Of a stretch of 64,000 bases of DNA, positions 1-64,000 are shown one piece after another. The notes under the pieces were generated by a model. It ran no database searches. It had not been told where the DNA came from and saw nothing but the letters and a program-made list of their open reading frames with translations. The position numbers were made by a program, and so were the translations under genes. The stretch is from Microscillaceae bacterium (lineage in GTDB: Bacteria; Bacteroidota; Bacteroidia; Cytophagales; Microscillaceae), in NCBI GenBank assembly GCA_011390205.1, contig JAABSX010000002.1, forward strand, positions 124,001-188,000. The letters run 5' to 3'. Within the stretch, counting starts at the first letter, position 1. Each line of letters begins with the position of its first letter.

Positions 1-51
1 CTGTGTGCATTGTAGCGTGCATTTGACTGGTCATCTACAGTTTTTAGTCCT

Positions 52-525
52 TTATTCATACTCAAAGCGGTCTAGGTTTTCATCTAGCACCTCCCAGGTA
101 TGGTCGGCAAGGAGGCTTACTTTGGAGATATACTCAAAAGGAATGGATTTGCCCCACTCTTCACGGCTGACCATAGAGAGGACATACTGCCCGTTTTTGC
201 GTAGATATAGATGATATGTATGCCCTATGACAGGCTCAAAATTCATATCTGCATCATATATTTGGCGTGATACCTCTGCTCTATTTTTTAGGGCTTCTGC
301 CTGCTCACTGAGTACTTTCATTTGGTCATAGAGTTGTCTCAGCTGCCTGTCAGTTTGCTGCTGCATGGCTGCAATAGATTTTCCGTGAATTGCTCCTTTT
401 TCAGTAGGTCTGATGACCGCTCCCCCCGCAGTATGTGCGTAAGGCAGTGTGCCAGGGTTTTCAGTGATTTTATCCTTATCAATCGGATTGATGAATTCTT
501 TTTGCTTAGACTCTTCTTTGCTCAT
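52..525 (-). CDS. DUF2452 family protein
   Basis: 157-aa soluble protein of unknown function. The N-terminal third carries the run LPYAHTAGGAVIRPTEKG (about residues 27-44), which I recognise as the conserved core of DUF2452. It is followed by a helical, Gln/Arg-rich stretch (about 55-90) likely to form a coiled coil, and a C-terminal part rich in aromatic residues. There is no signal peptide or membrane segment, so it should be cytoplasmic. It is transcribed alone, divergently from the outer-membrane barrel gene, and has its own promoter-like sequence 30-60 bp upstream. Family assignment is from the motif; no function is known. Confidence 0.75.
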   Translation of the reverse strand: MSKEESKQKEFINPIDKDKITENPGTLPYAHTAGGAVIRPTEKGAIHGKSIAAMQQQTDRQLRQLYDQMKVLSEQAEALKNRAEVSRQIYDADMNFEPVIGHTYHLYLRKNGQYVLSMVSREEWGKSIPFEYISKVSLLADHTWEVLDENLDRFEYE

Positions 526-556
526 CTTATAAATTATTCTTTAACAGCTAACTTGA

Positions 557-588
557 CAAAGATATAATTGTTTGACCTGATTCTCAAA
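557..588 (-). promoter_or_regulatory. Bacteroidota-type promoter of the DUF2452 gene
   Basis: Read on the minus strand, TTTG (588-585) is followed by exactly 20 nt and then TATCTTTG (564-557). This fits the Bacteroidota housekeeping promoter TTTG-N19-21-TAnnTTTG. It lies 32 nt upstream of the ATG at 525. Assigned by consensus only. Confidence 0.6.
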
Positions 589-699
589 TTAGGATAAGCA
601 CATAATTTATTTTTAGCTAGTCTTTAAACCTTTAGCTTCTCACAGAGTCTTATGCCGATGTAACACTTATTGTCTTAAATTTATTGATTAAAATATCAC

Positions 700-3498
700 A
701 TGAAACACATTTATTTATTTTTGGTCTTTTTTAGTGCTTTTACATTGCAAGCATTTGCCCAAAATCTCTCCCTAAAAGGCACTATCACAGATGCTACAGA
801 CCAAAGCCCACTTGCTGGTGCGAATGTGATCCTGCTCAATCAAAGTGAGCAAGCCATCAAAGCTTCTTTTACAGATAAAGACGGAAAATTTAGCTTGACG
901 GATATCCAAGAAGGAGCATACACACTTAAAATTAGCTTCATAGGCTATCAGACCTATCAAAAAAAACTTGATTTCCTCCAAAAACAGACGGAGCTTGGTG
1001 TCATTGCTCTTCTGGCAGATGACAAGACCCTTGATCAGATAAACATTATAGGCAAAACACCGCCCACCGTGCAAAAGGGCGATACCACAGAATATAACTC
1101 GCAGGCATTCAAGACCAACCCCGATGCCAATGCCGAAGACCTTATCCAGAAAATGCCAGGCATTACCTCACAGGGAGGTACTGTCAATGCACAAGGAGAG
1201 CAAGTCAGAAGGGTGCTCGTAGATGGAAAACCATTCTTTGGTGATGACCCCAACCTTGCCCTCAAAAATCTACCCGCCAATGTGATAGATAAAATACAAG
1301 TATTTGACCAAGCCAGTGACCAAGCACAGTTTACGGGCGTAGATGATGGTGAATCTGTCAAGACCATTAATATCATCACCAAAGTAGAAATGAGAAATGG
1401 CACATTCGGGCGAGTCTATGCAGGCTATGGCACAGACAATACCTATAAAGTAGGTGGAAACATTAACTTTTTTGAAGAAGACAAGCGTGTTTCTGTTTTG
1501 GGGCAATCTAACAACATCAATATCCAGAACTTCTCAGCCGAAGACCTTGTGGGCGTAGCGAGTGGCTCAGGAGGAGGTGGGCGTGGGAGAGGAAGACGTG
1601 GTGGCGGTGGCAATACAGGTGATTTTTTGGTGGGGCAGCAAAATGGCATCTCTACCTCACACGCACTAGGGCTTAACTACACAGACAAATGGGGTGAAAA
1701 AATGGAAATTTCGGCAAGTTATTTCCTTAACAAAACAGAGAATCTCTCCCTACAAGACCTGAACAGAGAATATTTCTTAGAAAATAACCAGAATCAGTTT
1801 TATGATGAGCAAAACATCAACAACGCAGATAATTTTAGTAATCGTCTAAATCTCAACCTTGAATACAACTTCAATAAACGCACCTCTCTCATTATGCGTC
1901 CTCGCCTGAGTTTTCAAGATAATCAATCATTTGCAAATTTCATAGGAAGCACCAACGAACAAACAACCCTGCTCAATCAGTCTGTCAGTAACAACAACAA
2001 TGATTTGAAAGGTTACAATTTTTCCAATGACTTGACCATAAGGCACCGCTTTGAAAAAAGAGGACGCACCCTCTCTGGAAGAATCCGAACAGGACTAAAC
2101 CGCACAGAAGGTGGGGGTGATTTAATCTCGAATAACCGATATTTTGATGAAGGACAAGAAACCATTGATTTAATCAATCAACAGGCTGATATACTGGTCA
2201 ATGGATTGAACCTAGAAGGCAGACTGACCTACAGCGAGCCGCTCAGCATGAATAGTTTTTTGCAACTGGGCTACGAAGCCAGCTATCAAAAAGATGAATC
2301 AGATAGAAGCACTTTTGATTTTGATGAAGTAGCACAAGATTATACCAATATCAATGCAAACCTCAGTAATGTCTTTAAGAGTAATTATTTTAGGCAAGAA
2401 GTAGAAACACAGTACCGATACACCAAAAACAGAAACTTTTTCTCGGCAGGGTTGGCCTATCAGTGGGCTGATTTGGAGAGTATCCCTATTTTTCCGCAGG
2501 GCAATAATCTGAGCCGCAACTTTCAGAACTTACTGCCCAGACTTGTGCTAAGCCTCAGAATGGAAGAAGGCAAAAGCCTGCGGGTGATTTACCGCACTTC
2601 TACTAACCCACCCTCTGTCAATCAACTACAAGAAGTCATCAACAATAGCAACCCTCTGCAACTCCGCACTGGCAATGCCGCCCTAGACCAATCTTACCAA
2701 CACAGGCTGATAGTCCGCTATAGTGCCCCCAATGTAGAAAAATCACAGACATTTTTTGTGTTTTTGAACAGTAACTATACCGCAAATTATGTAGGCAATA
2801 GCACTTTGATAGCCAATATAGATACAGACCTTGGCAATGGTATCACCTTGCAAAGAGGTGCACAGCTTATCCGCCCCGTCAATCTGGATGGCAACTGGAG
2901 CCATAGGGCCTTGCTTACTTTTGGTTTTCCGCTAGGCTTTTTGAAGAGCAATCTAAACCTTGATTTGGGGGCAGGCTACAGCCGCATTCCTGGGCTTATC
3001 AATGCGCAGCCTAATTTTTCAAATAATACCAGTGTGAATACAGGCATCGTCTTGAGCAGCAATATCAGTGAGAATATAGACTTTACACTCAGCTTACAGC
3101 CTGCTTATAACTGGGTAAATAATACCGTACAGACCAACCTAGACAATAATTACTACAGCCAAAGTTCTCGCCTTCAGTTAAATTGGATTTTTGGGAACGG
3201 CTGGGTATTCTCAGGCGATATCAACAATCAATTTTACAGAGGGCTTTCGGAAGGTTTTGACCAAAGTTTTTGGCTTATGGGACTAGGCTTCGGCAAAAAA
3301 TTCTTAAAAGACAGAAGGGGAGAGTTACAGCTTTCTGTTTTTGATTTACTGAGGCAAAACAACAGCATACAGCGAAACATCACTGATGTATATCTAGAAG
3401 ATGTCCGTAACAATGTATTAGAGCGCTACTACATGCTTACGTTTAGCTACAGGATTAGCAGCTTCAAATCCCGTGAGCGTGTCAGAGATGAGCAGTAA
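700..3498 (+). CDS. outer-membrane beta-barrel protein, TonB-receptor-like with CarboxypepD_reg domain
   Basis: 932 aa. A signal peptide ending ALQAFAQ (about residues 1-21) is followed by a CarboxypepD_reg-like domain (about 22-110; GTITDATDQSPLAGANVILL). Next comes a plug-like segment (about 115-230; QKMPGITSQGGTVNAQGE and VLVDGKPFFGDDP), then a long barrel rich in alternating aromatic strands that ends in YRI plus a short basic tail. This layout matches the Bacteroidota 'outer membrane beta-barrel family' (OMP_b-brl_3) rather than SusC. A Gly/Arg-only insert (SGSGGGGRGRGRRGGGG, about residue 290) probably sits in an extracellular loop. There is no SusD partner or TonB-box evidence nearby, so the substrate is unknown. 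The last 17 nt overlap the histidine kinase gene tail to tail. Confidence 0.88.
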   Translation: MKHIYLFLVFFSAFTLQAFAQNLSLKGTITDATDQSPLAGANVILLNQSEQAIKASFTDKDGKFSLTDIQEGAYTLKISFIGYQTYQKKLDFLQKQTELGVIALLADDKTLDQINIIGKTPPTVQKGDTTEYNSQAFKTNPDANAEDLIQKMPGITSQGGTVNAQGEQVRRVLVDGKPFFGDDPNLALKNLPANVIDKIQVFDQASDQAQFTGVDDGESVKTINIITKVEMRNGTFGRVYAGYGTDNTYKVGGNINFFEEDKRVSVLGQSNNINIQNFSAEDLVGVASGSGGGGRGRGRRGGGGNTGDFLVGQQNGISTSHALGLNYTDKWGEKMEISASYFLNKTENLSLQDLNREYFLENNQNQFYDEQNINNADNFSNRLNLNLEYNFNKRTSLIMRPRLSFQDNQSFANFIGSTNEQTTLLNQSVSNNNNDLKGYNFSNDLTIRHRFEKRGRTLSGRIRTGLNRTEGGGDLISNNRYFDEGQETIDLINQQADILVNGLNLEGRLTYSEPLSMNSFLQLGYEASYQKDESDRSTFDFDEVAQDYTNINANLSNVFKSNYFRQEVETQYRYTKNRNFFSAGLAYQWADLESIPIFPQGNNLSRNFQNLLPRLVLSLRMEEGKSLRVIYRTSTNPPSVNQLQEVINNSNPLQLRTGNAALDQSYQHRLIVRYSAPNVEKSQTFFVFLNSNYTANYVGNSTLIANIDTDLGNGITLQRGAQLIRPVNLDGNWSHRALLTFGFPLGFLKSNLNLDLGAGYSRIPGLINAQPNFSNNTSVNTGIVLSSNISENIDFTLSLQPAYNWVNNTVQTNLDNNYYSQSSRLQLNWIFGNGWVFSGDINNQFYRGLSEGFDQSFWLMGLGFGKKFLKDRRGELQLSVFDLLRQNNSIQRNITDVYLEDVRNNVLERYYMLTFSYRISSFKSRERVRDEQ

Positions 3499-4861
3499 TG
3501 ATGCTTTTTTGGGTGTTGGGGCTGCTTTCTTTCCGCAGCTCCATCTCCTTTGGAATTTTAATCACAAATACTGTCTTGCCTGGTTCGGAGTGTTTTAAGG
3601 AGATGTCTCCTCCTATTTTGTGCATAGCGATTTTAGCCTTGTAGAGCCCCAAACCAAATCCTTTGAAGAAGTCTGTCCCTCTAAAAAACATATCAAATAT
3701 CTTAGATTGAATTTTAGGAAGCACCCCTTGCCCGTTGTCTTCTACTTCTATTATAAGATGCTCTTTGTTTGCACTAGCCCTCAGCTCTACTTCACCTGGG
3801 CGGTGTTTTTGATAATTGGCGTGTTGGAGTGCATTTCGGAGCACATTGTCAAGGGCTATTTCCAGCATATCAATGTCTGTATTGGCAGTGATGTCTTCTA
3901 AGATATTTACCACAAAACTGACATTGCTAAAGCCTTCTGCCCTGTGCATGCTTTTTGTAATCTGTCGGCATAGCTTTTTAATGTTGATGGGTCTTGCTTG
4001 GTTTTCGTGGTGTCGGATATTTCCTATCTCTACTATTCGGAAGAGCAAAAGCTGTAAGCTATGTATGACTTTTTTTTGCATCTGGAGATATTCTCTAGCA
4101 GATTCATTTTCTATCTCCATCAGCCCGATATTGCAAAGCCCGTCTAGTGTAGTCAGGGGGCCTTTAAGGTCGTGAGAGGCTTTGTATAAAAAGGTATCTA
4201 AATCTTTGTTTGCTTCTTCTAATTTATGAATGACATCTAGTAAGTTTTCTGTTTGCTTGTGAACAGTCTTAGAGAGGTCTTCATTCATTTTTTGGCTTCT
4301 TCTGAATATTTTATAGAAGAAAAAAGTAAAGCCAACCCCTAATATAAAAGCAAGTGCAAAAGAAAAGGATAAAAACCATATCCATTGTTGGCTTTGGTCT
4401 TTGAGGGGGATTTTCATTTTTTCTAAATCCTTATACGCTTTCTTACTTTCTTGTATGGCGAGGCTATCTAAGTAGCTGCGTATGCTGTGTGCTTTTTGTG
4501 TGTATGCCAGTGCTTGTTCAAACTCTCGGTTTTGTGTTTTGATTTTGGCAAGAAGATGATACAGTGCTATCTGAGGCGCTGGGTTTTGAGAGGTTTTTTG
4601 TAATATAAGGGCTTTCTGGAAATGGTCAAATGCTTCGTCCTTTTTTTGAGATTGTAGGCATTCTTGTCCTATCTTTTTGAGGCTATCCACAGATATTTGC
4701 AGTGCTTGTTCGTGCCGCACAGCATTCAGACTGTCCGAATGGATCACCAATAAGTAGTTGTTTTTTTGTGGTATGACCGATTGACTTCTTAGTTTTGTGA
4801 AACTCCCCACCACTAAAAAAACCATCCATACACATACTGAGAAGGATACTTTGCTACACAT
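3482..4861 (-). CDS. TPR-containing membrane sensor histidine kinase
   Basis: 459 aa. An N-terminal signal or anchor (about 1-25) is followed by a periplasmic helical region with TPR-like repeats (about 50-150; KIGQECLQSQKKDEAFDHF). Then come one transmembrane helix (about 163-187), a coiled coil, and a HisKA/HATPase_c module. The phosphoacceptor box is ASHDLKGPL. The ATP lid shows an N box (DNVLRNALQHA), a G1 box (VEDNGQGV) and a G2 box (GFGLGLYKAK). This is the Bacteroidota pattern of TPR histidine kinases whose ligand is unknown. No response regulator is adjacent, so it is an orphan here. The gene converges on, and overlaps by 17 nt, the upstream barrel gene. Confidence 0.88.
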   Translation of the reverse strand: MCSKVSFSVCVWMVFLVVGSFTKLRSQSVIPQKNNYLLVIHSDSLNAVRHEQALQISVDSLKKIGQECLQSQKKDEAFDHFQKALILQKTSQNPAPQIALYHLLAKIKTQNREFEQALAYTQKAHSIRSYLDSLAIQESKKAYKDLEKMKIPLKDQSQQWIWFLSFSFALAFILGVGFTFFFYKIFRRSQKMNEDLSKTVHKQTENLLDVIHKLEEANKDLDTFLYKASHDLKGPLTTLDGLCNIGLMEIENESAREYLQMQKKVIHSLQLLLFRIVEIGNIRHHENQARPINIKKLCRQITKSMHRAEGFSNVSFVVNILEDITANTDIDMLEIALDNVLRNALQHANYQKHRPGEVELRASANKEHLIIEVEDNGQGVLPKIQSKIFDMFFRGTDFFKGFGLGLYKAKIAMHKIGGDISLKHSEPGKTVFVIKIPKEMELRKESSPNTQKSIITAHL

Positions 4862-5164
4862 ATATTAAGTAAGTCTATAGGTATTTATCTTTCTTGCCTT
4901 GATTGATATATAGGGTCTGATACGTAAGATTTACTTATGAGTTCATTGATGAAAGATTTCAGGTCAAAAAGTATTTTTAAACAAAATAAAAGACAAAAAT
5001 ATAAGACTGTCACGCCTCACTTCGGAGGTTAACAATCGGTCTCACTTGATTACTTTTTGCTCCAAATCATAAGAATTCATCAAAAAATGAGTTATTTTTG
5101 GGATACAAAGGCACTTACTGCCTAAATTCAAAACCAACATAAATTATTGAACAAAATCTATTTT
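4862..5164. other. intergenic region between divergent kinase and RlpA-like genes
   Basis: About 300 bp without a gene. On the plus strand a TATTTTTG -7-like element (5093-5100) lies 65 nt before the rlpA-like ATG, without a good TTTG at the -33 spacing. On the minus strand CAAAAATA (4994-5001) could serve the kinase in the same way. I see no terminator or repeat. Confidence 0.35.
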
Positions 5165-5575
5165 ATGCAAGTATCTCTTCCAACATATCCCTTTAAGAGT
5201 AGTCTTTTCCTTTTTTTATTGGTCACTCTCAATGCTTGTGAACTGCTCACAGCCATTACAAACACAGACAAAACGGGCAGTACAGGCCTAATGTCTGGCG
5301 AAGCCTCTTATTACGGTGGGAAGTTTCATGGCAAGCCTACTGCTAGCGGAGAGATTTTTGATAAAAACAAACTCACTGCTGCCCACAAAACGCTGCCCTT
5401 TCAGACTAAAGTAGAGGTAGAAAACCTCAAAAATCGTAAAAAAGTGATTGTCCGTATCAATGACCGTATGCCTCCAAGCTCTAAAAGAAGTATAGACCTC
5501 TCAGAAGCTGCAGCCAAAAAAATAGACATGATCAGAGATGGAGTGGTAAATGTGAAGATTAAGGTGCTTCCCTAG
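5165..5575 (+). CDS. RlpA-like septal ring lipoprotein (double-psi beta-barrel)
   Basis: 136 aa from the ATG at 5165; a TTG six codons upstream is possible but would spoil the signal. The N-terminus is a lipoprotein signal with lipobox TLNAC (Cys about residue 25). The rest is a compact RlpA domain: GEASYYGGKFHGKPTASGE, then TAAHKTLPFQTKVEV, the catalytic-type VRINDRMP, and RSIDLSEAAAKKI. RlpA proteins bind or cleave denuded peptidoglycan glycans at the septum. No SPOR domain is present, and the protein is little more than the barrel, as in many Bacteroidota. It is monocistronic and converges on the phosphatase gene at 5620. Confidence 0.88.
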   Translation: MQVSLPTYPFKSSLFLFLLVTLNACELLTAITNTDKTGSTGLMSGEASYYGGKFHGKPTASGEIFDKNKLTAAHKTLPFQTKVEVENLKNRKKVIVRINDRMPPSSKRSIDLSEAAAKKIDMIRDGVVNVKIKVLP

Positions 5576-5619
5576 ATGCAGCGGAATTGGTCTAGGAATC
5601 TTTGGCTTTGTGTGCGTTC

Positions 5620-7752
5620 TCATTTTATCTTAAATCCAAGTATAAGCATGTCATCTATTTGTTTTTCGTTTGCACTGCCCATCCAGTTAGTAACTGTATC
5701 CAGCAAGATGCTTCCTTGGGTATTCATGGGTTGCTGGTGAATCTCTGTCAGAAGATTTCGCAGACGATTGATGCCATATTTTTTGCGTGCTTGGCTGCCG
5801 AATTGGTCTTGGAAGCCATCAGAGAAAATATAACAGGTAGTGGGCTTCTCGATAGATATCACATGCTTTTCAAAGATGCGTTCTTTTTCACGTTGCTCTC
5901 CTCCTATAGAAAGACGGCTGCCTTTGATATAAAAAAGCTGATTGTCTTGAAAATACACCAAAGGATTATGAGCACCCGCAAACTGCATTTCTTTTTTATC
6001 CTTGTCTATGACACACAGCGCAATGTCCATCCCATCTCGGTTATTACTTTCTTTTTGTTTGAGGATGTTTCTGATACCTTTGTGCATTTTATTCAAAATA
6101 AGGTCTGCCTCATAAATCTTTCTATTAATAATGACCTCAGTGAGTAAGTCATTAGAAATCAAACTCATAAAAGCACCAGGCACTCCATGCCCTGTGCAGT
6201 CGGCAGCTGCCACGATAATTTTGTTATCAACTTCAACAAACCAGTAAAAATCTCCCGAAACCACATCTTTGGGCTTGAATAACACAAAGGCATCTTCAAA
6301 GAGATTCTCTAGCAGCTCCAAGGGAGGCAGCATAGCATTTTGGATACTTTTGGCATAGTTGATACTAGACTTGATGTCTTGATAAGCCTGTTTAAGTTCT
6401 TTACTCTGAATTTCTAACTGCTCATTTTGAGATAAGATTTCTTCTTGTGATTGCTCTAGCTCTGTAGTTCTTTCCTTTACTTTTTGCTCTAAGAGTTTAT
6501 TTTGCTCTTCTAAAATACGTTCATTTTCTGCCTGAGCTATTTCTTTTTCTTCTTTAAATTGATTGATTTGGTCAGCAAGTGCAAAAGAAAAAAGTAGCAC
6601 TTCTATCAATGCACCTAATTGATGAATATGGTGCAGAATGAATGAGTCAGGAATCAAACCAATATTTTTGACATTGAGGATTGCCAGCCCTATCAAGAAG
6701 GTAATCCAACCCAACACAAAATAACGGGCATATCGCTCACCCTTATACCAGACATAGACTCCTAGACTAAATACCAGTGTGGTGCTGATGAATGTCCACA
6801 GAATCGTCATTAGGATGTATAGCTTGAAAGGAACGAAGAAAAATGCCAGCACAGAAAAAATACAATAGCCCAAGATAAAAGGATAATATTTATAAAGGCG
6901 GGGTAGTTTGCGGCTTATCTCCAAGAAATCAAAGCTAAACAGTACAATAAAAACAATATCTATGTGTACAGTCAGTAACAAAATAGACTTCTCAAGTGCT
7001 ACACTATCAAACCAAAGATAAGTAAAGCCATGCCCACTATTGGAAATCTGTGCGATGATATAAAAGAAAATGTAAGCACAATAATACAAATACCTGATTT
7101 TGCGAATGGCAGTAAACAAAAACAGGTTGTAAAACATCATAATACTCAATGCACCGAAGAACAAGCCATAAAACAAATTGGTAACAAAGGCGGTTTGCTC
7201 AAATTCGTACGCACTGCTGAGTGTAAGTGCTATGTTTGCTGGGCCTAATGAATTTACTTTTAAATAAAACGTGTGCACTCCGTCATCGTGAAGCTGCAGC
7301 GGAAACACATAAGAAATATAAGGATATACGTGCTTGACCTTGGATACTCTCCCACCAGCAATGGCTCGCGACCCATCACCTTCAGGAGGTATGTGGTATA
7401 GCAGCAGTGAATCTATGGTAGAGTACGCATTTTCTAAGTACCAGAGGTTCTCCTGAGTACCGATATGGCTTTTGAGAACAGGGTTTGTGTTTTTGACTTT
7501 AAACTTAATCCAGAAGTTAGATGGTCTTAGCCCAAAATTAAGACCCTTGGCAGGGGGAGGTATAAAAGCTGTATCTAATTTTCCTTGAATGATGTCTTCG
7601 GCTTTGAATGCCCTTTTTTCATCTTCAAAAAAGAGTATGTTGCTCTCAAAGTCGGTAGCAGACCGCCGCCCCTCGAGAGAAATCACTTCTTGACTGAATC
7701 CATAAGAAACACTCAAACAATATATAAGCAAAAAAAAGATACTTTTTTTCAT
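5620..7752 (-). CDS. 7TM-DISM receptor with C-terminal SpoIIE-type PP2C phosphatase
   Basis: 710 aa from the ATG at 7752, chosen because it begins the signal peptide MKKSIFFLLIYCLSVSYGFSQ; an in-frame ATG lies 30 codons upstream. Order: periplasmic 7TMR-DISMED2-like domain (about 25-170; LRPSNFWIKFKVKN), seven transmembrane helices (about 180-385), a long coiled coil (about 390-470), then a SpoIIE/PP2C phosphatase (about 480-710). The phosphatase has the metal-binding VVSGDFYWF, AADCTGHGVPGAFMS, DGMDIALC and IFSDGFQDQFG motifs. Such proteins dephosphorylate Ser/Thr on anti-anti-sigma-like partners. No kinase or STAS/SiaC partner is adjacent. It closely resembles the phosphatase domain of the protein at 40115, so cross-talk is possible. 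Confidence 0.88.
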   Translation of the reverse strand: MKKSIFFLLIYCLSVSYGFSQEVISLEGRRSATDFESNILFFEDEKRAFKAEDIIQGKLDTAFIPPPAKGLNFGLRPSNFWIKFKVKNTNPVLKSHIGTQENLWYLENAYSTIDSLLLYHIPPEGDGSRAIAGGRVSKVKHVYPYISYVFPLQLHDDGVHTFYLKVNSLGPANIALTLSSAYEFEQTAFVTNLFYGLFFGALSIMMFYNLFLFTAIRKIRYLYYCAYIFFYIIAQISNSGHGFTYLWFDSVALEKSILLLTVHIDIVFIVLFSFDFLEISRKLPRLYKYYPFILGYCIFSVLAFFFVPFKLYILMTILWTFISTTLVFSLGVYVWYKGERYARYFVLGWITFLIGLAILNVKNIGLIPDSFILHHIHQLGALIEVLLFSFALADQINQFKEEKEIAQAENERILEEQNKLLEQKVKERTTELEQSQEEILSQNEQLEIQSKELKQAYQDIKSSINYAKSIQNAMLPPLELLENLFEDAFVLFKPKDVVSGDFYWFVEVDNKIIVAAADCTGHGVPGAFMSLISNDLLTEVIINRKIYEADLILNKMHKGIRNILKQKESNNRDGMDIALCVIDKDKKEMQFAGAHNPLVYFQDNQLFYIKGSRLSIGGEQREKERIFEKHVISIEKPTTCYIFSDGFQDQFGSQARKKYGINRLRNLLTEIHQQPMNTQGSILLDTVTNWMGSANEKQIDDMLILGFKIK

Positions 7753-7857
7753 ATTCTTCGATAAACCCTGAGAGATGACAAGATAGAAGATTGCATTGAT
7801 TCCACCAAAATAACAAAATTTATACCTTTGTGCTGTCATCATTAAGATTATTTTTCT

Positions 7858-9798
7858 TTAAACTTCTACACTCAATGACCATTGGTGTATTTGTGGACTA
7901 CCGAGAGGCTCTATGAGTTGATTGTCTTTTGAGTACTCTTCTACAAATGCACTTAACCCTTCTCTGAATGTCATCAATGCTTGATTTCGTCGGTCTTCTG
8001 CTCCTCCACTAAAAAACAATTTATCATCTACGCCCAGCAAAGGCACAAAAGTTTCATAAGGTGCAGTGTGTATAAAAGTGTAATAAAAGTTAATCATTTC
8101 GCCAATGGTACCTGTAGTAGGCAGATATGTCAGAAGTTCTTTTGTATCAAAACTACTACTGGGTGAGGGGATATGGCTATTTTGCAAGCAAGGCGGATAA
8201 TTTGCCACAAAAGTCATAGCAGGGCTCAGGGTATTTTCTAAATTAGGGATTCCGTGCACAGTCATACGATAAAGCAAACTACAAAGAACCATCTTTAAAT
8301 TATGGCGGTTTAATAGTTCGGGTAGTCCTTTGATATTGCCTTTGTGAGGGTCAGCCGCATTTCTGAGCCAGCTTGCTAGAGCTTTGTCCTCTCGCACTGC
8401 CTCATCACTTGGGTAAGTTACTTCCACAAAAACTTCGACATACTCGGCTACCAAGTCCCAGATTTTCAAATAATAAGCCACTACAGGGTATGTATCCCAG
8501 TCTTTTTCTACAGAAAAATCTTCTTTTCTGATGTTCATTTTCTCCAAAGTAGCTTTGGGGTCATCATCAAAGAAAAGACGTTTTTTTGCAAACTTATCCA
8601 GTAATTCTAAAAGCTGGTGCGAGGTAGTAAGCGAGGTAGGAGGTGCAATAATCTTCCACAAGAAAAGCAAGCTTTCATTGAAACCTATAGTATATCGAGC
8701 CTGTGGAGCGATGAGTTTAGAAAGTGCATGTGTATCAGGCACATGGTTAAGCAAATTCATTATCATGGTAGCATTGACGATATGCCAGTGGTAAACATGC
8801 CCAATCCAGATACCATAGACCGTAGCCGCAGTTTTAGAAGCTTGCATCGCATAAAGCCAAGCAGCAGGCTGAGCAGTTTTTCGGTCATAGATTTGTTTGT
8901 TGTTGCCATTTTTACCCGCTACACTGATGCTAAAAGGCAGCAATTGCTTGGTGCCAGCATCTTGTCTGAGCAGCATACAAACAGCAGGCGTAAAACGGAC
9001 ACTGCCTTTTGCTTCATTGAGCTCTAGGCACTCGAAGATGCTCAAATCAATCCCGAAAAGTTGCTGGGTTTCATAAGCTTCTTCGGCCTCTGGTGTCCAG
9101 ATTTGAGTAAACTTATCCTTGTTTGCCTTTGTGATTTTTTCTACAATCAAAAGGTTATAAGCGGCACTGTATTGAGAGATGATTTTCCAGAATTGCTTGG
9201 TAGCTTCTTCGGCATCTGTGAGTGATTTAGACCAATGCTCTAGCCACTGTGCTGAAGCTTTTTGGTGAAGATTGTTAAAAGTACTCCAAGCCATCGAGAA
9301 CTGTGCAGGCTCATCTAGTGAAAGCGTGGTGAGAGGAGGCTTGGGCCCATCAGCTTTAAGACTTTCTGCCATATCAGCAGGAGATTCATGGGTGTTTTTG
9401 AGCTTTTGGCTCAACTGTGAAGTTTCTGTGAATTTTTGATAGGCAAAAAAATCCTTTGTTTCAGCCTTGATATTTTTGAAGGAAATCTGCTCCTCCAGAG
9501 GCAAGTAATTTTCTCCGAAAGCAAAAGCATAGGCGGTGGCAGTTTCATCTTTGATGGTATATTCTGTGGTGAGTCCTGCTTTTGCTTGTTTTGCTTCTGC
9601 CTGACGTTTTGAGATTCGGCTGAGTGTAAGGGGCAACTCAGACAAAATAAAAGGAATGGCAGGCAACTCATGAAAGCCCATCATTCTGATAGGAAGATGC
9701 TCAATACTTCTTTTGTGCAAAAAAAATCTTCGGTAAAGTGCTATCAATACAAGCAGGATAAGGACAATACCAAGTGTCCAAATAATTTTTGTAAACAT
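7858..9798 (-). CDS. membrane-anchored, divergent lipoxygenase family protein
   Basis: 646 aa from the ATG at 9798 (an ATG 17 codons upstream is less likely). One transmembrane helix (about residues 4-23) is followed by a large soluble domain. Several blocks follow lipoxygenases in order. GHVYHWH gives the iron-ligand spacing HxxxxH (H334, H339), and HVPDTHALSKLIAP corresponds to HLSVLHPIYKLLTP. LKIWDLVAEYVEVFVEVTYPSD matches the LOX WDAIEKWVEDYV block. TVHGIPN corresponds to LHAAVN (H515, N519). The C-terminus, SLSVEV, ends in Val646 where lipoxygenases end in an iron-binding Ile. No N-terminal PLAT domain is evident. It would insert O2 into polyunsaturated fatty acids if active. The neighbours give no pathway clue. 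Family inferred from motifs by eye. Confidence 0.75.
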   Translation of the reverse strand: MFTKIIWTLGIVLILLVLIALYRRFFLHKRSIEHLPIRMMGFHELPAIPFILSELPLTLSRISKRQAEAKQAKAGLTTEYTIKDETATAYAFAFGENYLPLEEQISFKNIKAETKDFFAYQKFTETSQLSQKLKNTHESPADMAESLKADGPKPPLTTLSLDEPAQFSMAWSTFNNLHQKASAQWLEHWSKSLTDAEEATKQFWKIISQYSAAYNLLIVEKITKANKDKFTQIWTPEAEEAYETQQLFGIDLSIFECLELNEAKGSVRFTPAVCMLLRQDAGTKQLLPFSISVAGKNGNNKQIYDRKTAQPAAWLYAMQASKTAATVYGIWIGHVYHWHIVNATMIMNLLNHVPDTHALSKLIAPQARYTIGFNESLLFLWKIIAPPTSLTTSHQLLELLDKFAKKRLFFDDDPKATLEKMNIRKEDFSVEKDWDTYPVVAYYLKIWDLVAEYVEVFVEVTYPSDEAVREDKALASWLRNAADPHKGNIKGLPELLNRHNLKMVLCSLLYRMTVHGIPNLENTLSPAMTFVANYPPCLQNSHIPSPSSSFDTKELLTYLPTTGTIGEMINFYYTFIHTAPYETFVPLLGVDDKLFFSGGAEDRRNQALMTFREGLSAFVEEYSKDNQLIEPLGSPQIHQWSLSVEV

Positions 9799-9906
9799 AT
9801 TTCTTTTTTTTTGGAGGTGAAAATGATTTTTTTGGTGTAATCTCAGCAATGCCCGAGCAAGATAGAAAAATCTTGGTGTTTTACACGCAGATAAACTATG
9901 TTTTTT

Positions 9907-9959
9907 TACACAAAGTGTTTGTCCTTGGTTTATATCCTAAGAAGCAAACACTTTGTGTA
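9907..9959. repeat. 15-bp perfect inverted repeat with 23-bp loop
   Basis: TACACAAAGTGTTTG (9907-9921) and its exact complement (9945-9959) lie between the lipoxygenase gene and the upstream BNR gene. On the transcribed minus strand the stem is followed by A residues, not T, so it is not a standard intrinsic terminator. It may be an mRNA-stabilising stem at the 3' end of the 9975-12776 transcript. Confidence 0.6.
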
Positions 9960-9974
9960 GAGCCATGAAGAGGC

Positions 9975-12776
9975 TTACTTCACCACCCACTCCGTTTTGC
10001 TTTCTTGCTTGTCTTGTTTCAAGATGACAGTGTATGTGCCTTTGTCCACAAATTTTCCATCTTCTTTTTTCAAATCCCAAGCCCAAGTATGGAAGCCTGC
10101 CTCAGCATTTGCATCCATTTTTCGGAGGATTTTGCCGTCTTTGTCTGTGATGGTGATTTGAGGGGTTTTCTTTTGAGATGAACCCACGAAGTACAGCAAT
10201 TCAGATGTTGGCTCATAAGCTGCTACATACATCACATCCTGCCTGCCCCAGCGAGAAGAGTAACGTACTGAAGCTGGCTCAAACACATGCAATGCAGGAA
10301 GACCCTCAAGAGAAGCCAATTTTTGCAAAGGCTTGGCATCCAGCACATAGACACTTCTGCCGTGTGTGCCTAGCACTAGCTCGTTTTCACGAGGATGCAC
10401 AATGGCATCATAAGTAGCTACATTCGGAAAATCTCCGCTCAATACATTCCAAGTTTTGCCTGCATCCAAGCTAATATAAGTGCCTTCATCTGTGCCTAGA
10501 TAGAGTAATTTTTCTTGGGCAGGGTCTTGCAAAATAAAATTAATGGCCTCAGCAGGGAGGTTGCTTTGGATGGATGTCCAGGTCTGTCCGTAGTCATCGC
10601 TGCGATAGACAAAGCTCTTCACTTCATCAAAACGGTATCCATTGAAGGTCAAAAAGACGGTTTCGGGCTTGTGTGGAGAGGCTACCAAGCTGCTAATCCA
10701 TCTGCCTGCCACTTCCGAAGGAGTGATATTTTGCCAAGTAGCCCCGCCATTTTTAGTAACCTGTACGTTGCCATCATCTGTGCCTACATACATTACTTGC
10801 ACATCCATCGGTGATTCTGAAAAAGCCGAAATGCTAGAATAAGGTACATTGCCACTGGGCATTGCTTTGGTCAAATCAGGGCTAATTGCCTGCCAAGTAT
10901 CGCCTCTGTCTAAGCTACGATATACTTTTTGGGCACAGAAATACAAAATATCAGGGTTAAAGCGGCTCATCAGCACGGGTGTTCTCCAGTTAAATCTCAA
11001 AGGCTCTTCGCCAATATTGTGCTCAGGGGTGATGCGTTTGGGTGCTTTTCCTTTCTCGAGGCGGGCATAATTTCCGAATTGGTAGCCTGTATAAATCAAA
11101 TCTGATTGGGTAGGATTGACCTGCACAAACATCCCGTCTCCGCCCCAGATTCTCTCCCAAAATTCTCCTTCATTGGGTTGATGCTGAGAAGAACCCTTGA
11201 ATACGCCATTGTCTTGCATGCCGCCATAGACATTGTAAGGGGTTTCCATATCTACCGTAACGGTATAAAACTGTGCTACAGAGGTGTTATTTAAGTGTAA
11301 AAAAGTACCTCCTGCATCATAGCTCACATAGATTCCACCGTCATTGCCATTCAAGATATGATTGGCATCGCTGGGGTTTATCCACATGGCGTGGTGGTCT
11401 GCGTGTACTTTTCTGCCTGGAGCGATGGATTTAAAGGTCTTGCCACCGTCATCAGAGCGAAGCAAAGGCACTCCAAAAATATAGACTTGCTCGGGATTGC
11501 TCGGGGCTACACGCACTTGCCCAAAATAATAACCGTAGCTATAAAAAACGCCTTTGAGTGGATAGCTATTGACTTTTTTCCAAGATTTTCCTGCATCATC
11601 TGAGCGGTAAAGCTCTGCCCCACGTACTTCTGTGCCGAAAAGTGCTTCATTGGCATCTGCAAAATAAGTGGCGAGTGCTTTGGGTGTATATTTCCCTGCT
11701 TTGATTTCTTTTTTGACGAGTTGGGCTGTATATTTTTGGGGGAATCCTTTTTTATCCAAGAAATCAGCCAAGTCTTTGTCCTCTAATTTTTGAAAATCTG
11801 CTGCGGTCATCTTCTCAAAATCTTTGAAATCAAACTTTGGAGCATCTGTTTCGGGTGTTTGCTCGGCTTTGATGGTTTCTTGGTTATCGACCACAAGGTA
11901 GAGGACATTGGGCTGACTATCACAAATATCCAAGCCGATTCTGCCCATAAATTTGGCTTCTGGAAGTCCATTGCTGACTTTCGCCCAAGTATCGCCCCCA
12001 TCTTCGGAGTAATACAAGCCACTGCCTGCCCCGTGTCCTTTAAAATCCCAAGCCTTGCGGGTACGCTCCCAAGTAGCTGCCCAGAGTTGTTTTGGGTTTT
12101 TAGGATTGATGATTAAATCTACTACGCCCGTGCTGTCATTGACGAAGAGTGTTTTTTTCCAAGTGCTGCCGCCATCAGTGGTTTTATAAACGCCTCTGTC
12201 AGAGTTATGACTATACAAAGCCCCTAAACTGCCTACCCAAGCGGTGTTTTCGTCTGTAGGATGTGTGATGATTCTGCCAATGTGTTGGGTGTTTTCTAGT
12301 CCTTTGTGTTGCCAAGTGCTGCCTCCATCCGTGCTTTTATAGACTCCAAAGCCTGCATAGCTAGAGCGGCTGCTATTGTTTTCACCTGTGCCTACCCACA
12401 GTGTTTTGGGGTTAGAGGGAGAGATAGCAATAGCCCCCGTGGTCAGTCTGGCTTGATTATCAAAAATAGGCTCAAAGCTCAGACCATTGTTTTGAGTTTT
12501 GAATACACCACTTGATGCATAAGCTACATAATACTCTTTGGTGTTCTGAGGGTGAACGGCGATGTCCACCACACGCCCGCCCATGACCGTGGGGCCAATG
12601 CTTCGGAGGGGATATTCTTTGAACAAGGTTTGATTTTGGAGTGTAGTTTTTTGGCTTACAGCTGCTTTTCTTTCTTGGTCAGAAGATGCCTCAAGTTGTG
12701 GTAGTTTTTTTTGGGCAAATGTACTCTGATGTGCTATCAGGAGGGATAAAAGGATAAGAAGTATAAATTTTGGCAT
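9975..12776 (-). CDS. secreted BNR/sortilin (VPS10-like) repeat beta-propeller protein
   Basis: 933 aa. Signal peptide MPKFILLILLSLLIAHQSTFA, then many Asp-box/BNR repeats of the form S.DGG.TW (STDGGSTWQH, TTDGGSTWKK, SEDGGDTWAK, SDDAGKSWKK, SDDGGKTF, SLDRGDTWQ, TKNGGATWQ, SDDYGQTW, SLDAGKTW). These build one or two large beta-propellers of the sortilin/VPS10 'WD40/YVTN/BNR' class. The C-terminal ~90 residues form an Ig-like FlgD-type fold (TDKDGKILRKM, DKGTYTVIL). There is no type IX sorting domain at the C-terminus. Proteins of this family are often called glycosyl hydrolases, but no catalytic residues can be assigned here. Function unknown; exported. A TATATTTG element (12847-12840, minus) lies about 65 nt upstream. 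Confidence 0.85.
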   Translation of the reverse strand: MPKFILLILLSLLIAHQSTFAQKKLPQLEASSDQERKAAVSQKTTLQNQTLFKEYPLRSIGPTVMGGRVVDIAVHPQNTKEYYVAYASSGVFKTQNNGLSFEPIFDNQARLTTGAIAISPSNPKTLWVGTGENNSSRSSYAGFGVYKSTDGGSTWQHKGLENTQHIGRIITHPTDENTAWVGSLGALYSHNSDRGVYKTTDGGSTWKKTLFVNDSTGVVDLIINPKNPKQLWAATWERTRKAWDFKGHGAGSGLYYSEDGGDTWAKVSNGLPEAKFMGRIGLDICDSQPNVLYLVVDNQETIKAEQTPETDAPKFDFKDFEKMTAADFQKLEDKDLADFLDKKGFPQKYTAQLVKKEIKAGKYTPKALATYFADANEALFGTEVRGAELYRSDDAGKSWKKVNSYPLKGVFYSYGYYFGQVRVAPSNPEQVYIFGVPLLRSDDGGKTFKSIAPGRKVHADHHAMWINPSDANHILNGNDGGIYVSYDAGGTFLHLNNTSVAQFYTVTVDMETPYNVYGGMQDNGVFKGSSQHQPNEGEFWERIWGGDGMFVQVNPTQSDLIYTGYQFGNYARLEKGKAPKRITPEHNIGEEPLRFNWRTPVLMSRFNPDILYFCAQKVYRSLDRGDTWQAISPDLTKAMPSGNVPYSSISAFSESPMDVQVMYVGTDDGNVQVTKNGGATWQNITPSEVAGRWISSLVASPHKPETVFLTFNGYRFDEVKSFVYRSDDYGQTWTSIQSNLPAEAINFILQDPAQEKLLYLGTDEGTYISLDAGKTWNVLSGDFPNVATYDAIVHPRENELVLGTHGRSVYVLDAKPLQKLASLEGLPALHVFEPASVRYSSRWGRQDVMYVAAYEPTSELLYFVGSSQKKTPQITITDKDGKILRKMDANAEAGFHTWAWDLKKEDGKFVDKGTYTVILKQDKQESKTEWVVK

Positions 12777-13146
12777 ATTATCAAGATTTTGTGTAAGTAA
12801 ACTCTGTCAAGCAAATATCTTATAAGAATTTACATATCACAAATATATTTTGATAAAGTTAAGCATCGTATGATGTGTTAGTATCAAATGTTCCGTAGTC
12901 GGTCTTATCCTTCAGCTTGCCCTGAGGGAGACCAAGCCTGCAAGTAGCTATGATTTTACATCCATGATATGAATGAATTTAGCTAATTTTTTTATATTTG
13001 TAAAGAAAGCTAGGTGAAAGGCTTAGGACATGATTGGTTAGTATCGAGAGGGCTTGGTAAAGTGTAAACAAAGATTAGAGTAAATTACTATTTCTAAAAT
13101 ACCAACCAAGGAGCAGATTCAAATAATCGCCAGGTATTTAAACATT
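12777..13146. other. gene-free AT-rich stretch with a stem-loop
   Basis: 370 bp without a convincing gene. It carries the probable promoter of the minus-strand BNR gene and an imperfect stem-loop at about 12901-12933 (GGTCTTATCC...GGGAGACC). That stem shares the GGTCT/GGGAGACC element with the two inverted repeats at 13.5 and 15.0 kb. The rest is featureless. Confidence 0.35.
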
Positions 13147-13443
13147 ATGAAAAGAAGAGAAATTGAACTAGGTGATCGAGAAAAATTAGTGGAAATTTAC
13201 GATGAACTGAGTGCTAAACATTATGAATCTTCAGATTGGTCGTTTTTCAATCACAGAATAAGTGAATTTGTATCAATCATTCAAAAATACAATAGAAAAG
13301 ACTGGGATATATTTGCTAGATTTATTCAAATATCACAGCAAAAGCTCGGTATTATGTGTGATAATGACAAGAGGACATCTATTGGACTCAGTACATCAGT
13401 AAAGTATATGGAAGAGTTTCTCAAACTAGCTGAAATATTATAA
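13147..13443 (+). CDS. small hypothetical protein
   Basis: 98 aa, not recognised. It is charged and helical, with a central aromatic patch (SDWSFFNHRISEF, KDWDIFARF) and no signal peptide or membrane segment. The ATG at 13147 follows a purine-rich leader (AAGGAGCAGA about 40 nt upstream, too distant to be a standard ribosome site). It sits alone in a gene-poor, AT-rich segment next to a repeat that brackets the following gene, which suggests recent acquisition. Codon use is compatible with a real gene, but the call rests on length and composition only. Confidence 0.45.
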   Translation: MKRREIELGDREKLVEIYDELSAKHYESSDWSFFNHRISEFVSIIQKYNRKDWDIFARFIQISQQKLGIMCDNDKRTSIGLSTSVKYMEEFLKLAEIL

Positions 13444-13499
13444 TCCCTTCTGCTGCGTTAAGTTCTGTTCTACTCTTAGCATCCTTCACACACCCACCA

Positions 13500-13653
13500 C
13501 AGCAACTACTTTTAGCATATGAAAGTAAATTTTACAAATCACTTAAACTCAAATATAAAATGAAATTCTGAAATAAATCCTTATCAATAGCCAAACCACG
13601 ACTTCATGATGCAAAAACCTTTGGTCTGAAGGAGACCCGTCTGACCAGTTTGC
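13500..13653 (-). repeat. left copy of a ~155-bp inverted repeat flanking the CNNM gene
   Basis: The reverse complement of 13500-13653 aligns over its whole length, at roughly 75-80% identity by eye, with 15001-15162. Shared blocks include GCAAACTGGTC, CAGACCAAAGG, CATCATGAAGTCGT and ATTTTATATTTGAGTTTA. Each copy contains a small stem-loop GGTCTGA...TCAGACC, which is perfect in the right copy. The stretch 13444-13804 holds no gene; after the repeat it is plain AT-rich DNA up to the CNNM start. Confidence 0.7.
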
Positions 13654-13804
13654 TATTGTGGGGCAGGGCGTTTGGACTAGAATGGGGAAATACGAAATAG
13701 ATTAATGTATTAAAAGTTTGTAACTGGCGAAAAGATTTGCTAACTTTCAATTAAGAAACAAACACACTAAACAACAACGTGTAAAACCAATAAGAAAGAA
13801 TAAA

Positions 13805-14875
13805 ATGATACTATTATTAATTTACCTATTTGTAGCTCTTTTCACTTCCTTTTTGTGTTCAGTTATGGAGGCAGTGCTGCTCTCCACTCCGATTTCGTAT
13901 ATAAAGTCAGAAGCCGAACAAGGAAATAAGAGTGCAATTTCTATGATTCATTTAAAAGAAGATATAGATAAGCCTCTGTCTGCTATTCTTTCTCTAAACA
14001 CAGTTGCACATACAGTAGGTGCGGCAGGCGTAGGAGCACAAGCTGTTATTGTATTTGGTGAAGGCTATTTTGGAATCGTGTCTGCTGTATTGACTATTTT
14101 GATTTTGGTCATCACCGAGATTATACCTAAAACACTGGGTGCTAATTATAGCAAAGAACTCATAGGCATTTCTTCAAAAATTATAGGAGTGATGATATTC
14201 ATCACCTATCCCTTGGTGGTGGTTTCATCAGTTTTAACCAAATTATTGTCGAGAGATAAAAAAGAATTAACCACAAGTAGAGAAGAAATCTCTGCTCTGG
14301 CAAGCATTGGTACCCAAGAGGGGATTTTTGCAGATAAAGAAAATAAAATTATTCAAAACTTGATAAGGCTAAAAAGCATCAAGATTTCTGAGATTATAAC
14401 TCCTCGCATTGTTGTAGTAATCGCAAATGAAGAAATGACACTACAGGAATTTCTTAAAAGCAAAGATTTTTTGCATTTCTCTAGAATACCTGTTTATCAA
14501 GGAAATAGAGATAATATTACTGGCTATGTATTCAGAGAAGTAGTCTTTGAGAAGTTGGCAGAAGACCAGTTTGATTTAAGACTCAAAGACATCAAAAGAG
14601 AGATTTTGAGTTTTACCGAATCTACGACTTTGTTTAATGCTTGGGATGTGATGCTATCAAAAAAAGAACACATTTCACTGGTAACTGACGAATATGGGGG
14701 AATGGACGGAATAGCAACTCTAGAAGACATCATTGAATCTTTACTTGGCTTTGAAATCGTGGATGAAAAAGACCGAGTGGAAGATATGCAACAATATGCA
14801 ATGGAAAGATGGAAAAGCAAACAAAAAAAATATGACTTGCTCAAAGACGACAAACAAAAAAAGCATACAGACTAA
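13805..14875 (+). CDS. CNNM-domain (DUF21)/CBS membrane protein
   Basis: 356 aa. The CNNM (DUF21) transmembrane domain spans about 1-170, with three or four helices (LLIYLFVALFTSFLCSVMEA, LNTVAHTVGAAGVGA, TEIIPKTLGANYSKEL). A CBS pair follows at about 190-320 (ITPRIVVVIANEEMTLQEFL, SRIPVYQGNRDNITGYV, VTDEYGGMDGIATLEDIIESLLGFEI). It ends in a basic tail and lacks the C-terminal CorC_HlyC domain seen in the paralogue at 51781. CNNM proteins are linked to Mg2+/cation export. The gene is bracketed by two inverted copies of a ~155-bp repeat and lies in an AT-rich patch, so it may have moved as a cassette. Confidence 0.87.
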   Translation: MILLLIYLFVALFTSFLCSVMEAVLLSTPISYIKSEAEQGNKSAISMIHLKEDIDKPLSAILSLNTVAHTVGAAGVGAQAVIVFGEGYFGIVSAVLTILILVITEIIPKTLGANYSKELIGISSKIIGVMIFITYPLVVVSSVLTKLLSRDKKELTTSREEISALASIGTQEGIFADKENKIIQNLIRLKSIKISEIITPRIVVVIANEEMTLQEFLKSKDFLHFSRIPVYQGNRDNITGYVFREVVFEKLAEDQFDLRLKDIKREILSFTESTTLFNAWDVMLSKKEHISLVTDEYGGMDGIATLEDIIESLLGFEIVDEKDRVEDMQQYAMERWKSKQKKYDLLKDDKQKKHTD

Positions 14876-15000
14876 TCCACCTATAAACTCATTATTTACT
14901 CTAAAAAATACCCAAGTCTAAAGCTTTTTACCTGTTGTTATTGTGTGTAGATGCAAACGGTTATGACTATTATTCTGGTCAAAGGTGTGCTGTGAAGATT

Positions 15001-15162
15001 GCAAACTGGTCTGACGGATCTCCCTCAGACCAAAGGCCTTTCCATCATGAAGTCGTAGTTTTGACTGTTGATTTGAGTTTATTTCGGAATTTTGTTTTAT
15101 ATTTGAGTTTATATGATTCGTAAAGTTTGCTTTCAGTGAGACACTAAAAGCAGTTTACTGTT
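15001..15162 (+). repeat. right copy of the ~155-bp inverted repeat flanking the CNNM gene
   Basis: Counterpart of 13500-13653 in opposite orientation. It begins with GCAAACTGGT and contains the perfect stem GGTCTGA (15008-15014) / TCAGACC (about 15025-15031). It ends near AAAAGCAGTTTACTGT. It occupies most of the 14876-15212 gap between the CNNM gene and recQ, which otherwise has no gene. I see no transposase in the interval. Confidence 0.7.
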
Positions 15163-15212
15163 CTGGGTATGCTAAGACCAGAGGATGATTTAAAAGATAC
15201 CCACTATACATT

Positions 15213-17348
15213 TTAAATCCCCTTCCCAGTCCTTACAAGCATCAGGGCAATTCTTATTTTGAAATAATCATATTTTTCTTCAAAATGTTGGTAGGCTTCG
15301 TTTGTGCCATTGGGCAGAGATTCAAGGCTTAGGAAATAAGCCTTCAACTCTTTAAATTCAGCCTTGCTAAGGTAGGGCTTAAGGTCAATGTTTTGTCCTT
15401 GTTCACAGAGTTTGACGAGGTGAGATTGGATGGTGCTGGGGCTTAGCTGACGCTCAAGGGCGATTTCTTCAATGCTTTTGCCTTGCTTATACATCTCAAA
15501 AGTAAGCACTTGCGTCCCGCCTTTGACCGTTTCTCCATCTTGCACTTTGTCAGTAATAAATTTACGGATTTCTTTCAAAAACACCTTTCCATACGCCTCT
15601 AATTTTGCCTGTGCTACCCCTGAGATGGCTAAGAAAGCTTGCTCAGTCGTAGGGCGTTCTTTTGCCATTTCGTCTAGGGTTTTGTCGTTAAAGATGACAT
15701 AAGGAGCTACTCCTTTCTCATCAGCAAGCCTTTTGCGCAAGCCCCGCAAAACCTCAAATAGTTCTTCAGCAAGTAGCTGGGTTTTGGGTTTGAGTGTAGG
15801 CGAACGCATCCCCTCTGGAAGGCTTGCCTGTGGTTCGGAGAGTTGTAGTTTATAGTTTTTAAATAAAATAGCTTCTGCCAGAGGTCCTTTTTTTAGTGTG
15901 TAATTTTCGTCATACGCCATATCAAATACGCCCAGATTGAGCATTTGATGTACATAATCTCGCCAATCTTCAAAGCCAATGTCTTTGCCTGCCCCGTAGG
16001 TCTTGATTTGTTGGTAGCCTTTGTTGAGCAGTTCTTGATTGGCAGAGCCACGCAATACATTGATGAGCATATTGATTCCTACCTGCTCATTTAGTCTGAG
16101 CAAGGCAGAAAGTGCTTTTTGAGCTAGAATAGTTCCGTCTTTGGTCGTTCTTGGGTTTTGGCACACATCACAGTTGCCACAGCTTTGGGTATAATTTTCA
16201 TTAAAATAATTAAGCAAAACCCTTCTCCTACAGATGCCTGCCTCGGCAAACTGCTGCATACGCTCCAGCTTGGCAAGTCGGAGGTTTTTCATTTTTGTGT
16301 CTGGAGTGTCTTCTATGATTTTACGCCAAATCATCACATCTTGAAAAGAATAAAACAAAATGGCTCTACTATTTAGTCCATCTCTTCCTGCTCTCCCTAT
16401 TTCTTGGTAGTAGCTTTCTACATTTTTGGGTAAGTTATAATGAATCACAAACCTGACATTAGGCTTGTCTATGCCCATCCCGAAGGCAATCGTGGCACAA
16501 ATCACCTGCAAATCATCTCTTAAAAACATTTCTTGCACACTTGACCTAATATTTGCATCTAAGCCTGCGTGGTAGGCAGCCGCTTTGATGCCCTCTTTTT
16601 TGAGCTTTTCGGCGAGTTCTTCGGTGTTTTTTCGGCTAATACAATAGACAATCCCTGCCTGTGTAGGGCGGTCTTTTACGAATTGAATAATGCGTTTTGC
16701 CCGATTCGTGGCTGGCAAAATACTCAACTGAATATTGGGTCTGTCAAAAGAAGAAATAAAAATCTGAGGGGCTTTAAGCACCAACTGGTTCAAGATGTCT
16801 CTGCGAGTTACCTTATCAGCCGTGGCAGTGAGGGCAATGGTGGGGGTCTCAGGAAAATTAGTCTTCAAAAACTTTAATTGGGTATATTCTGGGCGAAAAT
16901 CATGCCCCCAAGTGGAGACGCAGTGTGCCTCATCTATGGCAAAAAGGCTGATTTCTAATGACTTAAGAAAATACGTAAACTCTTGGCTTACAAGCTTTTC
17001 GGGTGAGACATAGAGTAGTTTGATTTCCTTATTTCGGCATTGCTGGATGATGAGCCGTTGCTCTTCGGTGCTTTGTGTACTGTTGAAATAAGTAGCGGCG
17101 ATTTTATTGGCTTGCAGGGCTTCTACTTGGTCTTTCATCAATGAGATAAGCGGCGAGACTACCACGGTTAGCCCAGCTTTGAGTATAGCAGGTACTTGAT
17201 AACAAATAGATTTACCTCCTCCTGTGGGCATCAGCACGAGTGCATCTTTGTTGGCCATGATTCTCTCTATGATTTCTTTTTGCATAGGGCGAAAGGCATC
17301 ATAGCCGAAGTATTTTTTGAGAATTTGCTCGGGTGAATTGGCAGACAT
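15213..17348 (-). CDS. recQ: ATP-dependent DNA helicase RecQ
   Basis: 711 aa, a usual bacterial RecQ length with an added C-terminal HTH. DEAD-box helicase: Walker A MPTGGGKSICYQ (about 40-51), DEAH motif FAIDEAHCVSTWGHDFRPEY (about 135-154). Helicase C follows, with GIVYCISRK and the arginine-finger motif QEIGRAGRDG. The zinc domain is CRRRVLLNYF...CGNCDVC, followed by the RQC winged helix. An HRDC domain comes next (about 530-600; LFEVLRGLRKRLADEKGVAPY). The last 90 residues contain an HTH_40 motif (GKSIEEIALERQLSPSTIQSHL). It unwinds recombination intermediates. Monocistronic, divergent from ftsL. Confidence 0.97.
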   Translation of the reverse strand: MSANSPEQILKKYFGYDAFRPMQKEIIERIMANKDALVLMPTGGGKSICYQVPAILKAGLTVVVSPLISLMKDQVEALQANKIAATYFNSTQSTEEQRLIIQQCRNKEIKLLYVSPEKLVSQEFTYFLKSLEISLFAIDEAHCVSTWGHDFRPEYTQLKFLKTNFPETPTIALTATADKVTRRDILNQLVLKAPQIFISSFDRPNIQLSILPATNRAKRIIQFVKDRPTQAGIVYCISRKNTEELAEKLKKEGIKAAAYHAGLDANIRSSVQEMFLRDDLQVICATIAFGMGIDKPNVRFVIHYNLPKNVESYYQEIGRAGRDGLNSRAILFYSFQDVMIWRKIIEDTPDTKMKNLRLAKLERMQQFAEAGICRRRVLLNYFNENYTQSCGNCDVCQNPRTTKDGTILAQKALSALLRLNEQVGINMLINVLRGSANQELLNKGYQQIKTYGAGKDIGFEDWRDYVHQMLNLGVFDMAYDENYTLKKGPLAEAILFKNYKLQLSEPQASLPEGMRSPTLKPKTQLLAEELFEVLRGLRKRLADEKGVAPYVIFNDKTLDEMAKERPTTEQAFLAISGVAQAKLEAYGKVFLKEIRKFITDKVQDGETVKGGTQVLTFEMYKQGKSIEEIALERQLSPSTIQSHLVKLCEQGQNIDLKPYLSKAEFKELKAYFLSLESLPNGTNEAYQHFEEKYDYFKIRIALMLVRTGKGI

Positions 17349-17565
17349 GAGAGTTTGGATTTTGATGAAAACTTTTTGCCAATCTATTAATTTTTTTTGT
17401 TTTTATTATGGTGTTTTGCTAAAAAAATGAGAAGCTGCTTTTGAGAAATTAGGCAGTTTGCCCAAAGATTGCACCCAAGACAACCCGCTACTGTGAAGAA
17501 ATTTACCTAGATTTGTTTAGAAGTATAAAAACACCTATTTTTACTCATTCAAAAATAAAAAAACC

Positions 17566-17940
17566 ATGGCAAGCAATACTTTTCGTAAAAAAGAAAAACC
17601 GAAAAAGTCCAGATGGTTTGGAAATGTTTCTAAACCTCTCTCCGAAAAATCAGTAACCGATGCAACACTCCCTACGAGATACATCCCCAATCTGATTTTC
17701 TTGGCGATGCTTGGCTTGCTATACATCGCCAACTCACACTACGCTGAAAGGATGGTGCGTGAAACCTCTAAATTAGAAGCCGAAGTTGAAAATTTACGCT
17801 CTGATTATACGACTTTGCGTGCAGAGTTTGATACTTTTACGGGCAGACAAACAGAAATTGCGAAAAAGGCCAAAGAACTTGGACTAGAAGAAGGTAAAGG
17901 AAAAATACAAAAAATAATAATCCCAAAAGGTGCGTATTAA
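17566..17940 (+). CDS. ftsL: FtsL-like cell division membrane protein
   Basis: 124 aa bitopic protein: basic cytoplasmic N-terminus (about 1-44), one transmembrane helix (about 45-63; YIPNLIFLAMLGLLYIANS), and a periplasmic coiled coil (about 70-105; SKLEAEVENLRSDYTTLRAEF). This is the size and topology of FtsL, and position confirms it: its stop overlaps the GTG start of the FtsI gene by 11 nt. It would join FtsB/FtsQ-type proteins in activating septal peptidoglycan synthesis. A TAGATTTG -7-like element lies at 17508-17515. The rest of the dcw cluster (rsmH/mraZ upstream, murE downstream) is absent. Confidence 0.82.
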   Translation: MASNTFRKKEKPKKSRWFGNVSKPLSEKSVTDATLPTRYIPNLIFLAMLGLLYIANSHYAERMVRETSKLEAEVENLRSDYTTLRAEFDTFTGRQTEIAKKAKELGLEEGKGKIQKIIIPKGAY

Positions 17941-20044
17941 AGAATCCATATTAGCACGAGTAAAATTCGTTTTTATCTTGGTATCCATCCTTGCAGGGTT
18001 GATAGTCATTCAGATTATCAATGTGCAATGGGTACAAGGGCAACACTGGAGACAGGTAGCCCAAGACATCGGGCTGATGTACCGTGTAAAAAAAGCCCCA
18101 AGAGGTAATATTTACAGTGCAGATGGTGAAATGCTTGCTACTTCTATTCCACTTTACAAACTTTCTATTGACCCTACCATCGTCAGCGAAGACCTGTATG
18201 TGCAGGGCATAGACTCTTTGTCTAAGTTATTGTCTAATTTCTTTGAGGATAAAAGCGCCCGTGAATACCTCCTCAAAATAAATGATGCCCGCCGACAGAA
18301 AAAACGCTACCTTATCCTTAGCCCTACTCTGATTACTTTCTCTGACAAAAAAGAAATGTCTGAATGGCCTATCTTTCGTGAAGGGCAGCTCGGTGGAGGC
18401 GTGCTTTTTGAAAAAATAGAAGAAAGAAGCTACCCCTTCGGAGAAGTAGCACGCCGAACCATAGGTTTTGTAAATGAAAATGGAAAAGGTGCTGGCTTAG
18501 AAATCAGTTTTGACAAGCAACTGGCAGGGAGAGATGGCAGAGCCATTTACCAAAAAATAGCAGGAGGCGAATGGAAGCCTATCAATGAAGGCACACAAAT
18601 CAGACCACAAGATGGATTTGATATACAGACTACCCTTGATATCAATGTGCAGGATCTTGCCCACCAAAAACTCAAAGATGCACTCATCAAGCACAATGCC
18701 AAGCACGGCTCCGTCATCGTGATGGAGGTTAGCTCAGGAGAGATTACTGCTATGGTAAACCTCGGAAGGATTAAACCTGGGCAATACGAAGAAAATTATA
18801 ATTATGCCATCGGTGACCAAGGAAGCGATGACCCAGGCTCTACTTTCAAAACTGCCTCTATGATGGCTTTGCTTGAAGATACAACGCTTACCCTCCGAGA
18901 TACCATAGAAACAGGGGGAGGAAGTTTTAGGTATTTTGACAGGGTAATGAAAGATACACGCTACGGAGGCTGGGGGCGTATCACGGTGCAGCAGTCCTTA
19001 GAGCTTTCTTCTAATATCGGGGTATCGAGGCTGGTGAGCCGTCATTTTGGACGTAAATCTGACAAATACATAGAATACCTCGAAAAATTTGGACTGACTA
19101 CTCCTCTAGAAAAATACATCAAATTGGATGGTACTGCCAAGCCTTATATCAAAAATCCAAGAGATAATACTTGGAGTGGGGTTACACTGCCTTGGATGTC
19201 AGTAGGGTATGAAATGCGTGTCTCTCCGCTTCAGATATTGACCTTCTACAATGCCATTGCCAACAATGGCTACTTGGTCAAGCCTTTGCTTGTCAAGAAA
19301 ATCAAGAAGACAGGAGAATCCATAGATGTATTCAAGGCAGAAGTGTCTTCTCAGCCCATCTGCTCAGAAGCAACCCTCGAAAAAATTAAAACCATGCTCG
19401 AGGGGGTCATACTCAGAGGCACTGCCAAAAATATCAAAAGCAGCAGTTTCAGCATTGCTGGAAAAACAGGTACTTCCCAAAAACTCAACAAAAGAGGACA
19501 ATACATCAAAAAATATAAGACATCCTTTGTCGGATACTTCCCCGCAGACAATCCAAAGTATAGCTGTATCGTGGTCATAGATGAGCCACAAGGTGCTGAC
19601 CAATACGGGGGGGATGTATCTGCCCCTGTGTTTAAGCAAATAGCCGAAGCACTTTACACACGTGATGTAGATGTGCAGAGCCAAAAAGTACTTAAGAGAG
19701 AGACAAGTTTGTTTCAGACAAATTTACCCAAAAATCAAGTCAGCAACTACGAAGATGTCCATACGATTCTGAAAGAGTTGAAAATCTCTACTGTAAGGCC
19801 CGAAGACGGTGCCGACTGGGTAAAACCTAACCCACAGCGCATGGCCGTTACCTGGGATGCCCACAAAATAGAACCCAACAAAGTGCCCAATGTAAAAGGA
19901 CTCAGCCTGAGAGATGCCCTCTACATACTCGAGAACCGAGGGCTTAAGGTCTTTTATACTGGATTCGGAAGGGTAAAAACACAAAGCCTTATGCCTGGCT
20001 CTGCACTTACGGTAGGCAGCAAAATCATCATACAATTAGAATAA
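17930..20044 (+). CDS. ftsI: septal peptidoglycan transpeptidase FtsI (PBP3/PBP2x-like) with PASTA domain
   Basis: 704 aa from a GTG start inside the ftsL stop region. One membrane anchor (about 12-31), a PBP dimerisation domain (about 50-220; RGNIYSADGEMLATS), then the transpeptidase with SxxK at S304-T-F-K307, SxN at S360-S-N362 and KTG at K512-T-G. One PASTA domain closes the protein (about 643-704; VPNVKGLSLRDALYILENRG). The PASTA domain and length match Bacteroidota FtsI. It crosslinks septal peptidoglycan and would be the beta-lactam target. It is translationally coupled to ftsL; no mur gene follows. Confidence 0.96.
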   Translation: MRIKESILARVKFVFILVSILAGLIVIQIINVQWVQGQHWRQVAQDIGLMYRVKKAPRGNIYSADGEMLATSIPLYKLSIDPTIVSEDLYVQGIDSLSKLLSNFFEDKSAREYLLKINDARRQKKRYLILSPTLITFSDKKEMSEWPIFREGQLGGGVLFEKIEERSYPFGEVARRTIGFVNENGKGAGLEISFDKQLAGRDGRAIYQKIAGGEWKPINEGTQIRPQDGFDIQTTLDINVQDLAHQKLKDALIKHNAKHGSVIVMEVSSGEITAMVNLGRIKPGQYEENYNYAIGDQGSDDPGSTFKTASMMALLEDTTLTLRDTIETGGGSFRYFDRVMKDTRYGGWGRITVQQSLELSSNIGVSRLVSRHFGRKSDKYIEYLEKFGLTTPLEKYIKLDGTAKPYIKNPRDNTWSGVTLPWMSVGYEMRVSPLQILTFYNAIANNGYLVKPLLVKKIKKTGESIDVFKAEVSSQPICSEATLEKIKTMLEGVILRGTAKNIKSSSFSIAGKTGTSQKLNKRGQYIKKYKTSFVGYFPADNPKYSCIVVIDEPQGADQYGGDVSAPVFKQIAEALYTRDVDVQSQKVLKRETSLFQTNLPKNQVSNYEDVHTILKELKISTVRPEDGADWVKPNPQRMAVTWDAHKIEPNKVPNVKGLSLRDALYILENRGLKVFYTGFGRVKTQSLMPGSALTVGSKIIIQLE

Positions 20045-20178
20045 GCACTGCTTTTGTCATTCTGTGCTCATATTATGAGTAAATGCCAAGTATAAAAAAC
20101 ATTTTTTGCTTTGTTATTTTGCATAGATTTTGCACCTTTGCCTTCTCAATAAAATAACCCATTGCAAGCGCTAAATGT

Positions 20179-20550
20179 ATGGCAGAAAAAGAAGAAGATA
20201 TTAAAGATGTAAGCCCTCAAGACAATAAAAAAATAAACCTTCATTTAGACGGGACAGACTTTCAGGGATTTACATTTCGCTTCTTGGGCATTGTGATATC
20301 CTCCCTGACCCTGATATGGCTTACAGATTTAGACGAAGCACTGATACTCTTCGGGGTAAGTTTACTGTGGCTGAGTTATTTTTTTTACAAAGTAATCCGC
20401 TATAAAGAAGAAGCCTATGAGCAGATTATAGAAGATTTAGAAACACGCAATGCACGCCTAGAAAAAAGCAACAAACTTCTTCAAAATGTAGTGCAAGATT
20501 CACTTGGTATGAAAGTAAGCACAGAAGAATCCCCGGAGAAAGCCAAGTAA
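20179..20550 (+). CDS. small membrane protein with C-terminal coiled coil
   Basis: 123 aa, not recognised. Acidic N-terminus, two adjacent transmembrane helices (about 37-53 FRFLGIVISSLTLIWL and 58-74 ALILFGVSLLWLSYFFY), then a charged helix likely to form a coiled coil (about 82-110; EQIIEDLETRNARLEKSNKLLQ). It follows ftsI by 134 bp on the same strand and might be co-transcribed, but the sequence gives no functional link. Confidence 0.6.
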   Translation: MAEKEEDIKDVSPQDNKKINLHLDGTDFQGFTFRFLGIVISSLTLIWLTDLDEALILFGVSLLWLSYFFYKVIRYKEEAYEQIIEDLETRNARLEKSNKLLQNVVQDSLGMKVSTEESPEKAK

Positions 20551-20737
20551 TGATTTCTTCACTAGATGATTTACTTATATCCCATTCCGTAAAGTATTCT
20601 TTTGTGATGATGGCAACACACAAACTAAAAGTCTAAAATTTTGCTTTCCTTAGAAATAATTTGATGCTATAGTTGTGTATATTTGAACCATTCATTCATT
20701 GAAATAAAAACTACATAAAAACATCAATTTTAGAAAA

Positions 20738-22051
20738 ATGAAAAGAAGTGAAGAATTTTTAGAAAGAAGAAATAAGGTAGTTCCTAGAGGTATCGGCACT
20801 TTCAATCCTGCCACAGCCATTTCTGCCAGCAATGCCACCATCATCAATGCAGACGGGGAAGAGTTGATAGATTTTGTAGGAGGAATTGGTGTCTTGAATG
20901 CAGGGCATTGCCCAGAGTCAGTTATAGAAGCTATCTGCCAGCAGGCACGCACACTGATGCATACTTGCTTTCATATTGCTACTTATGAACCTTATCTAGA
21001 GCTCTGCGAAAAACTGGCGGCACTCTTCCCTCACGGAGACAATACCAAGGTCATGCTCACCAATACAGGGGCAGAATCTGTAGAAAATGCCATCAAAATA
21101 GCTCGACAAGCCACTGGACGATCGGCAGTGATTGCTTTTACGGGAGCTTTCCATGGCCGAAGCATGATGGCAATGACCCTGACCTCTAAAGTAGCTTACA
21201 AAGTAGGCTGTGGTCCCTATGCCCCAGAGGTCTATCGTATGCCTTACCCTAACTTTTATAAAAATAACCAAGGTCTTGAAGAAGATGCCTTTGTAGAAAG
21301 AGAACTCTACCGATTCCGAAAAGCACTGCACCAAATGATAGACCCAAGCCAAGTAGCAGCGGTCATCATAGAACCCATACAAGGCGAAGGCGGATTCGTG
21401 GTTTGCCCCAAAGGATACCTACAAGGACTGAGAGAAATCTGTAACGAATTTGGTATTTTACTCATCATCGATGAGGTGCAGTCGGGCTTTTGCCGCACAG
21501 GTAAATGGGCAGCGTATGAGCATTATGATGTTACGCCTGATATCTCTACTTGGGCAAAATCTATGGGCTCAGGAATGCCCATCGGGGCAGTCATAGGCAA
21601 AGCCGAACTCATGGACGCCGCACTGCCAGGCACGATTGGCGGCACTTACCTCGGCAACCCTGTCTGCTGTGCTGCTGCACTTGCCACCATCAAGTTTATG
21701 GAAGAAAATAACCTCAACCAAAGAGGCGTAGAAGTAGGAGAAAAATGCCTCCAAACCTTCACGAAAATGCAGGAAAAATACCCTGATACCATCGGTGATG
21801 TGCGTGGAATAGGCGCTATGATTGCTTTTGAGCTGGTACACGAGGGAGACTCTACCAGACCTAATAGTGAGCTTTGTGCAAAACTCCTTGCCAACTGCGC
21901 CAAGCGGAATCTCATTATTATCAGTGCAGGCACTTACAAAAATGTCATCAGAATACTAAGCCCACTGACTATCCCAGACGAGCTTTTAGAGAAAGGACTT
22001 TCCATTATTGAAGAAGAACTTGAAAAACTGATGGTTACAAGTGCAGTCTAG
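20738..22051 (+). CDS. class III aminotransferase, 4-aminobutyrate-type
   Basis: 437 aa, full length for a fold-type I, PLP-dependent class III aminotransferase. Visible: cofactor loop TNTGAESVENAIK (about 108-120), AFTGAFHGRS (about 133-142), metal-like IIDEVQSGFCRTG (about 243-255), and the PLP-lysine motif TWAKSMGSGMPIGA with K274. Closest in style to 4-aminobutyrate/5-aminovalerate aminotransferases (GabT), converting an omega-amino acid and 2-oxoglutarate to the semialdehyde and glutamate. Substrate cannot be set from sequence alone. A TATATTTG element lies at 20678-20685. It precedes the amidase gene by 99 bp, which would fit an amine/amide nitrogen catabolism unit. Confidence 0.88.
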   Translation: MKRSEEFLERRNKVVPRGIGTFNPATAISASNATIINADGEELIDFVGGIGVLNAGHCPESVIEAICQQARTLMHTCFHIATYEPYLELCEKLAALFPHGDNTKVMLTNTGAESVENAIKIARQATGRSAVIAFTGAFHGRSMMAMTLTSKVAYKVGCGPYAPEVYRMPYPNFYKNNQGLEEDAFVERELYRFRKALHQMIDPSQVAAVIIEPIQGEGGFVVCPKGYLQGLREICNEFGILLIIDEVQSGFCRTGKWAAYEHYDVTPDISTWAKSMGSGMPIGAVIGKAELMDAALPGTIGGTYLGNPVCCAAALATIKFMEENNLNQRGVEVGEKCLQTFTKMQEKYPDTIGDVRGIGAMIAFELVHEGDSTRPNSELCAKLLANCAKRNLIIISAGTYKNVIRILSPLTIPDELLEKGLSIIEEELEKLMVTSAV

Positions 22052-22150
22052 TTGCTTTAAATGTAAAGCAAACAAATCACCATGGGCTGTGTTGTTCTTA
22101 GTGCAGAAAGTTTTTTTTAACCCTTATTTTTTTAATGTAAATACAATTAT

Positions 22151-23086
22151 ATGAGATATTTTTCGGTGGCAGGCATTCAAATGAAAGTTTCAGCTGCTTA
22201 TAGTAATCTAGAGATGATGAAGTTTAAGATAGATGTATTGATGTCTATCTATCCGTGGGTGGATATGATTATGTTTAGTGAGCTCTGCATGCGTGGACCT
22301 CTCACACACTATGCGACTACAAGCCCAGAAAAATTTGAGGCAGAGTTTGCCAAAATGGCAAAAAAACATAAAATATGGCTCTTACCAGGCTCTATGTTTG
22401 AAAAAAGAGATGACAAAGTCTATAATACAGCTTCTGTCATTAACCCTGACGGTGAGATAGTGGCACGATACAGTAAAATGTTTCCTTTCTTGCCTTATGA
22501 AGTAGGTGTATCAGAAGGTAACGAGTTTTGTGTATTTGATGTGCCCGAAGTAGGGCGTTTTGGCGTGTCTATTTGCTATGATATGTGGTTTCCTGAGACC
22601 TCCCGCACGCTTGCAACTATGGGTGCTGAGGTTATCTTGCATCCTACTCTTACAGGCACGATTGATAGAGAGATAGAGCTGTCTATAGTAAGGGCTACTG
22701 CAGCTTGCAATCAGTGTTATGTCATTGACATCAATGGGCTAGACGCAGGAGGCAGCGGACGGTCAATCATTTGTGGGCCAGATGGCAGGGTGATTTATCA
22801 GGCTGAAAATACTGAAGAAATGATTCCGATAGAGTTAAACCTTGACCTCGTGCAGCGAAGCCGTGAGCGGGGAGTGCTCCGTCTGGGGCAGCCTCTCAAA
22901 AGTTTTAGAGACCGTATTAAGACAGGTATTTTTGACAGGACTTATCAAAAAGATGGAGATTTTTCGTATTTAGATTCCTTAGGCCCCTTGCTTAAGCCTA
23001 CTCGCACAAGGTTGGAAGAGATTACTCGGCTTAATTTAGACGAGAAAAATAAACTCCCTAACTCCTCCAAAGATCAGCCTCTTTAG
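22151..23086 (+). CDS. nitrilase-superfamily amidase (carbon-nitrogen hydrolase)
   Basis: 311 aa. The catalytic triad of the CN-hydrolase fold is visible: Glu44 (MFSELCMRGP), Lys109 (ARYSKMFPF) and Cys142 (FGVSICYDMWFPE). The second conserved Glu, after FPE, is also present. Length and the SICYDMWFPE block suggest an aliphatic amidase/formamidase-like or N-carbamoyl hydrolase branch. It releases ammonia from small amides; the true substrate is unknown. It sits downstream of the class III aminotransferase on the same strand and ends at a clear intrinsic terminator. Confidence 0.87.
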   Translation: MRYFSVAGIQMKVSAAYSNLEMMKFKIDVLMSIYPWVDMIMFSELCMRGPLTHYATTSPEKFEAEFAKMAKKHKIWLLPGSMFEKRDDKVYNTASVINPDGEIVARYSKMFPFLPYEVGVSEGNEFCVFDVPEVGRFGVSICYDMWFPETSRTLATMGAEVILHPTLTGTIDREIELSIVRATAACNQCYVIDINGLDAGGSGRSIICGPDGRVIYQAENTEEMIPIELNLDLVQRSRERGVLRLGQPLKSFRDRIKTGIFDRTYQKDGDFSYLDSLGPLLKPTRTRLEEITRLNLDEKNKLPNSSKDQPL

Positions 23087-23114
23087 TACTTAGAATGGCG
23101 CATCACACATACAG

Positions 23115-23155
23115 ACTTACCAAAAAGTAAAATACTTCTTGGTAAGTTTTTTTTA
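23115..23155 (+). terminator. intrinsic terminator after the amidase gene
   Basis: ACTTACCAA / TTGGTAAGT stem (23115-23123, 23139-23147) followed by an uninterrupted run of eight T. It lies 29 nt past the amidase stop. Confidence 0.85.
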
Positions 23156-23249
23156 TCCCTTGTGCAAAGATGAAGTATCGAGATAGGCGGCATTTTAGCT
23201 GAATTATGCTAATTTTGAACATTCTTTAAAATCACTTCAAGTAAAAAAT

Positions 23250-24032
23250 ATGGATTCACAATTAACTTTCTATAAGTACCAAGGCACTGGCAATGATTTT
23301 ATCATGATAGACAACCGCTCGGTGATGTTTGATGCTCAAGATGAGGCACGCATTGCCAAACTTTGCCACCGCCGATTTGGGATAGGAGCTGATGGTCTGA
23401 TTTTGCTAGAAAATGCTGAGGGCTATGACTTCCGCATGGTCTATTTTAATGCCAATGGCAAAGAAGGTTCTATGTGTGGCAATGGAGGCAGGTGCACCGT
23501 ACAGTTTGCACATCATTTGGGCGTATTCACAGAAAAAACCAAATTTATAGCCGTAGATGGGGAGCATATCGCCTACCTAAAAAATGACTGGATATACCTC
23601 AAAATGCAGGAAGTCAGTGAAATAGAAACTCAGAAAGACTTTTATTTCTTAGATACAGGCTCACCGCATTATGTAGCTTTTGTAAAAAACCTCCCCGAAT
23701 ATCCTGTCTTCCAAGAAGGCAAAGCCATTAGATACAATGAACGATTTGCTGAAAAAGGCACGAATGTCAATTTTATTGAAAAAATAGCGCCTCAAAAACT
23801 TCAAGTACGCACCTATGAAAGAGGTGTAGAAGACGAAACCTACTCTTGTGGCACAGGTGTAACAGCCGCCGCCCTTGTGAGTAGTTTAGAAGGGATGCAA
23901 AGCCCCATACAAATTCAGACTTTAGGTGGGATGTTAGAAGTAACTTTCAAGAGAAATGAGCAGGCTACTTTTGAGGAGATTTACCTTGCGGGCCCTGCCC
24001 AAAAAGTATTTGAAGGAAAAATAAATCTTTAA
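23250..24032 (+). CDS. dapF: diaminopimelate epimerase
   Basis: 260 aa, normal DapF length. Both active-site cysteines are present: Cys76 in MCGNGGRC and Cys200 in SCGTGVTAAAL, with the substrate-binding TGNDFIMID near the N-terminus and DTGSPHYV in the middle. It interconverts LL- and meso-diaminopimelate for lysine and peptidoglycan synthesis. A TAATTTTG -7-like box lies 33 nt upstream (23210-23217). Monocistronic, bounded by terminators on both sides. Confidence 0.96.
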   Translation: MDSQLTFYKYQGTGNDFIMIDNRSVMFDAQDEARIAKLCHRRFGIGADGLILLENAEGYDFRMVYFNANGKEGSMCGNGGRCTVQFAHHLGVFTEKTKFIAVDGEHIAYLKNDWIYLKMQEVSEIETQKDFYFLDTGSPHYVAFVKNLPEYPVFQEGKAIRYNERFAEKGTNVNFIEKIAPQKLQVRTYERGVEDETYSCGTGVTAAALVSSLEGMQSPIQIQTLGGMLEVTFKRNEQATFEEIYLAGPAQKVFEGKINL

Positions 24033-24059
24033 ATTACTCAATCTCTTAAAAAGCAGTCA

Positions 24060-24106
24060 ACCGAGCAAAGCTTTTCTGAAAAGGTCTTGCTCGGTCTGCT
24101 GTTTTT
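24060..24106. terminator. convergent terminator between dapF and acyl-CoA dehydrogenase genes
   Basis: ACCGAGCAA (24060-24068) pairs with TTGCTCGGT (24087-24095); an inner pairing CTTTTC/GAAAAG extends the stem. A T-rich tract follows shortly after. It serves dapF on the plus strand. Confidence 0.7.
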
Positions 24107-24122
24107 ATGCTTATCTAAAGTT

Positions 24123-25301
24123 TTACGCCAATACTTTTCTAGAGATAAGCTCTTTCATAATCTCGTTTGTGCCTGCGTAAATACGCTGTACACGGGCATC
24201 TGCATAGCCTCTTGCCACGAGGTAATCCCACATATAGCCATAGCCTCCGTGTAGCTGCACACATTCATCGGCTACTTTGCACTGAATATCAGTCAGGCGG
24301 TATTTAGCCATAGATGCCGTAGCTCCATCACATTTGCCTTCATTGTGTAGCTTGATGCAGTGATCCATAAACACACGGCTCATAGCGATGTCTGTGGCAA
24401 GCTCTGCAAGTTTGTATTTGGTATTTTGAAAATCAGCCACTCTTTTTCCGAAAGCCATACGCTCTTTGACATAATCTACAGTAGCGGCAAAATAAGCCTC
24501 TGCCAGCGAAATAGCAGATTGAGCCACTACCAAACGCTCTTGGGCAAGCTCTGTCATCAGGTAGCCAAAGCCTTTTCCTTCTTCACCCAATAGATTTTCT
24601 TTAGGAACTTCTACATTGTCGAAAAATAATTCACAAGTATCTTGAGCGTGTAAGCCTACTTTCTCGAAGGGTTTTCCTTTGCTAAAGCCTTTCATCCCTG
24701 CTTCTATGAGCAATAAACTAATTCCTCTAGCTCCCTCTTGCGGGTTGGTTTTGACGGCTACTACTACTACATCGGCAAGGTAGCCATTGGTGATAAATGT
24801 TTTAGAGCCATTGACGAGGTAGTGGTCTCCTTTGTCTATGGCAGAAGTACGCATGCCTTGCAAATCACTTCCTGCCCCGGGCTCAGTCATCGCAATGGCA
24901 CTAATCGCCTCACCTGATACCATTTTGGGAAGCCATTTTAGCTTAGTGGCTTCTGAGCCATAGTGTAGCACATAGGGCAATACAATATCAGAATGCAGTG
25001 GATACCCTACGGCAGGCCCACCGCAGCCCGAGTGCCCCATTACTTCTGTAAACATGGCATTGTAGCGAAAGTCTGTAATCCCCAATCCTCCGTATTCTTC
25101 GGGAACTTGCAGCCCTAGAAAGCCTGCTTCGCCGAGTTTGAGCCAAGATTCTCTCGAGACCATCTTGTCTTTTTCCCATTGTGCATGGTGCGGCACTATC
25201 TCTTGATTGACAAAATCAGTCAGAGAATCACGAAAAAGCTCATGTTCTTCGGTGTATAAATCTCTGATGATGGTATTTTGTGTCTGTAGGGTAGTAGGCA
25301 T
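24123..25301 (-). CDS. acyl-CoA dehydrogenase, long-chain/isovaleryl type
   Basis: 392 aa with the three acyl-CoA dehydrogenase domains: N-terminal helical, middle FAD/substrate domain (AIAMTEPGAGSDLQGM, GSKTFITNG), C-terminal helical (QLHGGYGYMWDYLVARGYADAR at about 350-371, shortened here by family convention to QLHGGYGYM). The medium-chain catalytic Glu position near the C-terminus reads YAGTNEI (Ala, not Glu). Glu255 in ELAQERLVVA occupies the alternative base position used by long-chain and isovaleryl-CoA dehydrogenases. It oxidises acyl-CoA thioesters, passing electrons to ETF. No other beta-oxidation gene is adjacent. A TAACTTTG box lies about 60 nt upstream (25368-25361, minus). Confidence 0.94.
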   Translation of the reverse strand: MPTTLQTQNTIIRDLYTEEHELFRDSLTDFVNQEIVPHHAQWEKDKMVSRESWLKLGEAGFLGLQVPEEYGGLGITDFRYNAMFTEVMGHSGCGGPAVGYPLHSDIVLPYVLHYGSEATKLKWLPKMVSGEAISAIAMTEPGAGSDLQGMRTSAIDKGDHYLVNGSKTFITNGYLADVVVVAVKTNPQEGARGISLLLIEAGMKGFSKGKPFEKVGLHAQDTCELFFDNVEVPKENLLGEEGKGFGYLMTELAQERLVVAQSAISLAEAYFAATVDYVKERMAFGKRVADFQNTKYKLAELATDIAMSRVFMDHCIKLHNEGKCDGATASMAKYRLTDIQCKVADECVQLHGGYGYMWDYLVARGYADARVQRIYAGTNEIMKELISRKVLA

Positions 25302-25594
25302 ATTGTTTTGTTTTTCTAAGAAATTTTAAGATTAAACCAACCTCAAAGCTGATATGTTTGCAAAGTTAGGGCAAGATTTTGGGATTTTGGCAACGAATGT
25401 AGCCCATGAGCGAATAGTTTGTGAAGAGGTGGATGCCTATTTTTACTGATGCCTTTACAAAAAGCGATTGTCAGTTAGAATAAGGCATACGAAACATTTT
25501 TTTGCCTCATTACTTGTTCTTACGACTATCAAGACCTATAATGTGGGCATTACAGATGGTTTCACTTCATTCAATTACACAAAAATATTCAGAT

Positions 25595-27073
25595 ATGTTA
25601 GAAGAAAAAGAAAACATAAGTGGGCAAAATACACGCCCTAAATTAAAAGCTTCGGTCAGTACTTTTGGTTTTTTTAGTCTTGCCTTTGGCTCTATGATAG
25701 GAGTGGGCTGGGTAACTGCCCTGGGGGGCTGGCTGCAGAGTGCAGGCCCTGTGGGGGCTGTGCTTGCCTTTTTGTTGGGTGGTTTGCTGATGATTTGTAT
25801 TGGGCTGTGCTATGCCGAAGTAACGCCTATGCTGCCTGTGGCAGGTGGAGAGGTAGCCTATTCTTACAAAAGTTTTGGTGTGGGTGAGTCTTTTGGTGTG
25901 GGTTGGTTTTTGGCATTTGGGTATTTATCTGTTTCGGCTTTTGAAGCTATTTCTGTGAGCAAAGTACTGGGGTATTTATTTCCCAATCAGATTCCGTCTA
26001 TTCCTATCTACAGCATAGGTGGAGAGTCAGTGGATTTGGTTCATTTGGTACTGGCTTTGGGCTTTACAGCACTGATTACCTATGTCAATTATACGGGGTC
26101 TAAGGGTGCAGTAAATCTTCAGACCTATCTGACTTTAGCACTGCTTGCCATTTCTATTGTATTTATAAGTTTTGGTTTTTATGAGGGCAAGTTGAGCAAT
26201 CTTCAGCCTTATTTTGGTCAGGTAGATGACTTGAGCATCAGTGCAGGGGTTTTGGCAGTAGCCATCACAGTGCCTTTTTGGTTTGTGGGTTTTGATACGA
26301 TTCCGCAAAGTGCCGAGGAAGCCAACAGTGATATTGCGCCCAAGATGCTGGGCACGCTCATCGTGGCTGCCATCGGAGGAGCGATTATTTTTTATGCTTT
26401 GATTATTTTGAGTGCCTCTATGGTGCAGCCTTGGGAGACCCTGCTCGGCAAAGAGCTTGCTACTGCAGCAGCTTTTGAGGGTGCATTTGGTTCTACTTTT
26501 TGGGCGAAGATGGTCTTGGTAGCGGCACTCATTGGCTTGATGACCTCTTGGAATGGATTTTTTTTGGCGGGTTCTAGAGTCCTTTTTGCACTAGGCAGGG
26601 GCAGGATACTCTCTCCAGCACTTGGCAAGACACACCCAAAATACGGCAGCCCCTCCAATGCGGTGTTGATTAGCGGAATATTTACAGGCTTGGCTTGCTT
26701 ACTTGGCAGACAAGCGATGACGGCTTTTGTCAATGTAGGTTCGCTCTGTATTGTGATTGCTTTTTTGGGTGTTTCGTTTTCTTTTTTGAGATTACGCATA
26801 AAATACCCTAATTTTTACCGTCCTGTTCGCCTAAAATGGGGCTGGCTCATAGGGATTATCTCCATCATAGGCTCTATCTTTATTCTGGGGGTGATGATTA
26901 TTCCTGCAAGCCCTTCTTCACTGAGCAGCATGGAATGGATTATTTTTGTGATTGTGGCAGCTACAGGGCTGTTGTTTTGGTTTATGTCTGCGAGCAGCAG
27001 GGCAGGCACTTCAAAAGAAGAGCGAGATTACCTTATCTTAGAAAAATATGCAAAAGAAGCACCGCAAGATTAG
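25595..27073 (+). CDS. APC-superfamily amino acid/polyamine permease
   Basis: 492 aa from the ATG at 25595; a TTG 31 codons upstream would add an unlikely leader. About twelve transmembrane helices in the LeuT fold: TM1 has the broken-helix glycine motif SMIGVGWV, TM2-3 lie around AVLAFLLGGLLMICIGLCYAE, and TM6 carries VAITVPFWFVGFDTIPQSAEE. These are typical of the APC family. Likely a proton-coupled amino acid or amine uptake system; substrate unknown. Monocistronic, with only a weak stem-loop (27135-27168) downstream. Confidence 0.88.
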   Translation: MLEEKENISGQNTRPKLKASVSTFGFFSLAFGSMIGVGWVTALGGWLQSAGPVGAVLAFLLGGLLMICIGLCYAEVTPMLPVAGGEVAYSYKSFGVGESFGVGWFLAFGYLSVSAFEAISVSKVLGYLFPNQIPSIPIYSIGGESVDLVHLVLALGFTALITYVNYTGSKGAVNLQTYLTLALLAISIVFISFGFYEGKLSNLQPYFGQVDDLSISAGVLAVAITVPFWFVGFDTIPQSAEEANSDIAPKMLGTLIVAAIGGAIIFYALIILSASMVQPWETLLGKELATAAAFEGAFGSTFWAKMVLVAALIGLMTSWNGFFLAGSRVLFALGRGRILSPALGKTHPKYGSPSNAVLISGIFTGLACLLGRQAMTAFVNVGSLCIVIAFLGVSFSFLRLRIKYPNFYRPVRLKWGWLIGIISIIGSIFILGVMIIPASPSSLSSMEWIIFVIVAATGLLFWFMSASSRAGTSKEERDYLILEKYAKEAPQD

Positions 27074-27134
27074 TACTATAAAAGAGAGGCAATCATCAGT
27101 CTCCCTTGTGCAAGCCTTTTGGCTAGAGGCACAG

Positions 27135-27168
27135 AGGCAGCCACTATAGAGGCATTTTTAGGCTGCCT
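27135..27168. other. stem-loop in the gap after the permease gene
   Basis: AGGCAGCC (27135-27142) pairs with GGCTGCCT (27161-27168). No T run follows, so termination is doubtful. The remainder of the 294-bp gap (27074-27367) shows nothing recognisable. Confidence 0.4.
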
Positions 27169-27367
27169 TAAATTGGACGTGAACCGAAAAACTTATCTGT
27201 TTTTTATTTTATTTCAAAACTTTATTCCGTTTTTTAGTTTTATAAATCCGTAGCGTTTGCCTTTGGAGAAATCTTAAGGGCACAGGTTACCACGGGCAAG
27301 CAAGGCTTTAAGACCTAGAGAGTTTGTCGGTATTGAGAAGGTATGTTAAATAAAAATAGAGTAAGTT

Positions 27368-28066
27368 ATGGTAAGCATGTCTTTTTTTCAGTACAAAAAT
27401 TTTAAGCAGCGCTGGTGGGCTTTCAAGCAAATGAACTTAGCCCCTGAGGCACTTAAAAAAGTGGAGGGCTTGTCATTTACCAAACTTTTGGGCAGTGGTG
27501 GCAAACAGGGTTTTGGTCTTTTGCCAAATTGGGGTTTTTATGGTCTTCTGGGTGTCTGGGACAATGCAGCGGCTGCCCATCATTTCTTTAATCATCACCC
27601 CCTTTTGCTTGATTTTAAATCAAAAAGCACTCATTATCAGCATATATTTTTAGAGCCTTTGAGTGCTCATGGCAAATGGGACGGACAAGAGCCATTCGCC
27701 AACCCAAAACAAAAAAGTGATGGCAAAATAGCCGTTATCACCAGGGCAAAAATCAAGTGGAACAAAATATTCCAGTTCTGGCGTTTTGTAAGCCCTGCCA
27801 GCAAAGATATGCAGCACAAAGACGGATTGATTTTTTCGGTAGGCATTGGCGAAATCCCCTTGATTCAACAAGCTACTTTTAGTATCTGGGAAAACACCGA
27901 GAAAATGCGACAATATGCCTACAACAGTACCCAACATACCCAAGTGATTCAGAAAACGAGGGAGTTAAATTGGTACAGCGAAGAGCTTTTTGCACGCTTC
28001 GCCGTAAAAAGTACAGAAGGAAACTGGGATGCTTTCAAAGCACAATTAGATTTGCCCCACCCCTGA
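27368..28066 (+). CDS. spheroidene monooxygenase (CrtA)-like protein
   Basis: 232 aa. It follows the CrtA/spheroidene monooxygenase family: FTKLLGSGGKQGFGLLPNW (about 36-54), YGLLGVWDNAAAAHHFF (about 58-74), and GLIFSVGIGEIP (about 156-167) with FSIWEN. Members are haem-dependent oxygenases that add a keto or hydroxy group to acyclic carotenoids in phototrophs. In Bacteroidota single-copy homologues occur outside photosynthesis clusters. No other carotenoid gene is near, so the substrate here is an inference. Soluble, no signal peptide. It converges on the thioredoxin gene. Confidence 0.75.
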   Translation: MVSMSFFQYKNFKQRWWAFKQMNLAPEALKKVEGLSFTKLLGSGGKQGFGLLPNWGFYGLLGVWDNAAAAHHFFNHHPLLLDFKSKSTHYQHIFLEPLSAHGKWDGQEPFANPKQKSDGKIAVITRAKIKWNKIFQFWRFVSPASKDMQHKDGLIFSVGIGEIPLIQQATFSIWENTEKMRQYAYNSTQHTQVIQKTRELNWYSEELFARFAVKSTEGNWDAFKAQLDLPHP

Positions 28067-28083
28067 ATGGGGCAGGGAGTAGG

Positions 28084-28389
28084 CTAAGAAAGATGCCCAG
28101 TAAGCTCTTGCTTGAGTGTCTGCAGGGGCATAGCACCTGATTTTCGCCACTTACTCTCGCCCTTGTCAAAGAGCATAAAAGTAGGCACGCCTTTGATTTG
28201 GAGGTTCTGGGCAAGTTGTGGGTTTTTGTCTATGTCTATTTTGATGACTTTGAGCTTGCCTTTGTACTCTTGGGCAAGGTCTTCTAATATGGGAGCCATC
28301 GTCTTGCAAGGGCCGCACCACTCTGCAAAAAAATCTACCAAGACAGGGGTTTCAGATGAATTTAAAAGTTCTTTAAAAGACATTTTCAT
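28084..28389 (-). CDS. trxA: thioredoxin
   Basis: 101 aa single-domain thioredoxin with the redox-active WCGPC (Cys25, Cys28) and the cis-proline loop KGVPTFMLF. No signal peptide, so cytoplasmic. It starts [10 protein letters not shown]; the second Met is an equally possible start. It reduces protein disulfides with NADPH via thioredoxin reductase, which is not in this window. The end of the protein (GHLS) is slightly short of E. coli Trx but the fold is complete. Confidence 0.95.
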
Positions 28390-28542
28390 ATTAATATAGT
28401 TTAATTTGTTTATATATTAAAATAAAAAAAAGCAAGTCTTATTAATGCTTTTTTTATAATTTTGGGAAATTAATCCCAATTTAAAAACATTTATACACTG
28501 CTAAAAAGTTCTTATTTTATACAAGCATTAATTAAATACCTG

Positions 28543-30723
28543 ATGAAAAATTTTATTTACTTATTTATTTCACTTCTCTGGGCACTGCCTAGCTATGCAC
28601 AGACCCAAAAAGAAGTAAGTACAGCAGATGTCTGGCAGACTTATCGCTTTACCACTCGCTCAGTTAATGGAGTAAACTGGACCAAAGACGGGCAGTACTA
28701 CACCTCCCAAAACGACCGATATATCATTAAATATAACATCGCTACGGGACTGCCTGTAGATACCCTCTATGGCAAAGAAGGTGCACCCAAAGAATACATA
28801 GAGTTTGATGAGTATTCATTTAGCCCCCAAGAAAACAAAATAATGCTTTCTTCCAATGCTGAGCCTATCTATCGCCGCTCTTCTAAGGCTTATTTTTATG
28901 TCTATGACATTGCCAAAAAAGAAATTACTCGCTTGATAGCAGGTGAAAAACAATCCTACGCTACTTTCTCACCCGATGGCAATCAAGTGGCATTTGTGCG
29001 AGACAATAACTTGTATGTAACTGACCTTGCTACAATGCAAACAAAGTCTATCACTACGGATGGAGAGAAAAATAAAATTATCCATGGCAGCACAGATTGG
29101 GTCTATGAAGAAGAATTTTCTTTTGCTCAAGCTTTTTACTGGTCTTCGGATAGCAAAAAAATAGCCTATTATACCTTTGATGAAAGCGAGGTAAAGGAGT
29201 TTATGATGCAATACTGGAACGGCCCCACTACGCCCTATCCAGAGAATTATCAATTCAAATACCCCAAAGCAGGAGAAGTCAATTCTACGATTACCATCTC
29301 TGTCTATGACCTTAGCAAAAATAAATCTACCAAAATGGACATCGGCACAGAGACCGACATCTACATCCCTCGCATCAATTGGACTCAAGATGCCAATTTG
29401 CTTTCTATCCGAAGAATGAACCGCCTCCAAAATCAATTAGAGATACTTCACGCAGATGTGAATACAGGTAAGACCCAAGTAATCTTAACCGAAAAAGACA
29501 AGGCGTATGTGGATTTGGATTTTACGGATGACCTTGCTTATTTAGAAGATGGCAAAACTTTCTTGCACACCAGCGAGCGAAGCGGATTCAAGCACATTTA
29601 TCTGTACGATATGTCGGGCAAACTCATCCGCCAAATCACAGACGGAAAATGGGAGGTCAGCCAAGTATATGGCATAGATGAGAAAGCAAAAATGATTTAT
29701 TTTACCTCTACTGAAGACTCTCCTCTCCAAAGACAAATATATAAAGTCAAACTCAACGGTAAAGGCAAAACCAAACTCAGCAATCGCATAGGCACACACG
29801 CCCCTAATTTTAGCAAGGATTTTAAATACTACTTAGATTATTACAGTGCCGCAGCTACGCCTCCCGTAGTGAGCCTACACGAAGCCAAAAGTGGCAAAGA
29901 ACTCAAAGTACTCGAGAGCAATGAAGCCCTCAAAAACCGCATCAAAGAGTACAAAATCAATCAAAAAGAGTTTTTTACCTTTACCACGGCTGAGGGCGTA
30001 GCACTAAACGGATGGATGATTAAACCCCTTGATTTTGATGAGAATAAAAAATATCCCGTCTTGATGTTTGTCTATGGAGGGCCTGGCTCACAGACAGTTA
30101 CGGATGCTTGGGATACTTACAACTATATGTGGTACCAGGTATTGGCTGCTAAGGGCTACATGGTCGTGTCTGTAGATAACAGAGGCACAGGTGCAAGAGG
30201 AGCAGAGTTTAAAAAAGTAACTTATGCCAACCTCGGCAAATACGAAATCCAAGACCAAATCGCCACAGCAAAATATCTATCCAATCTCCCTACTGTAGAT
30301 GCTGACAGAATCGGAATCTGGGGCTGGAGCTACGGCGGCTATATGTCTTCACTCGGAATCACCGTGGGGGCTGATGTCTTCAAAGCAGCCATTGCTGTTG
30401 CACCCGTTTCTACTTGGCGTTTTTATGACAGTATCTACACGGAAAGATACCTCAAAACGCCCCAAGACAACCCCGAAGGATATGATGAAAATTCGCCCAT
30501 CAATCACGTAGAAAAACTCAAAGGAAGCTACCTCCTAGTGCATGGCTCGGGAGATGACAACGTACACTTCCAGAATGCCATAGAGCTACAGAATGCACTC
30601 ATTCAGGCTGGAAAGCAGTTTGATTCTTTCTACTATCCCAACCGAAATCACGGAATCTATGGAGGAAACACACGCTTTCACCTTTATACGATGATGACTA
30701 ATTTTATTTTAGAAAATTTATAA
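28543..30723 (+). CDS. dipeptidyl peptidase IV (S9 family)
   Basis: 726 aa. Signal peptide ending LPSYAQ, an eight-bladed DPPIV N-terminal propeller (about 40-450), and an alpha/beta-hydrolase S9 domain. Catalytic triad by alignment to DPP-IV: Ser596 in GWSYGGYMSS, Asp671 in HGSGDDNVHFQ, His703 in NRNHGIYGG. The double-Glu motif for the free N-terminus, DWVYEEEF, is present at about residue 187. It removes X-Pro or X-Ala dipeptides from peptides, in the periplasm or at the surface. Monocistronic, ended by a strong terminator. Confidence 0.95.
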   Translation: MKNFIYLFISLLWALPSYAQTQKEVSTADVWQTYRFTTRSVNGVNWTKDGQYYTSQNDRYIIKYNIATGLPVDTLYGKEGAPKEYIEFDEYSFSPQENKIMLSSNAEPIYRRSSKAYFYVYDIAKKEITRLIAGEKQSYATFSPDGNQVAFVRDNNLYVTDLATMQTKSITTDGEKNKIIHGSTDWVYEEEFSFAQAFYWSSDSKKIAYYTFDESEVKEFMMQYWNGPTTPYPENYQFKYPKAGEVNSTITISVYDLSKNKSTKMDIGTETDIYIPRINWTQDANLLSIRRMNRLQNQLEILHADVNTGKTQVILTEKDKAYVDLDFTDDLAYLEDGKTFLHTSERSGFKHIYLYDMSGKLIRQITDGKWEVSQVYGIDEKAKMIYFTSTEDSPLQRQIYKVKLNGKGKTKLSNRIGTHAPNFSKDFKYYLDYYSAAATPPVVSLHEAKSGKELKVLESNEALKNRIKEYKINQKEFFTFTTAEGVALNGWMIKPLDFDENKKYPVLMFVYGGPGSQTVTDAWDTYNYMWYQVLAAKGYMVVSVDNRGTGARGAEFKKVTYANLGKYEIQDQIATAKYLSNLPTVDADRIGIWGWSYGGYMSSLGITVGADVFKAAIAVAPVSTWRFYDSIYTERYLKTPQDNPEGYDENSPINHVEKLKGSYLLVHGSGDDNVHFQNAIELQNALIQAGKQFDSFYYPNRNHGIYGGNTRFHLYTMMTNFILENL

Positions 30724-30739
30724 ACTAAGTGAATCACTT

Positions 30740-30778
30740 CAAAAAGCCCTTCATTTGATTCAAATGAAGGGCTTTTTT
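30740..30778 (+). terminator. intrinsic terminator after the DPP-IV gene
   Basis: Near-perfect stem AAAAGCCCTTCATTTG / CAAATGAAGGGCTTTTTT ending in six T, 17 nt beyond the stop codon. Confidence 0.92.
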
Positions 30779-30855
30779 GATGGGCAAATGCAGAGAAACT
30801 CCGTGTTTGGTGTGTAGTGCAATCAGTTAATTTTTGATAATGAGTGGCATCATAT

Positions 30856-30888
30856 AGACGTTCCACTTTTTAAAAAAGTGGAACGTCT
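30856..30888. repeat. perfect palindrome at the edge of an IS remnant
   Basis: AGACGTTCCACTTTTT is directly followed by its complement, giving a 16-bp stem with almost no loop, then a T run. It lies just outside the broken transposase ORF and could be a terminator. Next to it, GTGTTTGGTGTCTC occurs twice (about 30896-30910 and 30917-30930) and a third partial copy sits near 30802. Confidence 0.6.
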
Positions 30889-30890
30889 TT

Positions 30891-31103
30891 TTACACGTGT
30901 TTGGTGTCTCGTTTCCGTGTTTGGTGTCTCACCAAACACAAACACTGGTGTGAAACCGCTTGTTGTTTCCACTGACTTACTTGGTTGGCATGAATACCAA
31001 ACTCACTGGCAATCTGAGAAAGTGTTTTTTGTTCTTTCATTGCCTCCAATACTACCTTCTCTTTGAAGGCAGCATCGTAACGTTTTCTTGCTTTTTTGAC
31101 CAT
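30891..31103 (-). pseudogene. IS3-family transposase OrfA remnant
   Basis: 70 codons. The first ~50 residues (RKRYDAAFKEKVVLEAMKEQ, then TLSQIASEFGIHANQVSQWK) are the helix-turn-helix N-terminus of an IS3/IS150-type OrfA. Afterwards the reading frame runs into the GTGTTTGGTG repeats and encodes an unrelated basic tail. The rest of OrfA and all of the DDE-containing OrfB are missing. This is therefore an inactive fragment. The 613-bp gap 30724-31336 otherwise holds only palindromes. Confidence 0.8.
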
Positions 31104-31182
31104 CTTTGTAAAGGGTTTATGTCTTAAATTGATAACATCTTTACACCTTATTTTGTGGTACTAATTTTGGGGAGCATTATAT

Positions 31183-31325
31183 ACACTGTTTCATAAATTT
31201 ACTGATGCTGTAGCCTGAACCTTTGGTTCGGGAGTGTAGCTTTTTCCTAAGCATACACCCGAAACTGGAGTTTCAGGCTACAGTTTCTCAGCAATACGTA
31301 TTATTAAAAACTTTTGAAACACTGT
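31183..31325. repeat. nested imperfect inverted repeat, MITE-like
   Basis: Outer arms ACACTGTTTCA (31183-31193) and TGAAACACTGT (31315-31325) enclose inner arms CTGTAGCCTGAA...GGGAGTGTA (from 31208) and TACACCCGAAA...TTCAGGCTACAG (to 31283). The whole 143-bp unit is thus an interrupted palindrome with no coding capacity. It lies between the IS3 remnant and the lipoprotein gene. Confidence 0.6.
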
Positions 31326-31336
31326 ATTGAGTTTTT

Positions 31337-31804
31337 TTATAGGATAATCTGATTAAAAAACCCATTTCTAATTTGCTTCACTTCTCCCGAGGGCAAGCAG
31401 ACAGCCCCCCTAAAAGTACCACTCACAAAATTAACAGCACGCTCCGAGAAGATAATCCCTCCTGAGACATTGGTACAGTTATTAGATTGATAGGCTATAC
31501 TTCCTGTCCCTGCGGGGCTGTATGCAATAGAGATACTTTGATTGAATACATACTCAATGACATTTTGGTCGGCAGAAAAAACTTGCATCTCAAAAGTTTC
31601 TCCCAAATCATTCTCAGCTAAGATATTGATGCTAATCACCCCCGTACCCGCTGCCGTGCCTGAGGCAGTGATGTTGTTTGATTCCCAAAAAACGCCATCT
31701 ATCTCAAAACTGACATAATTGGCATTGGGACCGATATTATCACCACAGCCACTTAAACTAATGGCAATAATGATAGATAAGAATAATAGTTTTTTCAATT
31801 TCAT
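31337..31804 (-). CDS. small lipoprotein, DUF6252-like
   Basis: 155 aa. Lipoprotein signal MKLKKLLFLSIIIAISLSGCG (Cys20), then a beta-rich domain starting YVSFEIDGVFWES. Alternating strands and Gly/Ser/Thr-rich turns are present (ASGTAAGTGVISINIL; SIAYSPAGTGSIAY). The 'FEIDGVFWES' opening resembles DUF6252-type lipoproteins of Bacteroidota, but the assignment is tentative. Function unknown. It ends near the nested palindrome and lies downstream of the aminotransferase gene on the same strand. Confidence 0.7.
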   Translation of the reverse strand: MKLKKLLFLSIIIAISLSGCGDNIGPNANYVSFEIDGVFWESNNITASGTAAGTGVISINILAENDLGETFEMQVFSADQNVIEYVFNQSISIAYSPAGTGSIAYQSNNCTNVSGGIIFSERAVNFVSGTFRGAVCLPSGEVKQIRNGFFNQIIL

Positions 31805-31933
31805 ATTTTAGTAACCTTTTTGTCGTGGCGTAGGCCTCTGTTTTATGGTGTAGCCCTTTGTCTGCACCTTCCGACTCCTTCGGAATGACAACAAAATTCC
31901 CCTTTCGGGGGTTAGGGGGCTTTTCTTTTGGGG

Positions 31934-33124
31934 CTAGGGGGCTGGATTGTCCATCGCTTTCAGGAGTAATTCGCAAACCTCATCAATCTGTTCATAAGTA
32001 ATAATAAGAGGAGGAGCGATGCGCATCGAGTTATCACAGTATAAGAACCAATCTGTCAATACACCTAACTCCAAAGCTCGGTCAATAATTTGCTTCAATA
32101 CCTCAAAAGATTCAAATTCAGCTGCCATCATTAGCCCTAAGTGCCTGATTTGCTTGATTTTAGGGTGTTTGAGTTTTTTGATAAAATACTGTGCTTTGGC
32201 TTCTGCCTCTTCATAGATTTTGCTTTCAGTAAGTACTTCTAAGCTTGCGAGGGCTGCCGCACAGCTAACAGGATGCCCCCCGAAAGTAGTGATATGACCC
32301 AAAATAGGCTGATGGGTGAGACAATTCATGATTTTTTTAGAACTTATAAAAGCCCCAATCGGCATGCCTCCGCCCATGCTTTTTGCCAATAATAAAATAT
32401 CAGGCACTACGCCATAATGCTCAAAAGCCCAGAGTTTGCCTGTCCGTCCAAAACCACTTTGGATTTCATCAAAAACCAAGAGAGTGCCTGTTTCATCACA
32501 TTTTTGACGCAAAGCACGGAAGTATTCTGAGCAAGCATGCACTACGCCTGCTTCGCCTTGCACAGGCTCGATGATGACTGCCGCAGTTTTGTCTGTGATT
32601 TTACTAGCTACATCGCTGTAGCTTCCATAGTGAATATGCCCTATACCTGGCAATAAAGGGCGATAGGCTTGTTTAAATTCTTCTTCTCCCAATGACAAAG
32701 CCCCTTGAGTAGAGCCGTGATAGGCACGATGACAAGCAATGATTTCTGCCCTACCTGTGTATCTTTTAGCTAATTTCATTGCTCCTTCGGTGGCTTCAGT
32801 TCCCGAATTGACCAGATAGACATTGTCAAGAGTATCAGGCAAAAGGGAGATGAGTTTTTGGGCAAGTTTATTTTGAGGGCTTTGCACTAGCTCACCATAG
32901 ACCATGAGGTGCATATATTTATCTACTTGGTCTTTGACTGCCTGCACTACCTTAGGGTGTCTATGTCCGAGACTGCTTACGGCTATTCCTGAGATTAAAT
33001 CTATGTATTGCTTGCCTTCGGGGCTATAAAAGTAAATCCCTTCGGCATATTCTACCTCTACCATGAGGGGTGTTTCGCTGGTCTGTGCAAGGTGATTGAG
33101 GAATATCTGTCGAGATGAAATCAT
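31934..33124 (-). CDS. class III aminotransferase, acetylornithine/ornithine-type
   Basis: 396 aa, PLP-dependent class III fold. Visible motifs: NSGTEATEGAMKLAK (about 106-120), AYHGSTQGALS (about 134-144), VFDEIQSGFGRTG (about 217-229) and the PLP lysine K248 in LLAKSMGGGMPIGAF. Length fits ArgD/RocD-like enzymes better than the longer GabT type at 20738. No arginine-biosynthesis gene is near, so the natural substrate (acetylornithine, ornithine or another omega-amine) is open. Confidence 0.87.
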   Translation of the reverse strand: MISSRQIFLNHLAQTSETPLMVEVEYAEGIYFYSPEGKQYIDLISGIAVSSLGHRHPKVVQAVKDQVDKYMHLMVYGELVQSPQNKLAQKLISLLPDTLDNVYLVNSGTEATEGAMKLAKRYTGRAEIIACHRAYHGSTQGALSLGEEEFKQAYRPLLPGIGHIHYGSYSDVASKITDKTAAVIIEPVQGEAGVVHACSEYFRALRQKCDETGTLLVFDEIQSGFGRTGKLWAFEHYGVVPDILLLAKSMGGGMPIGAFISSKKIMNCLTHQPILGHITTFGGHPVSCAAALASLEVLTESKIYEEAEAKAQYFIKKLKHPKIKQIRHLGLMMAAEFESFEVLKQIIDRALELGVLTDWFLYCDNSMRIAPPLIITYEQIDEVCELLLKAMDNPAP

Positions 33125-33302
33125 GTTGTCTCTTTGTTTATAAAAGTGTCATTTGTAAAATCACTCAATACTGTGATTTGTTTTGGGTTTGTGTAGGAGT
33201 AATCGCCTCCTTTTTTTGTAGGCAATACGGATAAAAACAGAAGCTGCACTTATTCTTTTGAGCAAGGATGGGCAGCCTCACAGTCAAAGGAGATACATAA
33301 AA

Positions 33303-34367
33303 TCAGGGCTGAAAGCGTCTAAGTTCTTCGATTATTTTCTCTGCGGATGCATTCGCTGCTATAATATCTTCAGTACGCAATAAGTGAAGGGTATAAACCT
33401 GTTCATCTAGCAAATCTTCGGAGATGTGCATATTCAAAAACTCTTGATACTCAGGGCAGGTGCTTACCCAGCTGAGCCTAAAGACATCCTCTTCTAAGAT
33501 ATATTCAATCACGAGTTGCATAGGTTTTTTCTTGGCAGGAAAACAAGAGAGCATCACAGGGCTTTTTACGAATTGGTCTCCCATAAAAGCCAGATAACCT
33601 ACTGAAAACATAGGATAGAGAAGCTTTTGGTAAGAAATATCCAGTTTTGACAAGACTTGCTCCATGTTAGCCATTTTTGAGCGGAGTGTATGCACTGTAA
33701 AATGTTCTTGGGGAAATTTTTCATAAGGTTTCCATTTGCCATTCCAGTCATAAAACTGCATTTTGCCATTTCCAAAGCGTATTTTATAATCAAAGATAGA
33801 AGATTTATCCAGCACATAGCCAGGGTAGTGGTAGCGTCTGTTGGTCTGTATTCCATACAAAATTTCATTGAGCATGGTGTATGTTCCTAGGCTATACTGC
33901 TCATAATCAGGGTGATACAAGCCCAAGATACTAGCCAGGCTTTTTTTGCCTTGGTCAAAAAAACTAACAGCCACGAGTTTGCCTTCATCATAGACACCCA
34001 CCTCCCAAGTATCAAAGACACTGTCATCTAAGTTGGCAAAGAAAAACTGTGGCAAGTGTTCAAAAATAAAGCCTTTGAAGCGGTGCTTTTGGGTCTGATA
34101 GAGTTGGTCTCGGGCAGCATCTAAACGTGCGGGCTGAATTTTTACTTCAAATCGTTTTTCATTGCGGCGCATGATTTTCTGAAAACTTTTTTTGAAGGTA
34201 TAATTTTCTAAATCTATGCGAATATTCACCGTAGAAAATACATCACCTTCTAAACAAAGTAATTGAGCCCGATACAGCATAGGGGCACTTCTAAACCATC
34301 CGCTTGCGAGATATTTATCTAAGCGGGCGTGTGAGAGAGATTGTGGATAATAATGCTCAACTAGCAT
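33303..34367 (-). CDS. Ate1/Bpt-like aminoacyl-tRNA-protein transferase family protein
   Basis: 354 aa. The central part follows the C-terminal, GNAT-like domain of arginyl/leucyl-tRNA-protein transferases: VGVYDEGKLVAVSFFD, LGLYHPDYEQYSLGTYTMLNEI, and YHYPGYVLDKSSIFDYK (corresponding to the YYYLGYYI..C.KM.YK block). The N-terminal cysteine cluster typical of Ate/Bpt is not obvious, though RSAPMLYRAQLLCL occupies a similar place. Ate/Bpt proteins tag N-termini for ClpS/ClpAP degradation. Given the missing N-terminal motif, this could be a diverged acyltransferase with another role. Confidence 0.65.
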   Translation of the reverse strand: MLVEHYYPQSLSHARLDKYLASGWFRSAPMLYRAQLLCLEGDVFSTVNIRIDLENYTFKKSFQKIMRRNEKRFEVKIQPARLDAARDQLYQTQKHRFKGFIFEHLPQFFFANLDDSVFDTWEVGVYDEGKLVAVSFFDQGKKSLASILGLYHPDYEQYSLGTYTMLNEILYGIQTNRRYHYPGYVLDKSSIFDYKIRFGNGKMQFYDWNGKWKPYEKFPQEHFTVHTLRSKMANMEQVLSKLDISYQKLLYPMFSVGYLAFMGDQFVKSPVMLSCFPAKKKPMQLVIEYILEEDVFRLSWVSTCPEYQEFLNMHISEDLLDEQVYTLHLLRTEDIIAANASAEKIIEELRRFQP

Positions 34368-34680
34368 AGTTTTTTCTTTTTGATAAAGAGAACGAAAATA
34401 TGCTAAAAAATCAAATTTTTTTTGGAAAAATCACCAAAATAAATCTTTTGCTTCTACTTATCTTTGTGAGAATAATGTGGTGAGCGAGCTACACATCAGT
34501 AGTATTGGCTTGTCAGATTTTATTGATAAATCACTTTAAAGTGCTGTTTATGAGCACTTTATGCTTTTATAATGCCAGTAATTAGTCTTGGTAAAGTATG
34601 GACAGGGTGCTGCAGTTTTACTGTCAGAGGGTGTTTTTCGCAAAAAAGATTTACTTTTAAACCAAAACAAGCAGTCTAAC
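34368..34680. other. intergenic region with a stem-loop
   Basis: 313 bp between divergent genes if the hydrolase starts at 34681. TAAAGTGCT (34537-34545) pairs with AGCACTTTA (34553-34561). A TATCTTTG -7-like element lies at 34459-34466, far (215 nt) from the start. No gene is visible. Confidence 0.4.
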
Positions 34681-35193
34681 ATGGTCAATATCATATATAT
34701 TCATGGGCTTTATTCATCACCCAAAAAGGAGAAACTCGCTATCTTAGAAGCGTTTTCTGACAAGCTGTATGCTCCTCAGCTAGATTATGAGCAAAATCAA
34801 TCCATATTTCCTGAGTTGTTAAGTGCTTGTGTGGCTCAAGACATACATTACATCGTAGGAAGCTCGGCAGGAGGGCTGATGGGTTATTGGCTTGCCAAAC
34901 ATTTGGGCTGTCAGGCTTTATTGTTTAACCCTGCACTCAATTCACTGCACCGCCGCCCAGATATTGAGCTGCTCAAAGAAAAAGCCCCTACTGCTACAGA
35001 CTATTTTCTAAATGTCATTTTGGGGGCAAAAGATGAGCAAGTCCCTCCTCTGGAGACGCAAACTTATCTGAAAGCTCACGAACCCGAAAGCCGCTATCTG
35101 ATAGACTGGCAGCCCAAGCTGGCACACAGCATTGATTTGGAGACCTTCCGAATGGCTTGCGAAAAATATTTACCCAACACTGCAAAAGTATAA
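34681..35193 (+). CDS. YqiA/YcfP-like alpha/beta-hydrolase
   Basis: 170 aa from the ATG at 34681, which directly opens the first beta strand (MVNIIYIHGLYSSPKK); in-frame starts further upstream would add a non-conserved leader. It has the oxyanion HG motif and the nucleophile elbow GSSAGGLMGYWLA (Ser about 60), and ends near a His-containing LAHSIDLETF. Small esterases of this kind (YqiA) hydrolyse short acyl esters. The glycosyltransferase start follows 3 nt after the stop, suggesting co-transcription. Confidence 0.8.
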   Translation: MVNIIYIHGLYSSPKKEKLAILEAFSDKLYAPQLDYEQNQSIFPELLSACVAQDIHYIVGSSAGGLMGYWLAKHLGCQALLFNPALNSLHRRPDIELLKEKAPTATDYFLNVILGAKDEQVPPLETQTYLKAHEPESRYLIDWQPKLAHSIDLETFRMACEKYLPNTAKV

Positions 35194-35196
35194 GCC

Positions 35197-36345
35197 TTGA
35201 AAATTTCTGTGTTGATTCCGTACCGCAACAGAGGCAAAGAGGTCGTCCAAAAGTGTTTGCAGGCCCTTCAAGTCCAAGATTATCCAGATTTTGAGGTGAT
35301 TCTGCTAGACTATGGCAGTCATGAAGAGATAAGCCAAGAGATAAATACCTTGTGTGCCAAGTATGACAGGGTGCATTATGTGTATTCGGATGCAAGAGGG
35401 TACTTTTGGAGCTGTAGCCAAGCTTTTAACCAAGCGTTGGGCTATGCCAGGGGAGTGTATTTGTTGATGCTAGATGTGGATTTGATTGTGCCTACTTATT
35501 TTCTAAATTTCTGCTTGGAAAACTGTGCTAAGACTGAGTTTTTAATTTTCAAGGTTTTATACCTACCCCAAGATTTTAAGGAGTGGAATCTTCTGAGCTT
35601 GCAGCCTGAGAAATACCTTCATCAAGAACATTCAGACTATGGAGGGCTGGGAAATATTTTTGTCAAAAAGGAATATTTTTTACAGACAGGAGGCTATGAT
35701 ACTTTTTATCGGGTGTGGGGTGAAGAAGACAGAGACATGGTCAGGCAATTAGAAAAAGTAGGGCTGAAACCCAAGAAAATAGAGCCTGGGCAGTTGCCTA
35801 TTTTTCATCAGTGGCATCCTAAGGTAAGTGCGAGCCTGCCCAAAGGCTGGCAAAAGACCATTTTGGCACATTCTCAAAAAAAAACAAAACGACCTGCGAG
35901 TGATGTACAGCTAGATTTTAAGCCTACACCCATTTACCAATGCAAAGACCGCCCTGTACTGAATCAGCTTGACCCTCAAAAATGGGCAGATGAAGCACAA
36001 TTTCAGTTTGATTTTCCTGTGGAGCAAAGTTATGTACAGTTTATAAAGTGCTTTGAGGAGTTAGAGCCAAGAGCATCTTTGTGTATTTCGCAGCGTTTTT
36101 CAGAGATACGCCCTCAGCAAGGTAGCCGATTGGGTAATGTCTTAACAAAAACCAATAAACTTCTCAAAAGCTGGAAAATATCTTATCGTTTGGTAGAAAT
36201 CGCACAGTCAGAGACGGAGATAATCTACGCCTCTGCGGTGGCAGATTATTTGTTTTATTTTTTGCTAGAATTTGAGGAACAGATAGAAGACTATTATTTT
36301 GAAGCCAAAGGAGACACTGTTTTTTTGGTAGTAGTAAAAAAATAA
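35197..36345 (+). CDS. family 2 glycosyltransferase
   Basis: 382 aa from a TTG start 3 nt after the hydrolase stop. GT-A fold: nucleotide-binding start ISVLIPYRNRGKEVVQKCLQ, a second strand FEVILLDYGSHEE, the metal-binding DxD as LMLDVDLIVP (about 90-99), and the acceptor/galactosyltransferase C-terminal element GGYDTFYRVWGEEDRDMVR (about 166-184), as in Glyco_transf_7C. The final ~150 residues are specific and unrecognised. No transmembrane segment. It probably transfers a sugar to a surface polysaccharide or glycolipid. It ends adjacent to the convergent nucleotidyltransferase with no spacer. Confidence 0.87.
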   Translation: MKISVLIPYRNRGKEVVQKCLQALQVQDYPDFEVILLDYGSHEEISQEINTLCAKYDRVHYVYSDARGYFWSCSQAFNQALGYARGVYLLMLDVDLIVPTYFLNFCLENCAKTEFLIFKVLYLPQDFKEWNLLSLQPEKYLHQEHSDYGGLGNIFVKKEYFLQTGGYDTFYRVWGEEDRDMVRQLEKVGLKPKKIEPGQLPIFHQWHPKVSASLPKGWQKTILAHSQKKTKRPASDVQLDFKPTPIYQCKDRPVLNQLDPQKWADEAQFQFDFPVEQSYVQFIKCFEELEPRASLCISQRFSEIRPQQGSRLGNVLTKTNKLLKSWKISYRLVEIAQSETEIIYASAVADYLFYFLLEFEEQIEDYYFEAKGDTVFLVVVKK

Positions 36346-37341
36346 CTATTTACTGAAGTTAATCTCTGTACTATCTCCGATATTGAGGCTTTGCACCAGT
36401 CCTTTGAGTGAGGAGTCATTGCCAATGATAGAATCTTTGAGTACTACATTTTTAAGCTCACTATACGAGCCTATGATGCTATCCTGCACGATGGTGCGTG
36501 CCAGAATGGTATTGTCTCCGATGGCTACATTCGGGCCTATGATAGAGTGCTCTATGTGGCAGTTTTCGCCAATACTCACAGGTGGTATGATGATGGTGCT
36601 GGGGTATTCTTGGGGCGTTTTTTTCTTAAACTGTAAGGTATTGAGCAAGATGGCATTGGCTTCTAAGAGGGTCTCTTTTTTGCCACAATCAAACCAATTA
36701 TCTACGGAAAATTTCTTCATTTTCTCACCCTGATAAATCATCCGCATGAGTGCGTCAGTGAGGTGGTATTCATTGTTGGTTGTGATATGGTTTTTTATCA
36801 AAAACTCAATAGAATCTAGCAAAAGCGGTATATTATTAATTTTATAGACACCCACTAGGGCTAAGTTAGATTTAGGAATACGTGGCTTTTCTATGAGTTT
36901 CTGAATAAAATCACCTTCTATCTCTGCTATTCCGAAGAGCAAAGGGTTAGATACTTTTTTGACTCCTAGGGTAGTATATTCTGCACTTAAGACGGCACGC
37001 AGGTCAAAACTTGCGATGGTATCTCCGAACATCACAAATATTTCTTTTTCATCTTTAATAAACTCTCTACAGCACCAAAGTGCGTGTGCTGAGCCTTCAC
37101 GAGGCTCTTGGTTTACGAACTGTGTGTTGATATGGCGGTATTTTTGGGTGATGAATGACTCTATTTTATCACCCAGATACCCCAATACGAATACAAAATC
37201 CTGAATACCTCCTTCTATCAAGAAGTCTATGATGTGTGCCAAGATAGGCTTACCTGCAATGGGTACCAAAGTTTTAGGCTGTGTGTGTGTATGGGGGCGA
37301 AGCTTCGCACCCATGCCGGCTACGGGGATAATTGCTTTCAT
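36346..37341 (-). CDS. sugar-1-phosphate nucleotidyltransferase with beta-helix domain
   Basis: 331 aa. N-terminal nucleotidyltransferase opening MKAIIPVAGMGAKLRPHT, with PKTLVPIAGKPILAHIID and a metal-binding acidic motif in FVMFGDTIASF. The last ~75 residues are hexapeptide left-handed beta-helix repeats (IGENCHIEHSIIGPNVAIGD). It resembles glucose-1-phosphate thymidylyl/uridylyl-transferases. Note the consensus GxGTRLxP is changed to GMGAKLRP, as in archaeal-type bifunctional homologues. It would supply NDP-sugars, perhaps to the neighbouring glycosyltransferase, with which it converges tail to tail. Confidence 0.87.
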   Translation of the reverse strand: MKAIIPVAGMGAKLRPHTHTQPKTLVPIAGKPILAHIIDFLIEGGIQDFVFVLGYLGDKIESFITQKYRHINTQFVNQEPREGSAHALWCCREFIKDEKEIFVMFGDTIASFDLRAVLSAEYTTLGVKKVSNPLLFGIAEIEGDFIQKLIEKPRIPKSNLALVGVYKINNIPLLLDSIEFLIKNHITTNNEYHLTDALMRMIYQGEKMKKFSVDNWFDCGKKETLLEANAILLNTLQFKKKTPQEYPSTIIIPPVSIGENCHIEHSIIGPNVAIGDNTILARTIVQDSIIGSYSELKNVVLKDSIIGNDSSLKGLVQSLNIGDSTEINFSK

Positions 37342-37488
37342 TGAAGTAAAAATTGCTTTAAAACTTTTGCAAGCTACAAAATATCCAAAAACAAAAACAA
37401 AAAATTAGGATGAATCTAAAACTATTATCTTAGCTTTGGCATGTATTTTAGCCTAGACACATTTAAGTTTGTCAAATCAATGGTAATT

Positions 37489-37520
37489 TTTGAGTATCCC
37501 AAATTTAGGAATTATATTTG
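37489..37520 (+). promoter_or_regulatory. Bacteroidota-type promoter of the cheR-cheB-sia operon
   Basis: TTTG (37489-37492), 20-nt spacer, TATATTTG (37513-37520): an exact fit to TTTG-N19-21-TAnnTTTG. It is 287 bp upstream of the cheR ATG. Confidence 0.65.
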
Positions 37521-37641
37521 TCTATCATAGAAATTTAAACACATTAACCTGTTTGTGTTGCTCAAAATACATAACACAAAGACAAAAACTAAAAAAATAA
37601 CTCACTAGAAATAAATTTATAAATATTTGTTGTATTTTTAA

Positions 37642-37662
37642 AATTTCAATAGCATTGAAATT
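37642..37662. promoter_or_regulatory. 9-bp palindrome in the cheR leader
   Basis: AATTTCAAT-AGC-ATTGAAATT (37642-37662) is a perfect inverted repeat with a 3-nt centre, about 120 nt downstream of the promoter. It could bind a dimeric regulator or form a leader hairpin. Confidence 0.45.
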
Positions 37663-37806
37663 GAAAAATCATAATAACACAAGGTTTCTAAGGAAAAATT
37701 TTTAGAAGATTCTAAAAAACCTCAGAAAACCGCATCACATTTAGTCTCACATGGCACAATCAATCATTAAATCAAAACTGGAATAGATTCAACTATTGAT
37801 AACAAT

Positions 37807-38634
37807 ATGCAAGAATTAGAAATTGCCCAATTACGCGCCCTCACTGATTTGCTGAAGAGCAAGTATAACTATAACTTTACAGACTATGCCATGTCTTCTT
37901 TCAGGAGGCGTATTCAGCGTATTATTGAGTTATATAAGTTTTCATCTTTTGATGCGCTCCTCCAGAAACTAAACTTAGGAAATCAAGAGTTTTTCCATGA
38001 GTTTTTATCTGAAATCACCGTCAATGTAACGGAGATGTTTCGTGACCCCACTTTTTGGATTGAAATCAGAGAAAAAATACTCCCTGATTTGCTTAACCTA
38101 AACAAGACCATCAGTATTTGGCATGCAGGCTGCTCTTCTGGTGAAGAGGTACTCTCTATGGCAATATTGCTGCGTGAGATGGGCATAGAAGGGCGGGTCA
38201 GAATCGTGGCTACAGACATAGATATGGCCATCTTAAAAAAAGCAAAAGAGCCTGTGTATTCTGTCAAGAATATGGAGCTAAATACCAAAAATTACGAAAG
38301 AGCCAAAGGTCCACATACATTAGATAGGTATTATGAAGAAAAAAGTGGCAAGGCATATTTAGATAAGTCATTGCTAAAAGATGTAATATTTAGAGAGCAT
38401 AATCTTGTAGAAGGGCAAGTGTTCTCCAAGTTTGATTTGATACTTTGCCGAAATGTAATGATTTATTTTAATCAATCACTCCAAAATCAAGTCTTGAAAG
38501 TGTTTCATGAGAGTTTGTTTAAGAATAGCTACCTTGCCGTAGGGTCCAAAGAATCTTTGATATGGTGTGAGATTGCCAATAAATTTTTGGTGGTGAATAA
38601 TGAAGAAAAAATTTACAAAAAAATTAAAGACTGA
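37807..38634 (+). CDS. cheR: CheR-type protein-glutamate methyltransferase
   Basis: 275 aa. CheR N-terminal helical domain (about 1-75; FRRRIQRIIELYKFSSFDALL and VNVTEMFRDPTFW) and SAM-dependent C-terminal domain: ISIWHAGCSSGEEVLSMAILL (SAM-binding glycine loop, about 102-122), VATDID (about 137-142) and FDLILCRNVMIYFNQSLQ (about 211-228). It methylates receptor glutamates in chemotaxis. No MCP, CheA, CheW or CheY gene is present in the window. It heads a run with cheB (23 nt later) and the SiaA/B/C-like genes, so it may modify the membrane sensor encoded at 40115. Confidence 0.92.
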   Translation: MQELEIAQLRALTDLLKSKYNYNFTDYAMSSFRRRIQRIIELYKFSSFDALLQKLNLGNQEFFHEFLSEITVNVTEMFRDPTFWIEIREKILPDLLNLNKTISIWHAGCSSGEEVLSMAILLREMGIEGRVRIVATDIDMAILKKAKEPVYSVKNMELNTKNYERAKGPHTLDRYYEEKSGKAYLDKSLLKDVIFREHNLVEGQVFSKFDLILCRNVMIYFNQSLQNQVLKVFHESLFKNSYLAVGSKESLIWCEIANKFLVVNNEEKIYKKIKD

Positions 38635-38657
38635 TCTAACAAGGATTTCATCGGCGT

Positions 38658-39263
38658 ATGAGGCGACTTTTTAAAATTGAACAAGACTATAAGGCCATTG
38701 TAATCGGAGGCTCGGCAGGAAGTTTTCAGGTGATTAGCAAATTACTAAGTCAGTTACCGAGTGATTTTGAGCTTCCCATCATTATGTGCTTGCACAGGCT
38801 GCGGCACGTGCGAAATGGCTTTGTGGAAGCACTCAATATCAAGAGTAGCATCCCTATACAAGAGCCAACGGACAAAGAACCTGTGCGCAAAGGTAAATTT
38901 TATTTATCTCCCGCAAATTATCACCTCTCGATAGAGTTAGGCAATACTTTTGCACTAACCACAGAAGACTTAATGAATAACTCTAGACCCTCTATTGATA
39001 TTTTGCTCCAGACTGGAGCTTATGCCTACAGAAATAAACTCATAGGCATTCTCTTATCAGGAGCAAACAGAGATGGAGCACAAGGTATGAAAATGATAAA
39101 TGAAAGAGGTGGACTCACGATTGTACAAGACCCAAAAGACTGCTTGATAGATACAATGCCCGTTTCTGCCCTGAATATCACAGACATTGATCACGTATTG
39201 AATGTGCAAGACATCATTGATTTTTTATTAAGTGTGGATAAATATATCAAAACTAAATCTTAG
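38658..39263 (+). CDS. cheB: CheB methylesterase domain protein lacking a receiver
   Basis: 201 aa, the catalytic CheB domain alone: VIGGSAGSFQVISKLL holds the catalytic Ser, MCLHRLRHVRNGF the His, LSGANRDGAQGMK the Asp. Full-length CheB has an N-terminal REC domain that inhibits the esterase until phosphorylated; it is absent here and the start MRRLFKIEQDYKAIVIGG leaves no room for it. Control must therefore differ. It is separated from the GAF gene by 9 nt and probably co-translated. Confidence 0.9.
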   Translation: MRRLFKIEQDYKAIVIGGSAGSFQVISKLLSQLPSDFELPIIMCLHRLRHVRNGFVEALNIKSSIPIQEPTDKEPVRKGKFYLSPANYHLSIELGNTFALTTEDLMNNSRPSIDILLQTGAYAYRNKLIGILLSGANRDGAQGMKMINERGGLTIVQDPKDCLIDTMPVSALNITDIDHVLNVQDIIDFLLSVDKYIKTKS

Positions 39264-39272
39264 AATAAACTC

Positions 39273-40070
39273 ATGAAGGCAATTTACCGCCAATTAGGTG
39301 TTCTTTTGAGCTTAGGTTTTATGATAAGCATCGCAATTCTAATTTATGCCTATTTACAAAGCCAAGAATCAATCAGATATGCACAGTTTCCCCTGATTTT
39401 TGGGGCAATACTCGGGCTTACACTCTCAGGAGTTTTTTCTATTGTGTTTTTATACCTCGGGCAAGACGAAAAAATTGATGTCATCTATACCAACCGAATC
39501 ATAGAGTCAAAAGAGACAGACACGGGTACAAAACAAGGGATAGCATCCAATGCCCAAAAAACTGAGCAATCTCAAGGGCTTCCCGTAAAAAAATTAGAAA
39601 GAATCATCATAGAAAATCAATACAATAAAAAACAACTCTTAGATGAGTTTTTAAAAGGAGTAGCCAGCTATTTGGAGGCTTCCGTAGGGATTATCTACCT
39701 TGCCAAAGCATTAGAAACTCAAAAAATAGTAGAAGTAGCAAGCACATATGCCTACTATAATCCAGACAAAGACCTGCCATACTACGAATTTGGGCAGGGG
39801 CTGGTAGGGCAAGTTGCCAAAAATGGAAAACTAATTCAAATCGATGCCGTACCCGAAGGGTATGTGCAAGTAGTATCGGGGCTTGGTGTCTCCACACCCA
39901 ACTATTTGATGATTTTTCCAGTAAAAAATGAAGAAGATGAGATACTTGCCATCATAGAGTTAGCATCTTTTCGTAGATTTGAGCAGAAAGAAGAAAAGTT
40001 TTTGAATGATGTGGCATTACTTTTGGCTAAGGAAATAGAAACAAATGAATATCAAAAACTGAGTCTTTAA
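39273..40070 (+). CDS. membrane-anchored GAF domain protein
   Basis: 265 aa. Two N-terminal transmembrane helices (about 8-28 and 36-60), a low-complexity linker (about 70-105), and a GAF domain (about 115-260). The GAF part (YEFGQGLVGQVAKNGKLIQI, YLMIFPVKNEEDEILAIIEL) resembles that inside the next protein (GLVGQAAVEQDTIL, CLLITPLITNETVYGVLEF). The two may therefore sense related ligands or pair with each other. No output domain is present. It lies between cheB and the large phosphatase, 44 nt before the latter. Confidence 0.82.
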   Translation: MKAIYRQLGVLLSLGFMISIAILIYAYLQSQESIRYAQFPLIFGAILGLTLSGVFSIVFLYLGQDEKIDVIYTNRIIESKETDTGTKQGIASNAQKTEQSQGLPVKKLERIIIENQYNKKQLLDEFLKGVASYLEASVGIIYLAKALETQKIVEVASTYAYYNPDKDLPYYEFGQGLVGQVAKNGKLIQIDAVPEGYVQVVSGLGVSTPNYLMIFPVKNEEDEILAIIELASFRRFEQKEEKFLNDVALLLAKEIETNEYQKLSL

Positions 40071-40114
40071 AAAACACAGCAACCAATAAAAAGACATTTG
40101 CTGATTAGAATGAT

Positions 40115-43100
40115 ATGAAATTAAGAACTGGAATAAGATTTAAAATTACTAGCCTCGTACTCATCGTGGTAGTATTGTCTGTCTTTGCCATCGGTTGGAC
40201 TGCCCTCTACATCAACCAAGGCATCGTGGAGAATCGCTATCGTGAGTCCATTCAGGCTGTGGCAAATCTTAAAGCACAAGAGATAGAGGCTTTTTTTCAG
40301 AAAATATCCTCTAACATTCAGTTTGGTACAAAACTAAATGCCGTCAAAGAAAAAGCAACATTTATATTCCCAGAAAGTAACGCACTCAGCAATAATACAG
40401 CACTTGCCACCACTGATTCTTTAGAAAGCATTGATACTAGTTTCCAAGAATTTTTCTTAGAAGACTCACTAGGGGCTGGTGAGCAAATGAGTGAGTTTTT
40501 ATCAGAAAGTGATGAAAATCTGCAAGATATTTTTGTGGAAATCTTGCAAAATTATGGCATCTACAACATCATACTCACCAATGCCCAAGAAAGAATTGTA
40601 TTCGTGGAGGGACCTCTCAGCAAAAAAGCAAACATCATCGGCACTAACTTTAACAACCTGGACCAAGATGGGGCTACTATCAGTGTAGGGCGTGATTCAG
40701 TTTATTTTAGCAATGTGTTTTATAGAAGAGATACCATCAGTATGTATGTCTCTGCACCCATTAAAAATGAAACCGATGAAACCATCGGCGTACTTATTTA
40801 TGACATCAACCTAGACAAAGTCTTAGAGATGACCCGAGACAAGGCAGGGCTAGGCAGCACAGGATATATACAACTCAGCAAGCTGATTATCAATACTGTA
40901 TTGAGGCTTAACCCTGCTCCCAACGAAACACAGGGCGAGTTTGAACAAAAACGAACTCTACTAGGGCTGGCAGATGCAGGTGAGCCTCTTAAACTCTCTG
41001 CAAAGGGACAAAGCGGATATGGATTCAGTAATGACCACAGAGGTGTGGGTGTGCTTGCAGCCTGGAGAAGCATCCCTACTGTAAACTGGGGAATCTCAGT
41101 ACAGATCGAAAAGCAAGAAGTCTATGCCCCTATACGCAGGCTTGCTATGAACCTAATCATTGCGGGCTTCGGAATTATTGTGATGTCTTTCGTGCTTGCA
41201 CTGGTCTTTTCCAACCTTTTAGTAAGACCACTGCTCGTGCTCCAAGAGTTTGTTAATTTACTTTCCGAAGGTATTTTGCCATCTAAATTGGCTAAAAACT
41301 CACGAGATGAACTCGGTGATATGACAGACAAACTTAACGAACTGGTAGATAACCTTAAAAGTACAGCTGACTTTGCGGTGCAAATCGGTAAAGAAAACTT
41401 TGCGGCTGATTTTCATCCAGCCAGTGAGCAAGATAACCTAGGCATTGCATTGCTCAACATGCGTGACAGTATCCAAGCATCTGCCGAAAAAGATGATGAA
41501 CGAAGCTGGATTGTAACAGGTCTGGCTGACATTGGTGATATCTTGCCTTCTATCTCTACCATCGGTGAGCTAGGAGAACTAGTAAGTGAATATGTAACCA
41601 ACAAAATCGGGGCGGTTCAGGGAGCGTTTTATACAGTTAATGACGAAAACAAAAACGATGTCTTTTTAGAGATGAACGCAAGCTATGCATATCATAAGAA
41701 AAAATATCTTCAAGCAAAGTTTAGGTTTGCCGAAGGGCTCGTGGGGCAGGCAGCCGTAGAGCAAGACACAATCCTAAGAACTGAAATCCCAGACCAATAC
41801 ATGACCATTTCTTCCGGGATACTGGGAGATAGAAAGCCGAAATGCTTGCTTATCACTCCATTAATCACCAATGAGACAGTCTATGGTGTGCTAGAGTTTG
41901 CAGGTTTCCAAGCCTTTGGCTCAAGAGAAGTAGAATTTGTCAAAGAAATTAGTGAGCTCATTGCACGTACAGTATTTAATATTAAAGTAAAAGAAAACAC
42001 AGAGCGTCTCCTAAGAGAATCACAGACAATGAGTAGTGAGCTGCAGCTCAAGCAAGAGGTACTACGCCAAAATGCAGAGGAGATGGAGGCAACCCAAGAC
42101 CAGCTACAAAGAACTAACCAAGCTCTAGAAAATCAAGTAAACGAAGTGCAAAAAGCCAATGATCGTATCCGATTATTGCTAGAAAATGCTTCTGAGGTCA
42201 TCACTATCTATGAGGCAGATGCTACTATCCGATATATTAGCCCTTCAGTAGAAAAAATCATGGGCTATACTCAAGATGAAATGATAGGGGTAAAAGACAT
42301 TGCCTATGTGCACCCCTCTGGTGTAGATACTTATGAGCAGCTATTTAAAGATTTGTTAGAAAAGCCTGATGAAAGGGTTAAAATAGAATTTAGCTACTTT
42401 ATCAAAAATGGAGATAGAATATGGCTAGAAGCCACAGGGACTAACCTCCTCTCTGACCCTGCCATACAGGGCATCGTACTAAATACACGAGACATTACTG
42501 AGAGAAGAGCTGCCGAGCGTGAGCAAAGACTCAGAGGGCAGATGCAGGCACTCTCAGAAAACTCACCCGACCTTATCACGCGTATCAGCAAGGAAGGAAC
42601 TGTATTTTACATTAACCCTACCATAGAAAACTACACAGGTAAGAATAAAGAGAATTATCTACAAAAACACCTTAAAGAACTAGAGCTAAGCCCAGAAGTT
42701 CTTGACTCATGGGCAGACATCATCAAAGAAGTACTGACCAAAAATCAGAAGATAAATCTTGATATGGACTTCCCGTCTGTCATGGGAGAGCGAGTGATGC
42801 AAGTAAATGCAATCCCTGAATACAATGACCATAATAACATGGAGTCTGTCTTGTTGGTATCTCATGACATTACCGAACGCAAAATTATAGAGCTAGAAAT
42901 ATCACAAAAAAGCCGTAAAATTACAGAAAGTATTAATTATGCCAAACGTATTCAGGAGGCTATTCTGCCAAGTAGTGGGCTCATGAGGCAGTACTTGCCA
43001 CAGTCTTTTATACTTTATAAGCCCAGAGACGTAGTAAGTGGTGACTTTCCTTGGTTTTTACAAAAAGGAGATGATGTCTTTGTGGCAGCAGTAGATTGTA

Positions 43101-43672
43101 CGGGGCATGGAGTACCAGGAGCTTTAATATCATTGATAGGCTTCTTCTTGCTCAACAACATCATCAATATTCATCAGGCAGATAGCCCAGGAGAGATACT
43201 TGATATGTTAGATGAAGAAGTAACACGCACACTAAGGCAAGATGAAAGTGATGCATCTTCCAAAGATGGAATGGATATCTCCCTTTGCAAAATCAATAAA
43301 AAGAAAATGCAAATGGAATATGCAGGGGCACACCGCCCACTTTATTATGTAAGTGATAAGCAATTATTAGAAATAAAAGGAAATAAATTCCCTATCGGGG
43401 GGGCACAGTACAAAAACAGAACAAGGTTTACAAACACAATCATAAACTATCAAGAGAATGATGCCGTATTCTTATTCTCCGATGGCTTCCCTGACCAGTT
43501 TGGCGGAGCTAAAAATAAAAAGTTCTCTCCACGCCGTATTCGTAACATCATACAAGAGAATCAAAATAAAGATTTAGACCAAATGAATAAAGTCATGGAG
43601 GAGGAGTTCGAGAAGTGGAGAGGAAATAATAAACAAACTGATGATGTATTGATGATTGGTATTAAATTATGA
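40115..43672 (+). CDS. HAMP-GAF-PAS-PAS-SpoIIE phosphatase (SiaA-like sensor)
   Basis: 1185 aa. TM1 (about 13-34), a large extracytoplasmic sensor region (about 35-345, Cache-like), TM2 (about 347-372), HAMP (about 372-425; RDELGDMTDKLNELVDNL), GAF (about 480-635), coiled coil, two PAS domains (about 690-810 and 815-935, each followed by a DITER element), and a SpoIIE/PP2C phosphatase (about 960-1185). Phosphatase motifs: VVSGDFPWF (usually GDFYWF), AVDCTGHGVPGALIS, DGMDISLC, LFSDGFPDQFG, TDDVLMIG. Topology and context match SiaA, which dephosphorylates SiaC. The neighbouring siaB and siaC supply the partners. The extra GAF/PAS modules go well beyond SiaA. Confidence 0.92.
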   Translation: MKLRTGIRFKITSLVLIVVVLSVFAIGWTALYINQGIVENRYRESIQAVANLKAQEIEAFFQKISSNIQFGTKLNAVKEKATFIFPESNALSNNTALATTDSLESIDTSFQEFFLEDSLGAGEQMSEFLSESDENLQDIFVEILQNYGIYNIILTNAQERIVFVEGPLSKKANIIGTNFNNLDQDGATISVGRDSVYFSNVFYRRDTISMYVSAPIKNETDETIGVLIYDINLDKVLEMTRDKAGLGSTGYIQLSKLIINTVLRLNPAPNETQGEFEQKRTLLGLADAGEPLKLSAKGQSGYGFSNDHRGVGVLAAWRSIPTVNWGISVQIEKQEVYAPIRRLAMNLIIAGFGIIVMSFVLALVFSNLLVRPLLVLQEFVNLLSEGILPSKLAKNSRDELGDMTDKLNELVDNLKSTADFAVQIGKENFAADFHPASEQDNLGIALLNMRDSIQASAEKDDERSWIVTGLADIGDILPSISTIGELGELVSEYVTNKIGAVQGAFYTVNDENKNDVFLEMNASYAYHKKKYLQAKFRFAEGLVGQAAVEQDTILRTEIPDQYMTISSGILGDRKPKCLLITPLITNETVYGVLEFAGFQAFGSREVEFVKEISELIARTVFNIKVKENTERLLRESQTMSSELQLKQEVLRQNAEEMEATQDQLQRTNQALENQVNEVQKANDRIRLLLENASEVITIYEADATIRYISPSVEKIMGYTQDEMIGVKDIAYVHPSGVDTYEQLFKDLLEKPDERVKIEFSYFIKNGDRIWLEATGTNLLSDPAIQGIVLNTRDITERRAAEREQRLRGQMQALSENSPDLITRISKEGTVFYINPTIENYTGKNKENYLQKHLKELELSPEVLDSWADIIKEVLTKNQKINLDMDFPSVMGERVMQVNAIPEYNDHNNMESVLLVSHDITERKIIELEISQKSRKITESINYAKRIQEAILPSSGLMRQYLPQSFILYKPRDVVSGDFPWFLQKGDDVFVAAVDCTGHGVPGALISLIGFFLLNNIINIHQADSPGEILDMLDEEVTRTLRQDESDASSKDGMDISLCKINKKKMQMEYAGAHRPLYYVSDKQLLEIKGNKFPIGGAQYKNRTRFTNTIINYQENDAVFLFSDGFPDQFGGAKNKKFSPRRIRNIIQENQNKDLDQMNKVMEEEFEKWRGNNKQTDDVLMIGIKL

Positions 43673-43797
43673 AATTAAATTTATAGTTTTGCCAAAGTTT
43701 CGGAGGCAACATCAAACACAACACAAGAAAATAAATTAATATAGCTATTATTGTAAGTAAGGGTCAGAAACAAAAGTATTAAAATAATTCAAGTCCT

Positions 43798-44352
43798 ATG
43801 AAATATATCTATGAGCTTCACAAGACAATGGTTGCCCGAAACCTAATCTTGGTTTATGAAGGTGAATTTACCCAAGAAATTACCAAATCGGTATTGGCAA
43901 TGGCGGAGCGCAACATGGATGCCATTGGTGAGGACTCAGCCGTAAAGCGAAAAGTGTTCAATGTAATGGTAGAATGCCTGCAGAACATCGTCAAACATTC
44001 TGACGAGGTAAATGACATCAATTACACTGATAAAAACAGTGCGGTGTTTATGATTGGAAAGCAAGATGATAAGTATATTATCACCTCAGGTAATCCAATC
44101 ACCAATGACAAGGTAGAGATGCTACAAGAAAAAATAGAACATATCAACTCCCTTGACAAGGAGGGGCTAAAGACCTATTACAAAGATAAAATTAAAAAAA
44201 GCCAAGGACTCTCCGCCAAAGGCGGTGCAGGACTAGGTTTCATAGATATGGCCCGTAAATCTGGGCAGAAGCTTCAATTTGATTTTGAGCATATTAATGA
44301 GAATATATCATTCTTTTCTCTTAAAACCATTATCCGAAGAAATAATCAATAA
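43798..44352 (+). CDS. siaB: SiaB-family protein kinase (GHKL fold)
   Basis: 184 aa. A degenerate GHKL ATPase: N box VMVECLQNIVKHSDE with Glu59 and Asn63, then the glycine-rich G box KGGAGLGFIDMARKSG (about 141-156). There is no histidine phosphoacceptor domain, so it should phosphorylate a protein Ser/Thr as anti-sigma-type kinases do. In Pseudomonas SiaB phosphorylates SiaC. Here siaC follows after 26 nt and a SiaA-like phosphatase precedes. Family assignment is by motif and by context. Confidence 0.88.
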   Translation: MKYIYELHKTMVARNLILVYEGEFTQEITKSVLAMAERNMDAIGEDSAVKRKVFNVMVECLQNIVKHSDEVNDINYTDKNSAVFMIGKQDDKYIITSGNPITNDKVEMLQEKIEHINSLDKEGLKTYYKDKIKKSQGLSAKGGAGLGFIDMARKSGQKLQFDFEHINENISFFSLKTIIRRNNQ

Positions 44353-44378
44353 ACAGAATTTATAATCAATTATTACGT

Positions 44379-44741
44379 ATGGAAGTTATCAATTTAGAAT
44401 CCACAGAGGATACCCCTAAAATAATCTTAGATAGAAATAATGGTATCTTTGAGATATCTGGACGCTCATTGCCAGAAGACTCAGCAGAGTATTACCAACC
44501 TATCCTAGATTGGCTGGATGAGTACAGCAAAAATCCAAACCCTGAGACGGTTTTTATTTTTAAACTAGAGTACTTTAATACAGCCTCCTCGAAACTTATT
44601 TTAGACATCTTGTCTAAACTAGAAACAATCGAGAATACGACCATCTCTTGGTTTTATCACGAAGATGACGAAGATATGGAAGAGGCTGGGTCAGAGTTTT
44701 CTGATCTTGTAGAAGTGCCTTTTGAATTCAAAACCTACTGA
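44379..44741 (+). CDS. siaC: SiaC-family regulatory phosphoprotein (DUF1987)
   Basis: 120 aa. The core PKIILDRNNGIFEISGRSLPE (split about residues 13-33; key residues D18, G22, G28) and FKLEYFNTASSKLILDIL define DUF1987/SiaC. Thr68 in YFNTASSK falls at the position phosphorylated in Pseudomonas SiaC, and Ser70/Ser71 follow. Unphosphorylated SiaC activates the diguanylate cyclase SiaD; no GGDEF gene is present here. It is presumably the substrate of the adjacent kinase and phosphatase. A stem-loop overlaps the stop codon. Confidence 0.9.
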   Translation: MEVINLESTEDTPKIILDRNNGIFEISGRSLPEDSAEYYQPILDWLDEYSKNPNPETVFIFKLEYFNTASSKLILDILSKLETIENTTISWFYHEDDEDMEEAGSEFSDLVEVPFEFKTY

Positions 44742-44761
44742 GAGAGTTGAGTAACTCTCTC
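44740..44761 (+). promoter_or_regulatory. stem-loop overlapping the siaC stop
   Basis: GAGAGAGTT (44740-44748) pairs with AACTCTCTC (44753-44761), loop of 4, followed by a pyrimidine-rich TTTCTCTCTT tract. It may be a weak terminator or an RNA-processing site that lowers expression of the transporter. Confidence 0.5.
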
Positions 44762-44802
44762 TTTCTCTCTTAGACTTTATATAGGCAGCAACTCATTCGT
44801 TG

Positions 44803-44833
44803 GGTTTTCAGTACCATAAAATACCTGAAAACC
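44803..44833 (+). promoter_or_regulatory. second stem-loop between siaC and the transporter gene
   Basis: GGTTTTCAG (44803-44811) pairs with CTGAAAACC (44825-44833). It lies within the 168-nt leader of the transporter, about 75 nt before its ATG. No T run follows, so a leader or stabilising role is likelier than termination. Confidence 0.45.
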
Positions 44834-44909
44834 ATCTATGTAGGTGCTAGGCTATAACATTCAAAGAAACTATCTTTCAAACTTAAACACATACTCAAGG
44901 CAATTTCTC

Positions 44910-47900
44910 ATGAGTGAAAAAATTCTTGAAGCACTTACCCAACTATTCGGAATCATTACCAAACAAGATGGGGGAGCTACTAAAGTAGAGCGTACATTCG
45001 TAATAGATTACTTTAAGAACGAACTAGACCAAGAGTCAGTCAAAACTTATATGTCTATATATGATAAAGTATCTAACTATGACGAGCACCGCGTGAAAGA
45101 AGATGGCAACCAAGAAATGGCCGCAAGTGACTCCGTAAGAGTGCTCAAATACTGCCGTCAGATTACTAAAGAGCTTGAGCAGCGTCAGAAAGTTATCATT
45201 CTTGTGAAATTGCTAGAGCTTATTTCATCAGATGGTAATTTTACGAAGCAGCGCCGTGAGGTAATTAATACGATTTCTTCTACTTTCAAAATTCAAAACG
45301 AGTACAAAGACATAGAGAGCTTTGTAATGAGTACTGACTCTTCTCAACTCAACCAAGACAATATCTTGGTGGTGAGTAACAACCCTAAGTTCTTGAACCC
45401 CGAAGTAGAACACTGGCAAGAAGATAACCTAGAAGGGGAGATTATATTTAAAAGAGTAGAAACAGGAGATCTTTATTTCGTAAAATATATCGGAGATACA
45501 CAGGTCAAAGCCAATGGCTTTGCTATGAAGATTAATCAAATCTATTTGTTTTCAAATGGAAGTAGTATCAAAACTGAAAGTGGAGTATCAATATACTATG
45601 GAGATGTAATCAGTACTTTTTTAGAGGAGCTCCAAGACTCCAAAATATCCTTCGTAGCAAAAGACATAGAGTTCGAATTTCCGAATGGCGTCAAAGGAAT
45701 ACAAACGCTCACTATCTCAGAACCACAAGGAAAATTACTTGGAATCATGGGGGGCAGTGGTGCAGGCAAGACCACACTTATGAATGTCTTGGCTGGTATA
45801 GAAACACCCTCCCAAGGCAGTGTGAAGATTAATGGCATTGATATCCACAAATACAAGAAAAAGATAGAAGGTGTCATAGGTTATATAGCCCAAGATGATC
45901 TATTGATAGAAGAGCTTACGGTTTACCAAAACCTCTATTACAATGCCAAGCTTTGCTTTAAGCACCTCAATGAAGAAGAGATAGACGAGCGAGTCATGGT
46001 TACACTGAGCAATCTTGGTCTTGACCATATCAAAAATTTAAGGGTGGGAAGTGTCTTAAACAAAAAAATCAGTGGTGGGCAAAGAAAAAGACTGAATATA
46101 GCCCTAGAGCTTATTCGTGAGCCTGCCGTGATGTTTGTAGATGAGCCTACCTCAGGGCTATCTTCCAAAGATTCTGAGAACGTAATTGACCTATTAAAAG
46201 AACTCTCCCTCAAAGGAAAACTAATATTTGTGGTCATTCACCAACCCTCTTCAGATATCTATAAAACCTTTGACAAGATGATTATCTTAGACAAAGGGGG
46301 CTATCTTATTTATTATGGCAATCCGATTGATGCCATTACCTATTTTAAGGAACAAACACACCAAGCCGATAGTGGAAGGCGAAGTGAAAACCCAGAAGAA
46401 CTTTTTAACCTGATAGAGAAAGAAGTAGTTGATGAGTTTGGAAAGCCCACAGGCAAGCGGCAGATAAGCCCGAAAGAATGGTATGAAAAATACCTGCAAG
46501 GTGAGCCCAGAGACCTTGTAGAGTCAATAGAAGGAGACCCACCTTCATCTCTCAAAAGACCCAATGTACTTAATCAGGCTATTTTATTTACGATACGAGA
46601 CTTCCTCTCAAAGGTGTCTAATCAGCAGTATATGCTTATCAACCTGCTAGAAGCTCCTTTGCTTGCTTTATTGCTTTCTTTTGTCATCAGATTTCAGAAT
46701 GAGCCAAACACAGGAGAGTATGTATATAGATACAATGACAATATCCCTGCTTATATCTTGATATGTATCATCATATCTATGTTTATGGGGCTTACGGTCA
46801 GTGCAGAGGAGATTATCAAAGACCAAAAAATTCAAAAAAGAGAAAGGTTTCTTAACCTCAGCCGTTTTGGATATTTGTCTTCTAAGATTATTATCTTATT
46901 CTTACTCTCTGCTGTCCAAACTTTCTGCTTTGTGGTGATAGGAAATATTATCCTAGAAGTAGATGGAGAATTTCTGACCTATTGGCCAGTGTTGTTCGCA
47001 ATCTCGTGCTTTTCTAATGTGCTAGGGCTGAATATATCCTCTACCTTTAACTCAGTCATTACGATTTACATCACTATCCCGCTATTGCTCATTCCTCAAA
47101 TGATTTTGAGTGGAATTATATTTAGGTACGAAAAAATGAACAACGTACTGACAGAAAAAGGCAAAGTGCCTCTTGTAGCAGATATTATGGTCTCTAGGTG
47201 GGCTTTTGAAGCCATTATGGTCAATCAATATATCAACAATCCCTATGAAAAGGATTATTACAATATTGACAAAAAAATAAGTGAAAACGACTATAAACTA
47301 AAGTTTTGGATACCCGAAATACTCGTTAGAGTAAATAGAAGCTTGGATAACCTAAACAAAGCCAAAAAAACAGACTCTCTGAAGAAAGAAATTCAAAAAG
47401 ATTTGTCTCTTATCCGAAATGAAATAGAGATTGAAAATTTCAGAATGGATATCCTTGATGGATTCAGTCTGGATAAAAAACTCAAAGTAGAAAACTTCGA
47501 TGAGCGAAGTGCAGACAGACTAATCACTTACTTAGACTCGGCCAAAGCCATTTATCTAAAAAAATTAAATGATGCCAATAAAGACAGGGATGACTTAGTC
47601 AGGATTATACAAGAACGTAGGGATTCTACCTATGATATTACAAAGTTTAAGAACCGTTATTTCAATGAAGGACAGCATGTTTTTGTAACCAACATAGAGA
47701 TTAAAGACCGTTACATAGAGCACAACGGAAGGATTATTCAGCAGATTAACCCTGTTTTTAATGAGCCGAAGCCTCGGGATAATCCTTTTGATTATCGAAC
47801 ACATTTCATGGCTCCCAAAAAACCATTTTTTGGGTCATTGTTTGATACGTATTATTTTAATGTCGCCGTGATATGGTTTTTTACACTGATACTATTTTTT

Positions 47901-47972
47901 ACATTGTATTTTGACTTCTTTAAAAATGTATTGGGCTTATTTGGCAAATTATCTTTTGGAAAGAAAAATTAA
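44910..47972 (+). CDS. TerB-like/ABCG-type ABC transporter, fused ATPase and permease
   Basis: 1020 aa from the ATG at 44910 (a GTG 22 codons upstream is less likely). Order: N-terminal helical TerB-like domain (about 1-130), a beta-rich region resembling FHA (about 150-235), then an ABC ATPase. The ATPase has Walker A GGSGAGKT (281-288), signature ISGGQRKR (387-394) and Walker B VMFVDEPTSG (407-416). An ABC2-type membrane domain of about five helices follows (about 570-740), then a charged, coiled-coil-rich ~200-residue insert, and a final helix (about 985-1005). ATPase-before-membrane order is that of the ABCG/White half-transporters, which dimerise to export lipids or other hydrophobic compounds. 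The N-terminal module could receive the SiaC signal. Confidence 0.88.
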   Translation: MSEKILEALTQLFGIITKQDGGATKVERTFVIDYFKNELDQESVKTYMSIYDKVSNYDEHRVKEDGNQEMAASDSVRVLKYCRQITKELEQRQKVIILVKLLELISSDGNFTKQRREVINTISSTFKIQNEYKDIESFVMSTDSSQLNQDNILVVSNNPKFLNPEVEHWQEDNLEGEIIFKRVETGDLYFVKYIGDTQVKANGFAMKINQIYLFSNGSSIKTESGVSIYYGDVISTFLEELQDSKISFVAKDIEFEFPNGVKGIQTLTISEPQGKLLGIMGGSGAGKTTLMNVLAGIETPSQGSVKINGIDIHKYKKKIEGVIGYIAQDDLLIEELTVYQNLYYNAKLCFKHLNEEEIDERVMVTLSNLGLDHIKNLRVGSVLNKKISGGQRKRLNIALELIREPAVMFVDEPTSGLSSKDSENVIDLLKELSLKGKLIFVVIHQPSSDIYKTFDKMIILDKGGYLIYYGNPIDAITYFKEQTHQADSGRRSENPEELFNLIEKEVVDEFGKPTGKRQISPKEWYEKYLQGEPRDLVESIEGDPPSSLKRPNVLNQAILFTIRDFLSKVSNQQYMLINLLEAPLLALLLSFVIRFQNEPNTGEYVYRYNDNIPAYILICIIISMFMGLTVSAEEIIKDQKIQKRERFLNLSRFGYLSSKIIILFLLSAVQTFCFVVIGNIILEVDGEFLTYWPVLFAISCFSNVLGLNISSTFNSVITIYITIPLLLIPQMILSGIIFRYEKMNNVLTEKGKVPLVADIMVSRWAFEAIMVNQYINNPYEKDYYNIDKKISENDYKLKFWIPEILVRVNRSLDNLNKAKKTDSLKKEIQKDLSLIRNEIEIENFRMDILDGFSLDKKLKVENFDERSADRLITYLDSAKAIYLKKLNDANKDRDDLVRIIQERRDSTYDITKFKNRYFNEGQHVFVTNIEIKDRYIEHNGRIIQQINPVFNEPKPRDNPFDYRTHFMAPKKPFFGSLFDTYYFNVAVIWFFTLILFFTLYFDFFKNVLGLFGKLSFGKKN

Positions 47973-47983
47973 CGATATTTTTG
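47955..47983 (+). promoter_or_regulatory. possible promoter of the first paralogous lipoprotein
   Basis: TTTG (47955-47958), 17-nt spacer, TATTTTTG (47976-47983), 35 nt before the ATG at 48018. The spacer is two short of the usual 19, so support is moderate. Confidence 0.35.
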
Positions 47984-48017
47984 ATGGATTTCTTCTGCTT
48001 TTACTAAATTATTTGAT

Positions 48018-48986
48018 ATGAAAACAATAAACGAATTAAAATCTAATATGAAGTCTCTAAGTCTATTTTTTGTCAGGCCTCTATCTGTCATCGTGTTGTC
48101 CGCACTTTTTCTGGTATCTTGCGGAGGCTCCTCAAGTAAGCAGACAGGTGATGAGCTTCTTAAAGAAAGTAAAAATGACTCCGAAGATGGGTCAAAAGTC
48201 CAAACACCTGCCATCTCTAGAGAGGTGCTGAGTGATATCGTGAAATCAATCCCCTCACCTCTTGAGATTTCTTTTCTTATCAAAGATTTGGGTATTAGAT
48301 ATGACCGAAGTATCCTTAACTCAGCAGACAACAGTGCCAATTATAATACAAGCTATAAGCAAGCACTGAATCTAGGAATCTACAGTACAGACTTAGGCTA
48401 TGCAAATATCTATGAGCAAACCCAAGATGCACTTTATTACTTAGGCTCTGTGAGAGAAATGGCAGAAGGACTTAAAATCGGACAGTTTTTTGACTTTAAT
48501 ACCATCAAAGATCTTGCTACCAAAAGTGATAATTTAGACTCCCTCTTGCTCGTAACTAACACCAACCTAGAAAGAATCAATGACCACTTGCAAGAAAATG
48601 GCAGGGCTGACCTCACCATACTTATCCTTACAGGCGGATGGCTTGAAGCACTTTATCTTACTTGTGAAGTAGCCAAAAAACAACCCAATGAATTACTCAG
48701 AAACAGAATAGGAGAGCAAAAGCTTATCTTAGATCAGTTATTACTTTTACTCTCTTTCTACGAAGAGTCACCAGATATAAAGACACTCATCAGTGAGCTC
48801 AATGAGCTTCAAAAAATCTATGATAATGTCAAGATTACGTATGAATATGAAGAATCTACCACAGAAGAAGAAAATGGAATGCTAATAGTAAGAGACAATA
48901 CACTTAGCAAAATTAACTTTACGGAAAAAGACCTAGACAATATCTTAGCAGTTACCATCAAGATTAGAAAGACAATCATAGAATAA
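48018..48986 (+). CDS. lipoprotein, paralogue A of a three-gene exported family
   Basis: 322 aa, not a recognised family. Lipoprotein signal with lipobox LVSCGG (Cys35), a short acidic linker (40-65), then a helical domain shared with the proteins at 49487 and 50355. Shared blocks are IPSPLEISFLIKDLGIRYDRS (split by eye at about 78-98), LNLGIYSTDLGYANIYEQ (about 117-134) and TGGWLEALYLTCEVAKK (about 205-221), then REQK-like EQKLILDQLLLLL. The lipid anchor suggests the outer or inner membrane, periplasmic side. It directly follows the ABC transporter (45 nt) and is closed by a strong terminator, so transporter and lipoprotein probably form the end of the sia operon. Confidence 0.82.
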   Translation: MKTINELKSNMKSLSLFFVRPLSVIVLSALFLVSCGGSSSKQTGDELLKESKNDSEDGSKVQTPAISREVLSDIVKSIPSPLEISFLIKDLGIRYDRSILNSADNSANYNTSYKQALNLGIYSTDLGYANIYEQTQDALYYLGSVREMAEGLKIGQFFDFNTIKDLATKSDNLDSLLLVTNTNLERINDHLQENGRADLTILILTGGWLEALYLTCEVAKKQPNELLRNRIGEQKLILDQLLLLLSFYEESPDIKTLISELNELQKIYDNVKITYEYEESTTEEENGMLIVRDNTLSKINFTEKDLDNILAVTIKIRKTIIE

Positions 48987-49020
48987 TAATTTAGGGTATC
49001 TTTCTTAGTCCTTGACATAT

Positions 49021-49068
49021 TTTTCTTGTCTGTGAGCTCGGTAGCTTACAGACAAGAAAATTTTTTTT
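49021..49068 (+). terminator. strong intrinsic terminator after paralogue A
   Basis: TTTTCTTGTCTGTGAGCT (49021-49038) pairs with AGCTTACAGACAAGAAAA (49043-49060), one mismatch, followed by eight T. It ends the cheR-to-lipoprotein run 35 nt past the stop. Confidence 0.93.
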
Positions 49069-49486
49069 AGGAAAGTCTCAAATGTTGATGTAAAAATATA
49101 CTTGATAAAAATAAAACCTGTGGTTATTAAGTCCAGAAGTAATAAAAAAAATGCTGTGGATACAGGATACTCAATACTAACGTGAAAACAAAATCAAAGT
49201 ACAAACGCATCTGATGCCTGTTAAATACATCATAATACAAAGTTATCTCAACACTTTAACCCCTCTTATACGTATGAATAGATGTGGTTAATGAAGTAGG
49301 CAAAACCTTAACAATAAATAGGAAGTACAGAACATCAGCAAACAAAACAAAATCAATTTGCTGGGTTCGCTATTAAGTACACACTTAATTAGGTAAGTTT
49401 TACCTCTTTTAAATTAACTCCGCAAAAAAGACTTAAAAAACATTTTAATCGTTACTTTCAAGACAAGAAAAAATAATTAGATAGTT
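49069..49486. other. intergenic control region before paralogue B
   Basis: About 420 AT-rich bases without a gene. I see no good TTTG-N20-TAnnTTTG match on the plus strand; on the minus strand CAAAGTTA (about 49238-49245) would be a -7 box, but nothing is encoded that way. The promoter for the B-C-secreted-protein unit must be here by position. Confidence 0.35.
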
Positions 49487-50338
49487 ATGAAAACAAATAT
49501 AATGAGAACGCTTGTATTACTCTGTTTCTTTTCAATAAGCATAAACGCGCACAGTCAAGATGCTTTGTTGAGCTCAATTATCAAAACGGTATCTCCCATC
49601 GAGACTGCTGACTTGATTAAGAAACTAAACATCCCTTATAACCGAAGTTTACTAAATTCACCCAATAAAAGTTACTCCTCCGACTTTAAAAACGCACTTA
49701 ACTTAGGTGTATATAGCAGTGACTTGGGATATGCCAACATCAACGAACAGTCTGCCGATGCACTAAATTATCTGACAGCCGTGAAAAGTACTGCTGATAA
49801 AATCAATGTAGGAGAGTTCATCAATGTAGGGAAAATATTAGGTATCGCTGCCAATAAAGACAATCTTAATATGCTTCTTGAAGTAACCACAGAAACATTT
49901 GAGAAAATGAGTGATTACCTACAGCAGCAAAATCGTTCAGACCTGGCAGCTATGGTTCTAGTAGGAGGTTATATAGAGTCCTTTTACATTATGTGCGAAG
50001 TAGCAAAAAAATACCCTAATAACACAGAACTTTCTACACGTGTCATAGAACAAAAATTAGTGCTAGAGCAAATCTTACAAGTACTAAAAACCCCCCAGTT
50101 TAGCAACAACCAAGATATACAAAGATTGGTGTATGACCTGAATAACCTAGATATACTTATGGCGAAATATAAGTTTGTGGGCTCAGGAGAAGTAGAAACT
50201 ACACAAAAAACAATAGGAGATATAGAAGTAGTGAGTATCTCAGACAAGAATCTAGCTCCCGAAATCGCCATTAGCCCCGCAGATTTAGAAGCCATCACAG
50301 GTGTAGTAGGGGAAATTAGAAAAGCAATCATCCAATAA
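49487..50338 (+). CDS. exported protein, paralogue B
   Basis: 283 aa. Cleavable signal peptide (about 1-23, ending INAHSQ) with no lipobox cysteine, so periplasmic or secreted rather than lipid-anchored. The mature part repeats the family blocks: IKKLNIPYNRSLLNSPN (about 42-58), LNLGVYSSDLGYANINEQ (about 68-85), VGGYIESFYIMCEVAKKYPN (about 155-174) and IEQKLVLEQILQVL. The C-terminus (GVVGEIRKAIIQ) also matches paralogue A (KIRKTIIE). Function unknown. Paralogue C follows after 16 nt. Confidence 0.82.
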   Translation: MKTNIMRTLVLLCFFSISINAHSQDALLSSIIKTVSPIETADLIKKLNIPYNRSLLNSPNKSYSSDFKNALNLGVYSSDLGYANINEQSADALNYLTAVKSTADKINVGEFINVGKILGIAANKDNLNMLLEVTTETFEKMSDYLQQQNRSDLAAMVLVGGYIESFYIMCEVAKKYPNNTELSTRVIEQKLVLEQILQVLKTPQFSNNQDIQRLVYDLNNLDILMAKYKFVGSGEVETTQKTIGDIEVVSISDKNLAPEIAISPADLEAITGVVGEIRKAIIQ

Positions 50339-50354
50339 AAATTTAAACACCAAA

Positions 50355-51245
50355 ATGAGGAAACTATATACACCTGTTATAGCCATCCTAATTCTTTGTT
50401 GCTTCACAAGTGAAATAAAAGCACAAGTAACCGAAGCAGAAGTCCCAGAATCAGAGGTGCTGGAAAAGTTAATGCAAACTATTCCGTCCCCCTCCGAATT
50501 TTCGTCTTTGGTAAAGGAAATAGGTATCAAGTTTAACCCCGAATTGTTAAATTCTCCCGCCAATATCTCTAAGTATAATTCGGACTATCAGAAAGCCATC
50601 AATTTAGGAATATACAGCACAGACTTAGGCTATCTTAATGTATATGAAAACAAAGATTCTCTCGGGCTAGTATATTTGACGAGTATTAAGCAAATTGCTG
50701 ATAAGCTAGATGTGGGCGCTCAAATAAACTTTGGTAAGATTACCCAGTATGCCATGCTAAACAATGTAAATGGCCTACTATCAGAGACATCTTATTCTTT
50801 TGATAAAATCAATAGACAGCTGGTAGATGAGAAAAAAGGCTTTATTTCTGTCTTAATCCTGACAGGAGGTTGGTTAGAAACACTTTATCTGACCTGCCAA
50901 GCAGCCAAAGAATATCCAAATAAACTGCTTGACACTCGGGTTGCAGAGCAAAAAATTATTTTAGAACAGATACTTCCTATACTGAAAACTTATGAAAAAG
51001 GGGAGCAAATGGCCGAACTCTACCGTGAACTGTCTTCTCTAAATGAGTTTTTTCAGAAAATTAGAATCAAACAAAAAATTCGTTCAGAAGAAAATTACGA
51101 AATACAAATGTGGGGAGAACTAGAGGTGATTGTTTACCTTAATGAAGCCGATAGCAAAGATCAAATTAAGTACAAGGCAGAAGATTTAAATGATATTCTA
51201 AAGGAAACATCCCTCATAAGGTCTAAAATGGTAGAAGCAAAGTAG
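50355..51245 (+). CDS. exported protein, paralogue C
   Basis: 296 aa. Signal peptide with a Cys pair (LILCCFTSEIKAQ), probably cleaved after KAQ. The mature protein carries the same blocks as A and B: IPSPSEFSSLVKEIGIKFNP (about 36-55), INLGIYSTDLGYLNVYENKD (about 78-97), TGGWLETLYLTCQAAKEYPN and AEQKIILEQILPIL. It is nearer to A than to B in the GGWLE block. No catalytic pattern is visible; the family appears all-helical. It sits between paralogue B and a small secreted protein in one unit. Confidence 0.82.
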   Translation: MRKLYTPVIAILILCCFTSEIKAQVTEAEVPESEVLEKLMQTIPSPSEFSSLVKEIGIKFNPELLNSPANISKYNSDYQKAINLGIYSTDLGYLNVYENKDSLGLVYLTSIKQIADKLDVGAQINFGKITQYAMLNNVNGLLSETSYSFDKINRQLVDEKKGFISVLILTGGWLETLYLTCQAAKEYPNKLLDTRVAEQKIILEQILPILKTYEKGEQMAELYRELSSLNEFFQKIRIKQKIRSEENYEIQMWGELEVIVYLNEADSKDQIKYKAEDLNDILKETSLIRSKMVEAK

Positions 51246-51284
51246 AAATACACAAATGTCTTAACACAAAATAGAACTTATCAA

Positions 51285-51716
51285 ATGAACTTAAAAAAAA
51301 TCACTCATACATTAACTCTCGCAATTGTATTGTGTTTGATGGGTTTATACTCAAATGTACAGGCACAATGCAATACAGAGCAATACACTGACAAAGGAAT
51401 CAAAAAACTGCAAGAGGGATACACATTCCTTAAGAGCTACCCGATAAGTGGAGAACAGGGCAAAAAGTATTCTTACATATTTAGTCAGGGGACTTCTTAT
51501 CTTATCACACTTGCCAATAATACCTCTGATAGCAATGGACTATACATTACGCTCTATGACTCTAATAACCACGAAATAGCCACAAGCTACAACAATGGCA
51601 AGTTTTATTCTGCTGTATCTTTTACGTGTAAAAAAACAGGAATTTATCATCTTAAATTTAGCTTCCGAGATGCAAAAGATTACTGTGCAGCAGGTGTGTT
51701 GGCTATGAAAAGATAG
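51285..51716 (+). CDS. small secreted beta-rich protein
   Basis: 143 aa, not recognised. Signal peptide ending NVQAQ (about 1-28), mature domain of ~115 residues rich in Tyr/Ser/Asn with alternating strands (YSYIFSQGTSYLITLANN, LYITLYDSNNHEIATSY, FTCKKTGIYHLKFSF). Cys residues occur at the mature N-terminus, in FTCKK and in DYCAAG. The pattern 'YxIxLxN..LYITLYD...FTC..TGIYxLxFSF' is like a C2-like or PPC-type beta sandwich. It ends the unit with the two paralogues, before a bidirectional terminator. Confidence 0.7.
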   Translation: MNLKKITHTLTLAIVLCLMGLYSNVQAQCNTEQYTDKGIKKLQEGYTFLKSYPISGEQGKKYSYIFSQGTSYLITLANNTSDSNGLYITLYDSNNHEIATSYNNGKFYSAVSFTCKKTGIYHLKFSFRDAKDYCAAGVLAMKR

Positions 51717-51738
51717 AATTGTTATTTTTATATAGGTT

Positions 51739-51778
51739 AAAAAGCAAAAATAGAACTAGTCATATTTTTGCTTTTTTT
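51739..51778. terminator. bidirectional terminator
   Basis: AAAAAGCAAAAATA (51739-51752) pairs with TATTTTTGCTTTTT (from 51763), T-rich on both strands. It separates the secreted-protein unit from the convergent CNNM/CBS gene ending at 51781. Confidence 0.85.
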
Positions 51779-51780
51779 TA

Positions 51781-53085
51781 TTAAGCATTCTTTTCACGAA
51801 CTTGATTTAGATAATCCAAAGAAATAACCATCTTGATGGTATCAATCCGAGAATATTGCATGGACAAAACCGTAAAGGTGAAAGGATATATTTCAATGAC
51901 CTCATTTACCTGCGGTATATTTTCATAGTTGCTCAAAATAAAGCCTCCTAAAGTATCATACTCACCCTCAGGGATTTTCCATTCGTAGCGGTCATTTAGC
52001 TCGTCTATCTCGTGTCTAGCACTAAATATATAAGTAGAATCATTGATTTTTTGCTCTACCCAATCTTCTTGATCATATTCATCTTGAATCTCACCAAATA
52101 TTTCTTCTACCACATCTTCTATACTTACGATGCCTTCTGTGCCTCCAAATTCATCTACTACCAGTGCCAAGCTTTTGCGCTCAGTAATAAACCGGGCTAA
52201 GATTTCTTGAGCAGGTGTAGAAGCAGGTATGATGATAATATCTGATAGAATAGAGCGAATATCTTTGGGAGATTTAAACAAATCTAGTGCATGGCAATAA
52301 CCTATCACCTCATCTATGCTTTCTTGATAGACAATGACCTTAGAGTGCCCACTATCCAGAAAGGCCTGCTTGAGTTTGGCTATGTCATCATCTACTTCTA
52401 CTGCAAAAATCTCGGTGCGGGGTATCATACAATCCCTGACCTTCACACTTCTAAACAAAATGGCTTTTGCAAATATTTTGGAGTCAATCTCGTGATTGGT
52501 AGAGGGCTTGTCTTGGGGTGTTTGTGTATTGGTGATGTAGTTATGCAAATCTACCAAGCTATAGATAGGAGTAGCTTCTGTGTAAGCAAGCCCCAGAATC
52601 TTGGTAATCACAAATTTAGAAAGCCCTACCACCACATATACAAATATAAACAGCAGCCAGTAAGCTATCAGAATCGGCACTGAAAATATCTCCAGAAGTC
52701 TATCAGGGTTAATCATGAACAGGGTCTTGGGCAGAAACTCAGCCGTAATCAATACGATGAGTGTAGAGATGATAGACTGAACCACCAACACACTAAGCTC
52801 ATTATTTATCTGAGAGGGCAAGTATGCCATCACTATAGGGTCCAGAATATTGGCCATATAGATACCATACAGTACCAGCGTAACAGTATTTCCTACTAGC
52901 ATCGTAGCGATAAACCGAGAAGGTTGCTTAAAGAAATTAGAAATAATTCTACCTGAAAGTACTCCTTGTTTCTTTTGTAGTTCAAAATAGAGGCGGTTGG
53001 CTGATACAAAGGCTATCTCTGTGCCCGAAAAAAAGGCCGAAAGTGCCAGTGAAACCAAAATAGCGATTATTTCGTGATATTCCAT
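51781..53085 (-). CDS. CNNM/CBS/CorC_HlyC-domain protein (hemolysin C family)
   Basis: 434 aa. CNNM domain (about 1-190; FFSGTEIAFVSANRLYFELQ, LITAEFLPKTLFMINP), CBS pair (about 215-330; RDCMIPRTEIFAVEVDDDI, VVDEFGGTEGIVSIEDVVEEIFGEI) and C-terminal CorC_HlyC domain (about 345-430; YEWKIPEGEYDTLGGFIL). GldE-like proteins of gliding Bacteroidota share this layout, but gldD is not adjacent. Here it ends the coaX-OMP-TPR-lptC series, overlapping the preceding small gene by one nucleotide. Probable role in cation efflux. Confidence 0.9.
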   Translation of the reverse strand: MEYHEIIAILVSLALSAFFSGTEIAFVSANRLYFELQKKQGVLSGRIISNFFKQPSRFIATMLVGNTVTLVLYGIYMANILDPIVMAYLPSQINNELSVLVVQSIISTLIVLITAEFLPKTLFMINPDRLLEIFSVPILIAYWLLFIFVYVVVGLSKFVITKILGLAYTEATPIYSLVDLHNYITNTQTPQDKPSTNHEIDSKIFAKAILFRSVKVRDCMIPRTEIFAVEVDDDIAKLKQAFLDSGHSKVIVYQESIDEVIGYCHALDLFKSPKDIRSILSDIIIIPASTPAQEILARFITERKSLALVVDEFGGTEGIVSIEDVVEEIFGEIQDEYDQEDWVEQKINDSTYIFSARHEIDELNDRYEWKIPEGEYDTLGGFILSNYENIPQVNEVIEIYPFTFTVLSMQYSRIDTIKMVISLDYLNQVREKNA

Positions 53086-53324
53086 TATTTGCGAGAAGAT
53101 TGGGCTGAGCGTGTGTTTTTAGTATGGCGAGGGGCTTTTTTAGGAGTAGGCTCTTGCTCTTTTTGCTGATTCCTACGCAAGCTAAGCCAAGTAAGGCACA
53201 ACACATTTATCATAAAAATCCAGTAAGTATCTATAATCTCCTGACCAAGCCGAATGATCTGATCTACGCCAATGATAAAAAAGACTACTGCAAGGCTGAG
53301 CAATACATAATCAAAAAATTTCAT
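53085..53324 (-). CDS. small membrane protein between lptC and the CNNM gene
   Basis: 79 aa: two transmembrane helices (about 4-24 and 33-50) and a highly basic tail (RRNQQKEQEPTPKKAPRH...). Its stop shares a nucleotide with the ATG of the CNNM gene (TAATG), so the two are translationally coupled. A TATTTTTG -7-like box lies about 66 nt upstream (53397-53390, minus). The same small gene position recurs in Bacteroidota lptC loci; function unknown. Confidence 0.65.
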   Translation of the reverse strand: MKFFDYVLLSLAVVFFIIGVDQIIRLGQEIIDTYWIFMINVLCLTWLSLRRNQQKEQEPTPKKAPRHTKNTRSAQSSRK

Positions 53325-53469
53325 GGCTTTGGGTGTGTTTGCGCTTGATGATTCATCTAAGGATATATTTTTACGACACTTTATAATTGCAAAAATACAT
53401 CAGAATTTAATTTTCTTTAGCTTTTTCGGACTTTTTGTTACACCATGGATTACAAATAAGCTTATTTCT

Positions 53470-54054
53470 TTATTGTTTCGGGACGCTAAATACGCCTGTA
53501 GGCTTTTTAATTTCGTAGGCCGTAAAGTCTTGTGCAGCTACCAGCCCGTGTCCTTTTAGAATCTCTGTGGGAGTGGTGATGACTACAAACTTGTCTGTGT
53601 AGATTTCTCTTTTGCTAGGTGTCCAGTTAAGCTCCTCGGTCTTGAGGATTTCTTGGTTTTTGACATTTTCTACCACCACATCTCTTTGTGCTGTGTATTC
53701 ATTTTTTGTTTTGTCATAGAAAGCCTCTTTGGCAGTGAGCCGAGAGTAGTTTTCTTCTTTTTCATTAAAGAAATCCACCTGAATCCCATCTGGAAATTCC
53801 TGATTGCCTGTTTCATACTCTAGCTGCAGAGGGGCACTGACCCGTATCTTGACCATGCCAGAGTCGCTGTAGTTGGTTACAAGCTCAAAGGTCTTCATCG
53901 TGGGGCCTTCAAAAGGTTTCATACTTTCTATTTCCTTTTTACTGACCTCACAGGCTGTCAAAACAAATAAAACACAAAAAGCCAGAAACTGAATGTAGAC
54001 ATTCAGTTTCTGGCTTTTTATGCTTAGAAGAACAAGATTTCTTTCTTTTCTCAT
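53470..54054 (-). CDS. lptC: LPS export periplasmic lipoprotein LptC
   Basis: 194 aa from the ATG at 54054, 16 nt after the TPR gene; an in-frame start 20 codons upstream would overlap that gene. Signal with lipobox LTAC (Cys35) rather than the plain membrane anchor of E. coli LptC. The remainder is a beta-jellyroll (MKTFELVTNYSDSGMVKIRVSA, LTAKEAFYDKTKNEYTAQRDVVVEN, LNWTPSKREIYTDKFVVITTP) with typical OstA-like strands. It passes lipopolysaccharide from LptFG to LptA. A perfect terminator-like hairpin lies inside codons ~14-25. Confidence 0.88.
   Translation of the reverse strand: MRKERNLVLLSIKSQKLNVYIQFLAFCVLFVLTACEVSKKEIESMKPFEGPTMKTFELVTNYSDSGMVKIRVSAPLQLEYETGNQEFPDGIQVDFFNEKEENYSRLTAKEAFYDKTKNEYTAQRDVVVENVKNQEILKTEELNWTPSKREIYTDKFVVITTPTEILKGHGLVAAQDFTAYEIKKPTGVFSVPKQ
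53976..54019 (-). terminator. intrinsic-terminator-like hairpin inside the 5' end of lptC
   Basis: Perfect 14-bp stem GCCAGAAACTGAAT (54014-54001 on the minus strand) / ATTCAGTTTCTGGC (53994-53981), loop of 6, followed on the minus strand by five T (53980-53976) and preceded by A residues. It sits about 40-75 nt inside the lptC coding region and could attenuate transcription arriving from the TPR gene. Confidence 0.8.
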
Positions 54055-54070
54055 AGAGTATTTACTCAAC

Positions 54071-55396
54071 TTATTTAGGCAGGTTTTCCAATGCAGGAAT
54101 AGTAACCGTCTCACCTATCCAGCATCCTACATTGACTGTAGTGCCAGCTCCACCGTGGTTAAAGGCATCTTCACGACGAGGGAAGTACTGCTGCGCTTGA
54201 GCTGCTTTTGCACCATTTCCAGCACGGTTGTAGGCATTGTAAGCCGCAATAAACACAGCACGCGCTAGCACAGGGTTAGAGTTTGTGCACTGGCTTGAGC
54301 TGCCCATGTAAAGGTCTCCTATGCCTGTATAAGCCTCTGAAGTCTTGCTTGCATCCGTGGAAGCCGCTTTTTGATAATAAGAACGTGCAGTTGATTTATC
54401 ACCTTGTGAACGGTAAATACCAGCCATCAACATATACAAGTCAGCTTTGTCGGAAGCACTTTCAGCATATCCTTCTGCTTTTTTGATATACTCAATAGCT
54501 CTCGTGTTATCACCTTTACCAAGATAATATTTATACAAGAAAGCAAAACGCCCGAAAGAGGGTTTAGCCTCAGCCAATTTAGTAGCCAGTTCTAAGAATT
54601 TAGGGTCGTCTAAGCATTTTGCCTTGAGCATTTGAGCCAATACCTGCTCAATCATCTCTACATTGTCTGGGTCTTCGGCCAGTTTAGGCATTAAAAATTT
54701 ATTGATTTTTTCGCAGTCCATGGTAACACCAGCTGAAAACTCACTATCAATGTATTCTTTAGCTTTTTCCCAGTATTGCTTGAAGTCATCATCTTTGGCA
54801 ATATTGGTATCGACTATTTTTGTGAGTTTTTCGTGTAGAGCAATTATTTCCTCTTCGGTAAAACGCTCACTCTTAAGCATCACACCAGCTAGGTACATTG
54901 CATAGTTTACATTGTAGTAGAAAGAGTCATTGCCATTGAGTTCTACAATCTTTGTGTATAGTTCAAACAGCTCAGGATACTTCTCAGGTCGATCTTGTAG
55001 GTAAGTCATTGCCAATCCACCTTTACGGTTGAGTACATTGGCCTCGTCTTGAAAGTATTTGATACGCAAATCATACATTACCAAGGCAGAATCTTCATAG
55101 ATTGACTTTTGCTCTCCGTCTTCGGCTGCTTTCACTAGTCCTTCATAGATATCAGCACCCTTCATATAAAGAGATTTGTTCAGGTCTGGCGTTTTGGCGA
55201 GTAGCCATGCAAGTGGCTGCTTTGCACGGTCAAAATTGCCTGCTTTCACATCATCACTGAGAAGTGTATATTTTTCTTTAGCTTTTTGTGGTTCATCGCC
55301 CCAGTTCCAGCCGTCTTGGGCTTGAGATAGGAGAGGTACGGCAGCAAAAAACAGCACTAATAAAAAGACACTTTTAAAAAATTGGATATGTTTCAT
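54071..55396 (-). CDS. secreted TPR-repeat protein
   Basis: 441 aa. Signal peptide ending LSQAQ (about 1-26) and a mature all-helical region with several tetratricopeptide repeats (FAFLYKYYLGKGDNTRAIEYI, ADLYMLMAGIYRSQGDKSTA, SYYQKAASTDASKTSEAYTG). The C-terminal ~50 residues contain two Cys (SSSQCTN, NVGCWIGE) and a probable outer-membrane-facing end. This TPR protein recurs next to lptC in Bacteroidota and likely works in envelope assembly, but no specific role is established. It lies between the OMP gene and lptC on the minus strand. Confidence 0.82.
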   Translation of the reverse strand: MKHIQFFKSVFLLVLFFAAVPLLSQAQDGWNWGDEPQKAKEKYTLLSDDVKAGNFDRAKQPLAWLLAKTPDLNKSLYMKGADIYEGLVKAAEDGEQKSIYEDSALVMYDLRIKYFQDEANVLNRKGGLAMTYLQDRPEKYPELFELYTKIVELNGNDSFYYNVNYAMYLAGVMLKSERFTEEEIIALHEKLTKIVDTNIAKDDDFKQYWEKAKEYIDSEFSAGVTMDCEKINKFLMPKLAEDPDNVEMIEQVLAQMLKAKCLDDPKFLELATKLAEAKPSFGRFAFLYKYYLGKGDNTRAIEYIKKAEGYAESASDKADLYMLMAGIYRSQGDKSTARSYYQKAASTDASKTSEAYTGIGDLYMGSSSQCTNSNPVLARAVFIAAYNAYNRAGNGAKAAQAQQYFPRREDAFNHGGAGTTVNVGCWIGETVTIPALENLPK

Positions 55397-55661
55397 AGTT
55401 TTAAGTAGATTATGTATTAAAGACCATTCATTACTAATTTAAGTCACATTTTATCACATCAAAAACAAAATAATTTGAGTAATAGTATAAGGTTCTTAGA
55501 ATATTAACGCAGGATTAACTTTCAAAATGTAGATAAGGTTCAAAGACTTTAGACTTCGTCAAAATAGAAGACTGGGTATTTTTGAGTAAATCCGTTCAAA
55601 GTTAAAAAATTCTGTGAAATCTTTTTATTCTTTTTATTTTTTGATAAAAATCTACTTGTGC

Positions 55662-56984
55662 TTAATCAAACCTACGCTTGATAAACCAAGTATCATTGAT
55701 AGTAACCCCAAAATGTGCCTGGAAGTATCTTTCACGTATCAGGCTATTGGACTTTGTGCCACGTTGCCCACCAGTGAGGGAGAGGTTCAGGGTAGTACTA
55801 CTTCTACCAAATGGCAGAGAAATCCCTGCACTCAAAGAGTAATCTTCTACATTTTCACCATTGAATGTAAAGGGCGTTTGCTCATAACGTAGCCCCACCC
55901 GATAGATACTTCTTTTCCAGAATCCTTTTTGTACAGAACCAAAATCAGGAATAAATAAGCCTCCAAGTGCTACCACCATATTTTGCCCTAGGGTAGTGCT
56001 GGTCTCGAAATTTTTGAAGGTATCCCAGTTTTGTAGGCTCACATCGGCTGCAATAGCCCACTTGGGTAGCCCTGTCTGTGCCACTACTTTTTCAAAGCTA
56101 AAGCCCATGGTAGCTTTGGAGGCAAGCGTTACCCTTCCTCTTTCATTGTTTACAAGTGTATCAGCATCTGTATTGACACCTTGCACACGCCTATCTACAG
56201 AGATAAACCTTTTGGCGTTGAGGTCTCTGCCTAGGTTATAGACCAGCCCTAGATTGAGGCGATAGTCCTTGCCTATGTTTTGTGAGAATGCAATCCCTGG
56301 TTCAAAGGTAAAATCAGTGTAAGTCGTTCTTTTTTTGAATGCAATCTCATAATCATTTTGATTGGCACCACCATTGACCTGTGTGATAGATTCATCTATT
56401 ACAGCACCAAAGATATAATTGACTTTTATCCCGAGCAAAAGCCTAGATTTAAGTGTATCAGGTCTAAAATTATTTTTGCCTAGCAGGTCTATAGCAGTGC
56501 TAAAGAAAGCATTGCTGAGCCCACCCGAGCCTTTGTAAGTTACATCTGCCGTAAAATCCGAGTTTTCTACTTGCTGTACAAAAGAGTTTTCATAATTGAC
56601 AGAGCTAAAGGACTGCAGGCCTATAGAGGCACTCATACGGCGTGCTATCGGGAAGGCGAGTGCCATATGGCTGAGCCCTGCCCCAAAATCACGCTGGCTT
56701 TGCTCATCTTGGTTGAGGAGTGTCAGTTTGCTCGTAACCCCTACATCTAGGATAGTACGGCGTATTTTGGCAAGGAGAGCAGGGTTAATATTGTTTATCT
56801 GAAATGGTAAATCAAAGGCTGCCCCGATGCCTGCCATCCCAGCTTGGTGGCTAAATGCTTGGCTCCTGATGTCGCCTATGCCAGTTTGTGAGTAGGGGGA
56901 GTTTCCTAGGTCTTGTGCTTGTAGTCTGTGGCAAGCAAGCCCTACAAGTGCAAGACATAAGAGGAGGAGATTTTTAAAGATCAT
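55662..56984 (-). CDS. outer-membrane beta-barrel protein, FadL/PorV-like
   Basis: 440 aa. Signal peptide ending CHRLQAQ, then a mature protein starting LGNSPYSQTGIGD and rich in amphipathic strands to the C-terminus (HFGVTINDTWFIKRRFD). The conserved N-terminal hatch-like segment (GMAGIGAAFDLPFQINNINPA) is typical of the FadL-type 'outer membrane protein transport' barrels that lie beside coaX in Bacteroidota. Substrate unknown. Its start overlaps the end of coaX by 11 nt. Confidence 0.8.
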   Translation of the reverse strand: MIFKNLLLLCLALVGLACHRLQAQDLGNSPYSQTGIGDIRSQAFSHQAGMAGIGAAFDLPFQINNINPALLAKIRRTILDVGVTSKLTLLNQDEQSQRDFGAGLSHMALAFPIARRMSASIGLQSFSSVNYENSFVQQVENSDFTADVTYKGSGGLSNAFFSTAIDLLGKNNFRPDTLKSRLLLGIKVNYIFGAVIDESITQVNGGANQNDYEIAFKKRTTYTDFTFEPGIAFSQNIGKDYRLNLGLVYNLGRDLNAKRFISVDRRVQGVNTDADTLVNNERGRVTLASKATMGFSFEKVVAQTGLPKWAIAADVSLQNWDTFKNFETSTTLGQNMVVALGGLFIPDFGSVQKGFWKRSIYRVGLRYEQTPFTFNGENVEDYSLSAGISLPFGRSSTTLNLSLTGGQRGTKSNSLIRERYFQAHFGVTINDTWFIKRRFD

Positions 56985-57699
56985 TATATTCTAAAATTGT
57001 ATTTAAACCAATAAGATTTAGAAAAGGAACTGCAAATATGGGTTGTTTTAATTTACTTTCAAAAAAAGTGGCATCACCACCACTTAAAATTAAGTGCAAA
57101 TCACGGTATTTTTTAGAAAGTTCTTGGTATAAACCCTGTATTTCATATTTTATTCCTTGTATGACTCCATTTAGCATGGCTTGGGTTGTCTGCCTCCCCA
57201 AAATATTTTCAGATAATTCATATTCTGTTACTTCTAGCAGCGGAAGTTTGGCAGTAAACTCATGCATCGCCCGTAGCCTTAAGTGCATACCAGGGGCTAT
57301 GTTCCCACCCCAGTAATGATGGTCTTTGTCTATCAAATCAAAGGTAATACAAGTGCCTATATCTACTACTAGGCAGTTTTTATCAGGGAAATAGGTCTTT
57401 GCCCCTACCACCCCTGCCAGCCTGTCAAGCCCAAGCGTGTGGGGCGTTTCATAATGGTTATGGATAGGCACGGGAGTCTGCTGTGATAAAACCATCAAAC
57501 GGCTGTGTGCCTGGATTTCAGCCCAAAAAGCATCATTGTGCTTGCGTACTGTAGAGAGAATCACCTGAGAGGGCTTTTCTTTTTTGATGATGGGGAGAAT
57601 CTGCTCTAAATTGAGTGCTGTCAGGATTTCTGTTTCTTTGTCTTTTTCAAACTTTCCAAGTTTGCAAAAAGTATTTCCGATGTCAATGGCTAAATTCAT
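56974..57699 (-). CDS. coaX: type III pantothenate kinase
   Basis: 241 aa from the ATG at 57699, which begins the ASKHA phosphate-1 motif MNLAIDIGNTFCKLGKFE; starts further upstream add a non-conserved leader. Further motifs: adenosine-type GLDRLAGVVGAKTYFPDKN, CLVVDIGTCITFDLID (phosphate 2), GGNIAPGMHLRLRAMHEFTAKLP, and LILSGGDATFF (ATP binding). It phosphorylates pantothenate, the first step of CoA synthesis. It heads the minus-strand coaX-OMP-TPR-lptC series. Confidence 0.95.
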   Translation of the reverse strand: MNLAIDIGNTFCKLGKFEKDKETEILTALNLEQILPIIKKEKPSQVILSTVRKHNDAFWAEIQAHSRLMVLSQQTPVPIHNHYETPHTLGLDRLAGVVGAKTYFPDKNCLVVDIGTCITFDLIDKDHHYWGGNIAPGMHLRLRAMHEFTAKLPLLEVTEYELSENILGRQTTQAMLNGVIQGIKYEIQGLYQELSKKYRDLHLILSGGDATFFESKLKQPIFAVPFLNLIGLNTILEYNDL

Positions 57700-57854
57700 G
57701 GACTGTTTTAGTGCAAAAATTGAAATTATCGTATATTTTTGTGAAGTATTTTTATATTTCAAACATCCAAGTAGATGTCTATCTACAAAAGTAGAGAATT
57801 AGATTTTTAGTGAATAACAATACCCAAAAGATTTTTTTGACTATACCCCTTACT

Positions 57855-59084
57855 ATGAAAGATTTATTAAGAAAATTTGAAAGCAAAAGACCTGAGATTG
57901 TCTTTGAATGGAAAGATGCCGAGACGGAGGCCGAAGGCTGGGTGGTGATTAACTCCCTCCGAAATGGCGCTGCTGGAGGAGGCACACGCATGCGTGTGGG
58001 GCTTGACCGCAACGAGGTGGAATCACTGGCTAAAACCATGGAGGTGAAGTTTACTGTCTCAGGGCCTCCGATTGGAGGTGCAAAGTCAGGAATTAATTTT
58101 GACCCCAATGACCCCCGCAAGCAAGGAGTGTTGGAGAGATGGTACAAGGCGGTCTATCCTTTGCTTAAAAATTATTATGGCACAGGAGGGGATTTGAATG
58201 TGGATGAGATTCATGAGGTGATTCCTATTACAGAGACTTATGGGCTGTGGCACCCTCAAGAAGGCGTAGTAAATGGACATTTTAATGCCAGTAAACCTGA
58301 CAAAATTCGTAAAATCGGGCGGCTGAGGCAAGGTGTCTCCAAGGTATTGGAGAATCCAGAATATACTCCGCATACCATTTCTAAGAAATATACTGTTTCG
58401 GACATGATTACGGGCTATGGTGTGGCTGAAGCTGTCTGTCATTATTACAATCTCTGGGGAGGAAACCTCAACGAGAAAAGGGCCATCATTCAGGGCTGGG
58501 GCAATGTAGGAGCTACTTCTGCCTTGTATCTTGCCAAAGAAGGGGTAAAAATAGTCGGGATTATAGACAAATCTCACGGAATGATGAACCCAGAAGGCTA
58601 TGACCTAGAAGCCGTAAAAAAAATATTTGCAGCCCGTGAAAACAATACTTTAGTAGGAGAGGAACTTCTTCCTTTTGAGGAGGTAAACAAGCATGTATGG
58701 AGCATGGGGGCAGAGATATTTATCCCAGCAGCGGCCTCTCGCCTCGTTACACAATCTCAAGTAGAGGCGATGATAGCCAACCAACTAGAGGTGATAGCCT
58801 GTGGGGCAAATGTGCCCTTTGCAGACAAAGCTATTTTTTATGGGCCTATCACAGAGTATGTAGATGAGAGGGTTGCTTTAGTATCTGATTTTGTGGCAAA
58901 CTGCGGCATGGCACGTGCCTTTGCTTATTTGATGTCGCCCAATGCACCCGTAACTGACAAGGATATTTTTGAAGATATTTCGCAGACCATCCGCCAAGCA
59001 TTGGAGAAAATACACGCCATCAACCCTGAGAAGACACACCTTGCATCTGCAGGTTTTCAGATAGCCTTGCAGGAATTGTTGTAA
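57855..59084 (+). CDS. Glu/Leu/Phe/Val dehydrogenase family enzyme
   Basis: 409 aa from the ATG at 57855 (a GTG 15 codons upstream is possible). N-terminal dimerisation/substrate domain with NGAAGGGTRMRVGLD, and the catalytic lysine region PPIGGAKSGINFDP followed by GTGGDLNVDE. The C-terminal Rossmann domain has GWGNVGATSALYLAKEG. It performs NAD(P)-dependent oxidative deamination of an amino acid. The GGGTRMR start and length resemble leucine/glutamate-type enzymes of Bacteroidota, but the substrate is open. A TATTTTTG box lies at 57734-57741. Divergent from coaX; ends at a terminator. Confidence 0.9.
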   Translation: MKDLLRKFESKRPEIVFEWKDAETEAEGWVVINSLRNGAAGGGTRMRVGLDRNEVESLAKTMEVKFTVSGPPIGGAKSGINFDPNDPRKQGVLERWYKAVYPLLKNYYGTGGDLNVDEIHEVIPITETYGLWHPQEGVVNGHFNASKPDKIRKIGRLRQGVSKVLENPEYTPHTISKKYTVSDMITGYGVAEAVCHYYNLWGGNLNEKRAIIQGWGNVGATSALYLAKEGVKIVGIIDKSHGMMNPEGYDLEAVKKIFAARENNTLVGEELLPFEEVNKHVWSMGAEIFIPAAASRLVTQSQVEAMIANQLEVIACGANVPFADKAIFYGPITEYVDERVALVSDFVANCGMARAFAYLMSPNAPVTDKDIFEDISQTIRQALEKIHAINPEKTHLASAGFQIALQELL

Positions 59085-59107
59085 AATACAGGCAAAATAC
59101 AGAAAGT

Positions 59108-59152
59108 AAAAAAGGCTTTATGCTATCTTCTTGATGGTATAAAGCCTTTTTT
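59108..59152 (+). terminator. intrinsic terminator after the amino-acid dehydrogenase gene
   Basis: AAAAAAGGCTTTAT (59108-59121) pairs with ATAAAGCCTTTTTT (59139-59152), with additional inner pairing GCTATC/GATGGT. It is T-rich on the plus strand and, by symmetry, usable by the convergent usp gene. Confidence 0.88.
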
Positions 59153-59169
59153 GATAAATGTGCCTAAGG

Positions 59170-60009
59170 TTATCTTGCGAAAGTAATCACAGGGCGGCTG
59201 CTTTCATCTATCACGACATCACTCGTGTGTGTAGAAATTGTGTAATCTAGCAGATTACCGAGGTGTGTGGCTGCAAGTGCAAGCAGGTCTGCTTGTACAT
59301 CTTCACAAAAATGTGCAATTCCTGTTTCTACCGTAAAATCATTGTAAATAGAAAAAGTATAGTTTTCTAGCTGATACTTATCCACAAAGTTATCCTTCAT
59401 CGAGTTGATGCGATGGTTGTTGTAAAAATCAGCAGGTGTGTTAATATAAACCAAATGCAAGTTAGAACCAAAAAGCCTTTGCATTTCTTTGATTTGAGTG
59501 ATGACATTGTCATGCTCTTCATCTAAATTCGTAGCAAATACCAAGTTATCTGCCTTAAAAGTCTGGTTTTTGCGGATGGTCAATACTGGACAAGTTACAG
59601 TGCGTATGACTCCATCTGTGGTAGAGCTAAAAAGCATTTCTTTATAAATACTGCTAGAATGTGCACCGATTACCATAAGGTCTATTTCTTCTTCTGATAC
59701 TGTTTTGTTGAGTAATTCTATGACATCACCTGTTTCTATTTTTCCTATAGCATTGGTGAGTCCGTATTTTTCTATCAATGCTTCTAGCTTTTGACCTGCA
59801 CTCTCAATGAGATGTGCCTTATAAGTAGGATCTTGTTTTGCATCTACATATTCTCCAGATTGGTTGGTGGTGAAGAATCGGTCTAAATCTACTACGTGCA
59901 TCAGTACAAGTGATAAATCTTGGTCAGGCTTCTTAGCAATCTGTATGGCTACCTCTAGTGCATTGTTGGAGGCTTCTGAGAAATCAGTGGGGATGAGTAT
60001 CTTTTTCAT
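59170..60009 (-). CDS. double-domain universal stress protein (usp 3 of 3)
   Basis: 279 aa with two UspA folds. First domain: MKKILIPTDFSEASNNALEVA, DLMVIGAHSSSIYKEMLFSSTT, VTCPVLTI. It lacks the G-x2-G-x9-G(S/T) ATP loop (IGAHSSS), so nucleotide binding is doubtful. The second domain (about 150-279) is more divergent and ends SSRPVITFAR. It is the last of three tandem paralogues on the minus strand, 78 bp from its neighbour. Usp proteins accumulate in starvation and oxygen limitation. Confidence 0.9.
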   Translation of the reverse strand: MKKILIPTDFSEASNNALEVAIQIAKKPDQDLSLVLMHVVDLDRFFTTNQSGEYVDAKQDPTYKAHLIESAGQKLEALIEKYGLTNAIGKIETGDVIELLNKTVSEEEIDLMVIGAHSSSIYKEMLFSSTTDGVIRTVTCPVLTIRKNQTFKADNLVFATNLDEEHDNVITQIKEMQRLFGSNLHLVYINTPADFYNNHRINSMKDNFVDKYQLENYTFSIYNDFTVETGIAHFCEDVQADLLALAATHLGNLLDYTISTHTSDVVIDESSRPVITFAR

Positions 60010-60087
60010 GATATTGAGTTTTTGATTAAGTCATTGAGAAATCAAATTTAAGTTATTCCTGATAAAAATAATATGCTTTGATTAGAT

Positions 60088-60945
60088 TTATGACGATGTT
60101 TCAGAGATATTTTTGGTGCCAAGTGCCAATACAGGAATAGATGTCTGCTTCATGACTTCCTCGGTGATACTTCCTGTCATAAAATGCGCCAAACCGCTAC
60201 GTTGGTGAGTAATCATGATGATGAGTTCTGCTTCTTCTTTTTGGGCAAAAAACATGATTCCTTCTTCTTCATTGTAGGCATTCACCGTTTCTATGCTGTA
60301 ATTTTCAAATTTGGAATCTACTACCAGTCGCTCTAGCTTTTTACTGACCTCTTTACTGCTCATAAAATGGTTAGGTGTAACCACATGGAGAATGCACAGC
60401 TTGGCACTCCAAAAATTTTGGAAAGCCTTTATTTGTGCATATACTTCAGTGTAAGTAGGGTTAATATCTACTGCCAGCACTATTTTTTTGATAGCCTTTG
60501 GCTCATAAGGCTGAAAGATAGAGATTAAAGGGATGGAAATCTGCCTGAGCAACTGTTCTGTATGTGTGGCCCCAAACATGCCTGCATTTCCGTGGGTAGC
60601 CATGATGATAAGGTCTATATTCTGCTCTGTAATCTGGTGCAGGAGTGTTTCTATTAAATCACCAGATTCTATGCTTTTTAAGATGCGTATATTTTCTACG
60701 GCGTAGGATTCTGCAGCCTTGTCTAGGTGTATTTTGAGTGTTTCAGAAAATTGCTCCTCATACTCTTTGGCAGATACAGGGTTATTGATGGCAAGCTGTT
60801 GTAGTGCTTTCACTTTTTCTTTGTCTAAGACGTGAGAGATACACAGCGTTGCATTTGTCTGCTTTGCCAGCCAATGTGCATACTTAAGGGCACTTTCGGC
60901 AAGGTCTGAAAAATCAAATGGAACGAATATTTTTTTTATTTTCAT
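60088..60945 (-). CDS. double-domain universal stress protein (usp 2 of 3)
   Basis: 285 aa, two UspA domains. First: MKIKKIFVPFDFSDLAESALKYA and LIIMATHGNAGMFGATHTEQLL. Second: AIKKIVLAVDINPTYTEVYAQ, then ELIIMITHQRSGLAHFMTGSITEEVMKQTSIPVLAL, abbreviated here to its key ITHQRSGLAH and GSITEE parts. The second domain keeps the GS(I/T) loop that the first lacks. It follows usp 1 by 20 nt, so the two are co-transcribed. Confidence 0.9.
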   Translation of the reverse strand: MKIKKIFVPFDFSDLAESALKYAHWLAKQTNATLCISHVLDKEKVKALQQLAINNPVSAKEYEEQFSETLKIHLDKAAESYAVENIRILKSIESGDLIETLLHQITEQNIDLIIMATHGNAGMFGATHTEQLLRQISIPLISIFQPYEPKAIKKIVLAVDINPTYTEVYAQIKAFQNFWSAKLCILHVVTPNHFMSSKEVSKKLERLVVDSKFENYSIETVNAYNEEEGIMFFAQKEEAELIIMITHQRSGLAHFMTGSITEEVMKQTSIPVLALGTKNISETSS

Positions 60946-60965
60946 GGTAAAATCAGTCCTATCAT

Positions 60966-61811
60966 TTATTTTTTATACTTCATCCCGAAGGTAAGCACGG
61001 GGCGCTTGGAGTGATTTACTATATCCTCTGCAATACTTCCTGAGATAAGATGCGCCAGCCCCGTACGCTGGTGTGTAGCTACTGCGATGAGGTCTATCTT
61101 CATATCTTCTGAAAAATAAATGATTCCGTTTTCTTCATTGAGTTCATTATAGATATGAAAGCTGTAATTTTCTAGTACAATGTCTTTGATAAATTCATCT
61201 TTCTTGCGTGTAGCCTCGTGCTGTGTACTAAAATTATTGGGCACATTCACATAAAGCAAGTACAGGTGCATCTTTAGAAGTTTTTGTAATTTGATGACTT
61301 CTTCTAAGATAGGTTTTTGTGATTTTTCAAAGGAAGTTGCAAAAAGTAAGTTTTGCAAGCCTTCTAGGTTGGTTTTTTCTCTGAGAGTAAGCACAGGGCA
61401 ACGTGCCGTTCTGACTACTTTTTCTGTGTTAGAGCCTATCAAGACCTCATCTAGCCCACTTACGCCCATAGTACCCATGACGATGAGCTCTACGTTGTTA
61501 GAAGCTACTTGCTCTTCTATAGCTGAGAAGATAGTCCCTAAGCTGACATGGGTCTGGATATCTACCCCTTTGTATTCGCTCAAGAGTGCCTTCATCTGTT
61601 CGTGTGCATTTTCTTTTAGGTATTCTATATATTTTTGCTCTACTGAGGCATCAATATACATCCCATCAGTGGCTGCCACATAAGATTTAATAGGCTCTAT
61701 GATATTAAGTAAAATCACTCGCCCTTCTAAAAGCTTGCTCAACTGTACGGCTACATCTAGGGCGTTGTTGGCGGGTTCAGAAAAATCTGTAGGAACTAGG
61801 ATCGTTTTCAT
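60966..61811 (-). CDS. double-domain universal stress protein (usp 1 of 3)
   Basis: 281 aa, two UspA domains. The first is the best preserved of the six in this array: MKTILVPTDFSEPANNALDVA and LIVMGTMGVSGLDEVLIGSN, which has an intact G-x2-G-x9-G-S ATP-binding loop. The second contains VATHQRTGLAHLISGSIAED. It is first in the array. An FNR-like palindrome (61871-61884) lies 60 bp upstream, suggesting oxygen- or redox-linked control. Confidence 0.92.
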   Translation of the reverse strand: MKTILVPTDFSEPANNALDVAVQLSKLLEGRVILLNIIEPIKSYVAATDGMYIDASVEQKYIEYLKENAHEQMKALLSEYKGVDIQTHVSLGTIFSAIEEQVASNNVELIVMGTMGVSGLDEVLIGSNTEKVVRTARCPVLTLREKTNLEGLQNLLFATSFEKSQKPILEEVIKLQKLLKMHLYLLYVNVPNNFSTQHEATRKKDEFIKDIVLENYSFHIYNELNEENGIIYFSEDMKIDLIAVATHQRTGLAHLISGSIAEDIVNHSKRPVLTFGMKYKK

Positions 61812-61870
61812 CTTGATAAATAGTTAAATGTAAATTTTTGTGAAAATAGTGTTTTTTTATAATTAGCACA

Positions 61871-61884
61871 ATGATAATTATCAT
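61871..61884. promoter_or_regulatory. FNR/CRP-like palindromic operator upstream of the usp array
   Basis: ATGAT-AATT-ATCAT is a perfect 14-bp palindrome matching the FNR-type core TTGAT-N4-ATCAA except for the outermost base of each half. It lies between the usp array and the MORN-repeat gene. The core TGATAATTATCA also resembles half of a Fur box, so Fur is an alternative. Confidence 0.45.
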
Positions 61885-62070
61885 CAAATAGATTTTTGTA
61901 AGCATTGTCTGAGGTTTAACTTGCCAAAATCAGAAACTCACAAAGCAAATCTAAGGTCTTGCACTTATTTAGGCTACAAAAAAGGATTTCCACTTATCTT
62001 TTTCATTATTTTTCGTTTCTTTAAATATATGATTGATAAATTAGTACAAGTGTTAAAAAATACCATTAAA

Positions 62071-63417
62071 ATGACCCGTTTTTATTATACTTACAGCATC
62101 TTGGTCTGCTGTGCCGTACTACAGGTTTCGGCAAGCCAGGCTCAAAAAAAGGTTGAAAAATATTTTGATACCATCCCTAACCAAATCCAAGAAGTGTATT
62201 TTGTGAAGCAAAATGCTACCCAAGTACAAAAACACGGGGATTACAAAAATTTCTATGCCAATGGACAGCTTGCTCTCAAAGGCGTTTTTCAAGAAGATAA
62301 AAAAGAAAGTCTTTTTACAGCCTTTTATCCTGATGGTGCTTTGCAAGCAGAGGTAAATTATCAAGATGATCTCAAAAATGGCACATTTACCGTCTATAAT
62401 GCCCAAGGAATCCCGCTACAGTCAGGTGTGTATAAAAACGATACACTTGACGGTGTCTTGACTACCTTCTACCCCTCAGGAAATGTCGACAAAAAAAGCG
62501 AATTTAAAAAAGGTATATTAGATGGCAGGGTAGAGGTCTATTTCAAAGAAGACGAAGTACTCAAAGAAGAAAGTAACTTTGAAAATGGCAAACTCAATGG
62601 ACTTGTCAAAGAATATTATATCAGCAGCAGGCTACGCCGAGAGGAAGAATTTTTGGAAGGTATCCCACATGGCAAATACAGAGTCTATTATGAAAACGGA
62701 CAGATCCAGCTTAGCGCTACAAATTACAAAGGCAGAAAAGAAGGCGAATACCTGCAGTATGCCCAAAATGGACAAGTAGTCGTGAAAACATTCTACCAAA
62801 ATGACAGAGTCGTGGATAGTTATCTTACTTTTTATGATGATGGCACACCCAAACAAGAAACTTATTACAAGAAGGGATACAAAGAAGGAACAGAGAAATC
62901 TTATCACCCCAATGGCAAACCAAAATTATTTACTGAATACAGCAAGCAGGAGCTAAACCAAAACATCAAAGAGTTTTATCAAAATGGGAATCCTAAATCA
63001 GTCAAAACCATAGAAAACCGACAGCCTGTAGGCACTTGGAAATTTTATTATGAAAATGGCAAAATACGTGTAGAAGAACCTTATGTAGAAGGAAAAGTGG
63101 AAGGCTTACGCAAAATCTACCGAGAAGATGGCTCACTAGAAAGTGAAGAGGCGTATCGTAAGGGCAGCAAATATGGCAATGTTACTTCTTATCATGAGCA
63201 AGGATACAAAATAGAAGAAATGCCTTATCGCTCCAATATGAGAGCAGGTACTTACAAGTCTTTTCACCCCAGCGGCAAGCTTTCTCTTATGGGAATCTAC
63301 AGATATGGCAAGAAAAATGGCGATTGGAGATATTATGATGAAGCAGGCAAAGTAACTCGAACCATAAAATATGATGCTGACAAAGTGCTATCTGATACAC
63401 TTGAAAATAAAGAGTAA
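62071..63417 (+). CDS. secreted MORN_2-repeat protein (YwqK-like)
   Basis: 448 aa from the ATG at 62071, which starts the signal peptide MTRFYYTYSILVCCAVLQVS; a TTG 50 codons upstream is unlikely. The mature protein is built from about fifteen ~23-residue MORN_2 repeats of the form 'Y..NG......Y..G...G....Y' (FYANGQLALKGVF, YYENGQIQLSATNYKGRKEG, YYENGKIRVEEPYVEGKVEG, SYHPNGKPKLFTEY). Such repeats are often annotated as YwqK family antitoxin, but nothing here supports a toxin-antitoxin role; no toxin gene is adjacent. Probably a surface or periplasmic binding protein. Confidence 0.85.
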   Translation: MTRFYYTYSILVCCAVLQVSASQAQKKVEKYFDTIPNQIQEVYFVKQNATQVQKHGDYKNFYANGQLALKGVFQEDKKESLFTAFYPDGALQAEVNYQDDLKNGTFTVYNAQGIPLQSGVYKNDTLDGVLTTFYPSGNVDKKSEFKKGILDGRVEVYFKEDEVLKEESNFENGKLNGLVKEYYISSRLRREEEFLEGIPHGKYRVYYENGQIQLSATNYKGRKEGEYLQYAQNGQVVVKTFYQNDRVVDSYLTFYDDGTPKQETYYKKGYKEGTEKSYHPNGKPKLFTEYSKQELNQNIKEFYQNGNPKSVKTIENRQPVGTWKFYYENGKIRVEEPYVEGKVEGLRKIYREDGSLESEEAYRKGSKYGNVTSYHEQGYKIEEMPYRSNMRAGTYKSFHPSGKLSLMGIYRYGKKNGDWRYYDEAGKVTRTIKYDADKVLSDTLENKE

Positions 63418-63450
63418 TCTATCTCTCATTGAGATATTTAGGAGAGAAGC

Positions 63451-63493
63451 AAAAGCCCTTGAAGAAGTTTGAAAACTCTTCAAGGGCTTTTTT
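63451..63493. terminator. bidirectional terminator
   Basis: AAAAGCCCTTGAAGAAGTTT pairs with AAACTCTTCAAGGGCTTTTTT at 63451-63493 with one or two mismatches (arms abbreviated to core AAAGCCCTTGAAGA / TCTTCAAGGGCTTT). It ends the MORN gene and faces the convergent Fe-S gene. Confidence 0.9.
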
Positions 63494-63509
63494 AGTGGAT
63501 TAATTCTAG

Positions 63510-64000
63510 TTAGTTTAAGCCTTCGGCCTGTGCTACCAGCTCAGCAAGGTCATAAACCTTGATTTCCTTTTCTTTGCCTGTCTGTTTGGTACCGTCGGTC
63601 ATCATCACCATACAAAATGGGCAAGCAACCGACACGATGTCAGCCTTGACTTCTATTGCCTGCTCCATGCGCTCTTGGCTTACTTCTTTTTTGCCTTTTT
63701 CTGCATCCTTAAACATCTGAGCACCTCCAGCACCACAGCAAAGCCCTTTGGTGCGGCAGTTTTTCATCTCTACAAGGTCGGCATCCAGCATTTTAAGCAC
63801 ATCCCGAGGGGCTTCGTAAATATCATTGGCACGCCCCAAGTAGCAAGAATCGTGGTAAGTGATTTTTTTACCTTTAAAATCCCCAGATTCTTTCATTTTT
63901 ACTTTTCCATCATTGATAAGTTGCTGCAAAAATGTAGAATGGTGAATGACTTCATACTCACCACCTAGCTGCGGGTATTCATTTTTGATGGTATTGAAGC
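63510..64000 (-). CDS. (Fe-S)-binding CCG-domain oxidoreductase, partial (C-terminal part)
   Basis: The reading frame continues to the window edge, so the N-terminus is missing; no start was chosen (an internal TTG at 63929 is not a start). About 163 residues are visible. The CCG-type cysteine domain shows YHDSCYLGRANDIYEAPRDV and NCRTKGLCCGAGGAQMF, followed by VACPFCMVMM. This matches the C-terminal half of glycolate oxidase GlpC/heterodisulfide reductase HdrB-like Fe-S subunits, which carry a non-cubane or 4Fe-4S cluster. The electron partner is outside the window. Confidence 0.88.
   Translation of the reverse strand, partial: FNTIKNEYPQLGGEYEVIHHSTFLQQLINDGKVKMKESGDFKGKKITYHDSCYLGRANDIYEAPRDVLKMLDADLVEMKNCRTKGLCCGAGGAQMFKDAEKGKKEVSQERMEQAIEVKADIVSVACPFCMVMMTDGTKQTGKEKEIKVYDLAELVAQAEGLN

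Follow-up and report, generated by a model that had tools for sequence, protein, structure and literature searches.

The window analysed here, a stretch of 64,000 nucleotides from a bacterium of the family Microscillaceae (order Cytophagales), contains at positions 37807-51716 a single run of co-oriented genes, all on the forward strand, whose positions were correct as first read (Table 1). In agreement with a sequence-only reading of this DNA, the run is headed by cheR and by a cheB reduced to the methylesterase domain, a profile search having returned no match to a receiver domain in the 201-residue product; it continues with a SpoIIE-type sensor phosphatase, a SiaB-family kinase and a SiaC phosphoprotein carrying Thr68, all three recovered by profile matches and alignment. 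In the sensor, GAF, PAS and SpoIIE lie above the Pfam cut-offs, and the PP2C motifs are conserved in an alignment of 66 sequences; dCache (26.4 bits, cut-off 45) and HAMP (20.8 bits, cut-off 25) are both sub-threshold. The suggestion that the switch may respond to an envelope signal is drawn from this sub-threshold dCache match. All three Sia proteins miss the NCBIfam equivalog cut-offs (SiaA 208.5 of 700, SiaB 99.5 of 225 and SiaC 77.6 of 150 bits). The predicted lipoprotein and two related exported proteins that had been read downstream of the transporter are indeed paralogues, with a lipobox recognised by eye in the first only.

Table 1. Genes of the run at 37807-51716 of the window
Feature	Position	Strand	Remarks
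cheR, methyltransferase	37807..38634	+	PF01739, 147 bits; conserved run starts here
cheB, methylesterase domain alone	38658..39263	+	PF01339 at 14-189 of 201 aa
GAF-domain membrane protein (membrane call by eye)	39273..40070	+	PF13185/PF01590; position conserved
SiaA-like sensor phosphatase, 1185 aa	40115..43672	+	weak dCache and HAMP, GAF, PAS, PAS, SpoIIE; PF07228, 67.7 bits
SiaB-family protein kinase (DUF6272)	43798..44352	+	NF038262, 190 bits (cut-off 85); PF19788, 158 bits
SiaC phosphoprotein	44379..44741	+	PF09345, 133 bits (cut-off 24.5); Thr68 in YFNTASSK
TerB, FHA-like, ABCG-type ATPase/permease half-transporter	44844..47972	+	ABC_tran and ABC2_membrane
Exp family member A, predicted lipoprotein (Cys35, by eye)	48018..48986	+	conserved transporter partner
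Exp family member B, exported	49487..50338	+	41% identity to A; no lipobox seen by eye
Exp family member C, exported	50355..51245	+	36% identity to A; no lipobox seen by eye
Sm, small exported protein	51285..51716	+	closes conserved run; in 68/70 named loci that extend at least 2 kb further downstream (best 80 of at least 542)

The transporter displays the ABCG-type layout in one chain, with the ATPase (PF00005, 289-437) ahead of the permease (PF01061, 578-796); half-transporters of this type are dimers. Its best NCBIfam match is TIGR00955 (238 bits, cut-off 736), and alignment with its relatives places the start at residue 23, an ATG (44910). Of the TerB-like ABC transporter that had been read after siaC, the ABC_tran and ABC2_membrane domains stand on their profile matches, while TerB, at 22.0 bits, stays under the Pfam cut-off of 24.4 and is suggested by structural matches of the predicted fold (2h5n, Z 9.8; 2ou3, Z 8.4). 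In the same N-terminal model (pLDDT 86.5), the segment separating TerB from the ATPase is predicted to adopt an FHA-like fold: almost every fold match is an FHA chain, at Z 6-8, the MEK1 FHA domain (5yyz) among them with Z 8.1 and an rmsd of 2.4 over 78 residues, and the best Foldseek E for this fold is 2.7e-3. Pfam FHA gave no match in the transporter at E 0.01. The canonical phospho-threonine patterns, G-R...S-x-x-H and N-G-T/S, are found in 0/86 Sia-linked rows, a few of which are incomplete at the N-terminus, and the N-G-T of MEK1 has no counterpart in the aligned stretch of the transporter N-terminus.

Conservation of the operon and its lack of a cyclase

The conservation of gene order elsewhere, on which the sequence-only reading had made itself depend, was surveyed in 80 named loci, the best 80 of at least 542 confirmed relatives, which were sampled via the Sia-linked transporter N-terminus, are biased to that subfamily and had their genes called by our own ORF script plus a six-frame pass. 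The order is conserved: among these best 80 of at least 542, siaC adjoins the transporter on the same strand in 75/80, with a median gap of 90 bp, and cheR-cheB-siaA-siaB-siaC is present in 51 of the 59 that have at least 9 kb upstream. The adjacency of siaC and the transporter recurs across numerous families of the order and also at a locus of Alkaliflexus; in many Cytophagales bacteria, the Sia switch and a membrane exporter share a single conserved operon. About half of the genomes sampled in the order carry SiaC, and 117 of 241 hold both transporter and SiaC, 2 have only the transporter, 6 only SiaC and 116 neither, kinship being uncorrected and inflating this and every other co-occurrence count of the two. 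Where a genome has a single SiaC, it lies within 2.5 kb of the transporter in 20/25 cases. There are exceptions to the association: in three genomes (f60) the sole SiaC is not beside the transporter, none of the SiaC matches in the genomes of L202 (21) and L206 (14) was seen beside it, and Sia-free paralogues of the transporter and Exp exist, one of them in the own genome.

In Pseudomonas, the switch activates a second-messenger enzyme, the diguanylate cyclase SiaD. Phosphorylation of SiaC Thr68 blocks binding to SiaD there (PMC8457831). The claim that no GGDEF gene accompanies the switch here extends to the whole genome (96.9% complete), where a profile search returned zero matches and 8/14 control genomes were positive; a cyclase partner encoded elsewhere in the genome was hence rejected. 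Likewise, 122 of the 123 SiaC-bearing genomes of the order have no GGDEF match, and only 5/241 sampled genomes have one, so that c-di-GMP made by GGDEF proteins cannot be the usual output of SiaC in this order. The own genome contains ten siaC genes, nine of them without such a transporter in the stretches read.

Loci without siaA and siaB, and genomes without SiaC

Eight orphan loci, chosen because siaC was retained, keep siaC beside the transporter with no siaA or siaB seen (L135, L147, L153, L154, L173, L181, L226 and L195). The first seven, together with the SiaC-free L179, form a clade nested within bearers of the full operon (SH-aLRT 98-99, from short searches; long branches were flagged for the window, L039, L085, L179 and L217), and L195 probably lost siaA and siaB separately; L198, L222, L093 and L094, whose aligned N-termini are incomplete or too distant, were omitted from this placement and from the analysis of position changes below. 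SiaB is missing genome-wide in seven of the eight orphan genomes, the exception being L181, and was found in 6/6 full-operon controls. Among the eight orphan SiaCs, Thr68 is lost in two (both from SiaB-free genomes), Ser71 in six and Lys72 in seven; none of these residues is lost in the other transporter-linked SiaC rows (0/89, a set in which some rows come from contigs cut before siaB, one is the separate G045 row and some loci are shared between the two collections). Trp91, Asp96, Asp97, Glu98, Asp99, Glu102, Gly104 and Glu106 are retained in 8/8 orphan proteins, whose dN/dS ranges from 0.07 to 0.17 (9/21 pairs with finite dS). Orphan SiaC is under purifying selection while the otherwise invariant phosphosite region decays. 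That siaC is kept by the transporter and selected in this way without SiaB favours an action of SiaC on the transporter. Conversely, the genomes of L164, L179 and L193, which belong to the Sia-linked clade and are also without SiaB, have zero SiaC matches and retain the transporter; SiaC is therefore not essential to it.

A dock for SiaC was sought among the 29 positions that separate Sia-linked from Sia-free transporters, 14 of which sit in TerB (Fisher p 8e-6, kinship not corrected); three of the 14 are Lys or Arg and looked complementary to the acidic SiaC C-terminus. TerB was dropped as the dock because these residues are preserved in the SiaC-free L164, L179 and L193, where between 0 and 2 of the 14 differ; the window transporter itself deviates at four of them. 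Changed positions in the SiaC-free loci (15/302 in L179, 13/301 in L193 and 2/232 in L164) are insufficiently concentrated, and no site was located.

Candidate mechanism and known systems

We consider it rather likely that the operon encodes a SiaABC-type partner switch with the ABCG-type exporter as its output, unphosphorylated SiaC binding the transporter; direct binding, the direction of control, the cargo and the role of CheR and CheB are inferred. Whether SiaC is phosphorylated on Thr68 would depend on the membrane-bound sensor phosphatase and on SiaB. Unphosphorylated SiaC would bind a cytosolic part of the transporter, either its ATPase domain or the N-terminus with the TerB and FHA-like parts, and alter its activity, and phosphorylation by SiaB would release it, as happens to SiaC bound to SiaD in Pseudomonas. 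Together with the Exp lipoprotein and Sm, the transporter may handle an envelope cargo, and the sensor would probably be tuned by CheR and CheB. The further notion that SiaC is a dissociable exporter subunit set by kinase and phosphatase, and that the sensor is adapted by CheR/CheB methylation outside chemotaxis, is possible at somewhat less than even chances; its chemotaxis-free part is drawn from five genomes that have cheR-cheB in the Sia-transporter operon and gave no match to an MCP signalling domain. The earlier view of SiaC-gated transport is partly supported: the conserved order and the lack of GGDEF matches do not refute it, and the retention of siaC beside the transporter in SiaB-free genomes speaks indirectly for a contact between the two; gating, as opposed to readout, remains a proposal.

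Under readout, the transporter would belong to the sensing half of the system: the switch would read its state or its cargo, and SiaC would act elsewhere in the cell. We judge this unlikely: the weak periplasmic dCache match means that the sensor could detect the cargo or Exp, and the nine own siaC genes without such a transporter are in keeping with it, but the persistence of siaC beside the transporter in genomes devoid of siaB is hard to explain for a mere relay, and most single-SiaC genomes have their SiaC at the transporter. The same nine genes would also suit ordinary co-transcription, in which SiaABC would act on some other target, such as a sigma factor, with mere co-expression of the transporter, as would the resemblance of SiaC to anti-sigma factor antagonists (PMC7647112) and the separability of SiaC from a transporter that SiaC-free genomes keep. 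The adjacency conserved over many families and in the Alkaliflexus locus, the joint presence profile across the 241 genomes and the retention of siaC after loss of the upstream block argue against this explanation, which we hold to be improbable. We give still less credence to phosphorylated SiaC as the bound form, with the FHA-like domain recognising phospho-Thr68 in the manner of Rv1747 FHA I and phosphorylated Rv2623 in mycobacteria (PMC5549992); the fold match to MEK1 FHA is compatible with such recognition, but the canonical FHA patterns are missing from every Sia-linked row, the N-G-T of MEK1 is unmatched, and SiaC is retained after loss of the kinase, with Thr68 then lost in 2/8.

The preferred reading, in which unphosphorylated SiaC binds the transporter, has its closest relative in SiaABCD of Pseudomonas aeruginosa, where a sensor PP2C phosphatase, a SiaB-type kinase and SiaC with Thr68 are likewise followed by the effector gene (PMC7647112, PMC8457831). 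By comparison, the effector here is an ABCG-type transporter instead of the diguanylate cyclase SiaD, in a genome without GGDEF match; SiaA, SiaB and SiaC fall below the equivalog cut-offs, and cheR, cheB and the exported partners are added. HsbRA-HsbD and BgrUVW-BgrR are also partner switches acting on an enzyme and not on a sigma factor, but both targets are diguanylate cyclases (PMC7647112). The papers listed give SiaC one output, a diguanylate cyclase, and among them there is no description of a Sia switch in an operon with an ABC exporter; here, the same switch protein lies beside an exporter. In MlaFEDB of Escherichia coli, a small STAS-type protein is similarly encoded with an ABC transporter: MlaB binds the ATPase MlaF, the MlaB threonine equivalent to the phosphosite lies in their interface, and T52E weakens binding (PMC7367683). 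In contrast, Mla is an MCE lipid system and not of ABCG type, MlaF stability requires MlaB whereas SiaC can be lost, and MlaB phosphorylation is not shown in that source, whose authors left open the control of the STAS-type subunit by phosphorylation (PMC7367683). The operon makes this question testable, since it places SiaC and a dedicated kinase and phosphatase next to a transporter and since kinase-free lineages occur in nature. Rv1747-PknF of Mycobacterium tuberculosis is alike in pairing an FHA-bearing ABC exporter, regulated by a phosphoprotein, with a Ser/Thr kinase (PMC3908365, PMC5549992). It differs in that its FHA binds phospho-threonine, whereas the fold here is FHA-like without the canonical pattern and is joined by TerB. 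PknF is a Hanks-type kinase, and the SiaB kinase of the operon is presumably of the GHKL type.

Sensor motif and exported partners

An E-E-x-x-A-S/T motif, which we take to resemble a CheR site, lies in the coiled coil of 70/75 operon SiaAs; the whole-protein count of 72/75 includes matches outside the coil (L162, L210), and the 0/13 among other SiaAs includes cut-off operon copies and is not usable as a control. The motif was rejected as evidence of a CheR target: it is present in L219 and L221 with no cheR-cheB seen upstream and missing in L162, L197, L207, L210 and L217 despite cheR-cheB.

The operon also reveals an uncharacterised exporter and an exported partner family without Pfam match. 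Profile searches returned no Pfam or NCBIfam match for Exp member A and no Pfam match for Sm, for which the best E in a PDB profile search was only 0.39. The Exp model (pLDDT 82.8) reached at best E 0.44 in Foldseek and Z 8.2 over 93 residues in VIA-align, the level of common helical bundles; PDB profile matches to a kinetochore subunit (E 0.0017) and to YmcA/RicA (0.035-0.054) were taken as chance. The three Exp copies are peculiar to the window, the named loci (best 80 of at least 542, six genes displayed per locus) showing at most one Exp after the transporter.

Gene order around the SiaABC-type operon

The gene and family search bore out the single co-oriented run proposed by the sequence-only reading, all genes lying on the + strand in the order cheR, cheB (methylesterase domain only), a GAF protein, a sensor-SpoIIE phosphatase (SiaA), a SiaB-family kinase, SiaC, a TerB/ABC half-transporter, three exported paralogues (Exp) and a small exported protein (Sm); Thr68 is likewise present at the phosphosite expected of SiaC. 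The window's kinase and its SiaC are members of the SiaB and SiaC families, and the operon is not a member of the SiaABCD system; it is a variant of the SiaABC kind. In the open-access literature, searched by title and abstract start, no SiaC- or SiaB-linked ABC transporter appeared among the matches listed.

Conserved gene order, set as a check by the earlier reading, was found in a scan of named genomes with the transporter N-terminal alignment, from which the best 80 of at least 542 relatives were kept (Fulvivirga, Marivirga, Ohtaekwangia, Chryseotalea, Cesiribacter, Persicobacter, Flexithrix, Rhodocytophaga and others, including one Alkaliflexus and one Chitinophagales MAG). siaC adjoins the transporter in 75 of these 80 loci (all but L164, L179, L193, L202 and L206), on the same strand in 75/75 and with a median gap of 90 bp (range 26 to 1214). 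Within the same best 80 of at least 542, siaA, siaB and siaC are all present in 56 of 65 loci having at least 5 kb upstream, cheR, cheB, siaA, siaB and siaC in 51 of 59 having at least 9 kb upstream, and Exp and Sm in 68/70 each where at least 2 kb lies downstream. Among the 25 genomes of the order Cytophagales with exactly one SiaC match, SiaC lies within 2.5 kb of the transporter in 20; in G304, G320 and G333 the transporter found is Sia-free (no adjoining sia genes) and SiaC is elsewhere, and G300 and G323 have no transporter match. In G045, a genome from a different family of the class, siaB and siaC form a pair running convergently toward a transporter followed by Exp; this transporter forms a long branch amid Sia-free paralogues in the transporter tree, and the link may thus be a separate association.

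No MCP signalling-domain match was obtained in 7 of 14 genomes tested, and the window's own genome has one. In five of the seven (G049, G146, G186, G428 and G337), cheR and cheB form part of the SiaABC-transporter operon, so that a classical chemoreceptor is unlikely to be the CheR/CheB substrate there; the sensor phosphatase and the GAF protein are candidates.

Positions of features in the window and in other genomes
Feature	Sequence	Position	Strand
Operon, cheR to Sm	window	37807-51716	+
cheR-cheB	window	37807-39263	+
Second PP2C/SpoIIE-type phosphatase frame, outside operon	window	5623-7857	-
Sia-free paralogous pair, Exp + TerB-ABC transporter	own genome, C55 (L085)	8850-12989	
Four tandem siaC matches within about 2 kb	G534, C103	3361-5480	
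Long SiaB-family protein (about 365-380 aa)	L040	4720-5814	
Long SiaB-family protein	L159	17707-18807	
Long SiaB-family proteins	G534, C192 and C196		
Long SiaB-family protein	G535, C388		

SiaC and GGDEF across genomes

The absence of a GGDEF gene, claimed earlier, extends genome-wide: the own genome gave 0 GGDEF matches in a search that found one in 8 of 14 control genomes. Across the order, GGDEF occurs in 5/241 genomes, G487 being the sole one also having SiaC, and SiaC occurs in 123/241. The transporter N-terminus (E ≤ 0.001) is found in 119/241, a count that takes in Sia-free paralogues; by tally of the matches listed, transporter and SiaC occur together in 117, neither in 116, the transporter without SiaC in 2 (G306, G394) and SiaC without the transporter in 6, with no correction for kinship. 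In the phylum, SiaC is present in 17/296 genomes, and strong transporter N-terminus matches (E below 1e-40) in 5/296, all five SiaC-positive.

The own genome (G000; loci L031-L038 and the window) has ten siaC genes though no GGDEF; its 11 SiaC matches reduce to 10 genes because two pieces share one frame of contig C115. Since 9 of the 10 copies are without a TerB-ABC transporter in the stretch read, the SiaC switch likely has other outputs as well. SiaC matches reach at least 17 in genomes of the same family and 21 in G534; each long SiaB-family frame of G534 and G535 holds two DUF6272 matches.

Natural loss of the kinase

At six orphan loci (L147, L154, L173, L181, L195, L226) siaC stands with the transporter, and Exp and Sm are there too wherever the contig extends far enough, but neither siaB nor siaA was seen; at two more, of the same clade, the upstream sequence is short (L153, about 1 kb; L135, about 0.4 kb). 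In the transporter tree, seven of the eight and the SiaC-free L179 form one clade amid full-operon rows (SH-aLRT 98-99). L195, too short for that tree, falls outside the orphan clade in the N-terminal tree (support 86-92), and siaA/siaB were therefore probably lost twice. Whole-genome searches for the SiaB kinase family gave 0 matches in 7 of the 8 orphan-locus genomes, G512 (L226) being the only loss genome with a completeness figure (100%); the L181 genome has one SiaB, adjoining a second siaC, and full-operon control genomes have one each (6/6).

Among the orphan siaC genes other than that of L195, dN/dS values of 0.07-0.17 (9 of 21 pairs gave a finite dS, often close to saturation) show purifying selection, but dN is larger than in sister SiaCs (0.09-0.44 versus 0.03-0.09). 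Thr68, Ser70, Ser71 and Lys72 are invariant in 89/89 other rows; among orphan SiaCs, Thr68 is changed in 2/8 (L135 and L226, both in SiaB-free genomes), Ser71 in 6/8 and Lys72 in 7/8, and Ser70 is replaced by Thr in 7/8. Eight C-terminal residues, including an acidic run, are kept in 8/8. Our reading of these data is that the switch site decays without the kinase while SiaC would retain another job at the transporter. The L164, L179 and L193 genomes keep the transporter and gave no genome-wide SiaC match; they also gave no SiaB match and therefore may represent a later stage of the decay seen in the orphan loci. The transporter kept in these three SiaC-free genomes is also a caution against over-reading the orphan-SiaC data.

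The transporter N-terminus and the exported paralogues

By structure comparison, the N-terminal model (residues 23-285, pLDDT 86.5) has a helical TerB-like domain that matches 2h5n (Z 9.8, rmsd 3.4, 118 residues); the sandwich after it is FHA-like and matches 5yyz (Z 8.1, rmsd 2.4, 78 residues). A Z near 8 may by itself reflect a common arrangement; the predominance of FHA chains, nearly all of the 50 rows among the structure matches listed, is the stronger support for an FHA-like fold in the model. Foldseek alone gave 0 matches at E ≤ 0.001 with this model, and the phospho-threonine pattern was found in 0/86 rows. A TerB surface, tested as a candidate SiaC site, was unsupported. Unphosphorylated SiaC would be the form binding the transporter, by analogy with SiaC/SiaD (PMC8457831) and MlaB/MlaF (PMC7367683).

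For the Exp family, Pfam gave no match and fold comparison nothing convincing. Pairs resembling the Sia-free Exp and transporter pair of the own genome occur at L087 and L088, and in another class L093 and L094 hold distant TerB-ABC and Exp relatives in a shared neighbourhood, with other genes in between.
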